From Actinomyces sp. S6-Spd3 (lineage in GTDB: Bacteria > Actinomycetota > Actinomycetes > Actinomycetales > Actinomycetaceae), in NCBI RefSeq assembly GCF_000758755.1, contig NZ_JRMV01000279.1:62001-126000 (forward strand): 64,000 nt of DNA. Direction: 5' to 3'. Shown here piece by piece: positions 1 to 64,000 of the stretch (the stretch's first letter is position 1; every line of letters begins with the position of its first letter). The translations under genes and the position numbers were made by a program. The notes beneath the pieces are model-generated. The model ran no database searches. It worked only from the letters and a program-made list of their open reading frames with translations, and was not told the origin of the DNA.

Positions 1-1431
<1,431 letters not shown>

Positions 1432-1511
1432 CTATCCTTCCGCGATGCGGATTGGACCGATGCCCGCGACGGACGACTCAGGTTCCTCCAGAGCCTCACC
1501 GGCCTTAGTGC

Positions 1512-1538
1512 TTATCACTCGGCACTCCCGAGTGCTAA
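1512..1538 (-). promoter_or_regulatory. CIRCE operator 1 (HrcA binding site)
   Basis: Left arm TTATCACTC, nine-base spacer, right arm GAGTGCTAA. The consensus CIRCE element is TTAGCACTC-N9-GAGTGCTAA, so the right arm is perfect and the left arm has one mismatch. It lies about 87 bases upstream of the groEL start, where HrcA repressor sites are expected. Confidence 0.9.
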
Positions 1539-1546
1539 GTCCAAGT

Positions 1547-1573
1547 CTGGCACTCTCAGCCTCAGAGTGCAAG
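1547..1573 (-). promoter_or_regulatory. CIRCE-like operator 2
   Basis: A second copy with arms CTGGCACTC and GAGTGCAAG and the same nine-base spacer. Each arm matches the CIRCE consensus at 7 of 9 positions and the central CACTC-N9-GAGTG core is intact. Its centre is 35 bases from that of operator 1. It is probably a weaker HrcA site, giving two-site repression of groEL. Confidence 0.75.
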
Positions 1574-1600
1574 ACGGGCGACATGAGTTCACTGATAAAG

Positions 1601-1626
1601 AAAAACCCCGGTACCAAGTACCGGGG
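1601..1626 (-). terminator. Rho-independent terminator after tRNA-Asn
   Basis: A perfect nine-base-pair stem, CCCCGGTAC / GTACCGGGG (1606-1614 and 1618-1626), has a three-base loop and is followed on the minus strand by five T residues. It lies 5 bases beyond the 3' end of tRNA-Asn and separates that gene from the groEL promoter. Confidence 0.9.
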
Positions 1627-1631
1627 AGAAG

Positions 1632-1703
1632 CTCCCGCGACTGGATTCGAACCAGTAACCGTCCGATTAACAGTCGGATGCTCTGCCGTTGAGCTACGCG
1701 GGA
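1632..1703 (-). tRNA. tRNA-Asn(GTT)
   Basis: A 72-base cloverleaf on the minus strand with acceptor stem TCCCGCG / CGCGGGA, G as discriminator, a TTCGAAT T-loop and an anticodon loop reading CTGTTAA, so the anticodon is GTT. The CCA end is not encoded. It is followed at once by its terminator. Confidence 0.96.
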
Positions 1704-1789
1704 AAGCGACAAAAAGAAATAGTACCGATGAAGTGTGCCAAGAGCAAATCCGAAAAGGGCATTCACTCATGGCCTGCCTCACATACCAA

Positions 1790-2584
1790 TCACACCCAAT
1801 CAGGATTGTCGGTATCCACACCGCTATCGCGAGCAGCACACTCGATTGCAGACGCGAGCCACCACGCAAAACCATCGAGCTGCGAGTCGTAGTGCGAGCG
1901 GAAACGCTCATCGTGAATGTAGGAACGAGAAATCACATAGTGCTTCGCAGGAGTCACCGGGAAAAACTCACTGAGTAATTCCCGATGCAAGGCGACAAGA
2001 GCTGCCGCCTCCTCACTATCGGGGGCAACACCCTTGCGAATGGCTGCGATCATATCCTTTTCGACCTGCTGAAAACGGTCAGCGTTTCCCTGCCAGTCCG
2101 CCGCACTCCACGACGCAGTGCGGCGCTGAGATTCCTGCCAGTCGTCACTGTCACCGTAGAGTTGTTCAGCTTCCTCCTGATGCGCGGCAAAGTCAGCATC
2201 CCCAAGGATTGCCCCAACTTCTTCCACGCTGAGAGAATTTTCGTTCATTGCATCCTCCAATAAGGTATCGATTGCTGCAATCATCTTGTCCGTCTGGTGG
2301 CGATGGGCAATAAGGCTCTCTCGCTGACGTTTGAGGTGCACAATCGCAGAGTCATCGGATTCAAGGAGCTCCTTGATATCCATCAGTTTCATTCCCGTCG
2401 CTCGATAGATGATGATCCTTTGGACCCGAGCACAGTCCTCGACCGAGTAGAGCCGGTAGTTTGACCAGCTCCGTTCGACAGGCGCGAGGAGCCCCTGTGC
2501 CTCCCAGTGGTGAAGCGTTCGCACAGTCACCGAAAAGCGCTCAGCTACCTCGCCGACAGTGTAAAGAGTGCCGTCGTTACTCAT
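1790..2584 (-). CDS. MerR-family regulator with TipAS ligand domain (TipA-like)
   Basis: Transcription activator of the TipA type: a winged helix-turn-helix of the MerR family fused to a TipAS domain, which in Streptomyces TipAL binds thiostrepton-like peptide antibiotics. The N-terminal 70 residues hold the MerR signature (YTVGEVAERFSVTVRTLHHW, then NYRLYSVEDC); residues about 75-110 form the dimerisation helix; from about 135 onward runs the TipAS part, with EAEQLYGD and repeated Trp residues. The start at 2584 is preferred to the in-frame ATG at 2593 because a -10 box lies seven bases before it and there is no Shine-Dalgarno, which suggests a leaderless mRNA. The promoter carries a MerR-type operator, so autoregulation is likely. 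Ligand unknown. 264 residues, near the usual 253 of TipAL. Confidence 0.9.
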   Translation of the reverse strand: MSNDGTLYTVGEVAERFSVTVRTLHHWEAQGLLAPVERSWSNYRLYSVEDCARVQRIIIYRATGMKLMDIKELLESDDSAIVHLKRQRESLIAHRHQTDKMIAAIDTLLEDAMNENSLSVEEVGAILGDADFAAHQEEAEQLYGDSDDWQESQRRTASWSAADWQGNADRFQQVEKDMIAAIRKGVAPDSEEAAALVALHRELLSEFFPVTPAKHYVISRSYIHDERFRSHYDSQLDGFAWWLASAIECAARDSGVDTDNPDWV

Positions 2585-2591
2585 GTCAATC

Positions 2592-2622
2592 ATTGTGAAG
2601 TCTCACGTCACGTCATGCTCAA
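2592..2622 (-). promoter_or_regulatory. MerR-type promoter with 19-base spacer and TipA-like operator
   Basis: Minus strand: -35 TTGAGC, spacer of exactly 19 bases, -10 CACAAT, then GATTGAC and the ATG at 2584. MerR-family promoters characteristically have 19 to 20-base spacers that the activator untwists. The spacer contains ACGTGACGTGAG, which matches half of the inverted repeat I recall at the Streptomyces tipA promoter (CCTCACGTCACGTGAGG). Confidence 0.7.
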
Positions 2623-2787
2623 GTCGAGTGCGCACGTGGCTCACTTGCGTGGCCGCGGGCGGCGGCAGGGCCTGGCCGGGCTTCGAACCGACGCGCCGAG
2701 CGAAAGCTCGCAGCGCGGAAGGCGAGCGGGCGGGCCGGCGCACCCGGCCGAGGTTGATGCTTGGACAAACCGTCGCGTGCAAAGCGG

Positions 2788-2819
2788 AAACCCCGCCCTG
2801 CCGTAGCAGAACGGGGTTT
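2788..2819 (-). terminator. Terminator of the rplJ-rplL operon
   Basis: Stem AAACCCCG / CGGGGTTT with a structured 16-base loop, 47 bases beyond the rplL stop codon on the minus strand. The downstream T run is short, so strength is uncertain. The 190 bases between it and the MerR promoter hold no gene that I can support. Confidence 0.75.
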
Positions 2820-2865
2820 CACAGCCCATGACGGGCGAAAGTCTGAATGAATCAGACGGGGAAAG

Positions 2866-3249
<384 letters not shown>

Positions 3250-3335
3250 GATTGGCATCCTTTCGATTTTGGCCTGCTACGTGAGCAGATTGTGGATGTG
3301 ATCGCAAAGGCGGTTGCCTTTGCGGGCCTGTCACG

Positions 3336-3857
3336 TCAGGCCGCTTCGCCCTGCTTTTCACGCAGAGCATCGATGGTGCGCACCGTCTTGGACGGGAGCG
3401 CGTTGAAGGCGTATGCCGCCTGAGAGATCTTCGCCTTGAGGGCGCCTGCGGCCTTGGCCAGCAGGACCTCGCGAGACTCGAGATCGGCAAGCTTCTTGAC
3501 TGCCTCAGCGGAGAGCTGTGCACCCTCCATAGCACCGGACTTCAGTACCAGCTGAGGATTCTCCTTGGCAAAATCACGCAGCGTCTTGGCAGCCTCAACG
3601 GGCTCACCGGTGACGAAAGCGATAGCGGTCGGGCCCTTCAGGTCGGCCTCGAGGAAATCGAGACCAACTTCGCGAGCCGCCAGGATCGCCAGCGTATTCT
3701 TTGCCACGGCGTAGGTCGCATTCTCGCCCAGGCCGCGACGCAGCTGCTTGAGCTGGCCAACGGTCAGGCCGCGGTACTCGGTCAGCAGGACAGCGTCAGC
3801 TCCGCGGAAACGCTCCACGAGCTCAGCAACTGCTGCTACCTTGTCGGACTTCGCCAT
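3336..3857 (-). CDS. rplJ: 50S ribosomal protein L10
   Basis: Ribosomal stalk base protein that anchors L7/L12 dimers to 23S rRNA and represses its own operon by binding the leader. 173 residues: MAKSDKVAAVAELVERF, then LLTEYRGLTVGQLKQLRR, the L10 signature, and a C-terminal helix for L7/L12 binding. The start at 3857 is supported by a strong AGGAGG six bases upstream; the longer frame to 3953 would translate the leader hairpin. In many actinobacteria rplJ comes shortly after rplA; here a transport cassette lies between them. Confidence 0.98.
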   Translation of the reverse strand: MAKSDKVAAVAELVERFRGADAVLLTEYRGLTVGQLKQLRRGLGENATYAVAKNTLAILAAREVGLDFLEADLKGPTAIAFVTGEPVEAAKTLRDFAKENPQLVLKSGAMEGAQLSAEAVKKLADLESREVLLAKAAGALKAKISQAAYAFNALPSKTVRTIDALREKQGEAA

Positions 3858-3891
3858 GGTCCTCCTTTCAAAACTTCGCCGCCGGACGCAC

Positions 3892-4007
3892 AAAAAAGCC
3901 CGGCACGCAGGAAAGCGGCCGGGCTCAATAAAACCCACTTCGAAAGAAGTCACTCACCTGCGTCGGATGCTTTCGCACTTGGAATCCACCGAGGTGGATG
4001 ACCGACG
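3892..4007 (-). promoter_or_regulatory. rplJ leader (L10 leader-like) with internal attenuator hairpin
   Basis: Two structures precede rplJ. The outer one pairs CGTCGG (3961-3966) with CCGACG (4002-4007) and encloses ATCCACC / GGTGGAT (3984-3990 / 3993-3999). The second, nearer the gene, is AGCCCGGC / GCCGGGCT (3918-3925 and 3897-3904) followed by six T residues on the minus strand, a full rho-independent terminator 35 bases before the start codon. This is the layout of an L10-controlled leader with transcription attenuation. That L10 binds the outer stem is inference from the family; the fold has not been computed. Confidence 0.7.
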
Positions 4008-4113
4008 GTCTTCGGCAACGAATAGACTAACACGCCCGCACGCATGAATCCACCCTGGCAAATGTGGATCAGCACACCTCATGGACGAGGCGGACGAGCA
4101 CCAGCCGCCCACC

Positions 4114-5874
4114 TCAGACGAGGCGCCATCCCGCAGCCCGTGAGCGAGCCTCCCAGAATCCTCGGTATTGCCCCCCAGTATCCGCGAAGAGCTGCGCATG
4201 AGTACCAATTTGTGTAACACGCCCATTCTCATCGAGGACGACAATCTGGTCAGCTGCCGTGATCGTATCAAGCTTGTGGGCAATAACGATGAGGGTCGCG
4301 CTACGACGCAATGCATCCATAGCCGCAGTCACGCGGTGTTCATTCTCGGGATCAAGGGCGCTGGTGGCCTCGTCAAAGAGGACGATGGGTGCAGCTTTAA
4401 GGAGTGCGCGGGCGATTGAAACGCGCTGACGTTCACCACCGGAGAGGGCACGTCCTCCCTCACCGACACGAGTCTTCCACCCAAGTGGCAGGCGAGCGAC
4501 GATTTCATCGACACCGCTCAGGCGCGCAGCTTCATCCAGCTCGGCGGAACTTGCATCGGAGCGACCGACACGAACATTCGCCTCGAGGGTATCGTCAAAC
4601 AAATAGACGTCTTGGAAAACCAAAGAGAGCTGGGACATGAGTTTCCCAGTATCCCAGTTACGAACATCTCGATTCCCCACACTTACAACGCCGCTATCCA
4701 CGTCATAGAAACGCGCGATGAGACGAGCAATCGTCGTCTTCCCGCAGCCTGAAGGACCGACAATCGCAGTCATCGTTCCCGGCTCAACGCGGAAGGACAC
4801 ACCTCGTAAGACGGGTTGATCGGCCTCGTAGGAGAAAACAACGTCCTCGAGTGCCACGGATGCACTCAACGCAGCCAAGTCATCATTCTGCCCATCGTCC
4901 GAGGCGGTAGGGAGCTCGGGCGCGGAGAGGATCTCATGACCGAGGTCAAGGACCGGACGCCGAGTCTCAAAGGCGGAGGCAAGCAACCCAATGTCAACAA
5001 GAATCTGCGTGAAGCGCAGGAGCAGACCGATCGCAACAACTGCCTCCACGGGGCTGACGCTTCCACCGACCGCCAGCAAACCGATCGCACAGATCAGTGA
5101 GACGACAACGAGTTGCGCAGCCATACCATTGACGATTTGCCCGAGCGTTTCCCGGATAAGCGAGCGTCGGGCGGCCGCCCCATACAATTCTTCCGCTCGC
5201 CGGAGAGGTTCATAGGAGGCGGAGCGCCCGCAAGCGCGCAAGGCTCCCTGTTTCGTCGCATATTCAACAATGCGGTGAGACACCTCTCGGGCAGGAGGTT
5301 CTTTCAACGCGGAGCCTGAAAGCAAGCAGCGTCGCGCAACCCACACTCCCCCAGCAACGATCGGGACTGAGGCTAGGCACACCACCCCTAGAACCGGCGA
5401 AAAGACGGAGATTCCTACAAGCATCGTCAGTGAAGTGACGATCGCTGCAATTAGGGGCGAATACATATGGGCAAAGATTTCGCCGAGCATCATGAGTTCG
5501 CGAGAGACAAGGCGCGAGGTCTTCCCGGCCGTGTCCGCACGGAAAGCACCAAGAGGCAGAGAAGCGATCTTATCTCCGATAGCGCGATGCATATTCGTAA
5601 GGAAATCGAAGGCCACCACGTAGGAGCGGATGGCTAGAAAGTACTCCAAGATAAACGAGGCCACTGCACACACGGCGAGCGCGATGAGCCACCCACGTAA
5701 GCCCATACCCCACGCGGGTTGTCCTGATGTCAGCGCAATCGCCGCCGGAATGAATGAAATCAGGGAAAAACCCCGAACGAGTCCGACAATGCAGGACAGG
5801 TACATAACGTGGGAGAATCCGGTGCGCCCCTCAGAAGAGAGAGGCTCACGCAGCCTGGAGATCAGCTCGAACAT
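4114..5874 (-). CDS. ABC transporter, fused membrane-ATPase half (YbtQ/Irp7-like)
   Basis: Exporter-fold ABC half-transporter, 586 residues: about six membrane helices (roughly 20-310) followed by a nucleotide-binding domain with Walker A GPSGCGKTT, Q-loop VFQDVYLF, signature LSGGERQRVS, Walker B IVLFDEATS and H-loop IAHK. It resembles the YbtP/YbtQ pair that imports metal-yersiniabactin although built on the exporter fold. It starts one base after the stop of its partner at 5876-7696, so the two should form a heterodimer. It is the last gene of the iron-box cassette and precedes the rplJ leader. Metal-chelate or haem import is inferred from context; export cannot be excluded from sequence. 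Confidence 0.88.
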   Translation of the reverse strand: MFELISRLREPLSSEGRTGFSHVMYLSCIVGLVRGFSLISFIPAAIALTSGQPAWGMGLRGWLIALAVCAVASFILEYFLAIRSYVVAFDFLTNMHRAIGDKIASLPLGAFRADTAGKTSRLVSRELMMLGEIFAHMYSPLIAAIVTSLTMLVGISVFSPVLGVVCLASVPIVAGGVWVARRCLLSGSALKEPPAREVSHRIVEYATKQGALRACGRSASYEPLRRAEELYGAAARRSLIRETLGQIVNGMAAQLVVVSLICAIGLLAVGGSVSPVEAVVAIGLLLRFTQILVDIGLLASAFETRRPVLDLGHEILSAPELPTASDDGQNDDLAALSASVALEDVVFSYEADQPVLRGVSFRVEPGTMTAIVGPSGCGKTTIARLIARFYDVDSGVVSVGNRDVRNWDTGKLMSQLSLVFQDVYLFDDTLEANVRVGRSDASSAELDEAARLSGVDEIVARLPLGWKTRVGEGGRALSGGERQRVSIARALLKAAPIVLFDEATSALDPENEHRVTAAMDALRRSATLIVIAHKLDTITAADQIVVLDENGRVTQIGTHAQLFADTGGQYRGFWEARSRAAGWRLV

Positions 5875-5875
5875 G

Positions 5876-7696
5876 TCAGTGTCCTTTCACGGGCGCAGAA
5901 AGCTCACGCATATACGGGTGATCCGCGAGTTCCTCGGGCGTACCCCGCGCGATGAGACGACCTGCCTCGAGGATGGCAACCTGATCAACACCGATAATCG
6001 ACGCGGACCGGTGGGCGATCACCAGAACTGTTTTTCCTTGAACGAGGCGGGTGAGAGCTGATTGGATCTCGGCCTCGGCTTCGGGGTCTGTGAACGCGGT
6101 GGCCTCGTCGAGTACAAGGATGGGCGCATCGACAAGCAGTGCGCGCGCAATCGCGATGCGCTGGGCCTGCCCGCCCGAGGGATGGGCGTCTTCCCCTATG
6201 ACAGAGTCGAGGCCTCGTGGAAGGGAACGCACATAGTCGTCAATATGGGCAGCGGTGGCAGCTGCCCATATTGCCTCTTCCTTAGCATCTGGCCTGCCTA
6301 GCGCAATGTTTTCGCGCACAGATATATCAAGAAGCTGCGGATCTTGGAGAACAAAAGACACGTGCCGGTAGAGGACGTCGGGAGCAATGGCTCGCACATC
6401 AACGCCTCCGATGCGCACACTTCCTTGATCTGGGTCAGCAAAACGCGCGACCAGGGTCGCCAAGGTGGATTTTCCAGAGCCGGACGGACCCACAAGAGCC
6501 GTCACTGTCCCTTGCGGGACTGTGAGACTCACGTCTTGAAGAGCAAGCGTCGAGCCGTAAGAGAAGGAGACATCATCGATCTCGACCTCAGCCCCGCTCG
6601 GTTCCTCGTTTCCTTCAACCGGCAGCGGCGAAACAGAAAGCAGGTCGACAATGCGCAGGGCGGCGGCTCCAGCGATCTGATACGACCAAACCGTTGATCC
6701 AAGCACCTCGATTGCGGCCGGAATGACAAGAGCGATCAGCGCACAGGTGATGACCTGGACAGGGCTCACGATGCCAGCAGCCGCCAGCGCCGAACCTCCC
6801 GCTGTTGATATCAGCAGAATCATCGAGGGCGACACAGCAGCCTGTCCGAGCGCCGATCCCTTCAGCAATGGCCCACACCAGGCAACATAGAAGCTCGCAA
6901 AATCCTCAGCGGCTCGGGTGAAACGTTCATGTGCGCGCCCGACGGTACCAAATGCTTTTACAACGCTAATACCGGAAACAAACTCAACCATTGTTGCTGA
7001 GACACGCGTGAGGTACCGGTCCATTTGGGCGGTTTTCTCGCCCATGTCCCGCATCATCCACGCATTGATAAGTGCATAGATCGGTAACGTGGCGATTGAG
7101 AGCAGGCCTAGACGCCAGTCAATGATAAACGAGTAGATCAACAAGGAGAGAGGCGCGCTGACTGCAGCAGCAGACTCAACTGGCGCATGGGCTATGACCG
7201 TATGGACATCGTGAGTGTCGTCCTGGATCGCCTTGCGCACAGCCCCCGAGTTCGTCGAGGTGAACCACGCGAGGGGCGCTGATGCAAGGACTTTCACCAT
7301 GCGCATGCGCACGATGTGTCCAAAGCGCACATCCGCGAAGTGGGTGACGCTCAGTGCAAGGAAGTAGATTCCGTAGCGCGCACCAAATGCTCCGATAAGC
7401 CACATAAGCAGGCTGATAACCTCAGCGCGGTCAGGAGAGACCCCCGAGCGCGCTGCGGCAAGAAGTACCTCGCCAAGCTGGACGAGAATGACATAGGGAG
7501 CGACTGCAAGCGCGCCGTAGAGGACGCCAAGTAGCTGGGCGAGAGCCATGGATCCACGGATCGGTGCGGTAAGTTCCTTGAACGCCTTTTGCCCAGCCCT
7601 GTGTGCAGCGCGCGGGTCGTTCATTTCGGCTCCGTCACAGGATGACAAGGCTTGCTCTTCCCTGCTCACTTTCAGGCCTTGATCACTGTCAGTCAT
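5876..7696 (-). CDS. ABC transporter, fused membrane-ATPase half (YbtP/Irp6-like)
   Basis: Partner of the preceding half-transporter. 606 residues: a hydrophilic N-terminus of about 50 residues, six membrane segments (about 55-330), then an ATPase domain with Walker A GPSGSGKST, Q-loop VLQDPQLLD, an altered signature PSGGQAQR (Leu replaced by Pro), Walker B ILVLDEATAF and H-loop IAHRSA. The start ATG at 7696 overlaps the upstream ATPase stop as ATGA and is preceded by GGAAAG, so translation is coupled; an in-frame longer start at 7762 lies inside the upstream gene. The signature change suggests that one of the two ATP sites in the heterodimer may be degenerate. Substrate unproven; iron or haem is likely from the operator. 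Confidence 0.88.
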   Translation of the reverse strand: MTDSDQGLKVSREEQALSSCDGAEMNDPRAAHRAGQKAFKELTAPIRGSMALAQLLGVLYGALAVAPYVILVQLGEVLLAAARSGVSPDRAEVISLLMWLIGAFGARYGIYFLALSVTHFADVRFGHIVRMRMVKVLASAPLAWFTSTNSGAVRKAIQDDTHDVHTVIAHAPVESAAAVSAPLSLLIYSFIIDWRLGLLSIATLPIYALINAWMMRDMGEKTAQMDRYLTRVSATMVEFVSGISVVKAFGTVGRAHERFTRAAEDFASFYVAWCGPLLKGSALGQAAVSPSMILLISTAGGSALAAAGIVSPVQVITCALIALVIPAAIEVLGSTVWSYQIAGAAALRIVDLLSVSPLPVEGNEEPSGAEVEIDDVSFSYGSTLALQDVSLTVPQGTVTALVGPSGSGKSTLATLVARFADPDQGSVRIGGVDVRAIAPDVLYRHVSFVLQDPQLLDISVRENIALGRPDAKEEAIWAAATAAHIDDYVRSLPRGLDSVIGEDAHPSGGQAQRIAIARALLVDAPILVLDEATAFTDPEAEAEIQSALTRLVQGKTVLVIAHRSASIIGVDQVAILEAGRLIARGTPEELADHPYMRELSAPVKGH

Positions 7697-9150
7697 AATT
7701 GCTTTCCTTCGTTGGCACACCCACCGTCTGCTGGTGTGAGTGTGATCAGTCGATCTGCGCACGCCGAGGCAAACTCGCCGTCGTGGGTAACAACGATGAC
7801 GGCTGCACCTTCGTCAGCAATGCGCCGCAGGGTGGCGGTAATTGAATCAAGGTGCCTGGCGTCGACTCCCGAGGTTGGCTCGTCGAGGATGACGATGGGA
7901 CGCCTTGCTGCGCGTGCGGCAGCGATGACGAGGCGTTGTTTTTGTCCTCCCGAAAGGCTCAAGGGGTGGCGATCACCCAGGTTCGCGAGGTCAAAGTCAG
8001 CCAAGAGTTTCTCCCCGACCTCCCCGCTGGCATCCGAGGCGCCAATGGTCAACTCGCCCTCGAGTGTGTCGGAAAAGAGCTGACGCCCGGTATCTTGCAT
8101 GACGAGTGCGCACATTGCACGCCTCTGACTGCGCGAGCTTGTCACGCCATCCAAGGAAATCTCCCCAGAGTTCGGGGCTGCCAATCCGCACAGCACGCGG
8201 ACAAGAGTCGTTTTGCCGACACCATTGACCCCGGCGATGCAGGTAATTTCCCCAGAATGAAAATCCGCATTAAAGCCCTGAAAAACTGGAGTGCGACCAT
8301 AGGAGAAGCTCAAGTTACGGCACGATAGCCGGGGAGCCTCAGCGCCCGCGGCTACTTCCCCGCTCCCCCGCGAGGCCACCCAGGCCTCGGGCGGTCCGGG
8401 ATCAACGAGGGTACGCAAGCCAAGAGAGCAGCGTTCCTCATCCGTCATGGAATAGAACTCCTCGCCGCTCCAGCGCCTCGTCACCGCGCCAGCCTCCATG
8501 AGGAGAACCTGGTCGGCAAGTCCGCTCAGGAAGTGAAGGCGATGCTCGACGACAACGATCGTCATCCCCTGTTCTTTGAGGAGCTCGAGGGCACGTCGCA
8601 CATCAGCGATTGCTGCGGGATCGAGGTTTGATGTCGGCTCATCGGCGAGGAGGACCGGAGCACCAGATGCCAGCGCGCACGCAAGAGCTACCTTCTGAAG
8701 CTGTCCGCCAGACAGCGTTGACAGCTTGCGATCCATGAGGGCGTAGATCCCCATGAGCTTTGCGGCGCGTTCACTGCTCTCGATCAAATCCGTACGGTCT
8801 CGACCATAGTTTTCACCGCAGAATGCGAGTTCCTCTGCAACGGTATCGCAGAAAAATTGAGTGCGTGGATTCTGAAAAACAGAGGAACACAGATGACCAA
8901 CCTCAGTCAGGGGAACCTCTGCCAGATCGCGCCCGTCGATCCGCACCGCACCTTCCAGCTCTCCCGGAGTCATCTGCGGGACGAGGCCGGTGAGCGAGCG
9001 CATGAGCGTCGACTTCCCACAGCCGGAGGAGCCGCACACGAGGGTGAGGGTGCCCGGCCGGGCGGACAGGTCGACTCCGGCGAGCGCGTCGACGCGATCT
9101 CCCGTCAGCTCGCTGACGTAGGAGAACGACAGGGATTCAACATCAATCAC
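7693..9150 (-). CDS. ECF transporter A component, two fused ATPase domains
   Basis: Energising ATPase of an energy-coupling-factor importer, with both ATP-binding subunits in one chain (485 residues). Domain 1 (about 1-240): Walker A GSSGCGKST, signature LSGGQLQKV, Walker B VLLADEPTS. Domain 2 (about 265-480): GVNGVGKTT, LSGGQKQRL, IVILDEPTSG. The start is the GTG at 9150: it overlaps the T-component stop as GTGA and has GGGAG upstream, and the ATG further upstream lies inside the T gene. The 3' end overlaps the next ABC gene as ATGA. About 150 bases at its 5' end are clearly richer in GC than the rest of the gene. Confidence 0.9.
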   Translation of the reverse strand: MIDVESLSFSYVSELTGDRVDALAGVDLSARPGTLTLVCGSSGCGKSTLMRSLTGLVPQMTPGELEGAVRIDGRDLAEVPLTEVGHLCSSVFQNPRTQFFCDTVAEELAFCGENYGRDRTDLIESSERAAKLMGIYALMDRKLSTLSGGQLQKVALACALASGAPVLLADEPTSNLDPAAIADVRRALELLKEQGMTIVVVEHRLHFLSGLADQVLLMEAGAVTRRWSGEEFYSMTDEERCSLGLRTLVDPGPPEAWVASRGSGEVAAGAEAPRLSCRNLSFSYGRTPVFQGFNADFHSGEITCIAGVNGVGKTTLVRVLCGLAAPNSGEISLDGVTSSRSQRRAMCALVMQDTGRQLFSDTLEGELTIGASDASGEVGEKLLADFDLANLGDRHPLSLSGGQKQRLVIAAARAARRPIVILDEPTSGVDARHLDSITATLRRIADEGAAVIVVTHDGEFASACADRLITLTPADGGCANEGKQL

Positions 9151-9923
9151 GGAAGGACTCCCAGGTGCGCACAGATCTCGATAACGATGACGCCGATCAC
9201 GCACGTCAGGGCGAGCGCGTCCCAGACGCTGGCCCTCAGCCGCGTGAGCGAGGTGGGGCGCGTGGGTCCGCCCAGACCTCGGACGACGCTCGAGGCCGCG
9301 AGGTCATCGGCGACGCGCGCGATCGAGGAAAGCAGGGGAACGAGGAAGCGCTCAGCGATCACCAGCGGGTGACGCAGCACGCCGCGCATCCTCAGGTCCA
9401 CTCCGCGCATCTCCATGGCCTCACGGATGGCTACTGCCTCGGCCCCCACAGTCGGGATGACGCGGAAGGCAACCACGAGCGCATCAATGAACACACGCGG
9501 TAGATGAATGGCACGCAGTGCCGCCTTCATCTGTCCAATTTTCGTCGTTCGATACACGTAGAGGGCGAGGCCGAAACCCGCGAAGAAACGCGCAAACCAG
9601 TACATGATCGCGCTGCACGTTCCGATGATGAGAACGATGCTCCGAGGCCAGCCGATCGACTGCATCCAAGCGATGAGAAAAGGGGAACCAAGGGTGACGA
9701 GGTCGCAGATGAAGCAGCCGAACCCCGTGTGCAGCGCGGACCGAGCGCTCACCTCCCATGCGAGGGCAACCACTACCAAGAGCTGAACGGCAACAAGGGT
9801 TGTCGTGGGACTCGCACGCATGACGAGCGCATTGAGCACGAGAAGGGCTAAGAGTTTCGTGCGTGGGTCCAGCCTGCTCGACGACTCACCGGGAGCCGAT
9901 TCGGCCGGCGAGATCTCAGGCAA
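9147..9923 (-). CDS. ECF transporter T component (EcfT/CbiQ family)
   Basis: Membrane coupling subunit that links the S component to the ATPase. About 258 residues with four to six membrane helices (first near LLALLVLNALVMRA, last near ALALTCVIGVIVIEI) and the CbiQ-family cytoplasmic signature AIREAMEMRGVDLR, an Ala-Arg-Gly-type coupling helix. The start is uncertain: no ATG is available; I choose TTG at 9923, which overlaps the S-component stop in the string TTGCCTGA and has AAAGG six bases upstream. An alternative TTG at 9986 would overlap the S gene by 71 bases. The segment from about 9200 to 9460 is unusually GC-rich. Confidence 0.85.
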   Translation of the reverse strand: MPEISPAESAPGESSSRLDPRTKLLALLVLNALVMRASPTTTLVAVQLLVVVALAWEVSARSALHTGFGCFICDLVTLGSPFLIAWMQSIGWPRSIVLIIGTCSAIMYWFARFFAGFGLALYVYRTTKIGQMKAALRAIHLPRVFIDALVVAFRVIPTVGAEAVAIREAMEMRGVDLRMRGVLRHPLVIAERFLVPLLSSIARVADDLAASSVVRGLGGPTRPTSLTRLRASVWDALALTCVIGVIVIEICAHLGVLP

Positions 9924-10515
9924 CGCCGGCCTTTGCGAAGTGCTTGCGAAGCAGGAAGCGCCCGATGAGTCCACCAATGCACGCAAAGATCATCGCAACA
10001 ACGACCCATACGCTGATGACAGCGGGGCTGAAGAGGGCACGCATACCATCCGCGTAGTCCTGGCCCATCTGGGACGCGACATCCGCGTAGTAAGAGTCGG
10101 GAGCAAAGAAAATCGGAGCAAGCGGGCCGATCATCCACAGGGAGAAGAGCATGTATGCTGCGATGTTTCGAGGGGCGCTCAGATATCCACCGCTGTGGGC
10201 GATGAGGTCAGCCAAGAAACCGAGGACAAGAGCGAAGGGTACGGTCACCCATGCATGTCCTGTCACGACCATGAGGAAGGCGACGATGCCCGCCATGATC
10301 GTGACCGTCCCAAACATGCGCGAGCGCACCATCATCAGCATGATGACCGGCCCGTTAAGGAGGAGACCGACAATCCAGCCAACGAACATGAATGCCGGGC
10401 CGAAGAAGCCGAGCATTCCCGAGCACCACATGAGAATGAAATAGACGGCGGTAAATGCACCAATGGTGACAGCTGAGCGCGCCTTTGTAACGCCCGAGCT
10501 TGAAACCTGAGTCAT
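9916..10515 (-). CDS. ECF transporter S component (MptD / Trep_Strep family)
   Basis: Small integral membrane protein (199 residues, about six helices) that binds the substrate of an ECF importer. It resembles the Trep_Strep/MptD group of S components, whose members are found with CbiO/CbiQ proteins; related ECF systems in streptococci and staphylococci have been reported to take up haem or iron. The ATG at 10515 has AAAGG eight bases upstream. It is the first gene of the five-gene cassette S-T-A-ABC-ABC, and a DtxR/IdeR-like box lies 37 bases upstream, which supports an iron-related substrate. The exact ligand cannot be read from the sequence. Confidence 0.82.
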   Translation of the reverse strand: MTQVSSSGVTKARSAVTIGAFTAVYFILMWCSGMLGFFGPAFMFVGWIVGLLLNGPVIMLMMVRSRMFGTVTIMAGIVAFLMVVTGHAWVTVPFALVLGFLADLIAHSGGYLSAPRNIAAYMLFSLWMIGPLAPIFFAPDSYYADVASQMGQDYADGMRALFSPAVISVWVVVAMIFACIGGLIGRFLLRKHFAKAGVA

Positions 10516-10551
10516 GATCGCGACCTTTAATGATAATGAGGTTTATAGAAT

Positions 10552-10570
10552 AAAGCTAAGGATAGCCTAT
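10552..10570 (-). promoter_or_regulatory. DtxR/IdeR-like iron box before the ECF cassette
   Basis: Minus strand ATAGGCTATCCTTAGCTTT compared with the DtxR/IdeR consensus TTAGGTTAGSCTAACCTAA matches at 12 of 19 positions, including the AGG-n-TA-n-CCT core. It lies in an AT-rich stretch 37-55 bases before the S-component start, overlapping the likely promoter. Repression when iron is plentiful is the natural reading. Binding is inferred only. Confidence 0.6.
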
Positions 10571-10615
10571 TTTTATGTAGGCTTATAAGACCTTGTGCCC
10601 AATTGGAATAACACA

Positions 10616-10648
10616 AAGGCCCCCACGAGCGTTGCTCGTGGGGGCCTT
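10616..10648 (-). terminator. Terminator after rplK-rplA
   Basis: A perfect 15-base-pair stem (AAGGCCCCCACGAGC with its complement) around a three-base loop, 35 bases beyond the rplA stop. It closes the ribosomal operon, so the ECF cassette downstream must use its own promoter. The T run is short. Confidence 0.88.
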
Positions 10649-10682
10649 AGAAAACGACTATCTGCCGTTAACCTCTAGTGCT

Positions 10683-11399
10683 TCAGGAAGCATCCTCGGA
10701 GGTCAGGGCGCGAGTCTTGGTGGCATCCAAGGGGATACCGGGGCCCATGGTCGTGGCGACCGTGGCCTTGATGATGTAACGGCCCTTTGCGGAAGCCGGC
10801 TTCAGACGCAGGATCTCATCGAGAACAACTGCGTAGTTCTCAACGAGCTGCTCGGCGGTGAAGGAAGCCTTACCGACGATGAAAGCCAGGTTTGCGTGCT
10901 TGTCGACACGGAACTCGATACGACCACCCTTGATCTCACGGACAGCCTTGGCGACGTCCATGGTCACGGTGCCGGTCTTGGGGTTCGGCATGAGGCCACG
11001 GGGACCCAGGACGCGGCCCAGACGGCCGACCTTGCCCATGAGGTCCGGGGTTGCAACGGCGACATCAAAGTCGGTGTAGCCCTTTGCGACCTTTTCGATG
11101 AGCTCGTCGCCGCCGACCTCGTCGGCTCCAGCGTCGAGTGCTTCCTGTGCGCGCTCGCCAACGGCGAAGACCAAGACCCGAGCGGTCTTACCGGTGCCGT
11201 GCGGCAGGGAAACGGTGCCTCGGACCATCTGATCCGCCTTGCGGGGATCAACACCCAGTCGCATAACAACCTCGACGGTTGAATCGAACTTGGTGACCGA
11301 GGTTTCCTTGGCCAAACGCATTGCGGCCAGGGGGCTGTACAGTTCGCCAGCGTGGATCTTCTCCGCCGCTGCGCGGTAGCTCTTAGAGCGCTTCGTCAT
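10683..11399 (-). CDS. rplA: 50S ribosomal protein L1
   Basis: Large-subunit protein of the L1 stalk, which helps release deacylated tRNA and represses the L11 operon mRNA. 238 residues with the L1 signature around [11 protein letters not shown] and the conserved [14 protein letters not shown] at 11399; it follows rplK by 66 bases in the same transcript. The length is usual for bacterial L1. Confidence 0.98.
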
Positions 11400-11465
11400 T
11401 CTGCTTCTTCTCCTTGCAGGTGTGGGTGTCGGGCAGCGCCTGCCCTACCACGAGGTAATAAAGGG

Positions 11466-11900
11466 TCAGTCCTGAACAGTGATGCCCATGGAACGCGCGG
11501 TGCCCGCGACGATCTTGGAAGCGGCATCAATGTCATTGGCGTTGAGGTCAACCATCTTGGCCTGGGCGATTTCGCGCACTTGGTCCATGGTGATCGATCC
11601 AACCTTGGCGGTGTTCGGGGTACCCGAACCCTTTGCAACACCTGCAGCCTTCTTGATCATCTCGGAGGCCGGAGGGGTCTTGAGGACGAAGGTGAAGGAG
11701 CGATCTTCGTAGACGGTGATTTCAACCGGGACGATCGAACCGCGCTGCGACTCAGTTGCAGCGTTGTATGCCTTCGTGAATTCGACGATGTTAACGCCGT
11801 GCTGGCCCAGTGCGGGACCAACGGGCGGAGCAGGGGTCGCGGCGCCTGCAGCGATCTGCAGCTTAATGAGGCCGGTGACCTTCTTCTTCTTCGGTGCCAT
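11466..11900 (-). CDS. rplK: 50S ribosomal protein L11
   Basis: Large-subunit protein of the GTPase-associated centre and binding platform for thiostrepton-type antibiotics. 144 residues: [16 protein letters not shown] start, the Pro-rich [14 protein letters not shown] of the N-terminal domain and a C-terminal domain with SMGITV at the end. The ATG at 11900 is chosen over a longer open frame because it gives the exact family N-terminus. Its promoter is visible at 12016-12044. Confidence 0.98.
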
Positions 11901-12015
11901 ATTTCGGGTCTTTCTATTTCTTACTGGGCCGCGGAGACTACCGCGGCATGCATCCACGTGGCGCCCACAGGAAGAGCAACCTGCGGACATAGTCCACCCA
12001 GACGCACGAATCTAC

Positions 12016-12044
12016 ATCATAACGCGATGTCGGCGCTCCCCCAA
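12016..12044 (-). promoter_or_regulatory. Probable promoter of rplK-rplA
   Basis: Minus strand -35 TTGGGG, 17-base spacer, -10 TATGAT (5 of 6 consensus bases), about 115 bases before rplK. It lies in the 176-base gap between nusG and rplK, which would make a long leader able to carry the L1 control site. Confidence 0.6.
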
Positions 12045-12076
12045 GTCTTGGTGCTCGAGGTCACGCCACGAGGCGT

Positions 12077-12889
12077 TTACTCTTCGATCTTCTCGACCTG
12101 ATCGAAGGTCAGCTCCATGGGGGTCTCACGCTCGAAGATGGTCAGGAGGACCTTCAGACGCTGGGTTTCAGGCATGATCTCAGAAATCACAGCGCTCATG
12201 GTGGCGAATGCACCGTCGATAACGGTGACAACCTCGCCGACCTCGAACTGGGTCTGAACTTCCTGGACGGGGGCGGGAGCGCTCTTCTCTTCTGCAGCCG
12301 CGGCCTCGAGAACATTCGGGGTCAGCAGCATAACGACCTCGTCGATCGAAAGCGGGACCGGGTTGTGCTGGTCACCCACGAAGCCGGTGACTGCGGGGGT
12401 TTCCTTCACCACACGGTAGGAGTCTTCGTTGAAGTCCATGCAGACGATGACGTAGCCGGGAATGCGCACGCGACGAACGCGCTTCTTCGCATTTCCGCGG
12501 TACTCCATGACGTACTCATCGGGAACCTCGACCTGGAAAATCGAGTCTTCCATGTTCTGGTTGGTAATACGCTGCTCAAGGTTTGCCTTCACCTTGCGCT
12601 CGTGACCGGAGTAGGTGTGAATGACGTACCAGTCGCCGGGAGACATGTAGAGTTCGCGGCGCAGCTTTTCTACCGGATCATCGTCTGACGAGGCCGCCTG
12701 CTCAGCTGCTTCTTCAACGCCAGCTTCCGCTTCGCCTTCTTCACGTGCTTCCTCGCGCTCGACGGGAGCATCTTCAAGGCGTTCTGCCACGTCGTCTTCG
12801 CGCTGTGCGGCAGTTTCCAGATCAGCTTCGGGCGCGATTCCACCGTCAAAGGTGTCGATCGGGGCCTCTTCGATATTGTCTAGGCTCAC
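12077..12889 (-). CDS. nusG: Transcription termination/antitermination protein NusG
   Basis: General transcription elongation factor that binds the RNA polymerase clamp and couples it to Rho or to ribosomal protein S10. 270 residues: an acidic Glu/Ala-rich extension of about 80 residues, the NGN domain (from [20 protein letters not shown] to the conserved [14 protein letters not shown]) and a C-terminal KOW domain ([16 protein letters not shown]). The GTG at 12889 is chosen because AGGAGG lies seven bases upstream; the upstream TTG has no such site and would read through the secE terminator. The acidic extension is common in actinobacterial NusG. Confidence 0.95.
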
Positions 12890-12945
12890 GGGTTTTCCTC
12901 CTGTGCTTAACGCTCGCGCGGTGTTCGCGGCCGAGCCGTAGAAGA

Positions 12946-12973
12946 AACCCGCCTGCATTCCTGCGGGCGGGTT
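12946..12973 (-). terminator. Hairpin terminator between secE and nusG
   Basis: Stem AACCCGCC / GGCGGGTT, extended inward by about three more pairs, beginning 8 bases beyond the secE stop and followed on the minus strand by TTCTTCT. It probably ends part of the transcripts so that secE and nusG are expressed at different levels. Confidence 0.7.
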
Positions 12974-12980
12974 AACGGTT

Positions 12981-13277
12981 TCAGCCAAATACCAATGAGT
13001 TCAGTCTACCGAATAAGAAATCAAGAAGGCCAGTGAAAGCCATAATTGCGGCAACAAACACAATGACGACGAGGAAGTAGGTCCAGGTCTCAGAACCGCT
13101 GGGATAAATGACTTTCTTCATCTCAGAGATCACCTGAGAGACAAAGATCACCATACGCTTGAAAATATTCGGGCGTTTTTCCTTGGGTTGAGGTGCGCCA
13201 TCGCGCGAGGGGGTTGCACGCTTCTTCGTGCGATCCACCCGCGGGGATTCTTCACGGCGAGCCTGGGATTCGCTCAT
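12981..13277 (-). CDS. secE: Preprotein translocase subunit SecE
   Basis: Essential clamp subunit of the SecYEG protein-export channel in the cytoplasmic membrane. 98 residues: a basic hydrophilic N-terminus of about 35, the amphipathic helix ([20 protein letters not shown]), the conserved [10 protein letters not shown] turn and one membrane span (about 68-88). ATG at 13277 with GGAGG six bases upstream. The order tRNA-Trp, secE, nusG is the usual actinobacterial one. Confidence 0.97.
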
Positions 13278-13307
13278 CGTTCCTCCAATAGTTATGCACC
13301 TGAGTGG

Positions 13308-13380
13308 CAGGGCAGGCGGGACTCGAACCCACAACCGCCGGTTTTGGAGACCGGTGCGCTACCAATTGCGCCACTGCCCT
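13308..13380 (-). tRNA. tRNA-Trp(CCA)
   Basis: 73-base cloverleaf on the minus strand with acceptor stem AGGGCAG / CTGCCCT, discriminator G, T-loop TTCGAGT and anticodon loop CTCCAAA, giving anticodon CCA. It lies 30 bases upstream of secE and is probably cotranscribed with it. Confidence 0.96.
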
Positions 13381-13498
13381 ACTGCAACTCTTCCGAAAAA
13401 GACTTGCTCGGTTGAGTTTAGGGGAGAAGAGGCCTCCTGTCCAACTCACCGCGATGCGTTCGCCTCATAAGCGCTCAAATTGTGACTCACACCAATAA

Positions 13499-13520
13499 AT
13501 GGATCTATCCATGCCACAAT
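13499..13520 (+). promoter_or_regulatory. aspC -10 box with adjacent inverted repeat
   Basis: -10 CACAAT at 13515-13520, six bases before the chosen GTG start, with no Shine-Dalgarno, pointing to a leaderless mRNA. Two bases upstream of the box lies the inverted repeat ATGGAT-CT-ATCCAT (13499-13512), placed like an operator. No convincing -35 is present. Confidence 0.45.
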
Positions 13521-13526
13521 GTTCGC

Positions 13527-14741
13527 GTGGATACTCAATCAGCCTCCCGCGTCTCAACGCGCTTCGCAAATATCACTCCCTCAGCGACCCTTGCCGTCGA
13601 CGCTAAGGCCAAGGCACTGAAGGCCCAGGGACGCCCCGTCGTTGGTTTCGGTGCGGGCGAACCTGATTTCGCCACCCCCGATTACATTGTCGAGGCCGCC
13701 GTCAAGGCCGCGCGCAACCCCGCGATGCACCGCTACACGCCCGCCGCCGGCCTCCCGGCGCTGCGCGAGGCCATCGCAGAAAAGACCCTGCGCGACTCCG
13801 GCTACGAGGTCTCCCCCGCCGACATCGTCGTGACCAACGGCGGCAAGCAGGCCGTCTTCCAGGCCTTCGCCGCGCTGCTGGGCCCCGGCGACGAGGCGAT
13901 CCTGCCGACCCCCTACTGGACGACGTACCCCGAGGTCGTCAAGCTCGCCGGTGCGACCCCCGTCAAGGTGTTCGCGGGCGCCGACCAGGACTACAAGGTG
14001 ACCGTCGAGCAGCTCGAGGCCGCGCGCACGCCTCGCACGAAGGTCCTCCTCATGTGCTCGCCGTCCAACCCGACGGGCAGCGTCTACACGCCCGAGGAGC
14101 TGACCGCGATCGGCCAGTGGGCCCTCGAGCACGGCATCTGGGTCATCTCCGATGAGATCTACGAGCACCTGCTGTACGAGGACGCGCAGACTGCGCACAT
14201 CGTCAAGCTGGTGCCCGAGCTGGCCGACCAGGCCGTCATCCTCAACGGCGTTGCCAAGACCTACGCGATGACCGGCTGGCGAGTGGGCTGGATGATCGGC
14301 CCCTCCGACGTCATCAAGGCCGCACTGTCCTTCCAGTCGCACCTGACCTCCAACGTCAACAACGTCGCCCAGGAGGCCGCGCGCGCCGCCGTGTCGGGTT
14401 CCCTGGACGCCGTGGACGAGATGCGGGTCGCCTTCGACCGTCGCCGCCGCACGATCGTTGACATGCTGCGCCAGATCGACGGCTTCGACGTTCCGACCCC
14501 CAAGGGCGCGTTCTACGTCTACCCCTCCGTCGAGCGCCTGCTGGGTCGCGAGATCCGCGGCCGCGTGGCCAACACATCGGGTGAGCTCGCCGACCTGATC
14601 CTCGACGAGGTCGAGGTCGCGGCGGTTCCAGGCGAGGCCTTCGGCCCCTCCGGCTTCCTGCGCTTCTCCTACGCCCTGGCCGACGACGACCTCGTCGAAG
14701 GCGTTGGTCGTATCCAAGAACTCCTGTCAGAAGCCCGATAG
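13527..14741 (+). CDS. aspC: Aspartate aminotransferase (class I PLP)
   Basis: PLP enzyme that exchanges amino groups between aspartate and 2-oxoglutarate. 404 residues from the GTG at 13527, which follows a -10 box by six bases; an earlier TTG/ATG would add a weak N-terminus. Visible motifs: GAGEPDF near residue 40, TNGGKQA (phosphate of PLP), [16 protein letters not shown], and the Schiff-base lysine in [22 protein letters not shown] near the end carries the substrate-carboxylate Arg. The middle of the gene is far richer in GC (45 of 60 bases in 13861-13920) than the hydrolase next to it (29 of 60 in 15121-15180), which suggests allele exchange with a high-GC relative. Its last 182 bases recur at 15961-16142. 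Confidence 0.93.
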
Positions 14742-14764
14742 ACCAATTACATGCGACTGAAGTT

Positions 14765-14803
14765 CCGCGCGGTGAGTACTTTTGTGCCACCGCGCGGGCT
14801 TTT
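14765..14803 (+). terminator. Terminator after aspC
   Basis: Stem CCGCGCGGTG / CACCGCGCGG (14765-14774, 14788-14797) followed by GCTTTTA. A diverged copy follows the duplicated aspC tail at 16160. Confidence 0.88.
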
Positions 14804-14860
14804 ATGAACGCACTGTCAAAAAGTGTGCAGTAGCGCTACCTAAAGTGTGTCCCGAGCTGT

Positions 14861-14866
14861 TATAAT
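14861..14866 (+). promoter_or_regulatory. -10 box of lipase copy A (leaderless)
   Basis: A perfect TATAAT, then TGACAT, then the ATG at 14873. With the -10 six bases from the start codon, transcription should begin at or next to the A of ATG. Two AAAGTGTG repeats lie upstream (near 14819 and 14843) where an activator could bind; no clear -35. Confidence 0.65.
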
Positions 14867-14872
14867 TGACAT

Positions 14873-15682
14873 ATGGACATCTCGACGCGGAGAACACAAC
14901 TCGACCAACCCAATGGACATGTCCTTGTCGCCCACGGTTATGCTGAGCATTCGGGACGTTTTGAAGGTCTGATCAATGCACTTCTCCAGGCTGGCTACGA
15001 TGTGTCAACCTACGACCACTATGGTCATGGCACTTCCCCAGGCCCTCGCGCCAAGGTCGATGTCGGTCTGCTGATCAAGGACCACATCGCTGCTCGCCAA
15101 CAGGCTCTTCACAATTCACGCTGCGATGAATTGATCCTCTTTGGGCATTCAATGGGTGGTTTGATTAGCGCTGCTTCTGCGCTGATCTACCGCAAGGATC
15201 TGCGATGCATGGTCCTCACTGGACCCGCTTTTATTCCACTCCTCGAGATTCCTAAGCCCGTGGTTGGCAGACTTGGGAAACTGGCTCGCTATTTGCCGGG
15301 AGTACAGGCTCCGGCGGCACAGTCCATGCCCGACCATTCCGTACTTTCGCATGATCCCAGCGTCCAAGAAGCTTTCGACGCCGATCCCCTCAACTACCAC
15401 GGCGCTCCCCCGCGTCTGACGCTCTCGACCATGGTGATTCAGGGCAAGAAGGCGCTCGAGCACGCGGATCGCCTGACCTGCCCCACGCTGATTTTCCACG
15501 GCAGCGCCGATGAGCTCACCTCGCCGGAGGGTTCTGCAGAGTTTGTTGAGCGTGTACGTCATGCGCATCCCGACGCAGATATTGACCTGCGTGTCATCGA
15601 TGGGGCCTACCACGAAGTCTTGAATGAGCCTGAGAAGGATATGATCCTACGCGACCTGCTCCTGTGGCTCGAGAAGCACTGA
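14873..15682 (+). CDS. Monoacylglycerol lipase-like alpha/beta hydrolase, copy A
   Basis: Serine hydrolase of the lysophospholipase/monoacylglycerol lipase group (S33-like fold), 269 residues, no signal peptide. Near the N-terminus [10 protein letters not shown] forms the oxyanion-hole region; the nucleophile elbow is GHSMGG (Ser about 94); the acid is the Asp of HGSADEL (about 216); the base is the His of GAYHEVLNE (about 247). All three triad residues are present, so it should be active. It differs from copy B at about 40 positions (about 85% identity by eye). The stop is followed by a remnant of adenosine deaminase that has lost its start codon. Substrate not predictable; mono- or lysophospholipids are likely. 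Confidence 0.88.
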
Positions 15683-15966
15683 TAGGATCGACCTCTATTC
15701 CTCGCCAGCCTTCTCTTACCGTTCCAGCGCCGACTCCCCTTGGGCGACGACCGCTGTCCACGCTCCCCAAGGCGCACCTGCACCTGCACTTCACGGGTGC
15801 GATGCGCCCGCAAACTCTGATCGATATGGCCCGCGAGAAAGGCACTCGCCTTCCTCCTCACCTGTTGGACTTGGACCCCTTAACCGTGCCCGCGGACGCC
15901 CGCGGTTGGTTCCGTTTCCAGCGCTCCTACGATGCCGCGCGTCACCTCGCGCGTTCCGAGGCCGCG
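15682..15966 (+). pseudogene. Truncated adenosine deaminase remnant
   Basis: Matches the first 95 or so codons of the intact deaminase at 17081, including [17 protein letters not shown] and the segment up to the Arg-Ser-Glu-Ala stretch. The start codon, ATG in the intact gene, is ATA here. At the string GCCGCG the sequence jumps into the tail of aspC, and the deaminase frame then stops after eleven unrelated residues. It lacks most of the catalytic domain and cannot be functional. It marks the right-hand end of the first copy of a tandem duplication. Confidence 0.92.
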
Positions 15967-16142
15967 TGGCCAACACGTCGGGCGAGCTCGCTGACCTGAT
16001 CCTCGATGAGGTTGAGGTCGCAGTTGTCCCGGGCGAAGCCTTCGGCCCCTCGGGCTTCATTCGCCTCTCTTACGCTTTGGCCGATGACGATTTGGTCGAG
16101 GGCGTGGGACGAATTCAGGAGCTTCTCTCCGAGGCTCGCTGA
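15961..16142 (+). pseudogene. 3' fragment of aspartate aminotransferase
   Basis: Corresponds to the last 60 codons of aspC (14560-14741) plus its stop. The amino-acid sequence is almost unchanged (about 3 conservative replacements) while some 30 third-position bases differ and the stop is TGA instead of TAG. It has no start or promoter and joins the deaminase remnant at a shared GCCGCG. The synonymous pattern shows that this piece diverged while it was still part of a working gene. Confidence 0.92.
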
Positions 16143-16159
16143 CTCAGGGTTCCACTACG

Positions 16160-16205
16160 AAATCCCGCGCGGTAGGCACATCGCTAGCCGTGCGGGATTT
16201 TTCTT
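16160..16205 (+). terminator. Terminator after the aspC fragment
   Basis: Stem AAATCCCGCGCGG / CCGTGCGGGATTT with one mismatch, followed by TTCTT. It is the diverged counterpart of the aspC terminator at 14765. Confidence 0.85.
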
Positions 16206-16259
16206 ACTCTTCGTCAAGTCACACCCCAATATCGCTACCCAAATGACGCCTTGAGCTGT

Positions 16260-16265
16260 CACAAT
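16260..16265 (+). promoter_or_regulatory. -10 box of lipase copy B (leaderless)
   Basis: CACAAT followed by TGACAC and the ATG at 16272. Position and downstream six bases are the same as in copy A, but the -10 matches consensus at only 4 of 6 bases against 6 of 6, so copy B may be the weaker promoter. Confidence 0.6.
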
Positions 16266-16271
16266 TGACAC

Positions 16272-17081
16272 ATGGACCTTTCAACTCGGCGCACTCACCT
16301 CGATCAGCCTCGCGGGCATGTCCTGATTGCCCATGGTTACGGCGAGCATTCGGGACGTTTTGAAGGACTCAGCACCGCTCTCCTCAACGCAGGCTACGAT
16401 GTGTCCACTTATGACCACTACGGCCACGGCACTTCCCCCGGGCCTCGCGCTCAAGTCGACGTCGGTGCGTTGATCAAGGACCACATCAGCGCTCGCCAAG
16501 AAGTTTTGGCCGATTCCCGTTTCGATGAGCTCATTCTTTTCGGGCATTCAATGGGGGGTCTCATCACTGCGGCCTCGGCTTTGATCTCACAGCGAGGCAT
16601 TCGCTGTATGGTCCTCACTGGTCCCGCTTTCATCCCGCTTCCTCATCTTCCCGCGCCGGTGGTTGGTGGCCTCGGGAAACTCGCTCGCTACCTGCCGGGA
16701 GTGCAGGTTCCGGCGGCCCAGTCCACGCCCGAGCATTCTTTGCTTTCGCGCGATCCCAGCGTTCAGGAAGCTTTCGACGCCGATCCGCTCAACTACCACG
16801 GCGCTCCCCCGCTTCTGACGGCCTCGACCATGGTGATTCAAGGCAAGAAGGCCCTCGAGCACGCGGATCGCCTGACCTGCCCGACGCTGATTTTCCATGG
16901 CAGTGCTGATGAACTGACCTCACCGGAGGGCTCTGCAGAGTTTGTTGCGCGCGTGCTCGAGGCTCACCCCGACGCAGATATTCACCTGCGCGTCATCGAT
17001 GGGGCTTGCCACGAGGTTCTCAACGAGCCTGAGAAGGCCATGGTCCTGCGCGACCTACTCCTGTGGGTCGAGAAGCACTGA
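16272..17081 (+). CDS. Monoacylglycerol lipase-like alpha/beta hydrolase, copy B
   Basis: Paralogue of copy A with the same length (269) and the same triad: Ser of GHSMGG, Asp of HGSADEL, His of GACHEVLNE. Changes cluster at about residues 105-130 (the lid-like insert), where substrate choice is usually set in this family, so the two copies may differ in specificity. Its stop overlaps the start of adenosine deaminase as TGATG, so translation of the two is coupled. I recall murB, adenosine deaminase and aspC being neighbours in Streptomyces without a hydrolase between them, which would make the hydrolase an insertion. Confidence 0.88.
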   Translation: MDLSTRRTHLDQPRGHVLIAHGYGEHSGRFEGLSTALLNAGYDVSTYDHYGHGTSPGPRAQVDVGALIKDHISARQEVLADSRFDELILFGHSMGGLITAASALISQRGIRCMVLTGPAFIPLPHLPAPVVGGLGKLARYLPGVQVPAAQSTPEHSLLSRDPSVQEAFDADPLNYHGAPPLLTASTMVIQGKKALEHADRLTCPTLIFHGSADELTSPEGSAEFVARVLEAHPDADIHLRVIDGACHEVLNEPEKAMVLRDLLLWVEKH

Positions 17082-18172
17082 TGGAGCAGCATCAAGCATC
17101 TCGCCAGCTTTCACTAACGGTCCCAGCGCCGACTCCCCCCGGGCGTCGGCCGTTGTCCACTCTGCCAAAAGCGCACCTGCATCTGCACTTCACGGGTGCG
17201 ATGCGACCGCAAAGTCTGATCGATATGGCCCGCGAGAAGGGCACTCGCCTTCCTCCCCACCTCTTGGACTTGGACCCCTTAACCGTGCCCGCAGATGCTC
17301 GCGGATGGTTCCGTTTCCAGCGCTCCTACGATGCCGCGCGCGCTTTGGTCCGTTCCGAAGCCGCGATGCGGCGGATCGTTGCCGAGGCCGCGGAAGATGA
17401 TGCGGCCGAGGGCTCGCGTCGCCTCGAAATGCAGGTTGACCCCACGTCTTATGCCCCTTGGGTTGGCGGGATTACTCCCGCTTTGGAGATCATCATTGAC
17501 GAGGCGATCGCTGCGGGAAAGCGCACGGGCGTCGAAGTTGCATTGATCGTTGCGGCTTCGCGAATTCGCCATCCCCTTGACGCGCGAACGCTTGCTCGTC
17601 TGGCAGTTCAGTATGCGGGTGATGGCCCCGGACAGGTTGTGGGCTTTGGTCTGTCCAATGATGAGCGCGTTGGCGATACCTCAGCGTTTGCTCCTGCCTT
17701 CCGTATTGCCCGCGAGGGCGGTTTGGCCTCGGTTCCTCATGGCGGGGAGCTTTTGGGCCCGGAGTCTGTGATGAATGTTGTTTCAGCCCTGCACCCGACG
17801 CGTTTGGGTCACGGCGTGCGCACCAGTGAAGATCCCGATTTGCTGCGGCGTTTGATTGACGAGGATGTTTCTTTCGAGGTGTGTCCGACCTCGAATATTC
17901 ACCTGGGGGTCTTCCCCGATTTCGCATCTGTTCCGCTCATGCGCTTTATCGAGGCCGGCGCGCGCGTTGCTCTTTCGGCTGACGACCCCTTGCTATTCCA
18001 TTCGCGCGTGGTTGCCCAATACGAGGCCGCGCGTGATGTTTTCGGGCTTTCTGACGTTCAGCTGGCAGATTTGGCACGTCAGTCTATTGATGCTTCTTTG
18101 GCTAGTGAGGCCTCGAAACGCGTGTGGAAAGCGGAAATCGATCAGTGGCTCGCGGCCCCACCCGCGGTGTGA
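17081..18172 (+). CDS. add: Adenosine deaminase
   Basis: Zinc amidohydrolase that turns adenosine into inosine for purine salvage. 363 residues, typical length. Motifs: metal-binding HLHFTG near residue 35 (usual form HLHLDG or HLEG, so the Thr is atypical), the catalytic PHGGELLG (usual HAGE), RLGHGVRTSEDP, CPTSNIHLGVF and SADDPLLF with the metal and catalytic Asp. The start is the ATG at 17081 in the TGATG overlap with the hydrolase; an upstream GTG/TTG would lie in that gene. Its 3' end overlaps the convergent HEAT-repeat gene by 31 bases. Adenine or another aminopurine as substrate cannot be excluded. Confidence 0.9.
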   Translation: MEQHQASRQLSLTVPAPTPPGRRPLSTLPKAHLHLHFTGAMRPQSLIDMAREKGTRLPPHLLDLDPLTVPADARGWFRFQRSYDAARALVRSEAAMRRIVAEAAEDDAAEGSRRLEMQVDPTSYAPWVGGITPALEIIIDEAIAAGKRTGVEVALIVAASRIRHPLDARTLARLAVQYAGDGPGQVVGFGLSNDERVGDTSAFAPAFRIAREGGLASVPHGGELLGPESVMNVVSALHPTRLGHGVRTSEDPDLLRRLIDEDVSFEVCPTSNIHLGVFPDFASVPLMRFIEAGARVALSADDPLLFHSRVVAQYEAARDVFGLSDVQLADLARQSIDASLASEASKRVWKAEIDQWLAAPPAV

Positions 18173-18798
18173 GCGGCATTCCGTTCAATAAATTTGCTCG
18201 CTAGCTTGTGGACCTGTCGAGTTTCCTTGCTTTCCAGATCCCACGCGCTTAATTCGGTTGCAACCAGGTCTGGGAACCTCTTACTGATATCGCGTAGAGC
18301 GTTTCCCACAGATTTTCTGACGTACTCGCTCGGGTCATTTCGAAGCGCCGAAAGCCTCTCGATTGCCTCACATGGGTGCTCTTTAAAATAGGGGCGACTG
18401 GTCCATATCCGTAGTCCTTCAGTGACAGCTCTACGAACATTTGGATTGGAATGAGCCAGCCACTCGTCGATCACTGAAAGAGAGTGCTCATACCCCGTAG
18501 TGGCGCAGAAAAAGTCAAAGGCTTTCGCCAGGATTTCTTGAACTCTCCAGTTGTCATCCTGGGCGATATTTTCCCTCAAGAAAGTAAGTACTTCCTGATC
18601 CTGCGAGAGATACCCGAAGAGGAAAACCGCGTACATTCGCACCTGGTAAACCTCGGAGCGGTATGCGCAATAGGCAATTTCCAAAGCCTGGTCGCGATCA
18701 TGAGAGTCGTAGTCGCTGCGTGCCCGCCGCTCTTCTTCTTTGAAGCCTCCCTCGATCGGGGAAAGGTCTCTTTCCAAGCTCGCAAGGTACTCGTTCAC
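18142..18798 (-). CDS. HEAT-repeat protein, DNA alkylation repair (AlkD)-like
   Basis: 218 residues, almost all helical, with HEAT-like repeats; the stretch NPNVRRAVTEGLRIW, then RPYFKEHP and SEYVRKSVGNALRDISK is characteristic of the AlkC/AlkD DNA alkylation repair superfamily, in which HEAT repeats wrap round DNA and remove alkylated bases. No catalytic residue can be fixed from sequence alone, so a non-enzymatic HEAT protein is possible. The GTG at 18798 has AGGAGG six bases upstream; the longer frame to 18840 would run into murB. It is lower in GC than its neighbours (32 of 60 bases in 18301-18360). It lies 35 bases after murB and its 3' end overlaps add. Confidence 0.75.
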   Translation of the reverse strand: MNEYLASLERDLSPIEGGFKEEERRARSDYDSHDRDQALEIAYCAYRSEVYQVRMYAVFLFGYLSQDQEVLTFLRENIAQDDNWRVQEILAKAFDFFCATTGYEHSLSVIDEWLAHSNPNVRRAVTEGLRIWTSRPYFKEHPCEAIERLSALRNDPSEYVRKSVGNALRDISKRFPDLVATELSAWDLESKETRQVHKLASKFIERNAAHTAGGAASH

Positions 18799-18833
18799 GG
18801 CGGTCCTCCTCAGCTCGTTGAAGATAGCCCGAA

Positions 18834-19922
18834 CTACCACTCAATGCCGATGGCAACAGGCTCAGGAACAAGAGTCACGCCATAGGCATCAAAGACACGC
18901 TCGCGCACAGCGCGCGCCAAGGCCTCGATGTCTGCGCCGCTTGCACCCCCGCGGTTTGTCAGTGCGAGCACGTGCTTGGTCGACAAGGATGCGCGAGGCG
19001 GGGCACCGGCCTCTAGAAGATGGAAACCCTTGGAGCAGCCCGCGTGGTCAATGAGCCAAGCAGCGCTGGTTTTCACCAGTCCCTCCCCCGCCGGGAAACG
19101 AGGCGCCTCTTCGGGGAGCGCGGCAGCCACGGCCTCGGGGAGGATGGGGTTAGTGAAGAAAGATCCCGCGCTCCACGTATCGTGGTCCTCCGGGTTTAAG
19201 ACCATTCCCTTCCCCGCGCGCAGCTCAAGCACGGTCGAGCGGACCAGGGAAGCCTCGGCACGCTCCCCAGCTTCCACTCCGAGGCGCCGCGCAAGTTCGG
19301 AGTACATGACGGGCGCACTCAGGGATGAGCGCTCGAGGCGGAAGTCGACGCTCAACACAACCCAACGCCCCGTCGGCCCCCACACGCGGCCGGGAAGACC
19401 GGGCTGACCAATGCTGTGCTTGATCGCGGAGGAACGGTAAGCAAAACCTAGCTCTGCGGGAAGCAGACGAACGGTGCGCTGCTCGAGGCGGTCGTAGGCC
19501 TCGACGCTGTGAATTGTTTCAGCAACCTCGTGTCCGTAGGCGCCCACGTTCTGTACCGGGGATGCTCCCGCGCTTCCGGGGATCCCCGACAAAGCCTCGA
19601 TACCGGACAACTGTTCTTCGACGCTCCACGCAACAAAGTCATCCCAAACTGTACCGGCCCACACACGTACAATCACCGAGTCAGCCGCATCCTCTTCAAC
19701 GATGCGCGCAATCTCTGCACCCGGACGTACAGCGACAACAGCTCCATCAAATGGAGCATCCGATGCAAGCAGATTCGATCCGCCGCCCAGAACTAGAAGC
19801 TGGCGCTGCTCCTCATCGGCCGCGCGAACGCCAGCAACCAATTCCTCACTGGAAGTTGCGCGTACAAGGCGAGAAACCTCTCCGCCCACGCGAAAGGTCG
19901 TCAATTCAGCAAGAGTCGTCAT
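18834..19922 (-). CDS. murB: UDP-N-acetylenolpyruvoylglucosamine reductase
   Basis: FAD enzyme that reduces UDP-GlcNAc-enolpyruvate to UDP-MurNAc with NADPH, the second step of peptidoglycan synthesis. 362 residues: N-terminal TTFRVGGEVSRL, FAD-binding LVLGGGSNLLASD, SGIPGSAGASPVQNVGAYG (substrate and flavin site), YRSSAIKH (catalytic Tyr region), AGSFFTNP with the catalytic Ser, and HVLALTNRGGA near the end. ATG at 19922, ten bases downstream of the MFS gene stop. Part of the conserved murB, add, aspC, secE neighbourhood. Confidence 0.97.
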   Translation of the reverse strand: MTTLAELTTFRVGGEVSRLVRATSSEELVAGVRAADEEQRQLLVLGGGSNLLASDAPFDGAVVAVRPGAEIARIVEEDAADSVIVRVWAGTVWDDFVAWSVEEQLSGIEALSGIPGSAGASPVQNVGAYGHEVAETIHSVEAYDRLEQRTVRLLPAELGFAYRSSAIKHSIGQPGLPGRVWGPTGRWVVLSVDFRLERSSLSAPVMYSELARRLGVEAGERAEASLVRSTVLELRAGKGMVLNPEDHDTWSAGSFFTNPILPEAVAAALPEEAPRFPAGEGLVKTSAAWLIDHAGCSKGFHLLEAGAPPRASLSTKHVLALTNRGGASGADIEALARAVRERVFDAYGVTLVPEPVAIGIEW

Positions 19923-19931
19923 GACTCAAGA

Positions 19932-21182
19932 TTAATCGTCAAGAGGTGCAACGGCTCGCACGCGCCCCCGCTGGTCCGGAACCTGTCCGGCCAAGACGAT
20001 GGCCAGACACACCGGGAGCACGACGAAAATGAGCGCACGGTGGTAGCCGACGTGATCTGCAATAAGACCTAAAATCGGCGGTCCGATGAGCGCCGAACCA
20101 TAATTCACGGTCGAGAGGACCGATACTCGCGCAGGCGTCATCACGGGATCAATGCTCAGGGCGGAAATACCCAGGGGGAACACCAAGGATGCACCGATAC
20201 CCCACAAGGCAACACCGATAACCGCAAGAATATGATGCGGCGCAAAGGCAACAAGCATCAGGCCAACGATCGCGCATCCCATGGTCAATCGAAGCAGATG
20301 CGGCGCCCCAAAACGCCTCTCTAAACGCGGAGATCCGAAGCGCATGATCGTCATCATCAGCAAGAAGAAAGCGAAGATCGCCGACGCCGTCGAGGTCGCA
20401 AAACCATAACCGTCGACCATCGACAGGTTCAGCCAGTCGTTAGCAGCGCCTTCCAGGAGTCCGCCGCTCATCACCATGAGAGCGATCAGAACCGTGCGGC
20501 GTTCGCGCCACGCCAAGCGGGTCAGGCCCTTCTTCGCATTGCCTGCCGAGGCCTCGTCCCCTTCGCCCGCAGGGCTTTCCCTTGCGGGTTCAAGAGCGGC
20601 GACCTCGTCCTGACTGAGGTAGAAACCAATGGAAACACCGCACACAATAAGTTCAAGAGCAGCCAGACCGTATAAGTGCGCTCCGAGTGGAACTCCGACC
20701 CGCGAGGCAAGTGCTCCAAGTAATGCGCCACCAAGCATGCCAACCGCGTACATCGCTTGAATCACTGGAACTACAAGGCGCCTCACAGCAGCTTGGACCA
20801 AACCAGCCTCGATGTTCATGCTCGATCCCCACAGGCCCGCCCCGGCAGACATGAAAACAAGGGAACCGGTGAAGAGCACGAGAGAATTCGCGAGCGTTCC
20901 CGTCGCTGCTCCGACAATGCCCAATGCCCAAATGAATACGCCGATTCGCCCAGCCCACCGTGCACCGATCTTCATGACGATCGGACCCGAAGTGGGAAGG
21001 GTCAACAAAGAACCCAGGGAGGCAATCAGCAGCATCATGCCGATGGTTCCCGGGGTCAATCCCAGGTGATCACGCACATCGGGTAGACGTGAGAGCCACG
21101 CTGAGGTTGCAGAACCCAGGCCTGCGTAGACCACAAAGGTTGCACGAAGGGCACTGTGAGCGCGAGCTGAGGGGATAGACAT
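19932..21182 (-). CDS. MFS transporter (YbjJ-like)
   Basis: Major facilitator superfamily protein of 416 residues with about twelve membrane helices split by a hydrophilic loop (about 205-235, rich in Glu, Ala and Gly). The loop after helix 2 has a loose MFS signature. The closest pattern I recognise is the YbjJ group of putative sugar or drug carriers. The ATG at 21182 is chosen over the TTG at 21191; TAAAAT lies eight bases before it and there is no Shine-Dalgarno, so the mRNA may be leaderless. It follows the sialic-acid operon and its terminator, so a role in that pathway is not implied. Substrate unknown. Confidence 0.85.
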   Translation of the reverse strand: MSIPSARAHSALRATFVVYAGLGSATSAWLSRLPDVRDHLGLTPGTIGMMLLIASLGSLLTLPTSGPIVMKIGARWAGRIGVFIWALGIVGAATGTLANSLVLFTGSLVFMSAGAGLWGSSMNIEAGLVQAAVRRLVVPVIQAMYAVGMLGGALLGALASRVGVPLGAHLYGLAALELIVCGVSIGFYLSQDEVAALEPARESPAGEGDEASAGNAKKGLTRLAWRERRTVLIALMVMSGGLLEGAANDWLNLSMVDGYGFATSTASAIFAFFLLMMTIMRFGSPRLERRFGAPHLLRLTMGCAIVGLMLVAFAPHHILAVIGVALWGIGASLVFPLGISALSIDPVMTPARVSVLSTVNYGSALIGPPILGLIADHVGYHRALIFVVLPVCLAIVLAGQVPDQRGRVRAVAPLDD

Positions 21183-21236
21183 GGTTCGCAATTTTACGCG
21201 CGTTCACGCACGTAGATAAAGGCTGAATACAGCGCT

Positions 21237-21263
21237 GCCCGTGTGAAATACATCCACACGGGC
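21237..21263 (-). terminator. Terminator of the sialic-acid operon
   Basis: Perfect nine-base-pair stem GCCCGTGTG / CACACGGGC, nine-base loop, 21 bases beyond the nanE stop on the minus strand. No strong T run. Confidence 0.8.
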
Positions 21264-21284
21264 ACCGCAGAAATTCGGGACGAA

Positions 21285-21959
21285 TCAGCCTTCGACGGCG
21301 GCCTTAAACCAGCCGGTGACCGAGGTCGGGTGAGTAATCGCGGTACCCACGATCACTGCGAATGCGCCGAGCTTCATGGCAGCGGCGGCGTGCTCCGGAG
21401 TGTGAATACGTCCTTCGCAGATCACGGGAACACCCGGGAATGCCTGGACCGTCTGCTCGAGAAGCTCCAAATCAGGGCCATCGGTCTTCGGGCGATCGCC
21501 GGTGTAGCCAGCAAGAGTCGTTGAAACAATATCGACACCGGCATCGACGGCGCGCTGTGCATCTTCAAAAGAACCACAGTCAGCCATCACCAGTGTCTCT
21601 TCTTCGCGCAAAGCCGCAACGGTTTCAGCAAAACTACGACCGTCAAGGCGCGGGCGACCCGTCGCGTCTAGAGCCACGATATCGGCACCCGCCATGACGC
21701 AGGCGCGCGCGTGACGCAACGAGGGGGTGATGTAGACACCCTCGTGGCCTTCCTTCCACAGACCAATCACCGGGACATCGACACGTCCCTTGATCGCGGA
21801 GATATCCGACAGCCCCTGGCAACGGATCGCCGCAGCGCCACCGATCTCGGCAGCACGCGCAATCTGAGCCATAGTCTCGGGGTGACGCATGGGTTCCCCC
21901 GGGTAAGCCTGAACAGAAACGATGAGCTTTCCTTTAAGACCGGCAATAAGCGGATGCAT
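21285..21959 (-). CDS. nanE: N-acylglucosamine-6-phosphate 2-epimerase
   Basis: TIM-barrel epimerase that turns N-acetylmannosamine 6-phosphate into N-acetylglucosamine 6-phosphate in sialic-acid breakdown. 224 residues with LIVSVQAYPGEPM at the N-terminus, RCQGLSDI, VPVIGLWKEG, VALDATGRPR (catalytic Lys is in the LWK segment) and the phosphate-binding VICEGRIHTPEHA and FAVIVGTAITHP. It follows nanK by 9 bases and is the last gene of the operon. nagA and nagB, needed to finish the route, are not in this window. Confidence 0.95.
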   Translation of the reverse strand: MHPLIAGLKGKLIVSVQAYPGEPMRHPETMAQIARAAEIGGAAAIRCQGLSDISAIKGRVDVPVIGLWKEGHEGVYITPSLRHARACVMAGADIVALDATGRPRLDGRSFAETVAALREEETLVMADCGSFEDAQRAVDAGVDIVSTTLAGYTGDRPKTDGPDLELLEQTVQAFPGVPVICEGRIHTPEHAAAAMKLGAFAVIVGTAITHPTSVTGWFKAAVEG

Positions 21960-21968
21960 GATGAACTC

Positions 21969-22889
21969 CTATGCGTTGAGGAAGAAAGAAACAGCCCCGA
22001 GCAGCGGCGCATCGCCACCAAGGGAACCAACAAGAATGGGGGTAGCTGCAACGGGTGTCATCGCGCTGGCTGAAAAGCCCTCGTTGAGACCATCCCACCA
22101 GATATCCCCCGAGCGAGTCATCGAGCCGGAGATGATGACGACGGCGGGATCCATACAGTTCACTAACGAGGCCGTGGCCTCGCCCAGTGCGTACGCGGAA
22201 CGCGCGAAACACGCTTGTGCGAGGGGATCGCCAGAATCGGCGAGCTCTTGGAGAGCGCGTCCTCCGTCAACTTCCGGCTTGTCTTGTGGACGCAGCGAGT
22301 TATACCACGTGGTAATTCCTGACCCGGAGCAGAAGGATTCGATGTGTCCCAAGCGCCCACACGAACAAACCATGTCCGGAGCGAAATGGTGGTGAACGTG
22401 ACCCACGTGTCCCGCAATACCGCGAGAACCGAAGGCAACGCGACCGTCTTCGACGAAGGCACCACCGATCCCCGTTCCCACGGCAATAGATAGAACGCTT
22501 CGATAGGGACGCCCTGCACCCAAAGTGGCCTCTCCAAGCCCGTGTGCGTGCACGTCGTTGAGGACACGAACCGGGAGCTGCGTATGCGCGGAAAGGAGGT
22601 CACCGAGTTTGGTTCCCGCCCAACCGGGCATGATGTCCGTTGCGGACACGATCGTACCGGTCGCGGGGTCGACAACTCCGGCGCTTGCGACCGCGATACC
22701 TGTAATAGCCGGGTGCGACTCGATCAGTTCCGAGGCCAGTGCGCAGATTCGCGCAGCAACATCGGCACCGCCCTGAGCGGCCAAGGTCGGGATTGATCCG
22801 CGTTCGGTAACGGTGAAGCTGTCTTCGGCCTCGACAATGCCCCAACCGATCTTCGTTCCACCGATATCAAGAGCAAGGAGCGTAGTCAT
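21969..22889 (-). CDS. nanK: ROK-family N-acetylmannosamine kinase
   Basis: Sugar kinase of the ROK family; by position it should phosphorylate N-acetylmannosamine at C6. 306 residues with the ATP phosphate motif LDIGGTKIGWG at the N-terminus, the catalytic VLNDVHAHGLGE (Asp of ND), and SIAVGTGIGGAFV. The usual ROK zinc signature CxCGxxGCxE reads CSCGRLGHIES here: the third Cys is His and the array is one residue off, so zinc binding may differ. ATG at 22889. Kinase specificity is inferred from nanA and nanE alongside; glucokinase or GlcNAc kinase cannot be ruled out from sequence. Confidence 0.88.
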   Translation of the reverse strand: MTTLLALDIGGTKIGWGIVEAEDSFTVTERGSIPTLAAQGGADVAARICALASELIESHPAITGIAVASAGVVDPATGTIVSATDIMPGWAGTKLGDLLSAHTQLPVRVLNDVHAHGLGEATLGAGRPYRSVLSIAVGTGIGGAFVEDGRVAFGSRGIAGHVGHVHHHFAPDMVCSCGRLGHIESFCSGSGITTWYNSLRPQDKPEVDGGRALQELADSGDPLAQACFARSAYALGEATASLVNCMDPAVVIISGSMTRSGDIWWDGLNEGFSASAMTPVAATPILVGSLGGDAPLLGAVSFFLNA

Positions 22890-22924
22890 GAAAATTCTCC
22901 AAAAGGCGACGGAAGAGAAGACTA

Positions 22925-22993
22925 ATCAGCGAGGCCAAGGCGGGCGCACGCTCGCGCGCACGCGAGAGGAAGTACCGCCTCGGCCTCGCTGAT
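22925..22993 (-). repeat. Long nested hairpin between nanA and nanK
   Basis: ATCAGCGAGGCC (22925-22936) pairs perfectly with 22982-22993; inside it AGGCGG pairs with CCGCCT (22938-22943 / 22975-22980) and CTCGCG with CGCGAG around a CGCA loop. The structure starts directly after the nanA stop. With no T run it is more likely a processing or stabilising hairpin than a terminator. Confidence 0.75.
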
Positions 22994-22995
22994 GA

Positions 22996-23913
22996 TCAGG
23001 AGAGCAGACCAACCTCACGAAGGACGGAGGCGACATGCTCGACGTTTGCACCTTCAAGAGCCTTCACGGGGCGAGGCATCTCGTTGGAATCAAAGACACC
23101 GAGGAGCTGCAGAGCAGTCTTGAAGGCACCAACACCGGCGCCAAAGCCCTGAACGCCCTGGACCAGAACGATGCGCATGAGGTCCGCGAGGCGGTCCTGC
23201 TCGGTGCGCACAGCTTCCCAGTCACCGCGCTCGAAAGCCTGCCACTGACGGACGTAGCCATCGGGGTCAACGTTGGCCAGGCCGGGGACCGAGCCGTCTG
23301 CGCCCGACATGTAAGCACCATCGACAACCACTTCGTGGCCGGTCAGCAGCTGAAGCGGGTGACCAGCGGCCTCGTTCGCACGGGACAGCCAGCGGAAGCC
23401 CACATCATCACCGGAAGAATCCTTAACGCCGTCAAGAACGCCTTCCTTACCCAAGCGAAGAACAAGATCGTTCTGCAGCTTCGTGTGGACGCAGACGGGA
23501 ATGTCGTAGGCCCACAGCTCAAGATTGGTGTTCTCCTTGAGGATGCGGAAGTGCTTCTCGATCTCTGCCTGGCCGCCCAGTGCATAGAAGGGAGCGGTTG
23601 CAACGACGCCCAGAGCTCCACCGATCTCCTCGACGGCCTTGATGTTCTCAATGACACGCTCAGTTTCGGTATCGATCACACCGACCAGCAGCGGAACGCG
23701 ACCGTCGACAATGCGAACAACCTCGCGCTGGATCTGCTGACGACGCTCGGAGGTCGAGAATGCAACCTCACCGGTCGAGCCGGAGACGAAGAGGCCGTTC
23801 AGGCCCGCACCAATCATGCGGTTGATGTGACGCTCCAGCGAGGCAACGTCCAGTTCGCCGTTCTTCAGCGGGATAGCCAACGGCGGGACAACGCCGCGAA
23901 TCTGTGAACTCAT
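22996..23913 (-). CDS. nanA: N-acetylneuraminate lyase (DapA/NanA family)
   Basis: Class I aldolase of the DHDPS/NAL family, 305 residues. In this operon it should cleave N-acetylneuraminate to N-acetylmannosamine and pyruvate. Motifs: SGSTGEVAFST (usual GTTGE), YDIPVCVH with the catalytic Tyr and the Schiff-base Lys in DGVKDSSGD. The start ATG overlaps the stop of the upstream ATPase as TAATG. The family also holds DapA and other aldolases; NanA is chosen because NanK and NanE follow and an import system precedes. Confidence 0.88.
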   Translation of the reverse strand: MSSQIRGVVPPLAIPLKNGELDVASLERHINRMIGAGLNGLFVSGSTGEVAFSTSERRQQIQREVVRIVDGRVPLLVGVIDTETERVIENIKAVEEIGGALGVVATAPFYALGGQAEIEKHFRILKENTNLELWAYDIPVCVHTKLQNDLVLRLGKEGVLDGVKDSSGDDVGFRWLSRANEAAGHPLQLLTGHEVVVDGAYMSGADGSVPGLANVDPDGYVRQWQAFERGDWEAVRTEQDRLADLMRIVLVQGVQGFGAGVGAFKTALQLLGVFDSNEMPRPVKALEGANVEHVASVLREVGLLS

Positions 23914-24731
23914 TAGTTCTCTCCTCCGAGTGTTGGATGCAGCAGCGAGGGTGCAGCCCCCAGGAGCTTGCGGGTGTAGGGATCCTTCGGGGACGCCAGC
24001 AACTCAGCTGCCGGTCCCTCTTCAACGACCTTTCCGCCGTTCATCACAGCGATCCGGTCAGAAACGTAGCGAACAGTTTGAATATCGTGCGAGATGAAGA
24101 CCATCGCCAAGCCCAGTTCACTCTTGAGGTCCGTGAGCAGGTTCAGGATCTGTGCGCGCACCGAAACGTCCAGTGCGCTCGTGGGCTCATCAGCGATGAT
24201 CGCATCGGGGCCAATGGACAGGGCACGAGCAATTGCAACGCGCTGACGCTGACCGCCGGAGAGCTGACCGGGGAGTGCATCCAAGGCGCTCGAAGGCAGA
24301 CCCACCAAAGAGATCAGTTCTTGCACGCGCTTGGCCCGCGAGGCCTCGTCACCAATCTTGTGTACGCGCAGCGGATCAGCAAGCTGATCAGCAACGTGCA
24401 TACGCGGGTTGAGAGCGGTTGCGGGGTCTTGGAAGACCACGGAAACAACACGTCCGATACGCCTGCGCGCATCCGCACCGCGCTTGGTGACTTCTTCACC
24501 GTTGAAGAACACTTGGCCCTTCGTTGGCATCTGCAGGCCGCACATAACATTTGCAGTCGTGGACTTACCGCAGCCGGATTCACCGACGATACCCAGCGTC
24601 TGCCCACGCTCAATGCGCATGTTGACACCGCGAACCGCGTGCACCTTGTGGGGGCGGAACAATGAGCCAGTGCGGGAGTTGAAGGTCACCTCAACGTCTT
24701 TGAGCTCGATGATCGGAGTTTCAGTACTCAT
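23913..24731 (-). CDS. Peptide/sialic-acid-type ABC transporter ATPase (DppF-like)
   Basis: Second ATP-binding subunit of a DppABCDF-type importer. 272 residues with Walker A GESGCGKST, Q-loop VFQDPATALNP, signature LSGGQRQRV, Walker B AIIADEPTSALD and the OppF-type C-terminus (DPYTRKLLGAAP). Its start overlaps the upstream fused protein stop as TGATG and its stop overlaps nanA. The tight link with nanAKE points to sialic acid as the cargo, as reported for the Corynebacterium glutamicum SiaEFGI system, rather than peptide. Confidence 0.9.
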   Translation of the reverse strand: MSTETPIIELKDVEVTFNSRTGSLFRPHKVHAVRGVNMRIERGQTLGIVGESGCGKSTTANVMCGLQMPTKGQVFFNGEEVTKRGADARRRIGRVVSVVFQDPATALNPRMHVADQLADPLRVHKIGDEASRAKRVQELISLVGLPSSALDALPGQLSGGQRQRVAIARALSIGPDAIIADEPTSALDVSVRAQILNLLTDLKSELGLAMVFISHDIQTVRYVSDRIAVMNGGKVVEEGPAAELLASPKDPYTRKLLGAAPSLLHPTLGGEN

Positions 24732-26785
24732 CAGTTTTCCTCCTGACCTTCTTCAATGACGATGGTCTCGCTGGAGACGAGGACCTCTTCGCGAGGCGGC
24801 AGTGCCGCATACACGTGCTCGGGGCCCACCTCGGTGAGGACCGGGCGAATATCGAGGCCGTAGTCGGGGTGCGAGGAACGAGGAGCAAAGCGGTCGCCGA
24901 TCGGGAAATCTCGAGGCGAGGGAACAGTTCCGGGAACCTGGTGCAGGCGTCCGGAGCCGGCTTCGATCGAGAGCACTGCGCCCAGCAGACCGCGAGTGTA
25001 CTCGTGGGTCGGGTGAGTGAGCAGTTCCTTGGTCGACGCCTGCTCGATGACCTGACCGGCGTACATGACGGTGATCTTGTGGGCCACCTCGGCGACAAGC
25101 GCCAAGTCGTGGGAAACGAAGATCATTGCGAAGCCGAGCTTCTCACGCAGTTCGTTGAGCAGGTTAATGACCTGCTTTTGAACGGTCACGTCCAGAGCGG
25201 TGGTCGGTTCGTCAGCAATGATGAGCTTCGGGTCGCGGGTCAGTGCCATTGCAATCAGAACGCGCTGACGCTGGCCGCCGGAAAGCTCGTGCGGGTAGGA
25301 CTCGAGGGTGCGCTTGGGGTCCAGGCCCACCAGCTCAAGGAGTTCTTCTGCAGTGCGGGTTCCGCCGCGCTTGGTCAGCTGCTTCATCTGTGCCTTGATG
25401 AGCATGGCGGGGTTGAGTGAGGAAAGCGCATCCTGGTAGATCATTGCCATCTCGTGGCCAAGAAGCGCACGACGCTCTTCAGGCTTCATCTCCAGCAGGT
25501 TCTTGCCTTCGTAGAGGATCTCACCGGTGATCTCTGCCTTGGGATCGATCAAGCCCATGATGGTCAGCGCCGTAATGGACTTACCACAGCCGGACTCACC
25601 GACGAGGCCCATGGTCTCGCCGGGGCGCACCTTGAAGGACACGTGATCGACGACGTTGACATCGCCGTGGCGCTCGAACTTGATGCACAGGTCCTTGACC
25701 TCCAAGAGAGGCTCTCCGGTAAAGTCATCTTCGAAGCGGTCGGTGCGCTTACCTTCGACAGATTCCAGATCGTCGAGGCGTGCCTGCAGAGACTCGGCCT
25801 GCTCGGCGTAGGCGCGGCGAGGATCGAGAAGGATGCGGTCGGCTTCGCGGTCAGAGTTCTTATCGACCTGGGCGACAGCTGCCGTGGAGGGAGCTGCGAC
25901 CATTGCGTCCGTGATGCCTTCGGAGAGGATGTTCAAGCACAACACGCTGATCATGATGAACAGACCGGGGAAGAAGGCGGTCCACCAGTAGCCCAGCAGG
26001 ACCGAGAGGTAGGACGAAGCCTCGGACAAGATATTGCCCCAAGTGGGGACCATGGTTGCGGGAAGGCCTGACCCAATGAAGGTCAGCGAGGCCTCGAGGA
26101 TGATCGCATCTGCGACCAAGACCGTGGCGAAGACCAGAACCGGAGCAGCAGTGTTACGCATGACGTGCTTGATGAGGATCCACGGTGCACGAGCACCGGA
26201 GACGATCACTGCACGCACGTAATCCTCACCGTACGCGGCCATCACGTTTGCGCGAACAATACGTGCCAGCTGCGGGATGTAGACGAATGCGATCGAGAAG
26301 ATAATGACGAAGACAATGCCCATCTTGTTGTCGGACTGGGCAAGTGTGCGTCCGAAGACCAAAACCGTGACGGCCGCCATTGCGATACCGGGGACAGCCA
26401 TGATGATGTCTAGGATGCGCATGATGGTCTCGGAGATGGCCTTGCGCGTCACAGCTGCGATCGATCCGATGATTGCGCCGAAGAAGAGCGCGATCACGGT
26501 TGAGCAAAGACCGATAAGCAGTGAGTAGCGGCCACCGAAGAGGATGCGAGACAGAATGTCTCGGCCCGCATGGTCAGTACCGAAGAGGTGAGCCGAAGAC
26601 GGCCCCTGCCACGGCGTATCGATAAATTCGGGCGAATAGGGCGCCACGAAGGGCGCGAGGATTGATACAAGAACGATCAGTGCCAAAACAGCGATTGCGA
26701 TCTTGGATCCCAAAGACATCGCACTGATGCGTGAGAAATGCGCACCCTTCGCGGTGACCTTTGCGAGTTTTGCTTTTTGGTTCAT
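24731..26785 (-). CDS. Fused DppC-type permease and DppD-type ATPase
   Basis: One 684-residue chain with both a membrane and an ATPase unit. Residues about 25-295: DppC permease with six helices, the N-terminal OppC feature (FGTDHAGRDILSRILFG) and the coupling motif around SGARAPWILIKHVMRN. Residues about 296-355: a charged linker (EADRILLDPRRAYAEQAE). Residues about 360-625: ATPase with GESGCGKSI, LSGGQRQRVLIAM, LIIADEPTTALD and a DppD-type tail with PGTVPSPRDFP. Usually these are two genes; the fusion leaves the system with four genes. ATG at 26785, three bases after the upstream permease. Confidence 0.93.
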   Translation of the reverse strand: MNQKAKLAKVTAKGAHFSRISAMSLGSKIAIAVLALIVLVSILAPFVAPYSPEFIDTPWQGPSSAHLFGTDHAGRDILSRILFGGRYSLLIGLCSTVIALFFGAIIGSIAAVTRKAISETIMRILDIIMAVPGIAMAAVTVLVFGRTLAQSDNKMGIVFVIIFSIAFVYIPQLARIVRANVMAAYGEDYVRAVIVSGARAPWILIKHVMRNTAAPVLVFATVLVADAIILEASLTFIGSGLPATMVPTWGNILSEASSYLSVLLGYWWTAFFPGLFIMISVLCLNILSEGITDAMVAAPSTAAVAQVDKNSDREADRILLDPRRAYAEQAESLQARLDDLESVEGKRTDRFEDDFTGEPLLEVKDLCIKFERHGDVNVVDHVSFKVRPGETMGLVGESGCGKSITALTIMGLIDPKAEITGEILYEGKNLLEMKPEERRALLGHEMAMIYQDALSSLNPAMLIKAQMKQLTKRGGTRTAEELLELVGLDPKRTLESYPHELSGGQRQRVLIAMALTRDPKLIIADEPTTALDVTVQKQVINLLNELREKLGFAMIFVSHDLALVAEVAHKITVMYAGQVIEQASTKELLTHPTHEYTRGLLGAVLSIEAGSGRLHQVPGTVPSPRDFPIGDRFAPRSSHPDYGLDIRPVLTEVGPEHVYAALPPREEVLVSSETIVIEEGQEEN

Positions 26786-26788
26786 GAC

Positions 26789-27745
26789 TCACACCGACCT
26801 AATACGCGGGTTGATGAGCAGGTAGAGCATGTCAACGATAATGTTGACGATGATGAAGGCGATTGCGACGACCAAGGCGCCACCTTGCACTAGGGTCACC
26901 CAGTTCTGTTGGATACCCTGGAGGAGCACGAGCTTACCCATGCCATCAATGGCGAAGATGATTTCAATGACGACGGCACCACCCATGAGGTAGCCGATAC
27001 GCAGACCCAGAACAGTCACAGGAGTGATGAGGGCGTTGCGCAGGACGTTGCGGGCAACGACGACATGCTTGGGAATGCCCGCACCGATTGCGGTGCGAAC
27101 GTAGTCGCGGTCCAATTCCTCAACCATCGAGGTACGCACGACGCGGGTCATTTGGCCGATCACAGGAACAGCCAATGCAATGGCGGGAAGAAGTAATCGA
27201 AGGAACCAACCCGAGGGATCGACGCTGAATGCAGGAATAGGACCGGAAACCGGGATGGAACCACCGACGAAAGCCAAGACCAGCAGCGCTGCCAGCCAGA
27301 AGGAAGGGGTACCAATGCAGATAACCGAGATCACGCGGATCAGCTGATCAGGCCAGCGATCGCGGTACAGAGCGGCAATGACGCCGAGGGGGAAAGCGAT
27401 AACGATTGCGAAGAACAGACCCAAGAAGGTGAGTTGAAGAGTGACAGGCAGCGCCTGTGCGACCAGATCACTCACGTGGTACTCCGTGCCAGTTGCGTAC
27501 AGACCGAGGTCACCGTGAAGCATGTTCCACAGATACGTTCCGTATTGGGTGAAGAAGGGCTCGTTGAGTCCGCGTTCAACGCGGTACGCTTCGAGAGCTT
27601 CGGGAGTGGCTGTCTCACCCAGTGCCGAGTAGGCGGGGTCAATGGGAGACAGCGACATGATGAAGAAGACGAGGAATGACACGCCGACCACCATGATCGG
27701 CAGCGCCACCAGTCGTCGCGCGATAAGGCGCAGAAGGTTATTCAC
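26789..27745 (-). CDS. DppB-type ABC permease
   Basis: First membrane subunit of the importer, 318 residues, six helices. N-terminus LIARRLVALPIMVVGVSFLVFF is the classic DppB/OppB opening, and the EAA-like coupling segment is RTAIGAGIPKHVVVARNVLRNA. The start is the GTG at 27745, with GGAGG seven bases upstream. It follows the binding-protein gene and a hairpin. The two membrane subunits are this one and the N-half of the next gene. Confidence 0.93.
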   Translation of the reverse strand: MNNLLRLIARRLVALPIMVVGVSFLVFFIMSLSPIDPAYSALGETATPEALEAYRVERGLNEPFFTQYGTYLWNMLHGDLGLYATGTEYHVSDLVAQALPVTLQLTFLGLFFAIVIAFPLGVIAALYRDRWPDQLIRVISVICIGTPSFWLAALLVLAFVGGSIPVSGPIPAFSVDPSGWFLRLLLPAIALAVPVIGQMTRVVRTSMVEELDRDYVRTAIGAGIPKHVVVARNVLRNALITPVTVLGLRIGYLMGGAVVIEIIFAIDGMGKLVLLQGIQQNWVTLVQGGALVVAIAFIIVNIIVDMLYLLINPRIRSV

Positions 27746-27784
27746 TGCTAGACCTCCATGTCAAGCGGAATTGAGCAAAATGAT

Positions 27785-27838
27785 GGAGGGGTGGGGTCCC
27801 ACTGTGGCGTTAGCCTAAGGTGGGCATCCCACCCCTCC
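27785..27838 (-). terminator. Hairpin between binding protein and permease genes
   Basis: Stem GGAGGGGTGGG / CCCACCCCTCC (27785-27795, 27828-27838) 25 bases after the binding-protein stop. Such hairpins after the solute-binding gene often raise its expression over the permeases by partial termination or 3'-end protection; that role is inferred. Confidence 0.7.
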
Positions 27839-27862
27839 TTTCGTCGAAAGCCTGCTAGGGCT

Positions 27863-29434
27863 TTACTTCGCGCTTACTCCAAGCAGCTGCAGGCTGGTGG
27901 CGGAAATTGCCTTGAAGCCATCGACCTTCTTGGGGTTAGATGCGGTGATCATGTTGCGGAAGACCAGCGGGTAGATCACGCTCTGCTCGGCGAGCAGATC
28001 CTGAACCTCGCCCCACTTAGCCTTGGCAGCGTCACCGTCAAGCTGAACAGCCTCGTCCATGAGGCCCTGCAGCTTCTTGAAGGAATCGGGATCCGAAACC
28101 TGCCAGCCGTCACGCTTCTTGGTCCAGACGTTGTCGCCGTTCCACCAAGAAACGATGATGCCGGGGTCAACACCGAAGACCGAGGGGTCACCGGGGGCCA
28201 GGACGACATCGTAGGTCGGGTTGTCAACGTCGGTCACGGTCGAGTAGAGAGCCGAGGAAGCCATCTGCTGGTGGTTGACCTTCAGGCCCAGAGCTTCGAG
28301 ATCGGACTTGATCTGGGGAACCAGGGAGAGAACCCACGGGTGGTCCGTCGTCACCAGGTTGACCGTCAGACCGGAAGCACCGGCATCGGCGAGCAGCTTC
28401 TTGGCTGCATCCTTGTCGTAGGACAGGTCGGTTGCGGGCTTCTTGTAGGCCGGGTTTGCTTCGGGCAGGAAGGACTTTGCTTCCACAGCCTGACCGTTCA
28501 GAGCCGACGAGATCAGCTTCTGCTTGTCGATGGCCTTGATGAATGCGCGGCGCACCTCAGGCTTGTCGAAAGGAGCCTTCTGGGTATTGAACATCATGAA
28601 GGGGTTGCCGTAGCCGGGCTTGGCTTCGACGTTCCAGCCTGCTGCCTTGAGCTGATCCTGCGCTGCGGCGGGAACGGCTTCCATGATGTCAATGCTGCCA
28701 CCGAGAGCAGCGGAGAGGCGTGCTGCATCATCCTTGAGGGCGCTCCACTTGAGGGTGGCTGCCTTCGCGGGAGTCTTGCCGTTGTAGTGCTCGTTGGGAA
28801 CAGCGGTGATTTCAGTTGCCGAGATGTTATCGTACTTGTAGGGGCCGGTGCCAACGGGCTTGGCCTTGAGTGCATCTTCGCTCATGGTCGAGGGAACGAC
28901 GTGAACGTTGACGAAGCGCTCCTTCAGGTTGGAGAAGGGGTACTTGAGCTTAACAGTGACGGTCTTGTCATCCTTCGCGGAAACGGAATCCACGAAGGTG
29001 AAGAACTGACGGAAGATGGACTTGTCGCTAGTGGTGCGCTCGTAGGAGCTCACGACGTCTGCAGCCTTGACATCCGTGCCGTCGGAGAACTTGGCTCCGT
29101 CGCGCAGTGCGATCTCGTACTCGGTGTCGGAAACCTTGACGGGGTCACCGGCAGCCAGCGCGGGGCTGACCGAGTAGTCGGACATGTCGAAACGGTACAG
29201 GCCTTCGAGAACCTGCCAGTTTGCGCCCATGCCGAGTGCCGAAGTGGTGATCGGGCTGTAGTCAGTGGTCTCGTAAGCGGAACCAACGGTGATGGTGCCC
29301 TTGGGTGCGCCTGAGTCTGAACTACTGCTGCTGGTTGATGTTGAAGTGGACGATCCGCCGCCGCATGCGGTCAGGACCATGGTTGCCGCTGCTGCCATTG
29401 CAGCACCGGTTGCGAAGTGCTTGCGCATACGCAT
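27863..29434 (-). CDS. Extracellular solute-binding lipoprotein (SBP family 5)
   Basis: Substrate-capturing lipoprotein of a DppA-type importer, 523 residues. A basic start and hydrophobic stretch end in the lipobox LTAC, with the lipid-bearing Cys at residue 24, followed by a Gly/Ser/Thr-rich linker. The mature part carries the SBP_bac_5 features (YETTDYSPITTSALGMG, EIALRDGAKFSDGT, GTGPYKYD, FNTQKAPFDKPEVRRAF). The ATG at 29434 is chosen because GAGGAG lies seven bases upstream; that motif overlaps the alternative ATG at 29449. It is the first gene of the transport-nanAKE operon, so sialic acid is the likely ligand. The family mostly binds peptides. Confidence 0.92.
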   Translation of the reverse strand: MRMRKHFATGAAMAAAATMVLTACGGGSSTSTSTSSSSSDSGAPKGTITVGSAYETTDYSPITTSALGMGANWQVLEGLYRFDMSDYSVSPALAAGDPVKVSDTEYEIALRDGAKFSDGTDVKAADVVSSYERTTSDKSIFRQFFTFVDSVSAKDDKTVTVKLKYPFSNLKERFVNVHVVPSTMSEDALKAKPVGTGPYKYDNISATEITAVPNEHYNGKTPAKAATLKWSALKDDAARLSAALGGSIDIMEAVPAAAQDQLKAAGWNVEAKPGYGNPFMMFNTQKAPFDKPEVRRAFIKAIDKQKLISSALNGQAVEAKSFLPEANPAYKKPATDLSYDKDAAKKLLADAGASGLTVNLVTTDHPWVLSLVPQIKSDLEALGLKVNHQQMASSALYSTVTDVDNPTYDVVLAPGDPSVFGVDPGIIVSWWNGDNVWTKKRDGWQVSDPDSFKKLQGLMDEAVQLDGDAAKAKWGEVQDLLAEQSVIYPLVFRNMITASNPKKVDGFKAISATSLQLLGVSAK

Positions 29435-29496
29435 ATTCTCGCTCCTCATCTTCGAGAAATGGGATGTGCGGGCCGTTTATCACGTCCGCTGAAGCA

Positions 29497-29525
29497 AGCA
29501 TATGTTGTCTGACAAATTCCCGCAA
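29497..29525 (-). promoter_or_regulatory. Sialic-acid operon promoter with FadR/NanR-type operator in the spacer
   Basis: Minus strand -35 TTGCGG, spacer of 17, -10 TATGCT. The spacer contains TTGTCAGACAA (29505-29515), an inverted repeat TTGTC-N-GACAA that fits the FadR-subfamily GntR consensus TNGTNNNACNA at every fixed position. NanR regulators of this subfamily repress sialic-acid genes. Its position between -35 and -10 suits a repressor. No regulator gene is in the window. Confidence 0.65.
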
Positions 29526-29584
29526 GGGGTAAAACAACATTCGCCAAAAAACTCCGAAGAGGTGCGCAAACACTCGCAGAAAGC

Positions 29585-30619
29585 TCAGGAAACAGGTGCC
29601 TCATTCACGCGCACAACCGCCTCCCACAAGCCGCAATCGCGCTCAAAAACAACCACAGCCTCGTCTCCGGAAAGGATCGCATCACTGTAGCCAAAACCCC
29701 CAAACCCAAGAGAAGCAACGCAATCGGCATGCACCGCACCTTCCCACGGAGGCGTTAAACGAAGGATCGAGCCACGCTCCCGCGCGGAAAGCGAATGCGG
29801 GTGGACAAAGAGATCCCCCATCGCCTTTGCATTGCACCCAGGGTCCTCGCACTCCCACAGGTACCCGCCAGCCCAGCTACATCCATCCCCCCAGGCAAGG
29901 TAGCGCCCACCTGCGCCTCGTCCTTCAAATCCTTGGAGGCGACAATTCGCAACAACGCGGCCATCCCACACCGTGAGCGTTGTTTCGTCGAGCAGAACAC
30001 CCTCAGGACCCACGAGAGGATCTGAAATCCATTCAATCCTCCCCGCTCGAAGAGCGACGACTCGAATATGAGTCTCCTCCCCAATGCGTACAACATAAGG
30101 AATCAATACCGCGCCATCGAAACTCACTGTTGACCCAGAGGTCGCGAAGAGGGCATCTGCTCCGGTCTCCCGGTAAAGCTCATCCGTCAGATCCGTCGAA
30201 CGCAGGTCCTCCGGGGAAGGTCCCCACGCGAGGATCGCCTGTAGACGATCACAATCGGCGCGCGAGTCCATGTAGCCGACTCGCCCTTCGCTCGAGGCGC
30301 ATGCAAGGTGCAGGAAGCCATCGCCATCCACTCCCACGCAGGCATCTGAGGTAATCGCGGGCAGCGTCGTGGGAAGGTCCCGAGGAGTCGACCACTCCCC
30401 CGTCGCGCTGCATTCCATCCAGCGAATTTTGTTGGGGTTGGGCAGGTCCGAGGCCATGGTCAGCCCGTTGAAATCCGATCCATTTCCCGAGGCCGGGGCT
30501 GGGCGTTCGTCATAGAAAAGAATCGCGCGTCCGCTGGCTACAGTGACAATCGCCGGAATACGCACCTCGCCTGAGCCGATAGGGGCAAGGATCTGACGGG
30601 GTTCACCACGAGTAGTCAT
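29585..30619 (-). CDS. Sialidase-like protein (exo-alpha-sialidase fold)
   Basis: 344 residues with features of GH33-type sialidases: the Arg of VRIPAIV (the RIP motif of the Arg triad), YDERPAP close after it with the catalytic Asp candidate, LGFGGFGYSDAIL with the Tyr nucleophile candidate, and VVVFERD with a paired Glu. Canonical Asp boxes (SxDxGxTW) are not evident. There is no signal peptide or anchor, so it would act in the cytosol, on imported sialosides. The start ATG at 30619 lies seven bases after TATTCT, again as in a leaderless mRNA; the longer frame to 30658 runs into the rpmG terminator. It lies upstream of the sialic-acid operon in the same direction. Activity is unproven. Confidence 0.72.
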   Translation of the reverse strand: MTTRGEPRQILAPIGSGEVRIPAIVTVASGRAILFYDERPAPASGNGSDFNGLTMASDLPNPNKIRWMECSATGEWSTPRDLPTTLPAITSDACVGVDGDGFLHLACASSEGRVGYMDSRADCDRLQAILAWGPSPEDLRSTDLTDELYRETGADALFATSGSTVSFDGAVLIPYVVRIGEETHIRVVALRAGRIEWISDPLVGPEGVLLDETTLTVWDGRVVANCRLQGFEGRGAGGRYLAWGDGCSWAGGYLWECEDPGCNAKAMGDLFVHPHSLSARERGSILRLTPPWEGAVHADCVASLGFGGFGYSDAILSGDEAVVVFERDCGLWEAVVRVNEAPVS

Positions 30620-30656
30620 AGGCAAAAGAATAAACCACCAGCGCCGCCGGGATAAC

Positions 30657-30688
30657 AAAAATCCCCGAGGACCTTACGTTCCTCGGGG
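30657..30688 (-). terminator. Terminator after rpmG
   Basis: Stem CCCCGAGGA / TCCTCGGGG (30663-30671, 30680-30688) followed on the minus strand by ATTTTTG. Fifteen bases after the rpmG stop. Confidence 0.92.
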
Positions 30689-30702
30689 TTAGCGCGACGC
30701 CG

Positions 30703-30873
30703 TCAGCGGGTCTCGCGGTGAAGCGTAGACTTGCGGCAACGCGGGCAGAACTTCTGCAGTTCAAGACGATCCGGCGTGTTACGACGGTTCTTCTTGGTGA
30801 TGTAGTTGCGCTCCTTGCACTCCGAGCATGCCAGAGTGATCTTGGGGCGAACGTCCTGAGACTTGCTTGCCAC
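30703..30873 (-). CDS. rpmG: 50S ribosomal protein L33
   Basis: Small large-subunit protein of 56 residues read from a GTG start (30871-30873) with AAAGGGG upstream. It has both CxxC pairs, CSEC and CPRC, so it is the zinc-binding form, and the L33 core [19 protein letters not shown]. It is too short for a usual 60-residue cut-off. It lies downstream of tRNA-Thr and tRNA-Met, the common actinobacterial order. Confidence 0.96.
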
Positions 30874-30928
30874 GGTGATTCCCCTTTTGCTTTTGCTTAT
30901 GTCGGCGTGCGACTCTTCGTTGGTCTGG

Positions 30929-31002
30929 TAGCGGGGGCGGGGCTCGAACCCGCGACCTCACGATTATGAGTCGTGCGCTCTGACCAGCTGAGCTACCCCG
31001 CC
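30929..31002 (-). tRNA. tRNA-Met(CAT)
   Basis: 74-base cloverleaf on the minus strand: acceptor stem GGCGGGG / CCCCGCT with a G-T pair at position 1, T-loop TTCGAGC, anticodon loop CTCATAA, anticodon CAT. The regular first pair and context (next to tRNA-Thr and rpmG) suggest elongator Met, but a tRNA-Ile with lysidine cannot be excluded by eye. Confidence 0.92.
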
Positions 31003-31031
31003 GCAGCGGCTGCGGCTGTAGCCGCGACCTG

Positions 31032-31104
31032 AGCCCCGAAAGGGAATCGAACCCTTGACCTTCTCCTTACCATGGAGACGCTCTGCCGACTGAGCTATCG
31101 GGGC
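31032..31104 (-). tRNA. tRNA-Thr(GGT)
   Basis: 73 bases on the minus strand, acceptor stem GCCCCGA / TCGGGGC, T-loop TTCGATT and anticodon loop ATGGTAA giving GGT. It lies 29 bases upstream of tRNA-Met. Confidence 0.95.
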
Positions 31105-31189
31105 AACGCCGAGAAGCCTAACTCAAAACGGAACCACAATGCAATTCCTGTGATTGAGAATGACATCACAACGAGTCTCGAAGAGACTG

Positions 31190-31271
31190 TGGCAGGTGAG
31201 GGATTCGAACCCCCGAAGCACGAAGCGTCTGATTTACAGTCAGATCCATTTGGCCGCTCTGGAAACCTGCC
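31190..31271 (-). tRNA. tRNA-Tyr(GTA)
   Basis: 82 bases on the minus strand with the long variable arm of class II tRNAs, acceptor stem GGCAGGT / ACCTGCC, T-loop TTCGAAT and anticodon loop CTGTAAA giving GTA. Confidence 0.95.
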
Positions 31272-31374
31272 ATGCGCCGAAAAAATCGGTGCTGTGGAAG
31301 AATAGCAGAATGACCCGGCACTGCGCCAATCAAAGTGACCGAAGTGCGCCACAGCGCACAAAGAAAGGATGATC

Positions 31375-31878
31375 ATGGCAGATTCATCGTTTGACATCGT
31401 TTCCAAATTGGACCGCCAGGAAGTCGATAATGCGGTCAATCAAGCCGCAAAAGAGGTCTCAACTCGCTACGATTTCCGCAATGTTGACGCCTCGATTCGA
31501 CTGGTTGGTGGCGCCATCGAAATGGAGGCGAACACCCCTGAGCGCGTCATGGCTATTGTCGACGTCTTGCAGACGAAGCTTATTCGCCGCGGAGTTTCAC
31601 TTAAGGCGCTTGATCTCAAGGATCGCGAGCCCAAGGCACAGGGCAAGATCTACCGCCTCGTTGCCCCTCTGCGCGAAGGAATCGAGCAAGATGTTGCGAA
31701 GAAGATCACAAAACTGATTCGCGACGAGGGCCCCAAGGGAGTGAAGGCACAGATCCAAGGAGATGAAATCCGCGTTTCTTCCAAGTCTCGCGATGATCTG
31801 CAGGCAGTGATCGCCCTTCTCAAGGGCCCTTCCGGAGAAAAGCTTGACGTAGCTCTTCAGTTCGTGAACTATCGCTGA
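31375..31878 (+). CDS. yajQ: YajQ-family nucleotide-binding protein
   Basis: 167-residue cytosolic protein of the UPF0234/YajQ family; members bind nucleotides and, in Xanthomonas and Pseudomonas, cyclic di-GMP. Visible: [20 protein letters not shown] at the start, the conserved [11 protein letters not shown] and two ferredoxin-like alpha/beta repeats, with ending VALQFVNYR. The ATG at 31375 has AAAGG eight bases upstream, so it is preferred to 31369. It is the only plus-strand gene in the region and lies divergent to tRNA-Tyr, an arrangement I also recall near yajQ in other actinobacteria. Role here unknown. Confidence 0.95.
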
Positions 31879-31900
31879 GATTCCTCGAATATCGCAAAGC

Positions 31901-31937
31901 TGTGGGGGCATCTAGCACTGTGCTAGATGCCCCCACA
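31901..31937. terminator. Strong hairpin between yajQ and htpX
   Basis: A perfect 17-base-pair stem (31901-31917 with 31921-31937) around a CTG loop lies between two convergent genes, so it can serve both strands. Neither side has a long T run. Confidence 0.85.
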
Positions 31938-32013
31938 TACGTCTATTCAGTTGCCGCGCAATCTTACGCGGCTCAGCTTGATCAGCTTTATTGACACTGA
32001 ACAAAGCTTGGCA

Positions 32014-32895
32014 TTAGTAACCGGCAATCTGCTCGAGACGTGCGATTCTCTGATCCATCGGCGGGTGCGTCGAGAAGAGATTACGAATTCCCCCTCCCCT
32101 GAAGGGATTGGCAATCATCATCGCCGAGACATTCTGCGTCTGCGGGGTGGCCGCTAGGGGGTACTGTGAGTTTCCACTCTCAAGCTTCTTCAATGCAGAA
32201 GCGAGCGCCAACGGGTCTTGCGTCAAAAGAGCACCATCTTCATCGGCATCAAATTCGCGCGTACGCGAGAGAGAAAACTGGATGAGTGTCGCAGCAAAAG
32301 GCGCAACCAAGGCAAGGGCAAGTGAACCAATCACTGCCAGTCCCCCGCCCTCGCGATCACGACGATTACCACCACCGAAAAACATTAGGAATTGAGCAAT
32401 CGACGTCACCACACCCGCCATCGCTGCCGCAACGGAGGAGGTCAAAATGTCACGGTTGTAGACGTGCATGAGTTCGTGTCCCAGCACTCCACGCAACTCG
32501 CGCTCGTTCAGTAGCTGCAAGATTCCCTCCGTGCAGCACACTGCAGCATTCGCGGGGTTACGTCCTGTCGCAAAAGCATTGGGAGTCATGGTCGGTGCGA
32601 CCCACAGCGTCGGCATTGGCTGCCCAGCCGTTTGAGAAAGCTCGCGGACAATGCGATACATTGCCGGTTGCTGAGCTTCGGTAACCGGGTAGGCGTTCAT
32701 TGAACGCAGGGCCATGGTCGCCGAATTCCAATAGGACCATGCCGTCTGAACCAAGCCGATTCCTGCGAAGATGAAAATCCACACCGCGCGGCCGGTTCCA
32801 TAGGCGATGCCCGAGCCGATGAGCAAGAGCAGAGCCCACATTCCCCCAAGGAGCAGGGCGGTCTTGAAACCGTTGTGATAGTGACGCGTGCGCAT
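32014..32895 (-). CDS. htpX: Zinc metalloprotease HtpX
   Basis: Membrane-bound M48 metalloprotease that removes damaged membrane proteins. 293 residues: two N-terminal helices (about 10-55), the zinc motif HELMH with its third ligand in the downstream REFDADEDGA segment, a further hydrophobic pair between them and a C-terminus ending STHPPMDQRIARLEQI, typical of HtpX. The ATG at 32895 is chosen because AGGAGG is six bases upstream; the longer frame to 32985 overlaps fprA. It follows fprA by 25 bases. Confidence 0.96.
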   Translation of the reverse strand: MRTRHYHNGFKTALLLGGMWALLLLIGSGIAYGTGRAVWIFIFAGIGLVQTAWSYWNSATMALRSMNAYPVTEAQQPAMYRIVRELSQTAGQPMPTLWVAPTMTPNAFATGRNPANAAVCCTEGILQLLNERELRGVLGHELMHVYNRDILTSSVAAAMAGVVTSIAQFLMFFGGGNRRDREGGGLAVIGSLALALVAPFAATLIQFSLSRTREFDADEDGALLTQDPLALASALKKLESGNSQYPLAATPQTQNVSAMMIANPFRGGGIRNLFSTHPPMDQRIARLEQIAGY

Positions 32896-32920
32896 AATCC
32901 TCCTTTGCGCGAATGATCCG

Positions 32921-34423
32921 CTAGATGCGGCTGGGGCCCGAGTAATCCTCGAAACGCTCGGGGGCAGAAGGAACTCCCATCTCACCCATCTGACCGATGA
33001 GGTCCTCGTGGACCTGGTCCTTACCCAAAGACACGTCGGTCATTGCGCGACGCGAGACAACCTTGATGCGTTCACGCCGGCCGCGGCCACCGGGAAGCTC
33101 ACCATACTTCTCACCCAGCGCGGCCTCGTACGCATCAAGAAGCTCCCACCCTTCCCAGGTGGTGAACTCCACGCCACGCTCACGAAGCAGAGCAACCATG
33201 GCCTCGTGACCGACCTCAGAAGAAGTCGCGTGAAGGCGCCCCGCCTCCGCGTCCTCGACGAGGTGAGAAATGGTCTGCTGAGCATCCGACTTCGTCGAAC
33301 CGATCAGGCCAACGGGGCCACGCCTAATCCAACCGGTTGCGTAAACGCCTTGAACCACCGGAGCATTGGGATCCTGCGTTGTATCCGAATCGATAACGCG
33401 TCCTTCAACGTTGGGGACAACGCCTGCACGCTTGTCGAAAGGAAGCCCCGGAACCGGCGAAGAATAGTAGCCAATTGCGCGGTAAACCGCCTGAACGGGC
33501 CAGGTGGTGATGACACCGGTTCCGCGTACGGAGCCATCTCCCGTGAGCTCAGTGCGCTCGGTGCGAATTGCGCTGACGTTTCCGTCCTCATCGGCAAGGA
33601 TCTCGACCGGAGACTGGAAAAGGTGAATGTGGATGCGACGCGAGGCAGTGTGCGATTCGGGATCCTCCATCGCGTAGTTGGTCAAGGTCTTGACGACCTG
33701 ACGCTGCTGGTTCGAGGCGCGCAGTGCCTCTTCGGAGCCCTCATCGAAGTCGAAATCGTCCTCGGACACAATGATGTCAACGTCGGGAACGTGCCCCAAT
33801 TCGCGCAATTCCAAGGGGGTGAACTTCACCTGCGCGGGGCCTCGGCGACCAAAGACATGCACGTCAGTAACCGGGTTTTCAGCCAAGCCCTTGGCGACGT
33901 TTTCGGGGATCTCAGTGACCAGCATGTCCTCGACGTGCTTGGCCAAGACACGCGAAACATCCAGTGCAACATTTCCGACGCCCAGCACGGCAACGGACTT
34001 TGCTTCAAGAGGCCAGGTGCGGGGGTAATCCGGATGCCCGTCGTACCAAGACACGAAATCGGCGGCGCCGTAGGACTGCGGAAGGTCAACGCCCGGAATA
34101 TTCAGCGGAGCATCACGATCAGCGCCCGTGGCAATGATGATTGCATCGTAGTGGGCGTGGAGGTCCTCGATGGTGATATCGCGGCCAACCTCAACGTTAC
34201 CCAGCAGACGGATATCGCCGCGCTGAAGAATCTTGTAGAGGGCGACGATAATCTGCTTGATTCGGGGGTGGTCCGGGGCGACGCCGTAGCGCACCAAGCC
34301 GTAGGGGGCGGGGAGGCGTTCGAACAGATCGATATTCACGTCCAAACCGGACTTGGACAGAATGTCAGATGCATAAATGCCCGCAGGGCCTGCGCCGATA
34401 ACGGCAACGTTGTAGGTGCTCAC
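32921..34423 (-). CDS. fprA: Ferredoxin/adrenodoxin-type NADP reductase
   Basis: FAD flavoprotein that moves electrons between NADPH and ferredoxin, related to mammalian adrenodoxin reductase and mycobacterial FprA. 500 residues: N-terminal FAD motif VIGAGPAGIYASDIL, conserved PYGLVRYGVAPDHP, the NADP-binding VAVLGVGNVALDVSRVL, VFGRRGPAQVKFTPLELREL, and the FAD-binding GVYATGWIRRGPVGLIGSTKSDA. ATG at 34423, 90 bases after the polyprenyl synthase. The last 45 residues are charged and extend past the usual end. Physiological partner not in view. Confidence 0.95.
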   Translation of the reverse strand: MSTYNVAVIGAGPAGIYASDILSKSGLDVNIDLFERLPAPYGLVRYGVAPDHPRIKQIIVALYKILQRGDIRLLGNVEVGRDITIEDLHAHYDAIIIATGADRDAPLNIPGVDLPQSYGAADFVSWYDGHPDYPRTWPLEAKSVAVLGVGNVALDVSRVLAKHVEDMLVTEIPENVAKGLAENPVTDVHVFGRRGPAQVKFTPLELRELGHVPDVDIIVSEDDFDFDEGSEEALRASNQQRQVVKTLTNYAMEDPESHTASRRIHIHLFQSPVEILADEDGNVSAIRTERTELTGDGSVRGTGVITTWPVQAVYRAIGYYSSPVPGLPFDKRAGVVPNVEGRVIDSDTTQDPNAPVVQGVYATGWIRRGPVGLIGSTKSDAQQTISHLVEDAEAGRLHATSSEVGHEAMVALLRERGVEFTTWEGWELLDAYEAALGEKYGELPGGRGRRERIKVVSRRAMTDVSLGKDQVHEDLIGQMGEMGVPSAPERFEDYSGPSRI

Positions 34424-34440
34424 GCGTGATCCTCTTCTCC

Positions 34441-34460
34441 GGCTGCGCCCACGCGCAGCC
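34441..34460 (-). terminator. Possible terminator at the end of the nuo operon
   Basis: Hairpin GGCTGCG / CGCAGCC with a six-base loop, 53 bases after the polyprenyl synthase stop and 17 bases before fprA. There is no T run; it may only partly separate fprA from the long operon. Confidence 0.45.
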
Positions 34461-34513
34461 CTTATCCTGCTCCAATCCTACAATCACACGACCTGAGGAG
34501 CAGCCGAGAGGAC

Positions 34514-35524
34514 TTAGGCGACGCGATCCACCATCAAGTGCGCAAAGGCAATCAGCGCTTGCTTTGCTTCCCCCTCGGGAAGATCCGCGATGCATTCCAA
34601 TGCGCTTTCGCACCACTCATGAGCAAGCTCACGGGTCTGGGCGACGACCTGATGCTCACGCAGCCGCGCAACCAAAGCAGCCAAGGCCTCATCCGAGGAC
34701 AAATCCCCACTCAGCATCGACAAGATCTTCTGGCCTTCGGGATCCAGATTTCCGTTGGACTGTGCGCGGCGAAGCAGCAGCACGGGAAGGGTATCCACGC
34801 CTTCGCGAAGATCGGTTCCAGGGGTCTTGCCTGACTGTCCTTCTGCAGGGCCCAGATCGATGACGTCATCCGCGATCTGGAAGGCGACGCCCAGGCGCTC
34901 TCCGAAGTTCGTGAGCGCTTCGATGGTTGCCTGATCCGCGCCCGCGTGCATCGCACCGAAAGCAGCAGCCGATGCCACCAAGGAACCGGTCTTATCGGCA
35001 AGAACCTGGAGATAGAAAGTCAGCGGGTCATCGCCCTCTTCGGGACCGAAAGTCTCATTGAGCTGGCCCATGCACAGGCGCTCGAAAGTGACGGCGTGGT
35101 GGCGAACCGTTTCATCACCCAAAGTCGCGATCATCGCAGAGGCTCGAGCGAAAAGAATATCGCCGGCCAAGATCGCGCGGTTATTACCCCACAGGTGTTG
35201 AGCGGAGGGAACTCCACGGCGGGTGGGAGCAGAATCCATGACATCGTCGTGGTAGAGCGATGCCAAGTGCGTGAGTTCAATGCCAGTTGCTGCAGTGAGG
35301 ACCTCATCGCTCAGAGCGCGCTGGGGGTCGCCGAATTGAGCTGCAACCAGCGTGAGCAAGGGACGCATGCGCTTGCCACCGGCCTGAGCCAGATGACTGG
35401 TGAGTTCAGTGACCAAGTCCCTGGAATCACTGACGGAACGGTGCAAACGGTCCTCAACGGCCTCGAGGCCCGGAAGAATTCGGGCCTCGAGATCAGGAAC
35501 GTGTAAATCGATTACGGCGCTCAC
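34514..35524 (-). CDS. Polyprenyl diphosphate synthase (menaquinone side chain)
   Basis: Trans-prenyltransferase that builds the long isoprenoid diphosphate for menaquinone. 336 residues with both Asp-rich motifs: HDDVMDSAPTRRG (first, DDxxD) and QIADDVIDLG (second), plus GGKRMRP and LADKTGSL. The start is the GTG at 35524, overlapping the nuoN stop as GTGA. Chain length (hepta-, octa- or nonaprenyl) cannot be told. It ends a long operon that begins with the MenJ-like reductase, so the transcript carries both quinone modification and complex I. Confidence 0.92.
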   Translation of the reverse strand: MSAVIDLHVPDLEARILPGLEAVEDRLHRSVSDSRDLVTELTSHLAQAGGKRMRPLLTLVAAQFGDPQRALSDEVLTAATGIELTHLASLYHDDVMDSAPTRRGVPSAQHLWGNNRAILAGDILFARASAMIATLGDETVRHHAVTFERLCMGQLNETFGPEEGDDPLTFYLQVLADKTGSLVASAAAFGAMHAGADQATIEALTNFGERLGVAFQIADDVIDLGPAEGQSGKTPGTDLREGVDTLPVLLLRRAQSNGNLDPEGQKILSMLSGDLSSDEALAALVARLREHQVVAQTRELAHEWCESALECIADLPEGEAKQALIAFAHLMVDRVA

Positions 35525-37092
35525 GGGAGAAGCACAACCACCTGATTGAGTAGAGACAGAACCGGACTCGGGAAGAGTCCAAGGGCAATCGTACCCACAG
35601 CACACACGGTGATCGCAACACCAGCGAAACCTTCAGAGCGAACGACCGCAACGTCCTCACGCGGCTGCATGAAGAACATCACGCGAACCAGACGGAAGTA
35701 GAAGAATGCCGTGACAGCCGAGCAGGCAAGCGCAAGCGCGACCAGCCAGACGTATCCACCCGCGAAAGCATCCGAGAAAACGACGAACTTCGCAATGAAG
35801 CCGCCCGTGAAAGGAATACCCGCAAAGGAGAGTAGGAAGATCAACATTGCCGAGGCCAAGCCGGGGTTGGTCTTCCCCAGTCCCGCCCAGCGGCGCAGAT
35901 CCGTCACTTCGCCGCCGATATTTCCCTCGTCGTCACTTGAACGAACCAGGGTGATCACTCCGAAGGCTCCAACGGTCGCCACCGCGTAGGCCAAGACATA
36001 GAAGAGTACGTGACCAGCTGAGTAGCGCACCAGCGAGAGAATACCCAAGAGGATGAAGCCCGCGTGAGCGATCGACGAGTAGGCAAGCATGCGCTTGACG
36101 TCCATTTGCACGAGGCCTGCGAAAGTTCCAACCAGCATGGTCAAGACAACGACAACGATCATGATCGGAATCAGGCTCCACTGCAGGGGAGCTGCCACAA
36201 CCTGGAAGAAACGGAGCATTGCGCCGAAGGCTGCGAGCTTAACCGCGGCAGCCATGAAGCCCGTCACGGGAGTTGGAGCACCGGTGTAAACATCGGGAGT
36301 CCACGCGTGGAAGGGAGCCGCGCCAACCTTGAAGAGCAAGCCGACCATCACCATGACAGTGCCCATCAGCAAGAGCACGTGCATTCCAGCCGTCTGCGGG
36401 GTCGGGGTAGCTGCATCGGAGATGATGAGCGAACCGGAGTAACCGTAGAGGAAAGCAGAACCCATAAGCATGAAGCCCGAGGAGAACGCACCAAGAATGA
36501 AGTACTTCAGCGCAGCTTCCTGCGAGAGCTGACGACGCCGACGCGCGGTCGCAGCCAGGATGTACAGAGGAAGAGACATCACTTCCAGAGCAACGAAAAG
36601 TGCAATATAGGAATTCGCTGCCGGGAAGATCATCATGCCGCCGGTCGAGAAAAGAACCAGAGCGAACATCTCAGAACGCTGGTAGCCCTTCGCGTCCGAA
36701 CGCTCCTCATCGGAAGAACCCGGGCGGTCCGAAGGCTGTCCAGCAAAGGCGCCGTCGCCGGCCTCGGAACGGTCCGCAATGACGAGGACCGCGAAGAAGG
36801 CAATCAGAACAAGAATGCCCTGCGCGGCGATCGTCAAAGGATCTTCGATGTACTCCCCCAGTGACGAGGGGGTCACTGTGACCACTGCCCAGCGCATGAC
36901 CAGGGCAACCGCCGAAGCAATGAGCGCAACGAGAGCGATTCCGATGACGCTCGAGCGGCGCGCACGCACCGGCACGAAAGACTCAGCGAGAACCGCGAGG
37001 ATACCGCCACCAAGGACGCACAGGATGGGCGCAAGTGCAGCCCAGGAAATCTCGGGGACCGTGAACGTCACGGCTGTTGCCACAGAATTCAC
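35521..37092 (-). CDS. nuoN: NADH-quinone oxidoreductase subunit N
   Basis: Antiporter-like membrane subunit of complex I that moves protons. 523 residues with about 14 helices, VALEVMSLPLYILAATARR and the conserved KVGAAPFHAWTPDVYTGAPTPV, where Lys and Glu sit in the membrane half-channels. A hydrophilic loop of about 30 residues near 120 (PSDRPGSSDEERSD) is longer than usual. The GTG start overlaps the nuoM stop (GTGA). Confidence 0.97.
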   Translation of the reverse strand: MNSVATAVTFTVPEISWAALAPILCVLGGGILAVLAESFVPVRARRSSVIGIALVALIASAVALVMRWAVVTVTPSSLGEYIEDPLTIAAQGILVLIAFFAVLVIADRSEAGDGAFAGQPSDRPGSSDEERSDAKGYQRSEMFALVLFSTGGMMIFPAANSYIALFVALEVMSLPLYILAATARRRRQLSQEAALKYFILGAFSSGFMLMGSAFLYGYSGSLIISDAATPTPQTAGMHVLLLMGTVMVMVGLLFKVGAAPFHAWTPDVYTGAPTPVTGFMAAAVKLAAFGAMLRFFQVVAAPLQWSLIPIMIVVVVLTMLVGTFAGLVQMDVKRMLAYSSIAHAGFILLGILSLVRYSAGHVLFYVLAYAVATVGAFGVITLVRSSDDEGNIGGEVTDLRRWAGLGKTNPGLASAMLIFLLSFAGIPFTGGFIAKFVVFSDAFAGGYVWLVALALACSAVTAFFYFRLVRVMFFMQPREDVAVVRSEGFAGVAITVCAVGTIALGLFPSPVLSLLNQVVVLLP

Positions 37093-38645
37093 TGTGCGCT
37101 CCCTTCACTCAAAACTGCACTTGCAGCGGTCATCAGCTGTTCGCCCTGCGTCGCAATCGGCGTCAGAGCGGAAACCAACGGCGCCGCCCAGATACCCAAG
37201 ACGAGCATCGCAATGACCAACGGGGTCATAACGGTCTTCTCACGTCCATTCAGATCAGCAATCTGATCCTTTCCAGCTCGCGGCGGACCGGTGAAGACAC
37301 GCTGATAAGGCATCAGCATGTACAGCGCGGCCAAAATTACGCCAAGCACTGCGAAGAGCGCGAGCATCGTCGAGACCTTCCACGTTCCCATGAGAACCAG
37401 GTACTCGGGGACGAACCCGGACAGGCCGGGAAGCGCAACCGAAGCCAGACCCGAGAAGAGCCACAAGCCTGCAAGGACCGGGCTCACGCGCTGCATACCG
37501 CCGTACTCGCGCATGTCCTGGGTGCCGCCTCGTGCGGAAAGCCAACCGGAAAGGAGGAACATCGCTGCGATCGACACACCGTGGGCGACCATGTAGACCA
37601 TGGCGCCAGTCAGCGCGATCTGCGAGCCGATGAAGATACCGAGGACCATGAAACCGAAGTGCGAGACCGAGGTGTAGGAGACCAGACGCATAATGTCGTT
37701 TTGTCCGATGGCAGCCAAGCCGCCCCACAGGATCGAGGCCACGGCGAAGCCGCAGATCCACCACTGCAGGCTGGCCGCTCCCAGCGGGAACAAACGCAAG
37801 CACAGGGTGATCATGCCGAAGGTTCCGACCTTGTCGAGAACGCCAACGAGGAGCACCGAGGTACCCGGGCGAGCATTCTGCGCAGTATCGGGAAGCCAGG
37901 TGTGAACCGGGACCATGGGGGCCTTAATCGCGAAGGCAATGAAGAAGGTCAGGAAGAGGCCGACTTGAATGCCCACGGGAAGGCTCACTGTCCCCGAAGC
38001 CAGCGTATCGAGGCGGAAGAGGGTATCTCCGCGGCGAGCAGCCAGCGCCCAGATGGCAACAAGGCCACCGAGCATCACCAGACCACCGGCCAGAGAGAAG
38101 AGAAGGAACTTCATCGCAGCACGCTGACGTGCCTTCTTTTCACCGACTCCGTAACGACCAATCATGACGAAGAGAGGAACGAGCATTCCTTCGAAAGCCA
38201 AGTAGAAGAGCAGGACATCGGAAGCCGCAAAGATCAGCACCATGAAGGCCTCAAGAAGCAGCACCCATCCGAAATAAGCTCCAGCTTTTGCCTCGTCTTC
38301 ATCGTCGTTCCAACCGGCCAACACGACCAGGGGAACCAAGGCAACGGCAAGAAGAATCATAACCGCGCCCAGTGCATTCACGGCCAGCGCCCAACTCAGG
38401 CCCATCTGGGGAATCCACGAGTAGGCCTCGGAAAGCTGATAGGTGGAGGAAGACGACCAATCGAAGGCGCTGACAAATGCCACGATGGCCGCGGCAAGTT
38501 CACACACCGACAAGATCAGGGCGAAGGTACGTCCGGCGCGACGCAGGGCGGGGACCATCGCGAGCATCAAGGCACCCAGCGCGGGAAGCGCGACAAGAAT
38601 CGACAGCCACGGAAGTGGCGCGCTGGTCATTTGAGAAATCTGCAT
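37089..38645 (-). CDS. nuoM: NADH-quinone oxidoreductase subunit M
   Basis: Second antiporter-like proton-pumping subunit. 518 residues, about 14 helices. The conserved FEGMLVPLFVMIGRYG and KAPMVPVHTWLPDTAQNA carry the functional Glu and Lys. ATG at 38645 with GAGGAAG upstream; the longer frame begins in nuoL. Tail coupled to nuoN. Confidence 0.97.
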   Translation of the reverse strand: MQISQMTSAPLPWLSILVALPALGALMLAMVPALRRAGRTFALILSVCELAAAIVAFVSAFDWSSSSTYQLSEAYSWIPQMGLSWALAVNALGAVMILLAVALVPLVVLAGWNDDEDEAKAGAYFGWVLLLEAFMVLIFAASDVLLFYLAFEGMLVPLFVMIGRYGVGEKKARQRAAMKFLLFSLAGGLVMLGGLVAIWALAARRGDTLFRLDTLASGTVSLPVGIQVGLFLTFFIAFAIKAPMVPVHTWLPDTAQNARPGTSVLLVGVLDKVGTFGMITLCLRLFPLGAASLQWWICGFAVASILWGGLAAIGQNDIMRLVSYTSVSHFGFMVLGIFIGSQIALTGAMVYMVAHGVSIAAMFLLSGWLSARGGTQDMREYGGMQRVSPVLAGLWLFSGLASVALPGLSGFVPEYLVLMGTWKVSTMLALFAVLGVILAALYMLMPYQRVFTGPPRAGKDQIADLNGREKTVMTPLVIAMLVLGIWAAPLVSALTPIATQGEQLMTAASAVLSEGSAQ

Positions 38646-38658
38646 AACTCTTACTTCC

Positions 38659-40635
38659 TCACAGCGTGAATGCCAAGACGGCGGCCAGGGCAAGGACTAC
38701 CCCGCCAAGAATGTAGGAGGCATAGGTGCGCACGCGTCCGGATTGGGTAGCACCCACCGCACGTCCAGCACCCGTTGATGCCTTTTCCACCACGTGAACG
38801 ATGCCGTCAATCGCCTTGTCATCGCCAAGAGTTGCGGCCTTAACCAGGGCAATACCCGGAGTCATGAAGAGTGCCTCATTCACCGAATCCTGATAGAGAT
38901 CCTGGCGAGCGGCACGCGTGAGTGCATTACCCGCAGGAATTGCGGTGGGAACCTCACGACGTCCGTAAATCATCCACGCAAGGCCAGCGCCCGCAAGCAC
39001 CAGCAGCAAGGTGACGACCTGGATTGCGATCTCTGGGGCAACGGGATGAGCGTGCTCAACCTCGCCCAGCGAAGGCTGGAGCCACGTTGTGAAAGCGTTT
39101 CCGATTGAGAGCACTCCACCGATAGCGGCAGCCGCGATCGCCAGAATGATCATCGGGACGGTCATCAAAGGAGAGGATTCGTGCGGATGCACGCCCGAGC
39201 CTTCAGCTTCGGTGGTCCAACGAGCGGTGCCGTGGAAGGTCATGAAGAACAGCCGCGACATGTAGAAAGCGGTGATTCCAGCACCAACCATGGTGACGAT
39301 GCCGAAGACCCAACCGGCCCAGACGGCCTCGTGGCCGGCAAAAGTGGTCGCACCGAAAGCGGCTTCGATGATCTTGTCCTTGGAGAAGAAGCCCGAGAAG
39401 GGCGGGACTCCCAAGATCGCCAGCCAGCCGAATGCGAAGGTAATCCACGTGACCTTCATGGCGGTGCGCAATGCGCCGAAGCGACGCATATTGACCTGAT
39501 CGTTCATGCCGTGCATGACCGAACCCGCGCCAAGGAACATCAGGGCCTTGAAGAAGCCGTGGGTGAAGAGGTGGAAGATCGCGAAGGCCCAACCGATGGG
39601 GCCAAGACCTGCACCGAGCATCATGTAGCCGATCTGGCTCATGGTGGAGGCCGCGAGTACCTTCTTCATATCGTCCTTCGCGCAGCCGACGATCGCGCCG
39701 AAGAGCAACGTGATCGCGCCGACGATGACAACCGCGGTTGCAGCAATGGGCGAAGCCTGGAAGATCGCACCCGAACGAACGATGAGGTAGACACCGGCGG
39801 TGACCATCGTTGCCGCGTGGATGAGAGCGGACACGGGAGTCGGGCCAGCCATTGCATCGCCGAGCCACGCCTGCAGCGGGAACTGAGCGGACTTACCGCA
39901 CGCACCCACCAGGAGGAAGAAACCAATGATGGTTGCTTGAACCGGCGAGATCGAGACGACCATCGAGTTGACCTTCTCCATGTTGACGGTCGAGAAGTTC
40001 GCGACCATTGCCATCATGGCGATGAGCAGGCCCATATCGCCCACTCGGTTCATGACGAAGGCCTTCTTCGCGGCAACCGCATTGGCGGGAACGTGGTTCC
40101 AGAAGCCAATGAGCAGGTACGAGGCCAAGCCCACGCCTTCCCAGCCGACGAAGAGCCCCGCGTAGGAGTCCGCCAGAACCAGGATCAGCATTGCGGCGAT
40201 GAAGAAGTTGAGGTAGGCGAAGAAGCGACGACGATCAGTGTCGTGCTCCATGTACGCGATCGCGTAGACATGGATGAGAGACCCAACGAAGGTGACCAGC
40301 ATGACGAAGGTCATCGACAGCGGGTCGAGCATCAATCCGAAGTCAACGGAGAAGTCTCCCGCGGGAATCCACGGGAACAGGGGAAGCGCGATTCGCTGTC
40401 CTTGGGCGGGAAGGGAGAGCATTGTGGCAATAACCGCCACGCCCACCGCGAAGGCGGCCCATGATGCCAAGGTTGCCAGCAGGTGACCCCAGCGATCGCT
40501 GCGGCGTCCCAACACAAGAAGAAGCGCACTGGATGCAGCTGGAATTGCGATCATCAGCCAAGCCCAGGAGAAGACTCCCGTAGCCTCGACTGGAGCTGCG
40601 GTTTGGGCCGCAGCATTCAGCAGTGTAAAGGTCAT
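38659..40635 (-). CDS. nuoL: NADH-quinone oxidoreductase subunit L
   Basis: Largest antiporter-like subunit, 658 residues, about 16 helices including the long lateral helix that runs along the membrane arm. Motifs: FVGWEGVGLASYLLIGFW, KSAQFPLQAWLGDAMAGPTPVSALIHAAT, HLFTHGFFKALMFL. Located between nuoK and nuoM as in other complex I operons. Confidence 0.97.
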   Translation of the reverse strand: MTFTLLNAAAQTAAPVEATGVFSWAWLMIAIPAASSALLLVLGRRSDRWGHLLATLASWAAFAVGVAVIATMLSLPAQGQRIALPLFPWIPAGDFSVDFGLMLDPLSMTFVMLVTFVGSLIHVYAIAYMEHDTDRRRFFAYLNFFIAAMLILVLADSYAGLFVGWEGVGLASYLLIGFWNHVPANAVAAKKAFVMNRVGDMGLLIAMMAMVANFSTVNMEKVNSMVVSISPVQATIIGFFLLVGACGKSAQFPLQAWLGDAMAGPTPVSALIHAATMVTAGVYLIVRSGAIFQASPIAATAVVIVGAITLLFGAIVGCAKDDMKKVLAASTMSQIGYMMLGAGLGPIGWAFAIFHLFTHGFFKALMFLGAGSVMHGMNDQVNMRRFGALRTAMKVTWITFAFGWLAILGVPPFSGFFSKDKIIEAAFGATTFAGHEAVWAGWVFGIVTMVGAGITAFYMSRLFFMTFHGTARWTTEAEGSGVHPHESSPLMTVPMIILAIAAAAIGGVLSIGNAFTTWLQPSLGEVEHAHPVAPEIAIQVVTLLLVLAGAGLAWMIYGRREVPTAIPAGNALTRAARQDLYQDSVNEALFMTPGIALVKAATLGDDKAIDGIVHVVEKASTGAGRAVGATQSGRVRTYASYILGGVVLALAAVLAFTL

Positions 40636-40648
40636 TCCGGCTTACTCC

Positions 40649-40948
40649 TCAGTTCTTCAGAAGATCGAGGTCGTCAACGTTGGTGGTAACGCGTGACTTG
40701 AAGATGGACACAACGATTGCCAGTCCGACCACGACTTCAGCCGCAGCAACAACCATGACGAAGAAGGCCATGATTTCTCCACTGACGTTTCCGTGGATTC
40801 GCGCGAAGGTCACGAAGGCAAGATTGGCGGAGTTGAGCATGAGTTCGACTCCCATCAAGGAGATCACTGCGCTGCGACGGACCAGAACAATCGCTGCACC
40901 GATCGCAAAGAGGATCCCCGAGAGCACGAGGTAGGCTGCAAGGCTCAT
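40649..40948 (-). CDS. nuoK: NADH-quinone oxidoreductase subunit K
   Basis: Small three-helix membrane subunit (99 residues) of the proton channel at the base of the membrane arm. The conserved Glu residues are in [16 protein letters not shown] and in the last helix ([14 protein letters not shown]). The ATG overlaps the nuoJ stop as ATGA. It precedes nuoL by 13 bases. Confidence 0.96.
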
Positions 40949-41892
40949 TCTTCTTCCTTCCCTTCTTCACTGTTATCGCTGGCAAGGGGCTGGTTCAAGC
41001 CGCTCGGGGCGGGCGCACCGGGCATACCCCAAGCCTGCGAACGCTGACGAGTCTGCGGGTGTGTGGGATCGAAGATCGTGTCCTCAAGAGCACCGCTCTT
41101 GGCAAGTGCCAAGGACTGCGCGACCTCGGGTTCGACCTGTCCAACGACACGCTCCAGACCGCGCACGCGCAGCACCCTGGGGACCGAGGCCTCGACCGGG
41201 CCGTGCGTCTCGCCGGAGATTGCAGGAACGTCGACCGCGTTGGAGTGCGCGTAAACACCAGGGGCGGGAAGCTGACCAATCCTGCGACCCGAGGCCTTAA
41301 AGGCGCGCATCTTCGCTTCTGCGGTTGCACGCTGGGTGAGGACCGGGCCGAGCTGATCGGAGTGAGTGAGCAGCATGGCGCCGATGGCCGCGGTGATGAG
41401 CAAGATTCCCGCAAGTTCCATTGAGAACCAGTAGCGCGAGAACAGCGTTGCTGCTAGGTCGGTGATCGGAGCATTCGAGTAGGGCTCTGAACTCAAGGAA
41501 TTAGAGGAGCCGGTTGCGCGCGAGCGGGCAACAGCTCCAATAACGACAGCTGCCAAGCCCAGAGCGATGAGCACCGAAGTGATGATGCGCCCGCGCGATT
41601 GCTGCGCGTAATTGTCGGATGCTCCCAAACCGATCATCATGATGACGAAGAGGAAGAGAACCATGATCGCGCCGGTGTAGACGACAACCTGAACGGTTCC
41701 CAAGAAGGCTGCTCCGTGCATGAGGTAGAGGACGGCCAATCCGAGCATGACTCCGACCATGCAAATCGCACAGTGGACGGCTTTCTTGAAGAAGAGCACG
41801 CCCAGGGCGCAGGCAATCATGAACACTGCCACGCAGCCAAAGAGGATCGCCTCCCCCGTTGATGCCATTTCGGGCCAATTCATGAGGGTCAT
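40945..41892 (-). CDS. nuoJ: NADH-quinone oxidoreductase subunit J with long C-terminal tail
   Basis: Five-helix membrane subunit of the proton channel; conserved [16 protein letters not shown] (the pi-bulge helix). 315 residues, longer than many NuoJ because a hydrophilic tail of about 125 residues follows the last helix (rich in Ala, Pro, Glu). Long tails are also found in other actinobacteria. The ATG at 41892 overlaps the nuoI stop (ATGA); the longer frame lies in nuoI. Confidence 0.95.
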
Positions 41893-42548
41893 GACTGACG
41901 TGCCTCCTCGTAGACGGGACGTGCAGTAGCAAGGGAAGGATCTTCGGGGCGATGCTCGCGCACCCAATCGATCTGTGCTTGCGTGGGGCCGTGGACTTCG
42001 CCTCGGTAATAGTCGCCGTCAGAGAGTCCTTCGACCTGTGGGTGAGGAGGCTGCAGCATTCCCTCGGAGAGGGGAACTAGGAGCTGTTCCTTCTCGTAGA
42101 TATCGTCTGCGCGAGTGTATTCGGCCAGTTCGAAGTCGTGCCCCATCGTCAGTGCACGAGTCGGGCAGGCCTCGATGCAGTAACCGCAGAAAATGCAACG
42201 TAGGTAGTTGATCTGGTAGACGCGACCGTAGCGTTCTCCGGGGCTGTACTGTTCCTCGGGAGTGTTGGATGCGGCCTCGACGTAGATCGCATCCGCGGGG
42301 CACGCCCACGCACACAATTCGCAACCGACGCACTTTTCGAGGCCGTCGGCATAGCGATTGAGCTGGTGTCGACCGTGGAAACGCGGTTCAACGAAGGGCC
42401 CCTCGAAGGGGTACTGCTCGGTAACGGTCGGGCGGAAGAAGGAGGACAGGGTCACTCCGTACCCGGCGAAGGGTGCGAAGAACTGACCGATCGGTCCCTT
42501 GGGATCCTGCTCGTAGCGCAGGTTCTCGCTTTGGTTCTGCTCAGTCAT
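41889..42548 (-). CDS. nuoI: NADH-quinone oxidoreductase subunit I
   Basis: Peripheral-arm subunit with clusters N6a and N6b. 219 residues; two [4Fe-4S] motifs, [16 protein letters not shown] and [16 protein letters not shown]. The start overlaps nuoH by 8 bases. Confidence 0.97.
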
Positions 42549-43860
42549 TCGTCTCCTCCATTACTGCGTTGACCACGCGGGAAGCGCGCGGCGAGGGCGG
42601 GAGCTTTTGTCCGGGAAGCGGAGGTACCGGGAAGCCGTCGGCCATCGGATCGAAGTTCTCGAGGCGTGCGCGCGCTTCTTCCTCCTTCGCTGCTTCCTTA
42701 CGGGCATCAGCCGAATCTGCGAACCACATGATGATCAGTGCGACAACGAAGATGCCGGCGACCGCGCCGATGAGCTGAGGCAGGGTGAGGGAGACCCACT
42801 GCGTCACGGCGCGAATGACGGCGACCATGACGAGCCACGCCAAGGAAATCGGGATGAGGCGCTTCCAGCCCAGCTGCATGAACTGGTCGTAGCGGAAACG
42901 CAGAAGGGTGCTTCGTGTCCAGATCATGAGGATCATGAAGAACCACATCTTGAGGAAGAACCACAGCATGCCGAACCAGCCGCTATTGAGGAACTCGATG
43001 TGCGACAGCGGCCACGGAGCGTGCCATCCGCCGAAGAACATGGTCGTTGCCACCGCCGAAACGTTGAACATGTTGACGTATTCAGACAGGTAGAACCAAC
43101 CGAACTTCATCGAGGAGTACTCGGTCATATGACCAGCGACCAATTCGCCTTCAGCTTCGGGGAGGTCAAAGGGAAGACGGTTCACTTCGCCGACCATCGA
43201 GATCAGGTAGATGACGAAGGCCGGTGCCAAGGGCAGGAACCACCAGGTTTGAGCCTGGGATGCGACGATCTGCGAGGTCGACATCGAGCCGGCCATGAGG
43301 AAGACCGCAACCAGGGACATTCCCATTGACAGTTCGTAGGAGATCACCTGCGCCGAGGAACGCACCGCGCCGTAGAGCGGAAGCGTTGAGGACGCGGACC
43401 AACCACCCAGAACGATGCCGTACAAGCCCAGCGAAGAAATCGCAAGGATATACAGGGCAGCGACCGGCATATCTGCCAGCTGCAGGGGCGTTGAGTGGCC
43501 GAAAATCGAAACATTCGGACCCATCGGGATGACGGCGAAGATGCTGAAGGCTGCGAATGCGGAGACCGAAGGCGCAAGCAGGTAGATGAACTTCTCGGAC
43601 TTGCGCGTCCACATGTCTTCCTTGAAGAGCAGCTTCACGGCGTCGGCAATTGCTTGGAACAAGCCGAAGGGACCGGCGACATTCGGGCCGGGACGAGTCT
43701 GCATGCGTCCGATCGTTCGACGTTCAACCCACAGTGCGAGCAGAACGTTGAGGATCAGGAAAACAATGATGAAAACGGCCTTAAGGACTGTTAACCACCA
43801 GGTTTCCTGCGAGAAGTCCGCGGGAGAATAGTTGGGAACTTCCATGGGGATCATGTTCAT
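42541..43860 (-). CDS. nuoH: NADH-quinone oxidoreductase subunit H
   Basis: Quinone-chamber membrane subunit, 439 residues, about eight helices. Motifs: [24 protein letters not shown] and [18 protein letters not shown], which line the quinone tunnel. A hydrophilic tail of about 60 residues follows the last helix. ATG at 43860 in an ATGA overlap with nuoG. Confidence 0.97.
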
Positions 43861-46421
43861 CGGGCCACCTCCCCCTTTGCGCTCAGGGTGACAGAAGAAC
43901 CGAAGTTCCCCAGTGATTCGTGGACGAGGGAGCCTTGCGAGCACTCGGGCACCCAGACGACTCCTTCCGGAAGATCAGCAAATTGCAGGGGAAGCGTCAC
44001 GCTTCCGCGCGGGCTGCTCAGCGTGAGCAGTTCCCCTTCGTCGAGGCCAAGGCCCGCTACCGTGGCGCGCGCCGCAAAGACGACGGGGCGACGTGCGCTT
44101 CCAGCCAGCATGTGTGCGCCATCTTGCAAGCGACCAGCATCGAGCATCGGCTTATGGGTGGCGAGGAGCGCCTGTCCCTCTGCGAGCTCAACGAGCGGTG
44201 AGGCTTGAGCTGGAACGAATTCTTCACGCTCACCCGTCCAGTTCATGAGCGGGTTGACCTGGTCGTAAAGGCTCACCAGATCGGAAAGACCAAGATCAGC
44301 GCCGAATTCGCGAGCAAGAGCATCGAAAACAAGGCGGTCGGTCTGTGCACGAGAAGCGATTGCTTGACCGAAGGGACGCAGGCGTCCTTCCCAGTTGATG
44401 AAGGTGCCGTTCTTTTCAAGCGGCGGTGCGACCGGCAAGATCACATCTGCACGATCAGTTACCTCGCTGCGGCGAACTTCAAGGCTGACAAGGAAGTCGA
44501 CTCGGTCGAGGGCATCGCGCGCAGCGGCCGGATCGTCGAAATCGCGCAGGTCAACGCCGCCGACGACGAGGGCCTTGACGCGGCCTTCAGTTGCAGCTTC
44601 CAGCATCTGCGAAGCGTCGAGTCCGCGAGTTGCGGGGATTTCGCCCCATGCGAGGCTTTCACGCGCATCTGCACTGGATGCCGGACGACCGAAGGGCAGG
44701 AGTCCGGGAAGAAGACCGGCCTCGAGGCCACCGCGTTCACCCGCACGACGAGGCACCCACTGGATGCGTGCCTTGCAGCGCTGGGCAAGACGGACAACTT
44801 CACTGAGCAGACCCGGGGTGCGGCTGGCGCGCTCACCAACCAAGATCACTCCCCCGTCAAGACGCGAGGCGAGATCGGCGAACTCACCACCTTCACGGAT
44901 CTCAGCAGCAACCTCAACCTCGGTACCCGGAGCGCAACGGAGCAGCTCTCCAGAAAGCTTGGCGAGGCCTCGGGAAGTCATGGGGGCAAGGGAAGCCACG
45001 CGAAGCTTGCCTTTGCGGGTAGCCTTTCGCATCCGCAGGAAGAGCGCGCCGCACTCGTCCTCGGGCTCAAGCCCAACCAGGAGGACCTGGCCGGCACTCT
45101 CAAGCTGCGAGTAGGTGACGCCCAAACCGCTGCCTGCCACGTGGGAAGCAAGGAATGAACGTTCTTCTTCACTGTGGCTACGCGAACGCATATCGATGGA
45201 ATCAGATCCCACGACGGTGCGCGCGAACTTCGACCATGCCCAAGCATCTTCAAAGCTCAGGCGGCCACCGGGAAGGAAACCAACCTGATCACCGGAAAGG
45301 CCGGCAAGTGCGCGGTGGACACGGTCCAAGGCATCCGACCACGAGGTCGGGACAAGCTGACCGTTCTCGCGAACGAAAGGAGTATTGAGACGCTCAACGC
45401 CCGACCACCTGAAGGCAAAACGATCCTTGTCGGTGATCCACTCTTCGTTGACCTCGGGATCATTTCCAGCGAGGCGTCGCAGAACTTCACCGCGGCGAAT
45501 ATCCACGCGGATCGCACTACCGGAAGCATCGTGCTCGGTCACCGAAGCGGTCGAAACCAAATCGAAGGGGCGTGCACGGAAGCGGTAGTCATTTGAGGTC
45601 AGAGCGCCAACCGGGCAGATCTGAATAATGTTGCCCGAGAAGTACGAGGCGAATGCGCGGCCCGAAACATCACGATCGTTGGGGGCAAGATCACCCTCAT
45701 TGAGGGAGCCAATAATGCCTTCTTGACCGTAAGGACCCGAAATTCCCGCCTGGACGTTGTCCTTTTCCTGCGGATTGAAGTAATCCAAGACCGCGGTATC
45801 GAAGGAGCCAACCTGCTCACCCATAAAGTGGTGGTGTTCGGTCGGCGCGGTGCCACCGCCTCGTCCCTGAAGGTCCAGGAACACGTCGCCCGCAATTTCC
45901 TTACCGAAGCGCACGCAGCGCTGGCACAAGATGCAGCGCTCGCGGTCCAGCAGGATCTGCGAGGTCAGCTTCAGGGGCTTGCGGTAGGTGCGCTTTGCAT
46001 CGATGAAGCGCGAGCTCTCGCGGCCTTCGCTCATTGCCTGGTTCTGCAGGGGGCATTCGCCGCCCTTATCGCAGATCGGGCAATCCAGCGGGTGGTTGAT
46101 GAGCAGGAATTCCATCACGCCTTCCTGGGCGCGACGGGCAACCTCGGAGGTGCGCTGGGTCTTCACCACCATGCCGGGGGTGACAGTCTGAGCACATGAA
46201 GGCTGAGGCTTGGGCATGAAACGCAGCTCGCCCGTATTGCGATCGGGCATTCCGACCTCAACCAAGCACTGACGGCATGCAGCGACGGGCTCAAGCAGCG
46301 GGTGATCACAGAATCGCGGGATGCGGATTCCGGCCTTCTCGGCCGCGCGGATCACCAGGGTGCCTGCGGGAACGTCCAATTCGACGTCGTCGATTGTGAC
46401 CTTCACTAGGTTCTCGCTCAT
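43857..46421 (-). CDS. nuoG: NADH-quinone oxidoreductase subunit G
   Basis: Large iron-sulfur subunit (854 residues). N-terminal [2Fe-2S] ferredoxin domain (CDHPLLEPVAACRQC), then DCPICDKGGECPLQN and CILCQRCVRFGKEIAGD for the 4Fe-4S clusters, then a molybdopterin-oxidoreductase-like domain that has lost the cofactor. ATG overlaps nuoF stop as ATGA. Confidence 0.97.
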   Translation of the reverse strand: MSENLVKVTIDDVELDVPAGTLVIRAAEKAGIRIPRFCDHPLLEPVAACRQCLVEVGMPDRNTGELRFMPKPQPSCAQTVTPGMVVKTQRTSEVARRAQEGVMEFLLINHPLDCPICDKGGECPLQNQAMSEGRESSRFIDAKRTYRKPLKLTSQILLDRERCILCQRCVRFGKEIAGDVFLDLQGRGGGTAPTEHHHFMGEQVGSFDTAVLDYFNPQEKDNVQAGISGPYGQEGIIGSLNEGDLAPNDRDVSGRAFASYFSGNIIQICPVGALTSNDYRFRARPFDLVSTASVTEHDASGSAIRVDIRRGEVLRRLAGNDPEVNEEWITDKDRFAFRWSGVERLNTPFVRENGQLVPTSWSDALDRVHRALAGLSGDQVGFLPGGRLSFEDAWAWSKFARTVVGSDSIDMRSRSHSEEERSFLASHVAGSGLGVTYSQLESAGQVLLVGLEPEDECGALFLRMRKATRKGKLRVASLAPMTSRGLAKLSGELLRCAPGTEVEVAAEIREGGEFADLASRLDGGVILVGERASRTPGLLSEVVRLAQRCKARIQWVPRRAGERGGLEAGLLPGLLPFGRPASSADARESLAWGEIPATRGLDASQMLEAATEGRVKALVVGGVDLRDFDDPAAARDALDRVDFLVSLEVRRSEVTDRADVILPVAPPLEKNGTFINWEGRLRPFGQAIASRAQTDRLVFDALAREFGADLGLSDLVSLYDQVNPLMNWTGEREEFVPAQASPLVELAEGQALLATHKPMLDAGRLQDGAHMLAGSARRPVVFAARATVAGLGLDEGELLTLSSPRGSVTLPLQFADLPEGVVWVPECSQGSLVHESLGNFGSSVTLSAKGEVAR

Positions 46422-47713
46422 CGAACTCCTCCCTTGGCAAAGTTGCTCGAGGCCTCATAGGGGAACAATTCGCGCGCGGGCGTGGTCAGCCCGGCCTCGA
46501 ATTCTTCGCGGAACTTCTTAATTCCCGACATGATCGGGGTTGCCGCTGCATCGCCCAGGGCGCAGAAGCTTCGACCGAAAATATTGTGTGCGATTTCGTC
46601 CAGCAGATCGATATCGCCTTCCTGGCCCTTACCTGCTTCCAGGCGGAGCATGATCTGCTTAAGCCAGTAGGTTCCTTCGCGACAGGGCGTGCACTTACCG
46701 CAGGATTCGTGCTGGTAGAACTCGATCCAGCGGGTGATCACGCGAACCACAGAGGTCGTTTCATCGAAGACCTGCAGGGCTCGGGTACCGAGCATCGAAC
46801 CGGCGGCGCCAACGGATTCGTAATCCAGAGGTGTGTCAAGTTCTGCTTCGGTGAAGATCGGAGTTGAAGAGCCACCGGGAGTCCAGAACTTCAGCTGGTG
46901 TCCTTCGCGAATACCTCCGGCAAGCTCAATGAGTTCGCGCATGGTGATTCCGAAGGGGGCCTCGAATTGGCCCGGGTTCTTCACGTGGCCTGAGATTGAG
47001 AACAGACCGTGTCCCTTGGACTTTTCCGTTCCCATCGAGGCGTACCACTGTGCGGAGTGCTGGAAGATTCCCGTCACCTGGCTGATCGACTCGACGTTAT
47101 TAATAACGGTCGGGCGCGCATACAAACCTGCGACAGCAGGGAAGGGGGGCTTGAGACGCGGGTGACCGCGGAAGCCTTCCAGGGAATCCAGAAGAGCGGT
47201 TTCTTCACCACAGATGTATGCGCCGGCACCTGCGTGGGCGGTAATGCGAAGATCGCCCAACAGGCCGGCTTCAGTGGCTTCCTTTACCGCATTCATCAGG
47301 CGACGGTAAACGTGAACGACCTCGCCGCGCAGGTAGACGAATGCGTGGTTGCAGTTGATGGCGCGCGAGGTAATCGCAATGCCTTCAATCAACACGTGGG
47401 GGTTCGCCATAATCGTCGGGATGTCCTTACAGGTTCCCGGTTCCGATTCATCGGCGTTGACCACCAAGTAGCGGGGCAAACCGTCATCGGGCGGAAGGAA
47501 GGACCACTTGAGGCCCGTGGGGAATCCAGCGCCACCACGGCCTCGCAAGCCGGAGGCCTTAACGGTCTCAACGATCTCGGCAGGCTCCATGGTGTTGGCC
47601 TTCTTGAGTCCCTCGTAGCCGCCTCGGCTCAGGTAAGACTCCAAAGTCCACGAGCGATCGCTTCCCCATCCGCGGGTCAGAATCGGGGTCAGTGCCACGG
47701 TTGCTTCACTCAC
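46418..47713 (-). CDS. nuoF: NADH-quinone oxidoreductase subunit F
   Basis: NADH-binding flavoprotein (431 residues) where hydride is taken up. FMN/NADH motifs GLRGRGGAGFPTGLKW and AYICGEETALLDSLEG; cluster N3 ligands in SCGKCTPCREGT with the last Cys in FCALGDAA. The start is the GTG at 47713, overlapping nuoE by 8 bases, with GGAG upstream. Confidence 0.97.
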   Translation of the reverse strand: MSEATVALTPILTRGWGSDRSWTLESYLSRGGYEGLKKANTMEPAEIVETVKASGLRGRGGAGFPTGLKWSFLPPDDGLPRYLVVNADESEPGTCKDIPTIMANPHVLIEGIAITSRAINCNHAFVYLRGEVVHVYRRLMNAVKEATEAGLLGDLRITAHAGAGAYICGEETALLDSLEGFRGHPRLKPPFPAVAGLYARPTVINNVESISQVTGIFQHSAQWYASMGTEKSKGHGLFSISGHVKNPGQFEAPFGITMRELIELAGGIREGHQLKFWTPGGSSTPIFTEAELDTPLDYESVGAAGSMLGTRALQVFDETTSVVRVITRWIEFYQHESCGKCTPCREGTYWLKQIMLRLEAGKGQEGDIDLLDEIAHNIFGRSFCALGDAAATPIMSGIKKFREEFEAGLTTPARELFPYEASSNFAKGGVR

Positions 47714-48404
47714 CGTCCGTCTCCTTTCCTTCTTCCGCGGGAACATCGGCCGGAGCGCTCCAGCCGCGTTCTTCGGCGATCCTCAGTCCCAGTGTCGAGG
47801 CCTGGCCTGCGCTGGGTCCTTCGTGTTCGTGACCGTCGAGGAAGCCAGCAAGAACATGCTCGGTTTCCTTGAAGGTCGGCAGCACAGCGCTTCCGCGTGT
47901 GGGGTGCAGGGGTTTGCCGGCCTCGATGTCATCGATGAGGGCACACGCCGACTCGGGGGTCTGGTTGTCGAAGAATTCCCAGTTCACCATGACGACGGGC
48001 GCGTAATCGCAGGCGGCATTGCATTCGAGGCGCTCCAGGGTGATGGTTCCGGCCTCGTTGGTCTCATCGGTTCCGACGCCAACCTTTTCGCTGACGGCTT
48101 CCCAGATTTCGTCTCCACCCATAACAGCGCACAGCGCATTGGTGCACACGCCCACGAGGTACTCGCCCGTGGGGTGACGCTTGTACTGGGTATAGAAGGT
48201 CGCAACTGCCGAAACTTCTGCGCGGGTGATGCCCAGAAGCTCGGCGCACAGCGCGATTCCATTAGCGCTCACATAGCCGTCTTCAGACTGAACCAAGTGC
48301 AGCATGGGAAGCAGTGCGGAGCGAGCGTGGCCCTCGGGGTAGCGCGCGATGATTTCGCGTGCCTCACCTGCTAGGCGCTCATAGGTTTCCACGGGATAGC
48401 TCAT
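47706..48404 (-). CDS. nuoE: NADH-quinone oxidoreductase subunit E
   Basis: Thioredoxin-fold [2Fe-2S] subunit (N1a). 232 residues; Cys ligands are in [11 protein letters not shown] and [12 protein letters not shown]-terminal tail of about 70 residues is longer than in Escherichia coli NuoE. ATG overlaps nuoD stop (ATGA). Confidence 0.96.
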
Positions 48405-49750
48405 CGATCAACGCCTCCCAGAACGGGGTCGATAGTGGCCAGTGAAACAACGACGTCGGCGAGCTGTCCGCCTTCCGTCATCATGGCCAGAGACTGCAGA
48501 TTTGCGAATGAAGGGTCGCGGAAGTGTGCGCGGAAGGGGCGGGTTCCACCAGCAGACACCAGGTGGACACCCAAGATGCCCTTGGCGTGTTCAACGGTCT
48601 GGTAGACCTGGCCGACGGGGACCTTGAAACCTTCGGTGACCAGCTTGAAGTGGTGGATCAGGGATTCCATCGAGCTTCCCATGACCTTCGCGATGTGTTC
48701 CGCAGAGTTACCCTGACCGTCCGTTGCGACCGAGAGCTGTGCGGGCCACTTGATGTGCGGGTCAGAAACCATAACGGGCTGGCCTTCGGTTTCTTCGAGG
48801 CGGCGCAGGACCTGCTCGACGATGCGCAGCGACTGGTAGCACTCGTCGAAGCGGACGCGCACGCGGTTGTAGGCATCATTCGAGTCATAGGTCGGGACAT
48901 CGAATTCGAAGTTCTCGTAACCGCAGTAGGGCTGGTCCTTACGCAGGTCTTGAGGCAGACCCGCGGCTCGCAGGGAGGGACCGGTCAGTCCCAGGGCCAT
49001 CATCGCGGAAAGGGGCATGTAGCCCACCCCGATGAAGCGCTGCTTGAAAATGGGGTTGGCCAAAACCAGGTCCTGGAGTTCGCCGATATCGTGGCGAACC
49101 TTGGGGAGCTTCTCGCGGATATAGGGAACCATACCGCCGGGCAGGTCCTGGGCAATGCCGCCGGGTCGCACGAATGCGTGATTCATACGAAGGCCGGTGA
49201 TGCGCTCGAAGATTCGCAGGATTTCTTCGCGGCCCCTGAATGCGATGGTCATCATGGTCGTCGCGCCCAGCTCGTTACCACCGGTACCGATAGCAACGAT
49301 GTGCGAGGCAATGCGGTTGAGTTCCATGAGGAGAATACGAACCAGGTTCGCGCGCTCGGGAACATCATCCGTAATACCAAGAAGCTTTTCGACGGCCAGG
49401 CAGTACCCGACTTCCTGGAAGAAGGGAGCAACGTAGTCCATGCGGGTGCACAGTGTCACGCCCTGTGTCCAGGTGCGGTATTCCATGGTCTTTTCGATAC
49501 CCGTGTGCAGGTATCCCGTATCGACGCGAGTTTCACGAACGGTTTCGCCATCCAGCTCGAGGATCAAGCGAAGAACACCGTGGGTCGAGGGGTGAACGGG
49601 ACCCATATTAAGGACCACGCGCTCGTGGTTGATGCGCTCGATTTCAGCGATGACGTCATCCCAGTCGCCGCCTTGAGCCAGGACCTCGGGAACATCTTCA
49701 ATGTCCAGGCCCGCACTTGATGCTGCCGCATGCAGTGAAGGAGTAGTCAT
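48401..49750 (-). CDS. nuoD: NADH-quinone oxidoreductase subunit D
   Basis: 49-kDa-type quinone-site subunit related to NiFe hydrogenase large chains, 449 residues. Motifs: [15 protein letters not shown] (quinone-head His) and [22 protein letters not shown] overlaps nuoC stop (TAATG). Confidence 0.97.
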
Positions 49751-50445
49751 TAGTTGTACGACCTCCGGGTGTCGGCAGGGGCATTGACTGCTCCCTTGAA
49801 TTCCACGGGAATACCACCCAGGGGGTAGTCCTTGCGCTGGGGGTGCCCTACCCAGTCATCGGGAAGAGCAGTGCGCGTAAGCGAAGGGTGTCCACCGAAG
49901 ACAATGCCCATCAGGTCCCAGGTCTCGCGCTCTTGCCAGTCATTCGCCGGGTAGATATCGACGATCGAGGGGATGTGCGGGTCGGCGTCCGGGCAGGTGA
50001 CTTCCAGACGAATCATGCGATTATGCGTGATCGACATGAAGGGGTAAATGGCGTGAAGCTCGCGGCCGCGATCTTCGGGGTAGTTCACGCCATTGGTTCC
50101 CAAGCACATTTCGAAACGCAGATCTTGGTCATCGCGCAGGTATCGCACAACGCGGCGGATGTGCTCGCGCGCAATGAAGATGCTGAGTTCGCCGTGTTCG
50201 ATGACGACCTTCTCGATGACATCGGTGACGACCAATCCATCGGCTTCGATGAGTTCTTCGAGGACGTCCACGATCTGGTCAAAGTAGGAACCGTAGGGAC
50301 GAGTGGCGGCAGGGGCGCTCAGAGCAACGGTTTCAAGTTCAGAAAAGCCCGTGGTATCGCCTTGGTCTGCGACCCCAAACATTCCCTGACGGCTCTTGAT
50401 CACCGAGGGTTCTGCCGCGCCAAAACGGCTGATTTCTTCGCTCAT
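49750..50445 (-). CDS. nuoC: NADH-quinone oxidoreductase subunit C
   Basis: 30-kDa-type subunit of the connecting arm, 231 residues. Conserved [16 protein letters not shown] and [18 protein letters not shown]. Separate from nuoD, unlike the NuoCD fusion of Escherichia coli. ATG overlaps nuoB stop (ATGA). Confidence 0.96.
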
Positions 50446-50996
50446 GCCAGCAATCCCTTCATGTCGTGAGTGGGGGTTGCCGCAAGCGCTGCAGCCTCAG
50501 CCTTGCGTGCGATTTCGCGGCGGTGCGCGCCCAGGGGCTCGCTACCGATCTGCTCACGCAGGGTGAGGATTGCGTGAATCAGCGCCTCGGGACGAGGCGG
50601 GCAGCCGGGAAGGTACACATCGACCGGAACGATGTGGTCGCATCCCTGGACAACGGCGTAGTTATTGAACATTCCGCCCGAAGACGCGCAAGCTCCCATG
50701 GAGATCACCCACTTGGGATCCGCCATTGAGTCATAGACACGGCGAATAACCGGGGCCATCTTGTGGGAAACACGTCCGGAGACAATCATGAGGTCAGAGT
50801 GACGCGGCGAGGCGCGGAAAACTTCCAGGCCGAAACGCGACATGTCGAAACGGGGAGTTCCGGCTGCCATCATTTCAATTGCGCAGCATGCCAAGCCCAT
50901 GGTGACCGGCCACTGACTGTGCTTTCGAGCAAGACCGAGGATTTTCTCCATGCTTGCCAGGGCAATGCCTGCAGGCAGGCTCTCTTCAATTCCCAT
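50442..50996 (-). CDS. nuoB: NADH-quinone oxidoreductase subunit B
   Basis: Carries cluster N2, the last Fe-S centre before quinone. 184 residues: [13 protein letters not shown] with the tandem Cys, then [10 protein letters not shown] and [12 protein letters not shown]. Confidence 0.97.
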
Positions 50997-51011
50997 TGTT
51001 TTCCTCTTACC

Positions 51012-51371
51012 TCAGTAATCCAGTCCGCCGCGGCGCCATTCGTAGATATAGGGGACGGTGATCACCGCGATGAAGGTCAGCATGGCGACCAGTCCGAAGA
51101 GTCCCAGCTGGTTGAAGCTGACGGCCCACGGGTACATGAACACCACTTCGATGTCGAAGACAATGAAGGTCATGGCGACCAGGTAGTAGCGAACGGGGAA
51201 GCGTCCGCGTTCCAGGTGCTGTTCGGTGGGTTCGATACCGCATTCGTAGTTATCGGCCTTCGTCCGGTTCTTCCGTGTCGGCCCCAGAATTGCGGATGCG
51301 CCCAGCCCGCCAAGCGCAAGGACCGTGGCGGCTGCAGCCATGATCAGCAGCGGAACATAGGGATTGGTCAT
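51012..51371 (-). CDS. nuoA: NADH-quinone oxidoreductase subunit A
   Basis: Three-helix membrane subunit (119 residues) at the quinone chamber; conserved YECGIEPTEQ loop and VVFMYPWAV. ATG at 51371 with GGAGG six bases upstream. First complex I gene, 34 bases after the reductase. Confidence 0.96.
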   Translation of the reverse strand: MTNPYVPLLIMAAAATVLALGGLGASAILGPTRKNRTKADNYECGIEPTEQHLERGRFPVRYYLVAMTFIVFDIEVVFMYPWAVSFNQLGLFGLVAMLTFIAVITVPYIYEWRRGGLDY

Positions 51372-51405
51372 CGTTCCTCCCACATCGGGTGTACCTTCGT
51401 GGCCA

Positions 51406-52683
51406 TCATGCTGATGGCACCATCTTGGATAGGGTCGTAATCAGTCGGTCATCGAAATCGCCGCCTTGGCGTTCGAATCCATCCGACAGAAGCTTGTGAA
51501 CCAGTGTCATCAGGCGCGGGATGGGCAGACCGTAGGTCGTGCACAGACGCATGATCTTGGGGTTTTCAATGAGTCGAACAAAGATGCGCCCAAGCTGGTA
51601 GTAGCCGCCGTATTCGTCGCGAACTCGCTGCGGATAGGCGCTCATCGCGCGGTCTACTCCCGCCCGGTGAGTCCGCGAGAGAGCCTGAGCCATCGCTTCG
51701 GCGGCGTAGCGCCCCGCCTTCATCGCCGGCGCGATTCCTTCGCCGTTAAAGGGCGAAACCATTCCACCGGCGTCCCCAACAAGAAGGAATCCATTGGTGT
51801 AGTGGGGCTTGCGGTTCAAGCTCATGGGAAGCGCTGCACTGCGGAGCTGGCCGATCTGGTTTTCGGCGGTGAACCCCCATTCTTCGGGGAGGTTAGCAAC
51901 CCACTGTTCAAAAACCTGGCGATAGGGCAGGCTCGTCGCGCTGGCCGTTGAAGATACCGATCCCAGTCCAACGTTGACGATTCCGTCCCCCATGGGGAAA
52001 ATCCACCCGTATCCGGGCAGAAGATCAGAGTGCCCGGGTTCTCCGGCCCACAGTTCCAGGTGGGATTCCATCCACTCTTCGTTTCCACGAGGACTGCGGA
52101 AGTAGGTGCGCGCAGCAACGCCCATGGGGCGCTTGGGGTTCTTTTCAATTCCGAGGCGGGTGGCGACCTTTGCGGACACTCCCCCGGCGTCGACAACCAG
52201 CTTGGCGCGGATGGTCACATCCTGGGTCTTTGCGCCACGGCCTCGGCGCGCGCGGACACCGCACACCCGGTGGGCAGAATCTTGGATCACCTCGGTGACG
52301 GTGAGTTCTTCTTCGAGGCGAGCTCCCGCACTCTGCGCACGCTGGACCAGCGCGTGGTCGAGTTCCATGCGTGCACGGGTCATTCCGTATCCGGGAAGCG
52401 AGGCCTGGTCTGGCCACTCCATGTGGATTGTGTGGCCGCCTCCAATCACCGTCAGTCCTCGGTTACGAGCCCAAGTAGAGGTATCGACACCCATGAGGAT
52501 GAGCTCTTGAACGGCGGCAGGAGTAAGCCCATCACCGCAGATCTTGTCACGCGGGAAACGGGCCTTATCAACGAGGAGAACATCAATACCAAGGGTCGCC
52601 AGGTGGTAAGCGGTCGACGCACCGCCGGGGCCGGCGCCGACTACGACGACGTCGGCACTCATGTCCTGGGCCTGCTGGCTCAC
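51406..52683 (-). CDS. Geranylgeranyl reductase-family protein (MenJ-like)
   Basis: FAD-dependent reductase that saturates isoprenoid double bonds; the mycobacterial member MenJ hydrogenates the second isoprene unit of menaquinone. 425 residues: FAD motif VVVGAGPGGASTAYHL, DKICGDGLTP, then GDAGGMVSPFNGEGIAPAMKAG. The GTG at 52683 is chosen because AGGAGG lies five bases upstream. It heads the complex I operon, an order that I recall also from Streptomyces. Archaeal-lipid reductases share the family, but the quinone context favours MenJ. Confidence 0.88.
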   Translation of the reverse strand: MSQQAQDMSADVVVVGAGPGGASTAYHLATLGIDVLLVDKARFPRDKICGDGLTPAAVQELILMGVDTSTWARNRGLTVIGGGHTIHMEWPDQASLPGYGMTRARMELDHALVQRAQSAGARLEEELTVTEVIQDSAHRVCGVRARRGRGAKTQDVTIRAKLVVDAGGVSAKVATRLGIEKNPKRPMGVAARTYFRSPRGNEEWMESHLELWAGEPGHSDLLPGYGWIFPMGDGIVNVGLGSVSSTASATSLPYRQVFEQWVANLPEEWGFTAENQIGQLRSAALPMSLNRKPHYTNGFLLVGDAGGMVSPFNGEGIAPAMKAGRYAAEAMAQALSRTHRAGVDRAMSAYPQRVRDEYGGYYQLGRIFVRLIENPKIMRLCTTYGLPIPRLMTLVHKLLSDGFERQGGDFDDRLITTLSKMVPSA

Positions 52684-53009
52684 CAATCCTCCTGAACGCT
52701 CCATATGACACCCGAATTTCAATCAGGGTCCATTAGACGACGATAGTCACGGCGTCCACAAAGGGCGAAAGAACGCCAAAAAGTCCGTGAGCACAACACT
52801 TTGAGGCCGTGAGCGAGCGCACACCCTTATTTAATTTACGCACACATACGTTGCGTTAATGATGTGAAGGACAAGTTCAGGAGAAAACAGCGCCATCTCA
52901 AAGCTCTTGAGAGTGCTTCCAGTTGCAACTCAGGAATCCCCAACCACCTGCTCTCCGTCGCAGATTCCCTCAGTTCTTTTCCAGCCAAAAACCGCAGATC
53001 ACGCGGTCT
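52684..53009 (-). other. Upstream region of the reductase-nuo operon, no gene seen
   Basis: 326 bases between the reductase start and the 3' end of the oxidoreductase gene. It holds an AT-rich stretch (about 52827-52862, with TTAACG and TAAATT on the minus strand) that is the likely promoter, and a palindrome AGTTGCAACT at 52921-52930. I find no open frame with a ribosome site, no clear terminator and no convincing regulator box. Confidence 0.5.
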
Positions 53010-54194
53010 TCACCGGTGGCCTCGCTCTTGATTGCCCTCAAAATAGGCAGCAAGGTACGGGGCCACCCGTGGCACATCGAAGGGAATATTGCCCTCGCGT
53101 AGCGACTTCGTTGCAAGAACCCCCGCGGCAACAGCCTCGCGCGCACCCAAAGGTGTCGGATCCGTTTGATCCCCGTGAGCAAGAAAACGCAAGAATTCGT
53201 CCATTGTCGCGACGTCGGCATCATCGTGACCACGAGCATCACCTCGGATCGGAATTTCGATGTCACCTTGAGGCTCCCAGCGACTCCGATGCTTCCAGAC
53301 ACGCACTACTCCCCCATCACCGTCACCGAAGTTTTCTGCGCGGCCTCGGGTTCCAATAACGGTGTAGTTTCGCCAGTAATCGGGAGTGAAATGGCACTGC
53401 TCGTAGGAAATCATGGTTCCAGAGACCTGTCTCATCATGAACATCGAGAGGTCTTCAACATCAATGACGGGGTTGAGTCCTGTGAGGGATTCCGGCGGCC
53501 AATTGTCAAAAGAAAACCAGTCACTCATCACGCTATCGCGGCGCTGGCCGCTGCGATCTGTGAGCTTTCCGTAGACCATGAGATCTCCCATTCCGACGAC
53601 CCGCTCGGGCACAGAATCGGAGAGCCAATTCATCACGTCAATATCGTGTGCGGCCTTTTGTAAGAGCAAGCCTGTCGTTCGGCTGCGGTCAGCGTGCCAG
53701 TCCTTGAAGTAGTAGTCGCCGCCGTTTCCCACGAAGTGCCGGCACCAGATTGCACGGACCTCGCCGATCAAACCATCACGAATAACCTGGCGAAGGATTC
53801 GGACAACGGCCATGTGGCGCATATTGTGTCCAACGTACAGCGGGGTCTTTGTGCGGAATGCGGTCTCAAGCACGCGATCGGCACCTTCAATGGTGATGGC
53901 GATGGGCTTTTCCAAGTAGACTCCAACCCCAGCTTCTAGCAGCTGGCATGTGATGTCTTCATGAGTGTCATCGGGGCTCGTAACAATTGCGGCATCAATT
54001 CCCAGGTCAAGAAGCTCTTCCAGACTTTCTACCCACGGATGGTCACCAAGGATTTCACGAGCGCGCTCGCGCATTGCGGGGTTGGGATCACAGCCGCCTA
54101 CTAGTTCAGCGGGTACCGAGGAAACCTGACAGTTTTCGGCAATGGAGCATCGCGCTCCCAATCCAATGATTCCAACGCGCAGAGGTTTGGACAT
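53010..54194 (-). CDS. Gfo/Idh/MocA-family oxidoreductase
   Basis: NAD(P)-dependent sugar or inositol oxidoreductase, 394 residues. Rossmann domain: RVGIIGLGARCSIAE, VTSPDDTHED, and the catalytic EKPIA; the C-terminal domain has the KAAHDIDVMNWL His/Asp pair seen in this family. The ATG at 54194 has GGAG six bases upstream. It stands alone among respiratory and quinone genes and its substrate cannot be told from this context. Confidence 0.88.
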   Translation of the reverse strand: MSKPLRVGIIGLGARCSIAENCQVSSVPAELVGGCDPNPAMRERAREILGDHPWVESLEELLDLGIDAAIVTSPDDTHEDITCQLLEAGVGVYLEKPIAITIEGADRVLETAFRTKTPLYVGHNMRHMAVVRILRQVIRDGLIGEVRAIWCRHFVGNGGDYYFKDWHADRSRTTGLLLQKAAHDIDVMNWLSDSVPERVVGMGDLMVYGKLTDRSGQRRDSVMSDWFSFDNWPPESLTGLNPVIDVEDLSMFMMRQVSGTMISYEQCHFTPDYWRNYTVIGTRGRAENFGDGDGGVVRVWKHRSRWEPQGDIEIPIRGDARGHDDADVATMDEFLRFLAHGDQTDPTPLGAREAVAAGVLATKSLREGNIPFDVPRVAPYLAAYFEGNQERGHR

Positions 54195-54318
54195 GAAGGC
54201 TCCATTCACACAGTCTTCTTCGACTCTCCCATTATGCTCCCCGAAACTACGGCCCATAAAAGGATCCGGCCGCTTGCAGTCCACACTCTGCAAACGACCG
54301 GAAGTCTTCCGCGCCCCT

Positions 54319-55035
54319 CTAGGCCTTGTAGGCTCGGTGAAGCGCAACAATGCCACCCGTGAGGTAACGATACTGCACATCGCTCCACCCGGCCTCGGCA
54401 ATCAAGGCTGCAACTTCGGGGGCACCCGGCCAGTCAAGGATCGACTCCGCCAAGTAGTCATAGGCAACATCATCCGAGGAGGCAAAGCGCGCAACCAGGG
54501 GCATCAGGTACTGGAGGTGCAGCGAGTAGCCCGCGCGCAGGAGCGCCGATGTCGGCGTCGAAAACTCGCAGACAAGCAAACGCCCACCCGGACGCGTCAC
54601 GCGAGACATCTCTTCCAAGGCGCGCTTCGGATCGGGAACATTTCGTAGTCCGTAGGAAATTGTGACCGCGTCAAAAGTATTGTCCGCAAAGGGAAGGTTC
54701 ATGGCATCGCCCTGAACGAAATCAACCTCGGGGTGACGCGCGCGTCCCACTTCAATCATTCCAGCCGAGAGGTCACATGCGACAACTCGAGCACCACTGC
54801 GCGCGATCGCTACCGATGAGGCGCCGGTCCCAGCGGCCAAGTCCAAAATATAGTCGGAAGGCCTGGGTTTGAGTGCCGCGGTCAGCGCCTTCATCCACAC
54901 AAAATTCATCCCGCCACTGAGCAGAGCGTTCATCACGTCGTAGCGCTGGGAGACGTCGTCAAACATCGCAGCTACTTCGTCTTGAGATTTTCCAAGATCG
55001 GCGCGGCGCGGCTGAGAGGAAGTGTATGCACTCAT
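54319..55035 (-). CDS. menG: Demethylmenaquinone methyltransferase
   Basis: SAM-dependent enzyme that adds the last methyl to the naphthoquinone ring. 238 residues: SQRYDVMNALLSGG, LDLAAGTGASSVAIA (SAM), DAVTISYGLRNVPDP, EFSTP; all standard UbiE/MenG. ATG at 55035, divergent from menF with 76 bases between. It and the oxidoreductase are both on the minus strand, 124 bases apart. Confidence 0.95.
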   Translation of the reverse strand: MSAYTSSQPRRADLGKSQDEVAAMFDDVSQRYDVMNALLSGGMNFVWMKALTAALKPRPSDYILDLAAGTGASSVAIARSGARVVACDLSAGMIEVGRARHPEVDFVQGDAMNLPFADNTFDAVTISYGLRNVPDPKRALEEMSRVTRPGGRLLVCEFSTPTSALLRAGYSLHLQYLMPLVARFASSDDVAYDYLAESILDWPGAPEVAALIAEAGWSDVQYRYLTGGIVALHRAYKA

Positions 55036-55099
55036 GTGTCTATTTTCCCATTTGTGCGTGTTTTAGGCACACTCAATCGCTCATGGACGTGCAGGGAAT

Positions 55100-55105
55100 T
55101 AGCAT
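55100..55105 (+). promoter_or_regulatory. -10 box of menF (leaderless)
   Basis: TAGCAT, then TGACTC and the ATG at 55112. The spacing equals that of both lipase copies, and the first four bases after the box (TGAC) are also the same. Confidence 0.5.
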
Positions 55106-55111
55106 TGACTC

Positions 55112-56398
55112 ATGCCCTCTCGACATTTCTCGACGATCCCGACGCTGTATTGCTGGGTTGATCTTATTGACCCTTCCAGCGAGTATGGGCGCGCGCCAAT
55201 CTTCTCTTTGCTTCCCTCCTCCGGGGTATGCGCGTGGATCCGCGACGAGGCCATGGTCGGTTGGGGGAAAGCCTGGTCCTGGAAGCGCGGGAAAGATCGC
55301 CCTCCTCTGGTCGAGGCCGGGGAAAATGCTGCGATCACCGAGGCCGCTCGCGTGTGGGATCTCCTGCGTGAAAAAGCCCAAGTTCATTGGGGCGAGGGCG
55401 CGCGCGACGCTTGGGGAAAGAACCTCCCCACTCTTCCCTTTGCATTTGTATCCTGCGCTTTTGAAGACGATGGTGAGCGCACGATCATCGTTCCGGAATT
55501 GACAATCATTACCTCCGGTTCGCAGCGCTTTGTCATCGCTGCTTCAACAGATTCTCGCGTGAAACCCGAATTTGCGCCGCCGATCCGCCAGCACACTCTT
55601 CCTTCGTACCTTGAGTGCGGCCCCGGCGCAATGGGCGAAGAACAGTGGCGCAAGGCTGTTGACGAGGTGATCGATGCGCTGCGCAACGAAGAGGCCGCAA
55701 AAGTTGTGATGGCACGCGACCTCACCATCAGCAGCGACAGTGAAATTAATGAGGCCGCCCTCGTTGAGAGTCTTCATGAGCGCTACCCGCAAACCTGGAC
55801 TTTTTCCGTTGACGGATTGATCGGTGCAACACCGGAAATGTTGGTTTCCTTGAAAGAGGGGCACCTTCACTCGCGGGTCCTAGCAGGAAGCTGTCTTCCC
55901 GAAGATGCGGAAAAGCTCCCGCTATCTTTGAAAGATCGCTCCGAACATCTTTTCGCCCTTGAATCGGTTGTCGCAGCTCTTCTGCCCGTTGCCCAGGACG
56001 TACGCGCACCCGCGCGTCCCGAGGTCCTCGTGCTCCCCAATATCGCTCACTTGTGTTCTGATGTTGACGCGTCTTTCCCCGAAGGCTCTGTTCTTGATGC
56101 TGTCGCACAGTTGCATCCAACGGCTGCGGTGTGCGGCACTCCCCTCGATGATGCTCTCGATCTGATTCATGCTCACGAGCGCATCGAAAGGGGTCGTTAC
56201 TCGGGACCGGTGGGATGGATTGACGGCGCCGGTAATGGCGAGTTTGGGATTGCGCTTCGTTGCGGTCAGATTGAAGATCACGGCCGCACCTTGCGAGTCT
56301 TCGCCGGCTGCGGAATCATGCCGGATTCGCTGTCGAGCAGCGAATTTGAAGAGACTCAGACCAAGATGCGGCCGATTCTTGAGGTTTTAGGCGTCTAG
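55112..56398 (+). CDS. menF: Isochorismate synthase
   Basis: Opens menaquinone synthesis by turning chorismate into isochorismate. 428 residues of the chorismate-utilising family: AAKVVMARDLTI, LIGATPEMLVS, RVLAGSCL, SLKDRSEH, AAVCGTPLDD and HERIERGRYSGPVGWID. The gene lacks a Shine-Dalgarno and has a -10 six bases upstream of ATG. Salicylate and anthranilate synthases share the fold, but menD, menC and menG close by support menaquinone. Confidence 0.93.
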   Translation: MPSRHFSTIPTLYCWVDLIDPSSEYGRAPIFSLLPSSGVCAWIRDEAMVGWGKAWSWKRGKDRPPLVEAGENAAITEAARVWDLLREKAQVHWGEGARDAWGKNLPTLPFAFVSCAFEDDGERTIIVPELTIITSGSQRFVIAASTDSRVKPEFAPPIRQHTLPSYLECGPGAMGEEQWRKAVDEVIDALRNEEAAKVVMARDLTISSDSEINEAALVESLHERYPQTWTFSVDGLIGATPEMLVSLKEGHLHSRVLAGSCLPEDAEKLPLSLKDRSEHLFALESVVAALLPVAQDVRAPARPEVLVLPNIAHLCSDVDASFPEGSVLDAVAQLHPTAAVCGTPLDDALDLIHAHERIERGRYSGPVGWIDGAGNGEFGIALRCGQIEDHGRTLRVFAGCGIMPDSLSSSEFEETQTKMRPILEVLGV

Positions 56399-56399
56399 C

Positions 56400-57776
56400 C
56401 TACTTCTCCGACTGGAGTTTTACGTGGACGGTGTTCTCAACGCCGTCACGCACGTAGGTCACCTTGACTTCCTGGCCACCCATGTAGCGCCGTACGTATC
56501 CGACCAGGGATTGCGCCGATGAAACAGTGTTGTCGTCGACAGCCGTGATGACGTCCCCGGCCCTCAATCCAGCGGCTTCTGCGCCCGAGCCCTGAGTCAC
56601 TGCTGAGATCTGCGCTCCCGCGCGAGTATCGTTTCCCACTCGTGCAGCGCCCGTCGTAATGGAAACTCCCAGCCGGGCGTGGTCGACCGTGCCATTTTGG
56701 ATGAGCTGATTGACAACGGAAACGACCAGGTCCGAGGGAATCGCAAAGCCTAGACCAATCGATCCCGCTTGAGAACTCGACGACGAGGACAGCGAGGCAA
56801 TCGAGGAGTTAATTCCGATCACTTGCCCATGCTCGTTGAAGAGAGGACCGCCAGAGTTACCGGGGTTGATCGAGGCGTCGACCTGAATTGCGTTCGTCGT
56901 CACCGCCTGGTTGTTTTGCTGTTGAAGCTGATTGAAGGGGTCTTTCGAATTGCCCTGGTCATTCGATTCGGAGGCCTGCACCTGGACGGGACGGTTAAGC
57001 GCCGAGATAATTCCGGTCGTTACGGTATTTGATAGGCCCAGGGGTGAACCGATCGCCATGACGGGCTGACCGACCTTGAGGTCGGAAGATTGACCGAATT
57101 GCGCGGCGACCAGATCCGAAGGCGGGTTGACCAGGCGAATCACTGCGAGGTCTGTGCTTTGGTCAGTTCCAACGATTTTTGCTTCGTAAATTCGCCCGTC
57201 GGTCAGGGTGACTTGGATTCTTCCGCTTCCGTCGACGACCGAGGAGATGACGTGGTAGTTGGTGACGATGTTTCCGGAGGAATCAACAATCGCGCCTGAT
57301 CCGACGCCGGAAGAGCTTTGTCCTGAGACGTTGATTGTCACGACCGCGGGAGACACGGTTGCCGAAACCGCTTCCCAATCGACTGCAGTTCCAGCAGAGT
57401 TTGCTTGTGCTGGCGCGGAAGTCTGACTGACCAAGGGAGTGGTAACAGAGGAACGCAGATTCTGGCCAAGTACCAGGGTTCCACCGGTTGCCATTCCGAT
57501 ACTGCAGACCATGGCAAGGAAGAGGGCTCCCCAACCCGGGCCACGCCTGACCGGAGCGGGCGCAACGGTAACCGGTGCCGCCTCTACAGTTTCTGCGCCG
57601 GTTTCCTCTGCCGAGGCGACCGGCGTACTCTGCGAAAAGCTTGCGTCACTAGCATCCGGAGCTGCGGGAGTTGGAAGGACAGGGCTAGGAGTTTCCGAGG
57701 CGTTTTGCTCGGGTGCTTCATTCATCTGCGGTTGGAAGCGTGCGCCGTCTTCGGGTGTATTTTCGTCAGTATTCAT
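56400..57776 (-). CDS. HtrA/DegP-type serine protease with PDZ domain
   Basis: Membrane-anchored quality-control protease. 458 residues: a disordered acidic cytosolic N-terminus (about 80 residues, Pro/Ala/Glu-rich), one membrane helix (about 83-105), a trypsin-like domain with triad His in TNYHVI, Asp in STDLAVI and Ser in GNSGGPL, then one PDZ domain (about 370-455, GAEAAGLRAGDVITAV). It contains a Gln/Asn-rich insert and a Ser-rich run near the active site. ATG at 57776 preferred to the TTG at 57782. Convergent to menF, stop to stop, one base apart. Confidence 0.95.
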   Translation of the reverse strand: MNTDENTPEDGARFQPQMNEAPEQNASETPSPVLPTPAAPDASDASFSQSTPVASAEETGAETVEAAPVTVAPAPVRRGPGWGALFLAMVCSIGMATGGTLVLGQNLRSSVTTPLVSQTSAPAQANSAGTAVDWEAVSATVSPAVVTINVSGQSSSGVGSGAIVDSSGNIVTNYHVISSVVDGSGRIQVTLTDGRIYEAKIVGTDQSTDLAVIRLVNPPSDLVAAQFGQSSDLKVGQPVMAIGSPLGLSNTVTTGIISALNRPVQVQASESNDQGNSKDPFNQLQQQNNQAVTTNAIQVDASINPGNSGGPLFNEHGQVIGINSSIASLSSSSSSQAGSIGLGFAIPSDLVVSVVNQLIQNGTVDHARLGVSITTGAARVGNDTRAGAQISAVTQGSGAEAAGLRAGDVITAVDDNTVSSAQSLVGYVRRYMGGQEVKVTYVRDGVENTVHVKLQSEK

Positions 57777-57819
57777 CGCCAACCCATTTCAATCGTTATC
57801 AATTTGTTACATTAGCATG

Positions 57820-59526
57820 CTACAGGGCTCGCAGATACGCAATATCTTTCGTCGGTCGCGAAATAGGAAGATGAAGAATTTCCAGTCCTTCAACTGGTGA
57901 CGTAAGGATCTCGCGAAGCTGGGTAAGCGATGAAATCGTGCGGGTTTTTACGCCGTATGCCGCGCCAAGTGCGGGGATATCCGCGCGCTGCGAAACCCCG
58001 AAATAACGCTCATACATTTCCGCCGGTGCTGTGCGCCCGTGCTCAAGGCTTTCAAAGATTGAGCCACCGGAATCATCAAGAACGATTACTCGAAGAGGCG
58101 GAAACTCTTCACCGCGAGGCAGTCCCAAACCAGAGGCGTCGTGTAAGAAAGTCAGGTCCCCCATCACCGCAGTCACCCCCGAGCAATCTGCACCTTCGAG
58201 GCGCGCGCACGCGCTCGCCCATCCAAGAGCGGTTGAGGTATTGCCATCGATTCCCGCCAATCCTCGATTCGACCAGACCTGGGTGGGGCCACTGGCATTT
58301 TCGTGGCGATGCGCGATGAGGTCAGCGATACGAACCGGGTTGGAAGCCCCGAGGAAAATCTTCGGGCACAGCTGCCACACGATATCCATCACTCCAAGTG
58401 CGCTCGGGGTATCCCCATAAGAGGCAATCATCTCCTCGATCCCCGCGCGCACTTCTTTCACGCGTTCACGCAGCGCCTCAAGTAGGGGAAGTTGGCGGGC
58501 CTCGTCCACGCAATCACTGTCTTGAAGAGATGGGACAACACATGATGCACTTCCGTGCAGATCGGGCCACTCACCGTAGGAGGCAACGACCACGACTCGT
58601 TTACCGGAAGCACACACAGCCTGAACCGGACGCGACAAGGTCGGACGCCCCGTCACAATGATCTGCTCAAAAAGCCCCGTGATCTCTTCATCGCCAAGAA
58701 AAGTCTGCTGGAAAGGAATACGCACATCTTCAGGAACACCGGTCACCATTGGCTCGGCGAAAACTGGAACCCGCGAGCGAGCGGCCCATTCAAGCACTGC
58801 GCTCTCAGCTCCCTGTCCCGCAATGACGACGGTTGGACGCACTGGATCAAGAATGTTCTCACTGAGGGGATCACGAAGAAATTGCGCGGGATAGACCGAT
58901 ACTGCCGAGCGCCGGTTCCCTTCATGGGCCTCGCATACACTCTCGGTCTGGAAATCTTCGGGAACCAGCGGATCACGGAATTCACAATTGATATGAACGG
59001 GGCCAGGAGTACCGCTCGGCAGACCAGCACTTGCCGCAAGCGCGCGGCACATGCGATCAGGAATGCTCCCCAGTTCTTCTCTCGCGGTCGAGAAGTTCCA
59101 CTCCCCCACGACGTGAGGCGAGAAAAGTCCCTGCTGCGTCATAGTTTGCGAGGCCCCAACCCCGTGCAGGTCGACGGGGCGATCCGCGCTGATCGCCAGC
59201 AGCGGAACATGGGAATAGTGGGCCTCGACAATCGCGGGATAGAGCTCAGCGACTGCACTCCCCGAGGTCGTGATGACGCAGGCGCGCGCTGGGCCTCGTC
59301 GCTGCGAAGCACTCGCATCAAGGTTCAATCCCAAGGCGAAGAAGGCGGCGGAGCGTTCGTCGAGCCTGACGTGAACGCGAATCGGACTCTTGGCCTGAGC
59401 TTCCAGGCGCGCAAGAGCATAGGCGAAAGGAGCATTGCGCGATCCAGGACAGTACACGAAGTCGCGAACTCCGCCTGCGATCAGGGAGTCAATGATGCCT
59501 TGCGCTAGAGCTTGTGATGGGAACAT
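57820..59526 (-). CDS. menD: SEPHCHC synthase
   Basis: ThDP enzyme that joins 2-oxoglutarate and isochorismate, second step of menaquinone synthesis. 568 residues: FVYCPGSRNAPFAYAL, RLDERSAAFFALGL, ITTSGSAVAELYPA, SADRPVDLHGVGASQT, and the C-terminal ThDP/metal motif AVMGDLTFLHDASGL. ATG at 59526, 10 bases after menC. Interesting in that the gene follows carbohydrate genes in the same direction. Confidence 0.95.
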   Translation of the reverse strand: MFPSQALAQGIIDSLIAGGVRDFVYCPGSRNAPFAYALARLEAQAKSPIRVHVRLDERSAAFFALGLNLDASASQRRGPARACVITTSGSAVAELYPAIVEAHYSHVPLLAISADRPVDLHGVGASQTMTQQGLFSPHVVGEWNFSTAREELGSIPDRMCRALAASAGLPSGTPGPVHINCEFRDPLVPEDFQTESVCEAHEGNRRSAVSVYPAQFLRDPLSENILDPVRPTVVIAGQGAESAVLEWAARSRVPVFAEPMVTGVPEDVRIPFQQTFLGDEEITGLFEQIIVTGRPTLSRPVQAVCASGKRVVVVASYGEWPDLHGSASCVVPSLQDSDCVDEARQLPLLEALRERVKEVRAGIEEMIASYGDTPSALGVMDIVWQLCPKIFLGASNPVRIADLIAHRHENASGPTQVWSNRGLAGIDGNTSTALGWASACARLEGADCSGVTAVMGDLTFLHDASGLGLPRGEEFPPLRVIVLDDSGGSIFESLEHGRTAPAEMYERYFGVSQRADIPALGAAYGVKTRTISSLTQLREILTSPVEGLEILHLPISRPTKDIAYLRAL

Positions 59527-59536
59527 GTCTTTTCTT

Positions 59537-60598
59537 CTATTGATAGTGCGCCATTTCAGCAAGGCGCTCAGCCCAGGACTGAGTAAGAGAGCTGTCAGTA
59601 GGTGCTTCGCTCACTAAAGCTTCATTCAAGGAAAGCTCGGATGGAATCATGCACCCGTCCTGGATGAGCGCGGGGGTGAGCGCAGTGTCCGCTGCTAGCA
59701 GATTAGCGGTCCCCAGCCCGCACGCGCGTGGTTCCTGATCCAGAGCACATGCCACTCGCGCGGCGTAATCCAAGCCGAAGCTGGTCTCGAGCGCCGAAGA
59801 GATCACCAGCGGCATGGGGAGTTCTTCAACGAGGCGAGTAACCGCACGACCTCCACCTAGTGGCGCGATCTTGATGACGGCGACATCCGCGGCTTCTAGA
59901 CGCGCGACTTTGAGGGGGTCCTCCGCGCGACGAATCGATTCATCTGCTGCGATGGGAACGTCTTGTTTTCGACGCAGCCATGCGAGGTCTTCAACTGCCA
60001 TGCAGGGCTGTTCAACGTACTCAAGTCCGCCCACTGCCTCTGCTGCACGATTCAAACGGGCAATCCACGTCAGAGCACTCTCCCGGTCCCATGCCCCATT
60101 GGCATCGACACGTACCCTCGCGGATGACCCGTGTCGTTCGGCTAACGCCTCGGCGACTGCCTCGACGCGCCTGCAATCACGCTCAAGGTCGGAACGTGCA
60201 TCGGCAACCTTTACTTTCGCGGTCATCCACTGGGGTGCGTCGAGTATCCTCTGGCGTGCAGCAGCGGCCTCGATCACGGGAATCGTCACATTGAGTGGGA
60301 TCTTTGATCGACGAGGCCGCGGCGAGGCAATGCGCGCAGCCTCCAATGCGCTGGCAAGCCAAGCAGCAGATTCCTGGGGGTCGTAATCCCAAAACGGAGC
60401 ACACTCTCCCCATCCCTCTTCGCCATGGAAGAGAAGGCCTTCGCGCACATCAATCCCCCGAAAACGCACACGCATGGGGATTGAATAGACGAGCACCCGA
60501 TCAATCCCCTCGAACACGCGTCGCGTATCGGAAGGTAGTTGCTCAAGGGAGAGTTCGTGGAGACGGAGAGGCGAAGCATCCGCATGCGTCTTCTCCAC
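59537..60598 (-). CDS. menC: o-Succinylbenzoate synthase
   Basis: Enolase-superfamily dehydratase that turns SHCHC into o-succinylbenzoate. 353 residues: catalytic Lys in TAKVKVA, metal Asp in VRVDANGAWD, Glu in YVEQP, Asp in IAADES and second Lys in VIKIAPLGG. It reads from a GTG at 60598 with AAGGG upstream; it starts 11 bases after the beta-galactosidase stop, so the two are probably cotranscribed. An N-acylamino-acid racemase is unlikely with menD next door. Confidence 0.93.
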   Translation of the reverse strand: MEKTHADASPLRLHELSLEQLPSDTRRVFEGIDRVLVYSIPMRVRFRGIDVREGLLFHGEEGWGECAPFWDYDPQESAAWLASALEAARIASPRPRRSKIPLNVTIPVIEAAAARQRILDAPQWMTAKVKVADARSDLERDCRRVEAVAEALAERHGSSARVRVDANGAWDRESALTWIARLNRAAEAVGGLEYVEQPCMAVEDLAWLRRKQDVPIAADESIRRAEDPLKVARLEAADVAVIKIAPLGGGRAVTRLVEELPMPLVISSALETSFGLDYAARVACALDQEPRACGLGTANLLAADTALTPALIQDGCMIPSELSLNEALVSEAPTDSSLTQSWAERLAEMAHYQ

Positions 60599-60609
60599 TA
60601 TGCGATCCC

Positions 60610-62769
60610 TTATCTCTCAACGACTAGTGCTGAACGCGGAGCTAGGACCACGTGTCCCGTGCATTCCCTTCCGCTGAGAAGATCTTTGCCCACAATCCCG
60701 CTCAGTTCAACTGCACGATCGGAATGGTTGAGGAGGAAGAGGAAACCCTCGCGTTCCTGTGCCTCAACTCCTCGAGGAAGATCGGGGAACACGGGGAGGA
60801 GGCGCGCGTAGCTCGCCCACATGCGCACAAGGACCGATCGCGAGAGTGCATCGAAGTCGGCTGCGGCATACCACACCGAACCCTGACCAACTCGGTTTCG
60901 GCTCAGTGCGCACGCTCCCGCTAGGTCAACTCCGCCGCCTCGGCCATCAAAGTAGGCCACGCACTCAACGCCGGCCGAGGAATTTCCTTCGCCGAGGCCT
61001 CGCCACTCATGTTCACCGGCGGGAACGATCTTTTCGGCCCAGCGTCCCGAGCGCAGGTCTTTGGCAGCGTCTCCAACCAGCTCAATGGTTCGCTTGAGAG
61101 CCTCGTTGTCGGTATCGATTCCGCACCAGTTCAGGGCAGCGGGAGTTTCTACGGCACCGGAAATCCTGTAAGCAGTGCTCTCGCGAGCATCGTAAGTGCG
61201 CCCCTGAGAGGGCCCGGTCAAGGTCGAGTGTTCGACAACCTTCACTCCGGCAAGGTCTGCAAGAGAGCCCAGGTATCCGCCCAAGATCGCACCGCACTGG
61301 CTGTCCACAACGGCGCTTGGGGCGGTGATAACTACCTGCGCGCCGCGCTCGGCGGCAATGCGCAAAGAGTGCGCCATGTTGGGGTAGTCGATGAAGACTG
61401 CCGGCACAACGATGAGATCGTAGGAGGTGAAGTCGTTATCGACACCCACGACATCGGTCGCGATTCCCGCTTCCCACAGGCTTTGGTGCCAGGACTTAGC
61501 GGGCGCGAAGTTCCCCCACGAATCTGTGGGATTTTCAGAACTAATCGGACCGATCGCATAGTGGCGTGCCCACTCGCTCTCCCAGTCAATGACAACTGCA
61601 GCGCGGGCACTCATGCGAGTCCCCGTAATAGGCGCCAAAGACTTTAGAGCTTGACCGGTGCTCACAACATCCGTCCAGATCGGCGAGTCCTCACCCGAAT
61701 GCGGGACCATTCCAGAGTGGAAGGTTTCCGACCCCTTGGCGGATTGGCGCCATTGGAATTGGAGGATTCCATCCGCTCCGTGAGCGAGCCTTGCGATGGT
61801 CCACAAAAGGAACTGTCCGGGGCGCTTGGGAGAGTTTTGGGGTCGCCACTGCACCGCGCCGGGGCTCTGTTCCATCAGCAGCCAGGGAGCACCATCGCCG
61901 AGGCCGCGCATGACGTCACCCTGCCATGCGATGTCGTGTGCAGCCTGAGGATCTGCGGGGTCCGGATAAGAATCATCAGCGATGATGTCACACAGTGGTG
62001 CCCACTTGCGGTAGTCGAGAAGCGGGAAGGTCCCCATAAAATTCGTCGTGATTGGTCGGTCCGAATAGCGACGAATCACTTCTCGTTCACGTTCCATCTG
62101 GGAACGCAGAGCGTAGTCACTAAAGCGACGCCAATCCAGCATTTGCCCGGGGTTGTAGAAGGTGGGCATTGCACGGGGAGGCTGAATTTCTTGGATATCC
62201 CTATAGGTTTGGGACCAAAATGCAGTTCCCCAGGCCCGATTGATCGCCTGAAGATCCCCGTATTTCTCCACGAGCCAGCGTCGAAATGCCGCAGCGGACT
62301 CATCATCGAAGCTCTCTGCCGTGTGACAGGCGTATTCGTTCGAAATATGCCACATGACGACGCCGGGATGGTCGCCAAAACGGCGCGCCATGGCCTCGGT
62401 CAACTCGCAAGCTTTGCGGCAAAAAAGCTCGCTTGAGGGGTTGTACTGCTGGCGCGAGCCGAATCCTAAACGCACGCCTCGAGAATCGACGGGAAGAGTC
62501 TCGGGATAGCGCTGCGCCATCCAGGCCGGAGGGGAAGCAGTCCCATTGGCCAGATCCACGCTAATCCCGGCATTGTGGAGCTGGTCAATGAGGTCTGCTA
62601 GCCACTCGAGGTCGTAGTGCCCTTCTTCGGATTCAAGAGATGCCCAGGAAAAGATTCCTAGAGATATCAGATTGACTCCGGCCTCGACCATGCGTTCGAT
62701 GTCGCGCAGGTTGGTCTCGCGGTCCCACTGTTCAGGGTTCCAATCTCCGCCGTAGGCAATCGTATCCAT
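60610..62769 (-). CDS. Beta-galactosidase, GH42 family
   Basis: Cytosolic retaining glycosidase that frees galactose from beta-galactosides. 719 residues, no signal peptide. The N-terminus GGDWNPEQWD is typical of GH42; the acid/base Glu is in WHISNEYAC and the nucleophile Glu in LLMEQSPGAVQW; a trimerisation/beta-sandwich part follows from about residue 400. It follows two sugar ABC permease genes in the same direction (47-base gap with AAGGATAGG), so it likely acts on the imported oligosaccharide, such as lacto-N-type or galacto-oligosaccharides. A regulator is not in the window. Confidence 0.95.
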   Translation of the reverse strand: MDTIAYGGDWNPEQWDRETNLRDIERMVEAGVNLISLGIFSWASLESEEGHYDLEWLADLIDQLHNAGISVDLANGTASPPAWMAQRYPETLPVDSRGVRLGFGSRQQYNPSSELFCRKACELTEAMARRFGDHPGVVMWHISNEYACHTAESFDDESAAAFRRWLVEKYGDLQAINRAWGTAFWSQTYRDIQEIQPPRAMPTFYNPGQMLDWRRFSDYALRSQMEREREVIRRYSDRPITTNFMGTFPLLDYRKWAPLCDIIADDSYPDPADPQAAHDIAWQGDVMRGLGDGAPWLLMEQSPGAVQWRPQNSPKRPGQFLLWTIARLAHGADGILQFQWRQSAKGSETFHSGMVPHSGEDSPIWTDVVSTGQALKSLAPITGTRMSARAAVVIDWESEWARHYAIGPISSENPTDSWGNFAPAKSWHQSLWEAGIATDVVGVDNDFTSYDLIVVPAVFIDYPNMAHSLRIAAERGAQVVITAPSAVVDSQCGAILGGYLGSLADLAGVKVVEHSTLTGPSQGRTYDARESTAYRISGAVETPAALNWCGIDTDNEALKRTIELVGDAAKDLRSGRWAEKIVPAGEHEWRGLGEGNSSAGVECVAYFDGRGGGVDLAGACALSRNRVGQGSVWYAAADFDALSRSVLVRMWASYARLLPVFPDLPRGVEAQEREGFLFLLNHSDRAVELSGIVGKDLLSGRECTGHVVLAPRSALVVER

Positions 62770-62816
62770 TTACCTATCCTTCCCAGCACCTCGTGGTGGC
62801 TCGACAGCGGGACTGA

Positions 62817-63725
62817 CTATCCCTTCACAGAACCGGCAGCCAGGCCCGATTGCCAGTACTTCTGCAAACCAAGGAATAGCACGATGAGTGGCAAAACACC
62901 CAAGAGCGCGCCCAGCATGACTGCGCCCTTTTGAGGAGTAAAGTAACTCATCATTCCGTACAAGCCCAGAGTGACGGGCTTGAGTTCGGCAGTGGATACC
63001 ATCATCAAGGGCAAGAGGAAGTTGTTCCAGGTTGCCACGAAGATGAAGAGGAAGATCGTCACCATTGCCGGCGCCAGTAGACGCAAGACAATCGTGAAAA
63101 AGACTCGAGCTTCTGAGGCCCCATCGATGCGCGCGGCCTCGATGAGCTCTGTCGGAACCGAAGAATCCGCATAGACCCGGCCAAGGAACACACCGAAGGG
63201 AGACACGCAGCTGGGAATGAGGATCGCCCAGACCGTATCGGTCAGACCCAAGTTATGGAAGACCACGTACAGGGGAATCGTGAGCAGGGCGACCGGCATG
63301 AGCAGGCCTGCCATGATCATGGCCATGGAGACATTTCGCCCGGGGAAAACAAATTTCGCCATTGCATAACCCGCTGCGACCGAAATCAAAGTTCCGATGA
63401 TCCCTGCTGCTGTTGAATAGAAGAGGGAGTTGAGCACCCAGCGCCAGAACAGGCCCTGAGTCCACCCCATGAGCTTCGTGTAGTTGTCTCCCAATTCAAA
63501 GTGACCAAACCAGAAACCGTTGGTGGAAACAAGATCGGCATTCGACTTCGTTGAGGAGAACATCACCCAGATGATCGGCAGAACGAAGTAGAGCATGGTG
63601 AAGGTCAGAGCAACGATCGTAACGATTCGAGCGGCCTTCGAGGGTGCGAGTGAACGCGGGGGCATTCCCTCGAGAGAGGGGGTGTACTGACGTCCATCAG
63701 GCAGTGTGCGCATTGTGGTACTCAT
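62817..63725 (-). CDS. Sugar ABC transporter permease (MalG/AraQ-like)
   Basis: Second membrane subunit of a carbohydrate uptake family 1 importer. 302 residues, six helices after a 30-residue cytosolic start; the EAA loop is ELIEAARIDGASEARVFFTIVLRLLAPA. ATG at 63725 overlaps the upstream permease stop as ATGA. With the GH42 enzyme downstream, a galactoside cargo is likely. The ATPase and binding protein are not in this window. Confidence 0.93.
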   Translation of the reverse strand: MSTTMRTLPDGRQYTPSLEGMPPRSLAPSKAARIVTIVALTFTMLYFVLPIIWVMFSSTKSNADLVSTNGFWFGHFELGDNYTKLMGWTQGLFWRWVLNSLFYSTAAGIIGTLISVAAGYAMAKFVFPGRNVSMAMIMAGLLMPVALLTIPLYVVFHNLGLTDTVWAILIPSCVSPFGVFLGRVYADSSVPTELIEAARIDGASEARVFFTIVLRLLAPAMVTIFLFIFVATWNNFLLPLMMVSTAELKPVTLGLYGMMSYFTPQKGAVMLGALLGVLPLIVLFLGLQKYWQSGLAAGSVKG

Positions 63726-64000
63726 CGGACGGTCTTCCTTTGCAAGAGTGCGTAGATCACGGCAAGTCCGCCCGCAACCAGCGCCATAACGATTGAGATT
63801 GCCGAGGCCGGACCATCACCACCGGGTGAGATCTGACCAAACATGGTGTTGTAGGCCATCATCATGGGCGTGTAAGCATTCCCCATCCACCTATTGGATG
63901 AGTACATGACCGCGGGCTCGTTGAAGAGCTGAATCGTGCCGATGATTGAGAGCAGCACTGCCAGCAGCGCTGCGGAAGAAACCATGGGGATCTTGATGCT
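63722..64000 (-). CDS. Sugar ABC transporter permease (MalF-like), 5' end outside window
   Basis: The frame is open to the right edge; the visible 92 residues are the C-terminus of a MalF/LacF-type permease: after a membrane stretch come LFNEPAVMY, NAYTPMMMAYN and a last helix ending in the basic LLQRKTVR, typical of the partner of the permease below. It reads in the same operon, coupled by ATGA. Confidence 0.85.
   Translation of the reverse strand, partial: SIKIPMVSSAALLAVLLSIIGTIQLFNEPAVMYSSNRWMGNAYTPMMMAYNTMFGQISPGGDGPASAISIVMALVAGGLAVIYALLQRKTVR

Follow-up and report, generated by a model that had tools for sequence, protein, structure and literature searches.

The window that we analyzed, a 64-kb stretch of the draft genome of Actinomyces sp. 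S6-Spd3 (G000; 281 contigs, with the window on contig C279), contains a tandem array of two unlike alleles of one aspC–lipase–add segment, the structure of which reflects homologous recombination between related species. The joint between the two units is common to this genome and that of Actinomyces marseillensis, and in both it has DNA of a distinct group of congeneric genomes (the D group) on its two sides. The best explanation, to which we assign a probability of roughly two in three, is that a D-type joint was brought into the clade through homologous recombination, which led to duplication of the lipase gene already resident there, with one of the units later replaced by the other allele; this explanation covers both a joint that was ready-made in the donor and a joint that was made on import.

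The features of the array are all on the forward strand, and the region from 10000 to 20000 is free of any N. From 13482, the order is an intact aminotransferase gene (aspC, 13482..14741; Pfam PF00155), a spacer (14742..14872), a gene for a monoacylglycerol-lipase-like alpha/beta hydrolase (lipA, 14873..15682; PF12146, E = 2.7e-55), a 5′ fragment of an adenosine deaminase gene, approximately one-quarter of its length (add′, 15664..15966; a partial match to PF00962), the joint (15961-15966), the 3′-terminal 183 bp of aspC (aspC′, 15960..16142), a second spacer (16143..16271), a second allele of the lipase gene (lipB, 16272..17081; PF12146, E = 1.8e-54), and an intact adenosine deaminase gene (add, 17063..18172; NF006849, 566.6 bits with a cut-off of 494). 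The hexamer GCCGCG occurs in aspC (14560-14565), at the joint (15961-15966), and in the intact deaminase gene (17360-17365), so the units start 1,401 and 1,399 bp apart. The tandem duplication of ~1.4 kb that an earlier note on this DNA had described is therefore real: a repeat search gives four aligned blocks with 75–88% identity at a spacing of 1399 or 1401. Between the two units the identity is 79.8% for the aspC tail, 54.0% for the spacer, 80.0% for the lipase (DNA), and 82.7% for the deaminase start; the direct copies abut at a sequence that is found at both parental positions, that is, the array is a tandem duplication with a short-homology joint. The note was also right about the two gene fragments (the frame of add′ stops at 15999, and aspC′ retains 183 bp) and about the intact second copy of the deaminase gene (its match to NF006849 exceeds the cut-off), and its coordinates are correct to approximately one base.

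Both lipase frames are intact, with 269 amino acids each. By sequence, both are members of PF12146 (monoacylglycerol lipase-like hydrolases): both exceed the family cut-off, and a Ser-Asp-His triad, assigned by motif, is located at Ser93, Asp213, and His247 in each; lipB also matches the monoglyceride lipase of Mycobacterium tuberculosis (E = 2.1e-33). The two genes are separated by a dS of 0.878 and a dN of 0.102. Given that the frames and the catalytic residues are intact, both products are probably made, although expression of both is an assumption from the intact frames; aspC′ and add′ are passive scars. The terminator and −10 element that had been proposed for each unit are weak: when 14600-16400 was scanned with consensus models, no promoter-like site emerged, including before either lipase, and terminator-like sites occurred at chance level (two, with 1.6 expected). 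One of these two, a hairpin at 14781-14798, is in the lipA spacer, and neither is in the lipB spacer.

Among the 35 genomes of the genus set, lipases with >80% protein identity occur in four: S6-Spd3, A. marseillensis (G010), Actinomyces sp. ph3 (G019), and a genome with the record title Trueperella pyogenes 331_TPYO (G016). A single lipase unit is present in each of the last two, that is, the single-copy arrangement that the note had suggested seeking in relatives. The joint sequence is TCCGAGGCCGCGTGGCC; a search with a joint pattern (38 bases, up to 3 mismatches) identifies two of the 35 genomes, with one match in S6-Spd3 and two in A. marseillensis, and all 36 specified positions of the pattern are identical in both.

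In A. marseillensis the order of the lipases is reversed: its second lipase matches lipA (99.5%, DNA; dS 0.005, dN 0.005) and its first matches lipB (91.9%, with a block at bp 181-450, divergent between the alleles, at 97–100%), and comparisons between the A and B types in the two genomes give 79.9–83.2%. The spacers follow the same assignment; the spacer before lipA is of the A type (93.1% identical to the unit-2 spacer of A. marseillensis, compared with 54.0% to the lipB spacer in the window), and the spacer before lipB is of the B type (97.7% to the unit-1 spacer of A. marseillensis). The earlier description of two lipase paralogues thus stands insofar as there are two intact lipases, but divergence in place does not, since lipA is nearest to the second lipase and lipB to the first lipase of the sister species; they are allelic types in opposite orders. 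Reversal of the order by simple unequal crossing-over was judged, by reasoning only, to need several steps. The A. marseillensis region contains one run of 2,710 N plus a single N, and an exact 2,536-bp repeat that starts at the single N holds one of the two joint matches; because this extra copy is exact and starts at that N, we took it as a scaffolding artefact and set aside a third true copy.

When the 64 kb are compared in one-kilobase pieces, the median identity is 93.8% to A. marseillensis (60 of 64 pieces with alignments >600 bases), 84.7% to G016 (58 of 64), and 84.3% to G019 (52 of 64). At 61001-64000 the affinity is reversed, with 95.8–99.5% to G016 and 81.4–86.9% to A. marseillensis. 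Such pieces elsewhere in the window show that interspecies recombination is common here, which makes our explanation plausible and also less exceptional.

The D group is our own grouping of ten congeneric genomes (G001, G005, G006, G013, G018, G020–G023, and G026) that we presume may be Schaalia odontolytica and allies. Their lipase is 51–54% identical (protein) to the window lipases and is absent from the array. To assign the DNA around the joint, we used fixed sites, that is, sites with one base in all ten D genomes and another in all native genes. In add′ of S6-Spd3, the 33 fixed sites are 28 native followed by 5 D (last native 15934, first D 15943); in add′ of A. marseillensis, they are 12 native followed by 21 D. 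On the other side of the joint, the 19 fixed sites in aspC′ of S6-Spd3 are 8 D followed by 11 native (last D 15989, first native 16007), and from 16007 the fragment aligns with the B-type sequence of the intact A. marseillensis aspC; aspC′ of A. marseillensis is D at the first 13 of the 19 sites and mixed after them. Beyond approximately position 140 of aspC′, alignment to the D sequences is uncertain. If such calls were ordered at random, they would show just one switch with a probability of ~6e-9 for add′ of A. marseillensis, 8e-6 for add′ of S6-Spd3, and 3e-5 for aspC′ of S6-Spd3, values that are rough because neighboring sites are linked. The proposal that the window's own aspC and add were the parents of the joint is thus not supported; the flanks are D-type.

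Painting (the best of ten D references vs three or four native references, and so with a slight bias to D from which the fixed-site counts are free) assigns the intact add of the window as native in 8 of 8 painted windows (480 bp from 17082), and the native part of add′ in S6-Spd3 as like unit 2 of A. marseillensis and then partly G019-like. In the deaminase tree, the ten D genomes and the D tract of A. marseillensis add′ form one group (ultrafast bootstrap 100); outside the D group, support is mostly low. In a tree of 140 bp of aspC′, the intact aspC of A. marseillensis pairs with aspC′ of the window (99) inside a weakly supported D clade (27–74 on the enclosing nodes); the aspC′ stretch is mosaic, and its tree, on which we do not build, runs against a purely native reading. 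In leave-one-out controls, 26 of 27 rows have 0–7 wrong-type calls; the remaining row, the intact aspC of A. marseillensis, has 40 D-like and 20 other calls in 178 sites, so ancestral sites or minor stretches of D-like sequence may be present in this gene. Taken as a whole, the joint region has the clean donor/recipient switches and the conflicting trees of a mosaic produced by interspecies homologous recombination. The D tracts beside the S6-Spd3 joint are supported by 5 (add′) and 8 (aspC′) fixed sites, and the D tract of A. marseillensis add′ carries a one-base deletion, as expected of a scar.

The intact aspC of S6-Spd3 is itself D-type over about three-quarters of its length, with a native start and a native-like tail. 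Of its fixed sites, 37 of the 38 that precede or fall at position 195 are native, 73 of the 74 in positions 265-1183 are D, and the last 6 are mixed; the switches are located between positions 195 and 265 and between positions 1183 and 1222 (last native site 13676, D sites from 13746 to 14664). Positions 241-1204 are 89–97% identical to the D genomes (96.7% to G023) vs 76–77% to native relatives, and positions 1-240 are 99.6% identical to A. marseillensis and at most 69% to D; in the tree the gene groups with D (bootstrap 86, with 96 at an inner node). Because this gene is also D-type, the aspC side of the joint could derive from an already introgressed resident gene.

The fragments have diverged mostly at synonymous positions. 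Compared with the intact aspC of the window, aspC′ has 30.5 synonymous and 4.5 nonsynonymous differences; compared with the intact aspC of A. marseillensis, it has one synonymous and no nonsynonymous difference from bp 49, and 10 synonymous and 8 nonsynonymous differences over all 180 bp including the joint end. For add′ and the start of the intact deaminase gene, the counts are 29.5 synonymous and 17.5 nonsynonymous (dS 0.567, dN 0.092), a divergence that is less one-sided than that of aspC′ but, as judged from the sequence, still appears like that of a gene under selection. The copies therefore most likely diverged in working genes before they met. The ATA that the note gave as the start of add′ is not a sign of decay: TGATAGG is also found at this point in the intact A. 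marseillensis deaminase gene (369 codons), and both that gene and add′ are open from an upstream in-frame GTG (at 15664 in the window).

The intact aspC and add genes share a run at the joint point of 6 bp in S6-Spd3, 0 in A. marseillensis, 1 in G016, and 1 in G019. In the D genomes the shared run is 12 bp in two of ten (TCCGAGGCCGCG, present in both add and aspC and located at 15955..15966 in the window), 7 bp in five, and 3–4 bp in three. The 6-base junction described previously is thus present at 15961-15966, and the joint is one of short homology, but a parental homology of 6 bp is not supported. The B-type aspC of A. marseillensis lacks GCCGCG at the joint point, yet aspC′ of the window continues as B-type, so aspC′ probably recombined after the joint had formed. 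The joint is absent from all ten D genomes, and none of the ten has a second strong lipase match; because the joint was not found there, a ready-made joint in the donor is something that we only infer.

According to the explanation that we prefer, the joint would have formed between a D-type add and a D-type aspC at a homology of up to 12 bp. The left arm of a piece of DNA that carries the joint would then have paired with the resident add and its right arm with the resident aspC of the sister chromosome; bridging of this type would duplicate the recipient's own lipase gene, and the donor lipase would not be brought in. Later, DNA of the other allele would have replaced the second unit in S6-Spd3, with a crossover in aspC′ between 15989 and 16007, and the first unit in A. 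marseillensis, where the crossover would be in add′, after position 71 and before position 135 of the fragment. The resulting arrays may persist because copies that are 80% identical recombine away less readily than identical ones, and selection for two lipase variants is possible. The route would be transformation, by analogy with Streptococcus pneumoniae, in which merodiploids are described as arising when a short donor fragment bridges two sites on sister chromatids, giving a tandem duplication of recipient DNA (PMC3784515). The comEC and dprA families match all six genomes searched, but each also matches 10 of 14 control genomes, including Escherichia coli, and so is not specific; among the matches listed for natural transformation in Schaalia, no title concerns competence in the genus.

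The joint could instead have been made on import, within the clade: a D add fragment would be anchored by homology in the resident add, its other end would be joined at 7–12 bp to a resident aspC that was already D-type, and allele replacement would follow. This version is contained in the preferred explanation; it is tentative on its own, and we regard it and a ready-made joint as about equally likely. It is favored by the D-type stretch of ~960 bp in the intact aspC of S6-Spd3 and by the D-to-native change near the end that this gene shares with aspC′ of A. marseillensis, with a near-identical tail (97.3%, 183 bp). Joints produced by such homology-facilitated illegitimate recombination are short and GC-rich. 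Two separate D imports would, however, be required, and at sites 18 and 24 of the aspC fragment, the base of eight of the ten D genomes is present in both fragments but not in the intact aspC of S6-Spd3; a later change in S6-Spd3 could also explain this. The mechanism has been discussed (PMC5361080), which is in its favor; as described, one end is placed by homology and the other without it, and the process can add allelic modules and leave remnants (PMC3240628, PMC5361080). The window differs from that description in that one foreign type flanks the short joint on each side, and the outer switch is within homologous sequence in both cases.

In the history proposed in the earlier note, illegitimate recombination at GCCGCG, with aspC and add of the window itself as the parents, would have duplicated the segment in place, after which the two paralogues diverged and the two fragments decayed. 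This history fits the structure and the coordinates as well as the 6 bp that the present intact genes share. We nonetheless reject it as very unlikely, given the swapped lipase order in A. marseillensis, the foreign flanks of the joint, the mostly synonymous divergence of the fragments, and a B-type aspC in A. marseillensis that shares 0 bp with add at the joint point. Independent origin of the joint in S6-Spd3 and A. marseillensis at the same microhomology is a little less probable still; the 7–12 bp match in seven of ten D genomes could be reused, but the agreement at 36 of 36 specified pattern positions and the 99.5% identity of the A lipases argue against it. An assembly artefact, for which the 281-contig draft and the N run, single N, and exact repeat in A. 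marseillensis could be cited, is the least probable alternative, since the window stretch contains no N, copies that are 80% identical are easily told apart, and the joint recurs in two assemblies.

With the D-type joint as a bridge, the array resembles the S. pneumoniae merodiploids in the bridging donor fragment, which here we infer and do not observe. In the pneumococcal report the repeats are incomplete copies of IS861, the scale is ~100–900 kb, and the setting is the laboratory (PMC3784515); in the window, another lineage's duplication joint would act as the bridge, and the setting is a natural genome with a unit of 1.4 kb. The orphan immunity-gene arrays of type VI secretion in Vibrio cholerae (PMC5361080) and the esaG arrays of Staphylococcus aureus (PMC9484751) are likewise described as related genes in tandem that recombination has accumulated or shuffled; those are toxin-immunity loci, whereas the gene in the window is lipase-like, with aminotransferase and deaminase genes as its neighbors. 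A heterozygous tandem duplication in evolved E. coli likewise kept two unlike alleles in cis, although one copy differed by a 2,668-bp deletion and the state was unstable without selection (PMC3708739); the copies in the window differ by ~20%. Among the literature matches listed, mostly at the level of titles and the starts of abstracts, no title concerns a transferred duplication joint, which is no proof of absence.

Duplications are dated, and new functions inferred, from tandem copies that appear to be ordinary paralogues. Dating of this kind would be misleading here, given that the joint is foreign and that the two copies appear to be alleles that predate the duplication. More tentatively, the duplication joint may have spread between species like a transmissible seed, in which case only the D-type joint, and not the lipase of the donor, would have moved by homologous recombination and duplicated the recipient's gene, and allele exchange would then have given a lasting two-allele state with opposite orders in two species. 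If a joint is transmissible alone, a duplication could cross species without the duplicated gene moving.

Aligned with each other, the window's two lipase alleles, lipA (14873–15682) and lipB (16272–17081), diverge most at bp 181–450, where identity is 71–76%; this block, which contains the nucleophile codon, lies at 16452–16721 in lipB. Between the window and Actinomyces marseillensis, the B-allele block is 97–100% identical, whereas the first 180 bp of the B-allele lipase are 81–82% identical; because the two parts differ in this way across the two species, lipB is itself mosaic. The A. marseillensis record (L032) contains 2,710 consecutive N at 3147–5856, with secE on one side and a tRNA on the other, and one N at 8685 that adjoins an exact repeat.

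In all six of the aligned lipase copies, TATAAT, TACAAT or CACAAT is located 6 bases 5' of the ATG (window stretches 14861–14872 and 16260–16271; the reading of these as a motif is interpretive), an arrangement that might give a leaderless messenger. A consensus scan of window 14600–16400 found no promoter before the lipases.

The single-unit relative G016 (locus L045) is titled Trueperella pyogenes; in the segments compared it falls with the window's Actinomyces/Schaalia clade, and the name looks wrong.

In the piecewise comparison, window 61001–64000 is 95.8–99.5% identical to G016 vs 81.4–86.9% to A. marseillensis, that is, its affinity is the opposite of that of most of the window; this segment is probably a recent import from a G016-like strain. 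At 4001–10000, identity to A. marseillensis decreases to 86.7–91.9% (adjoining pieces, 99.5% and 94.7%); this is perhaps a further exchanged segment.
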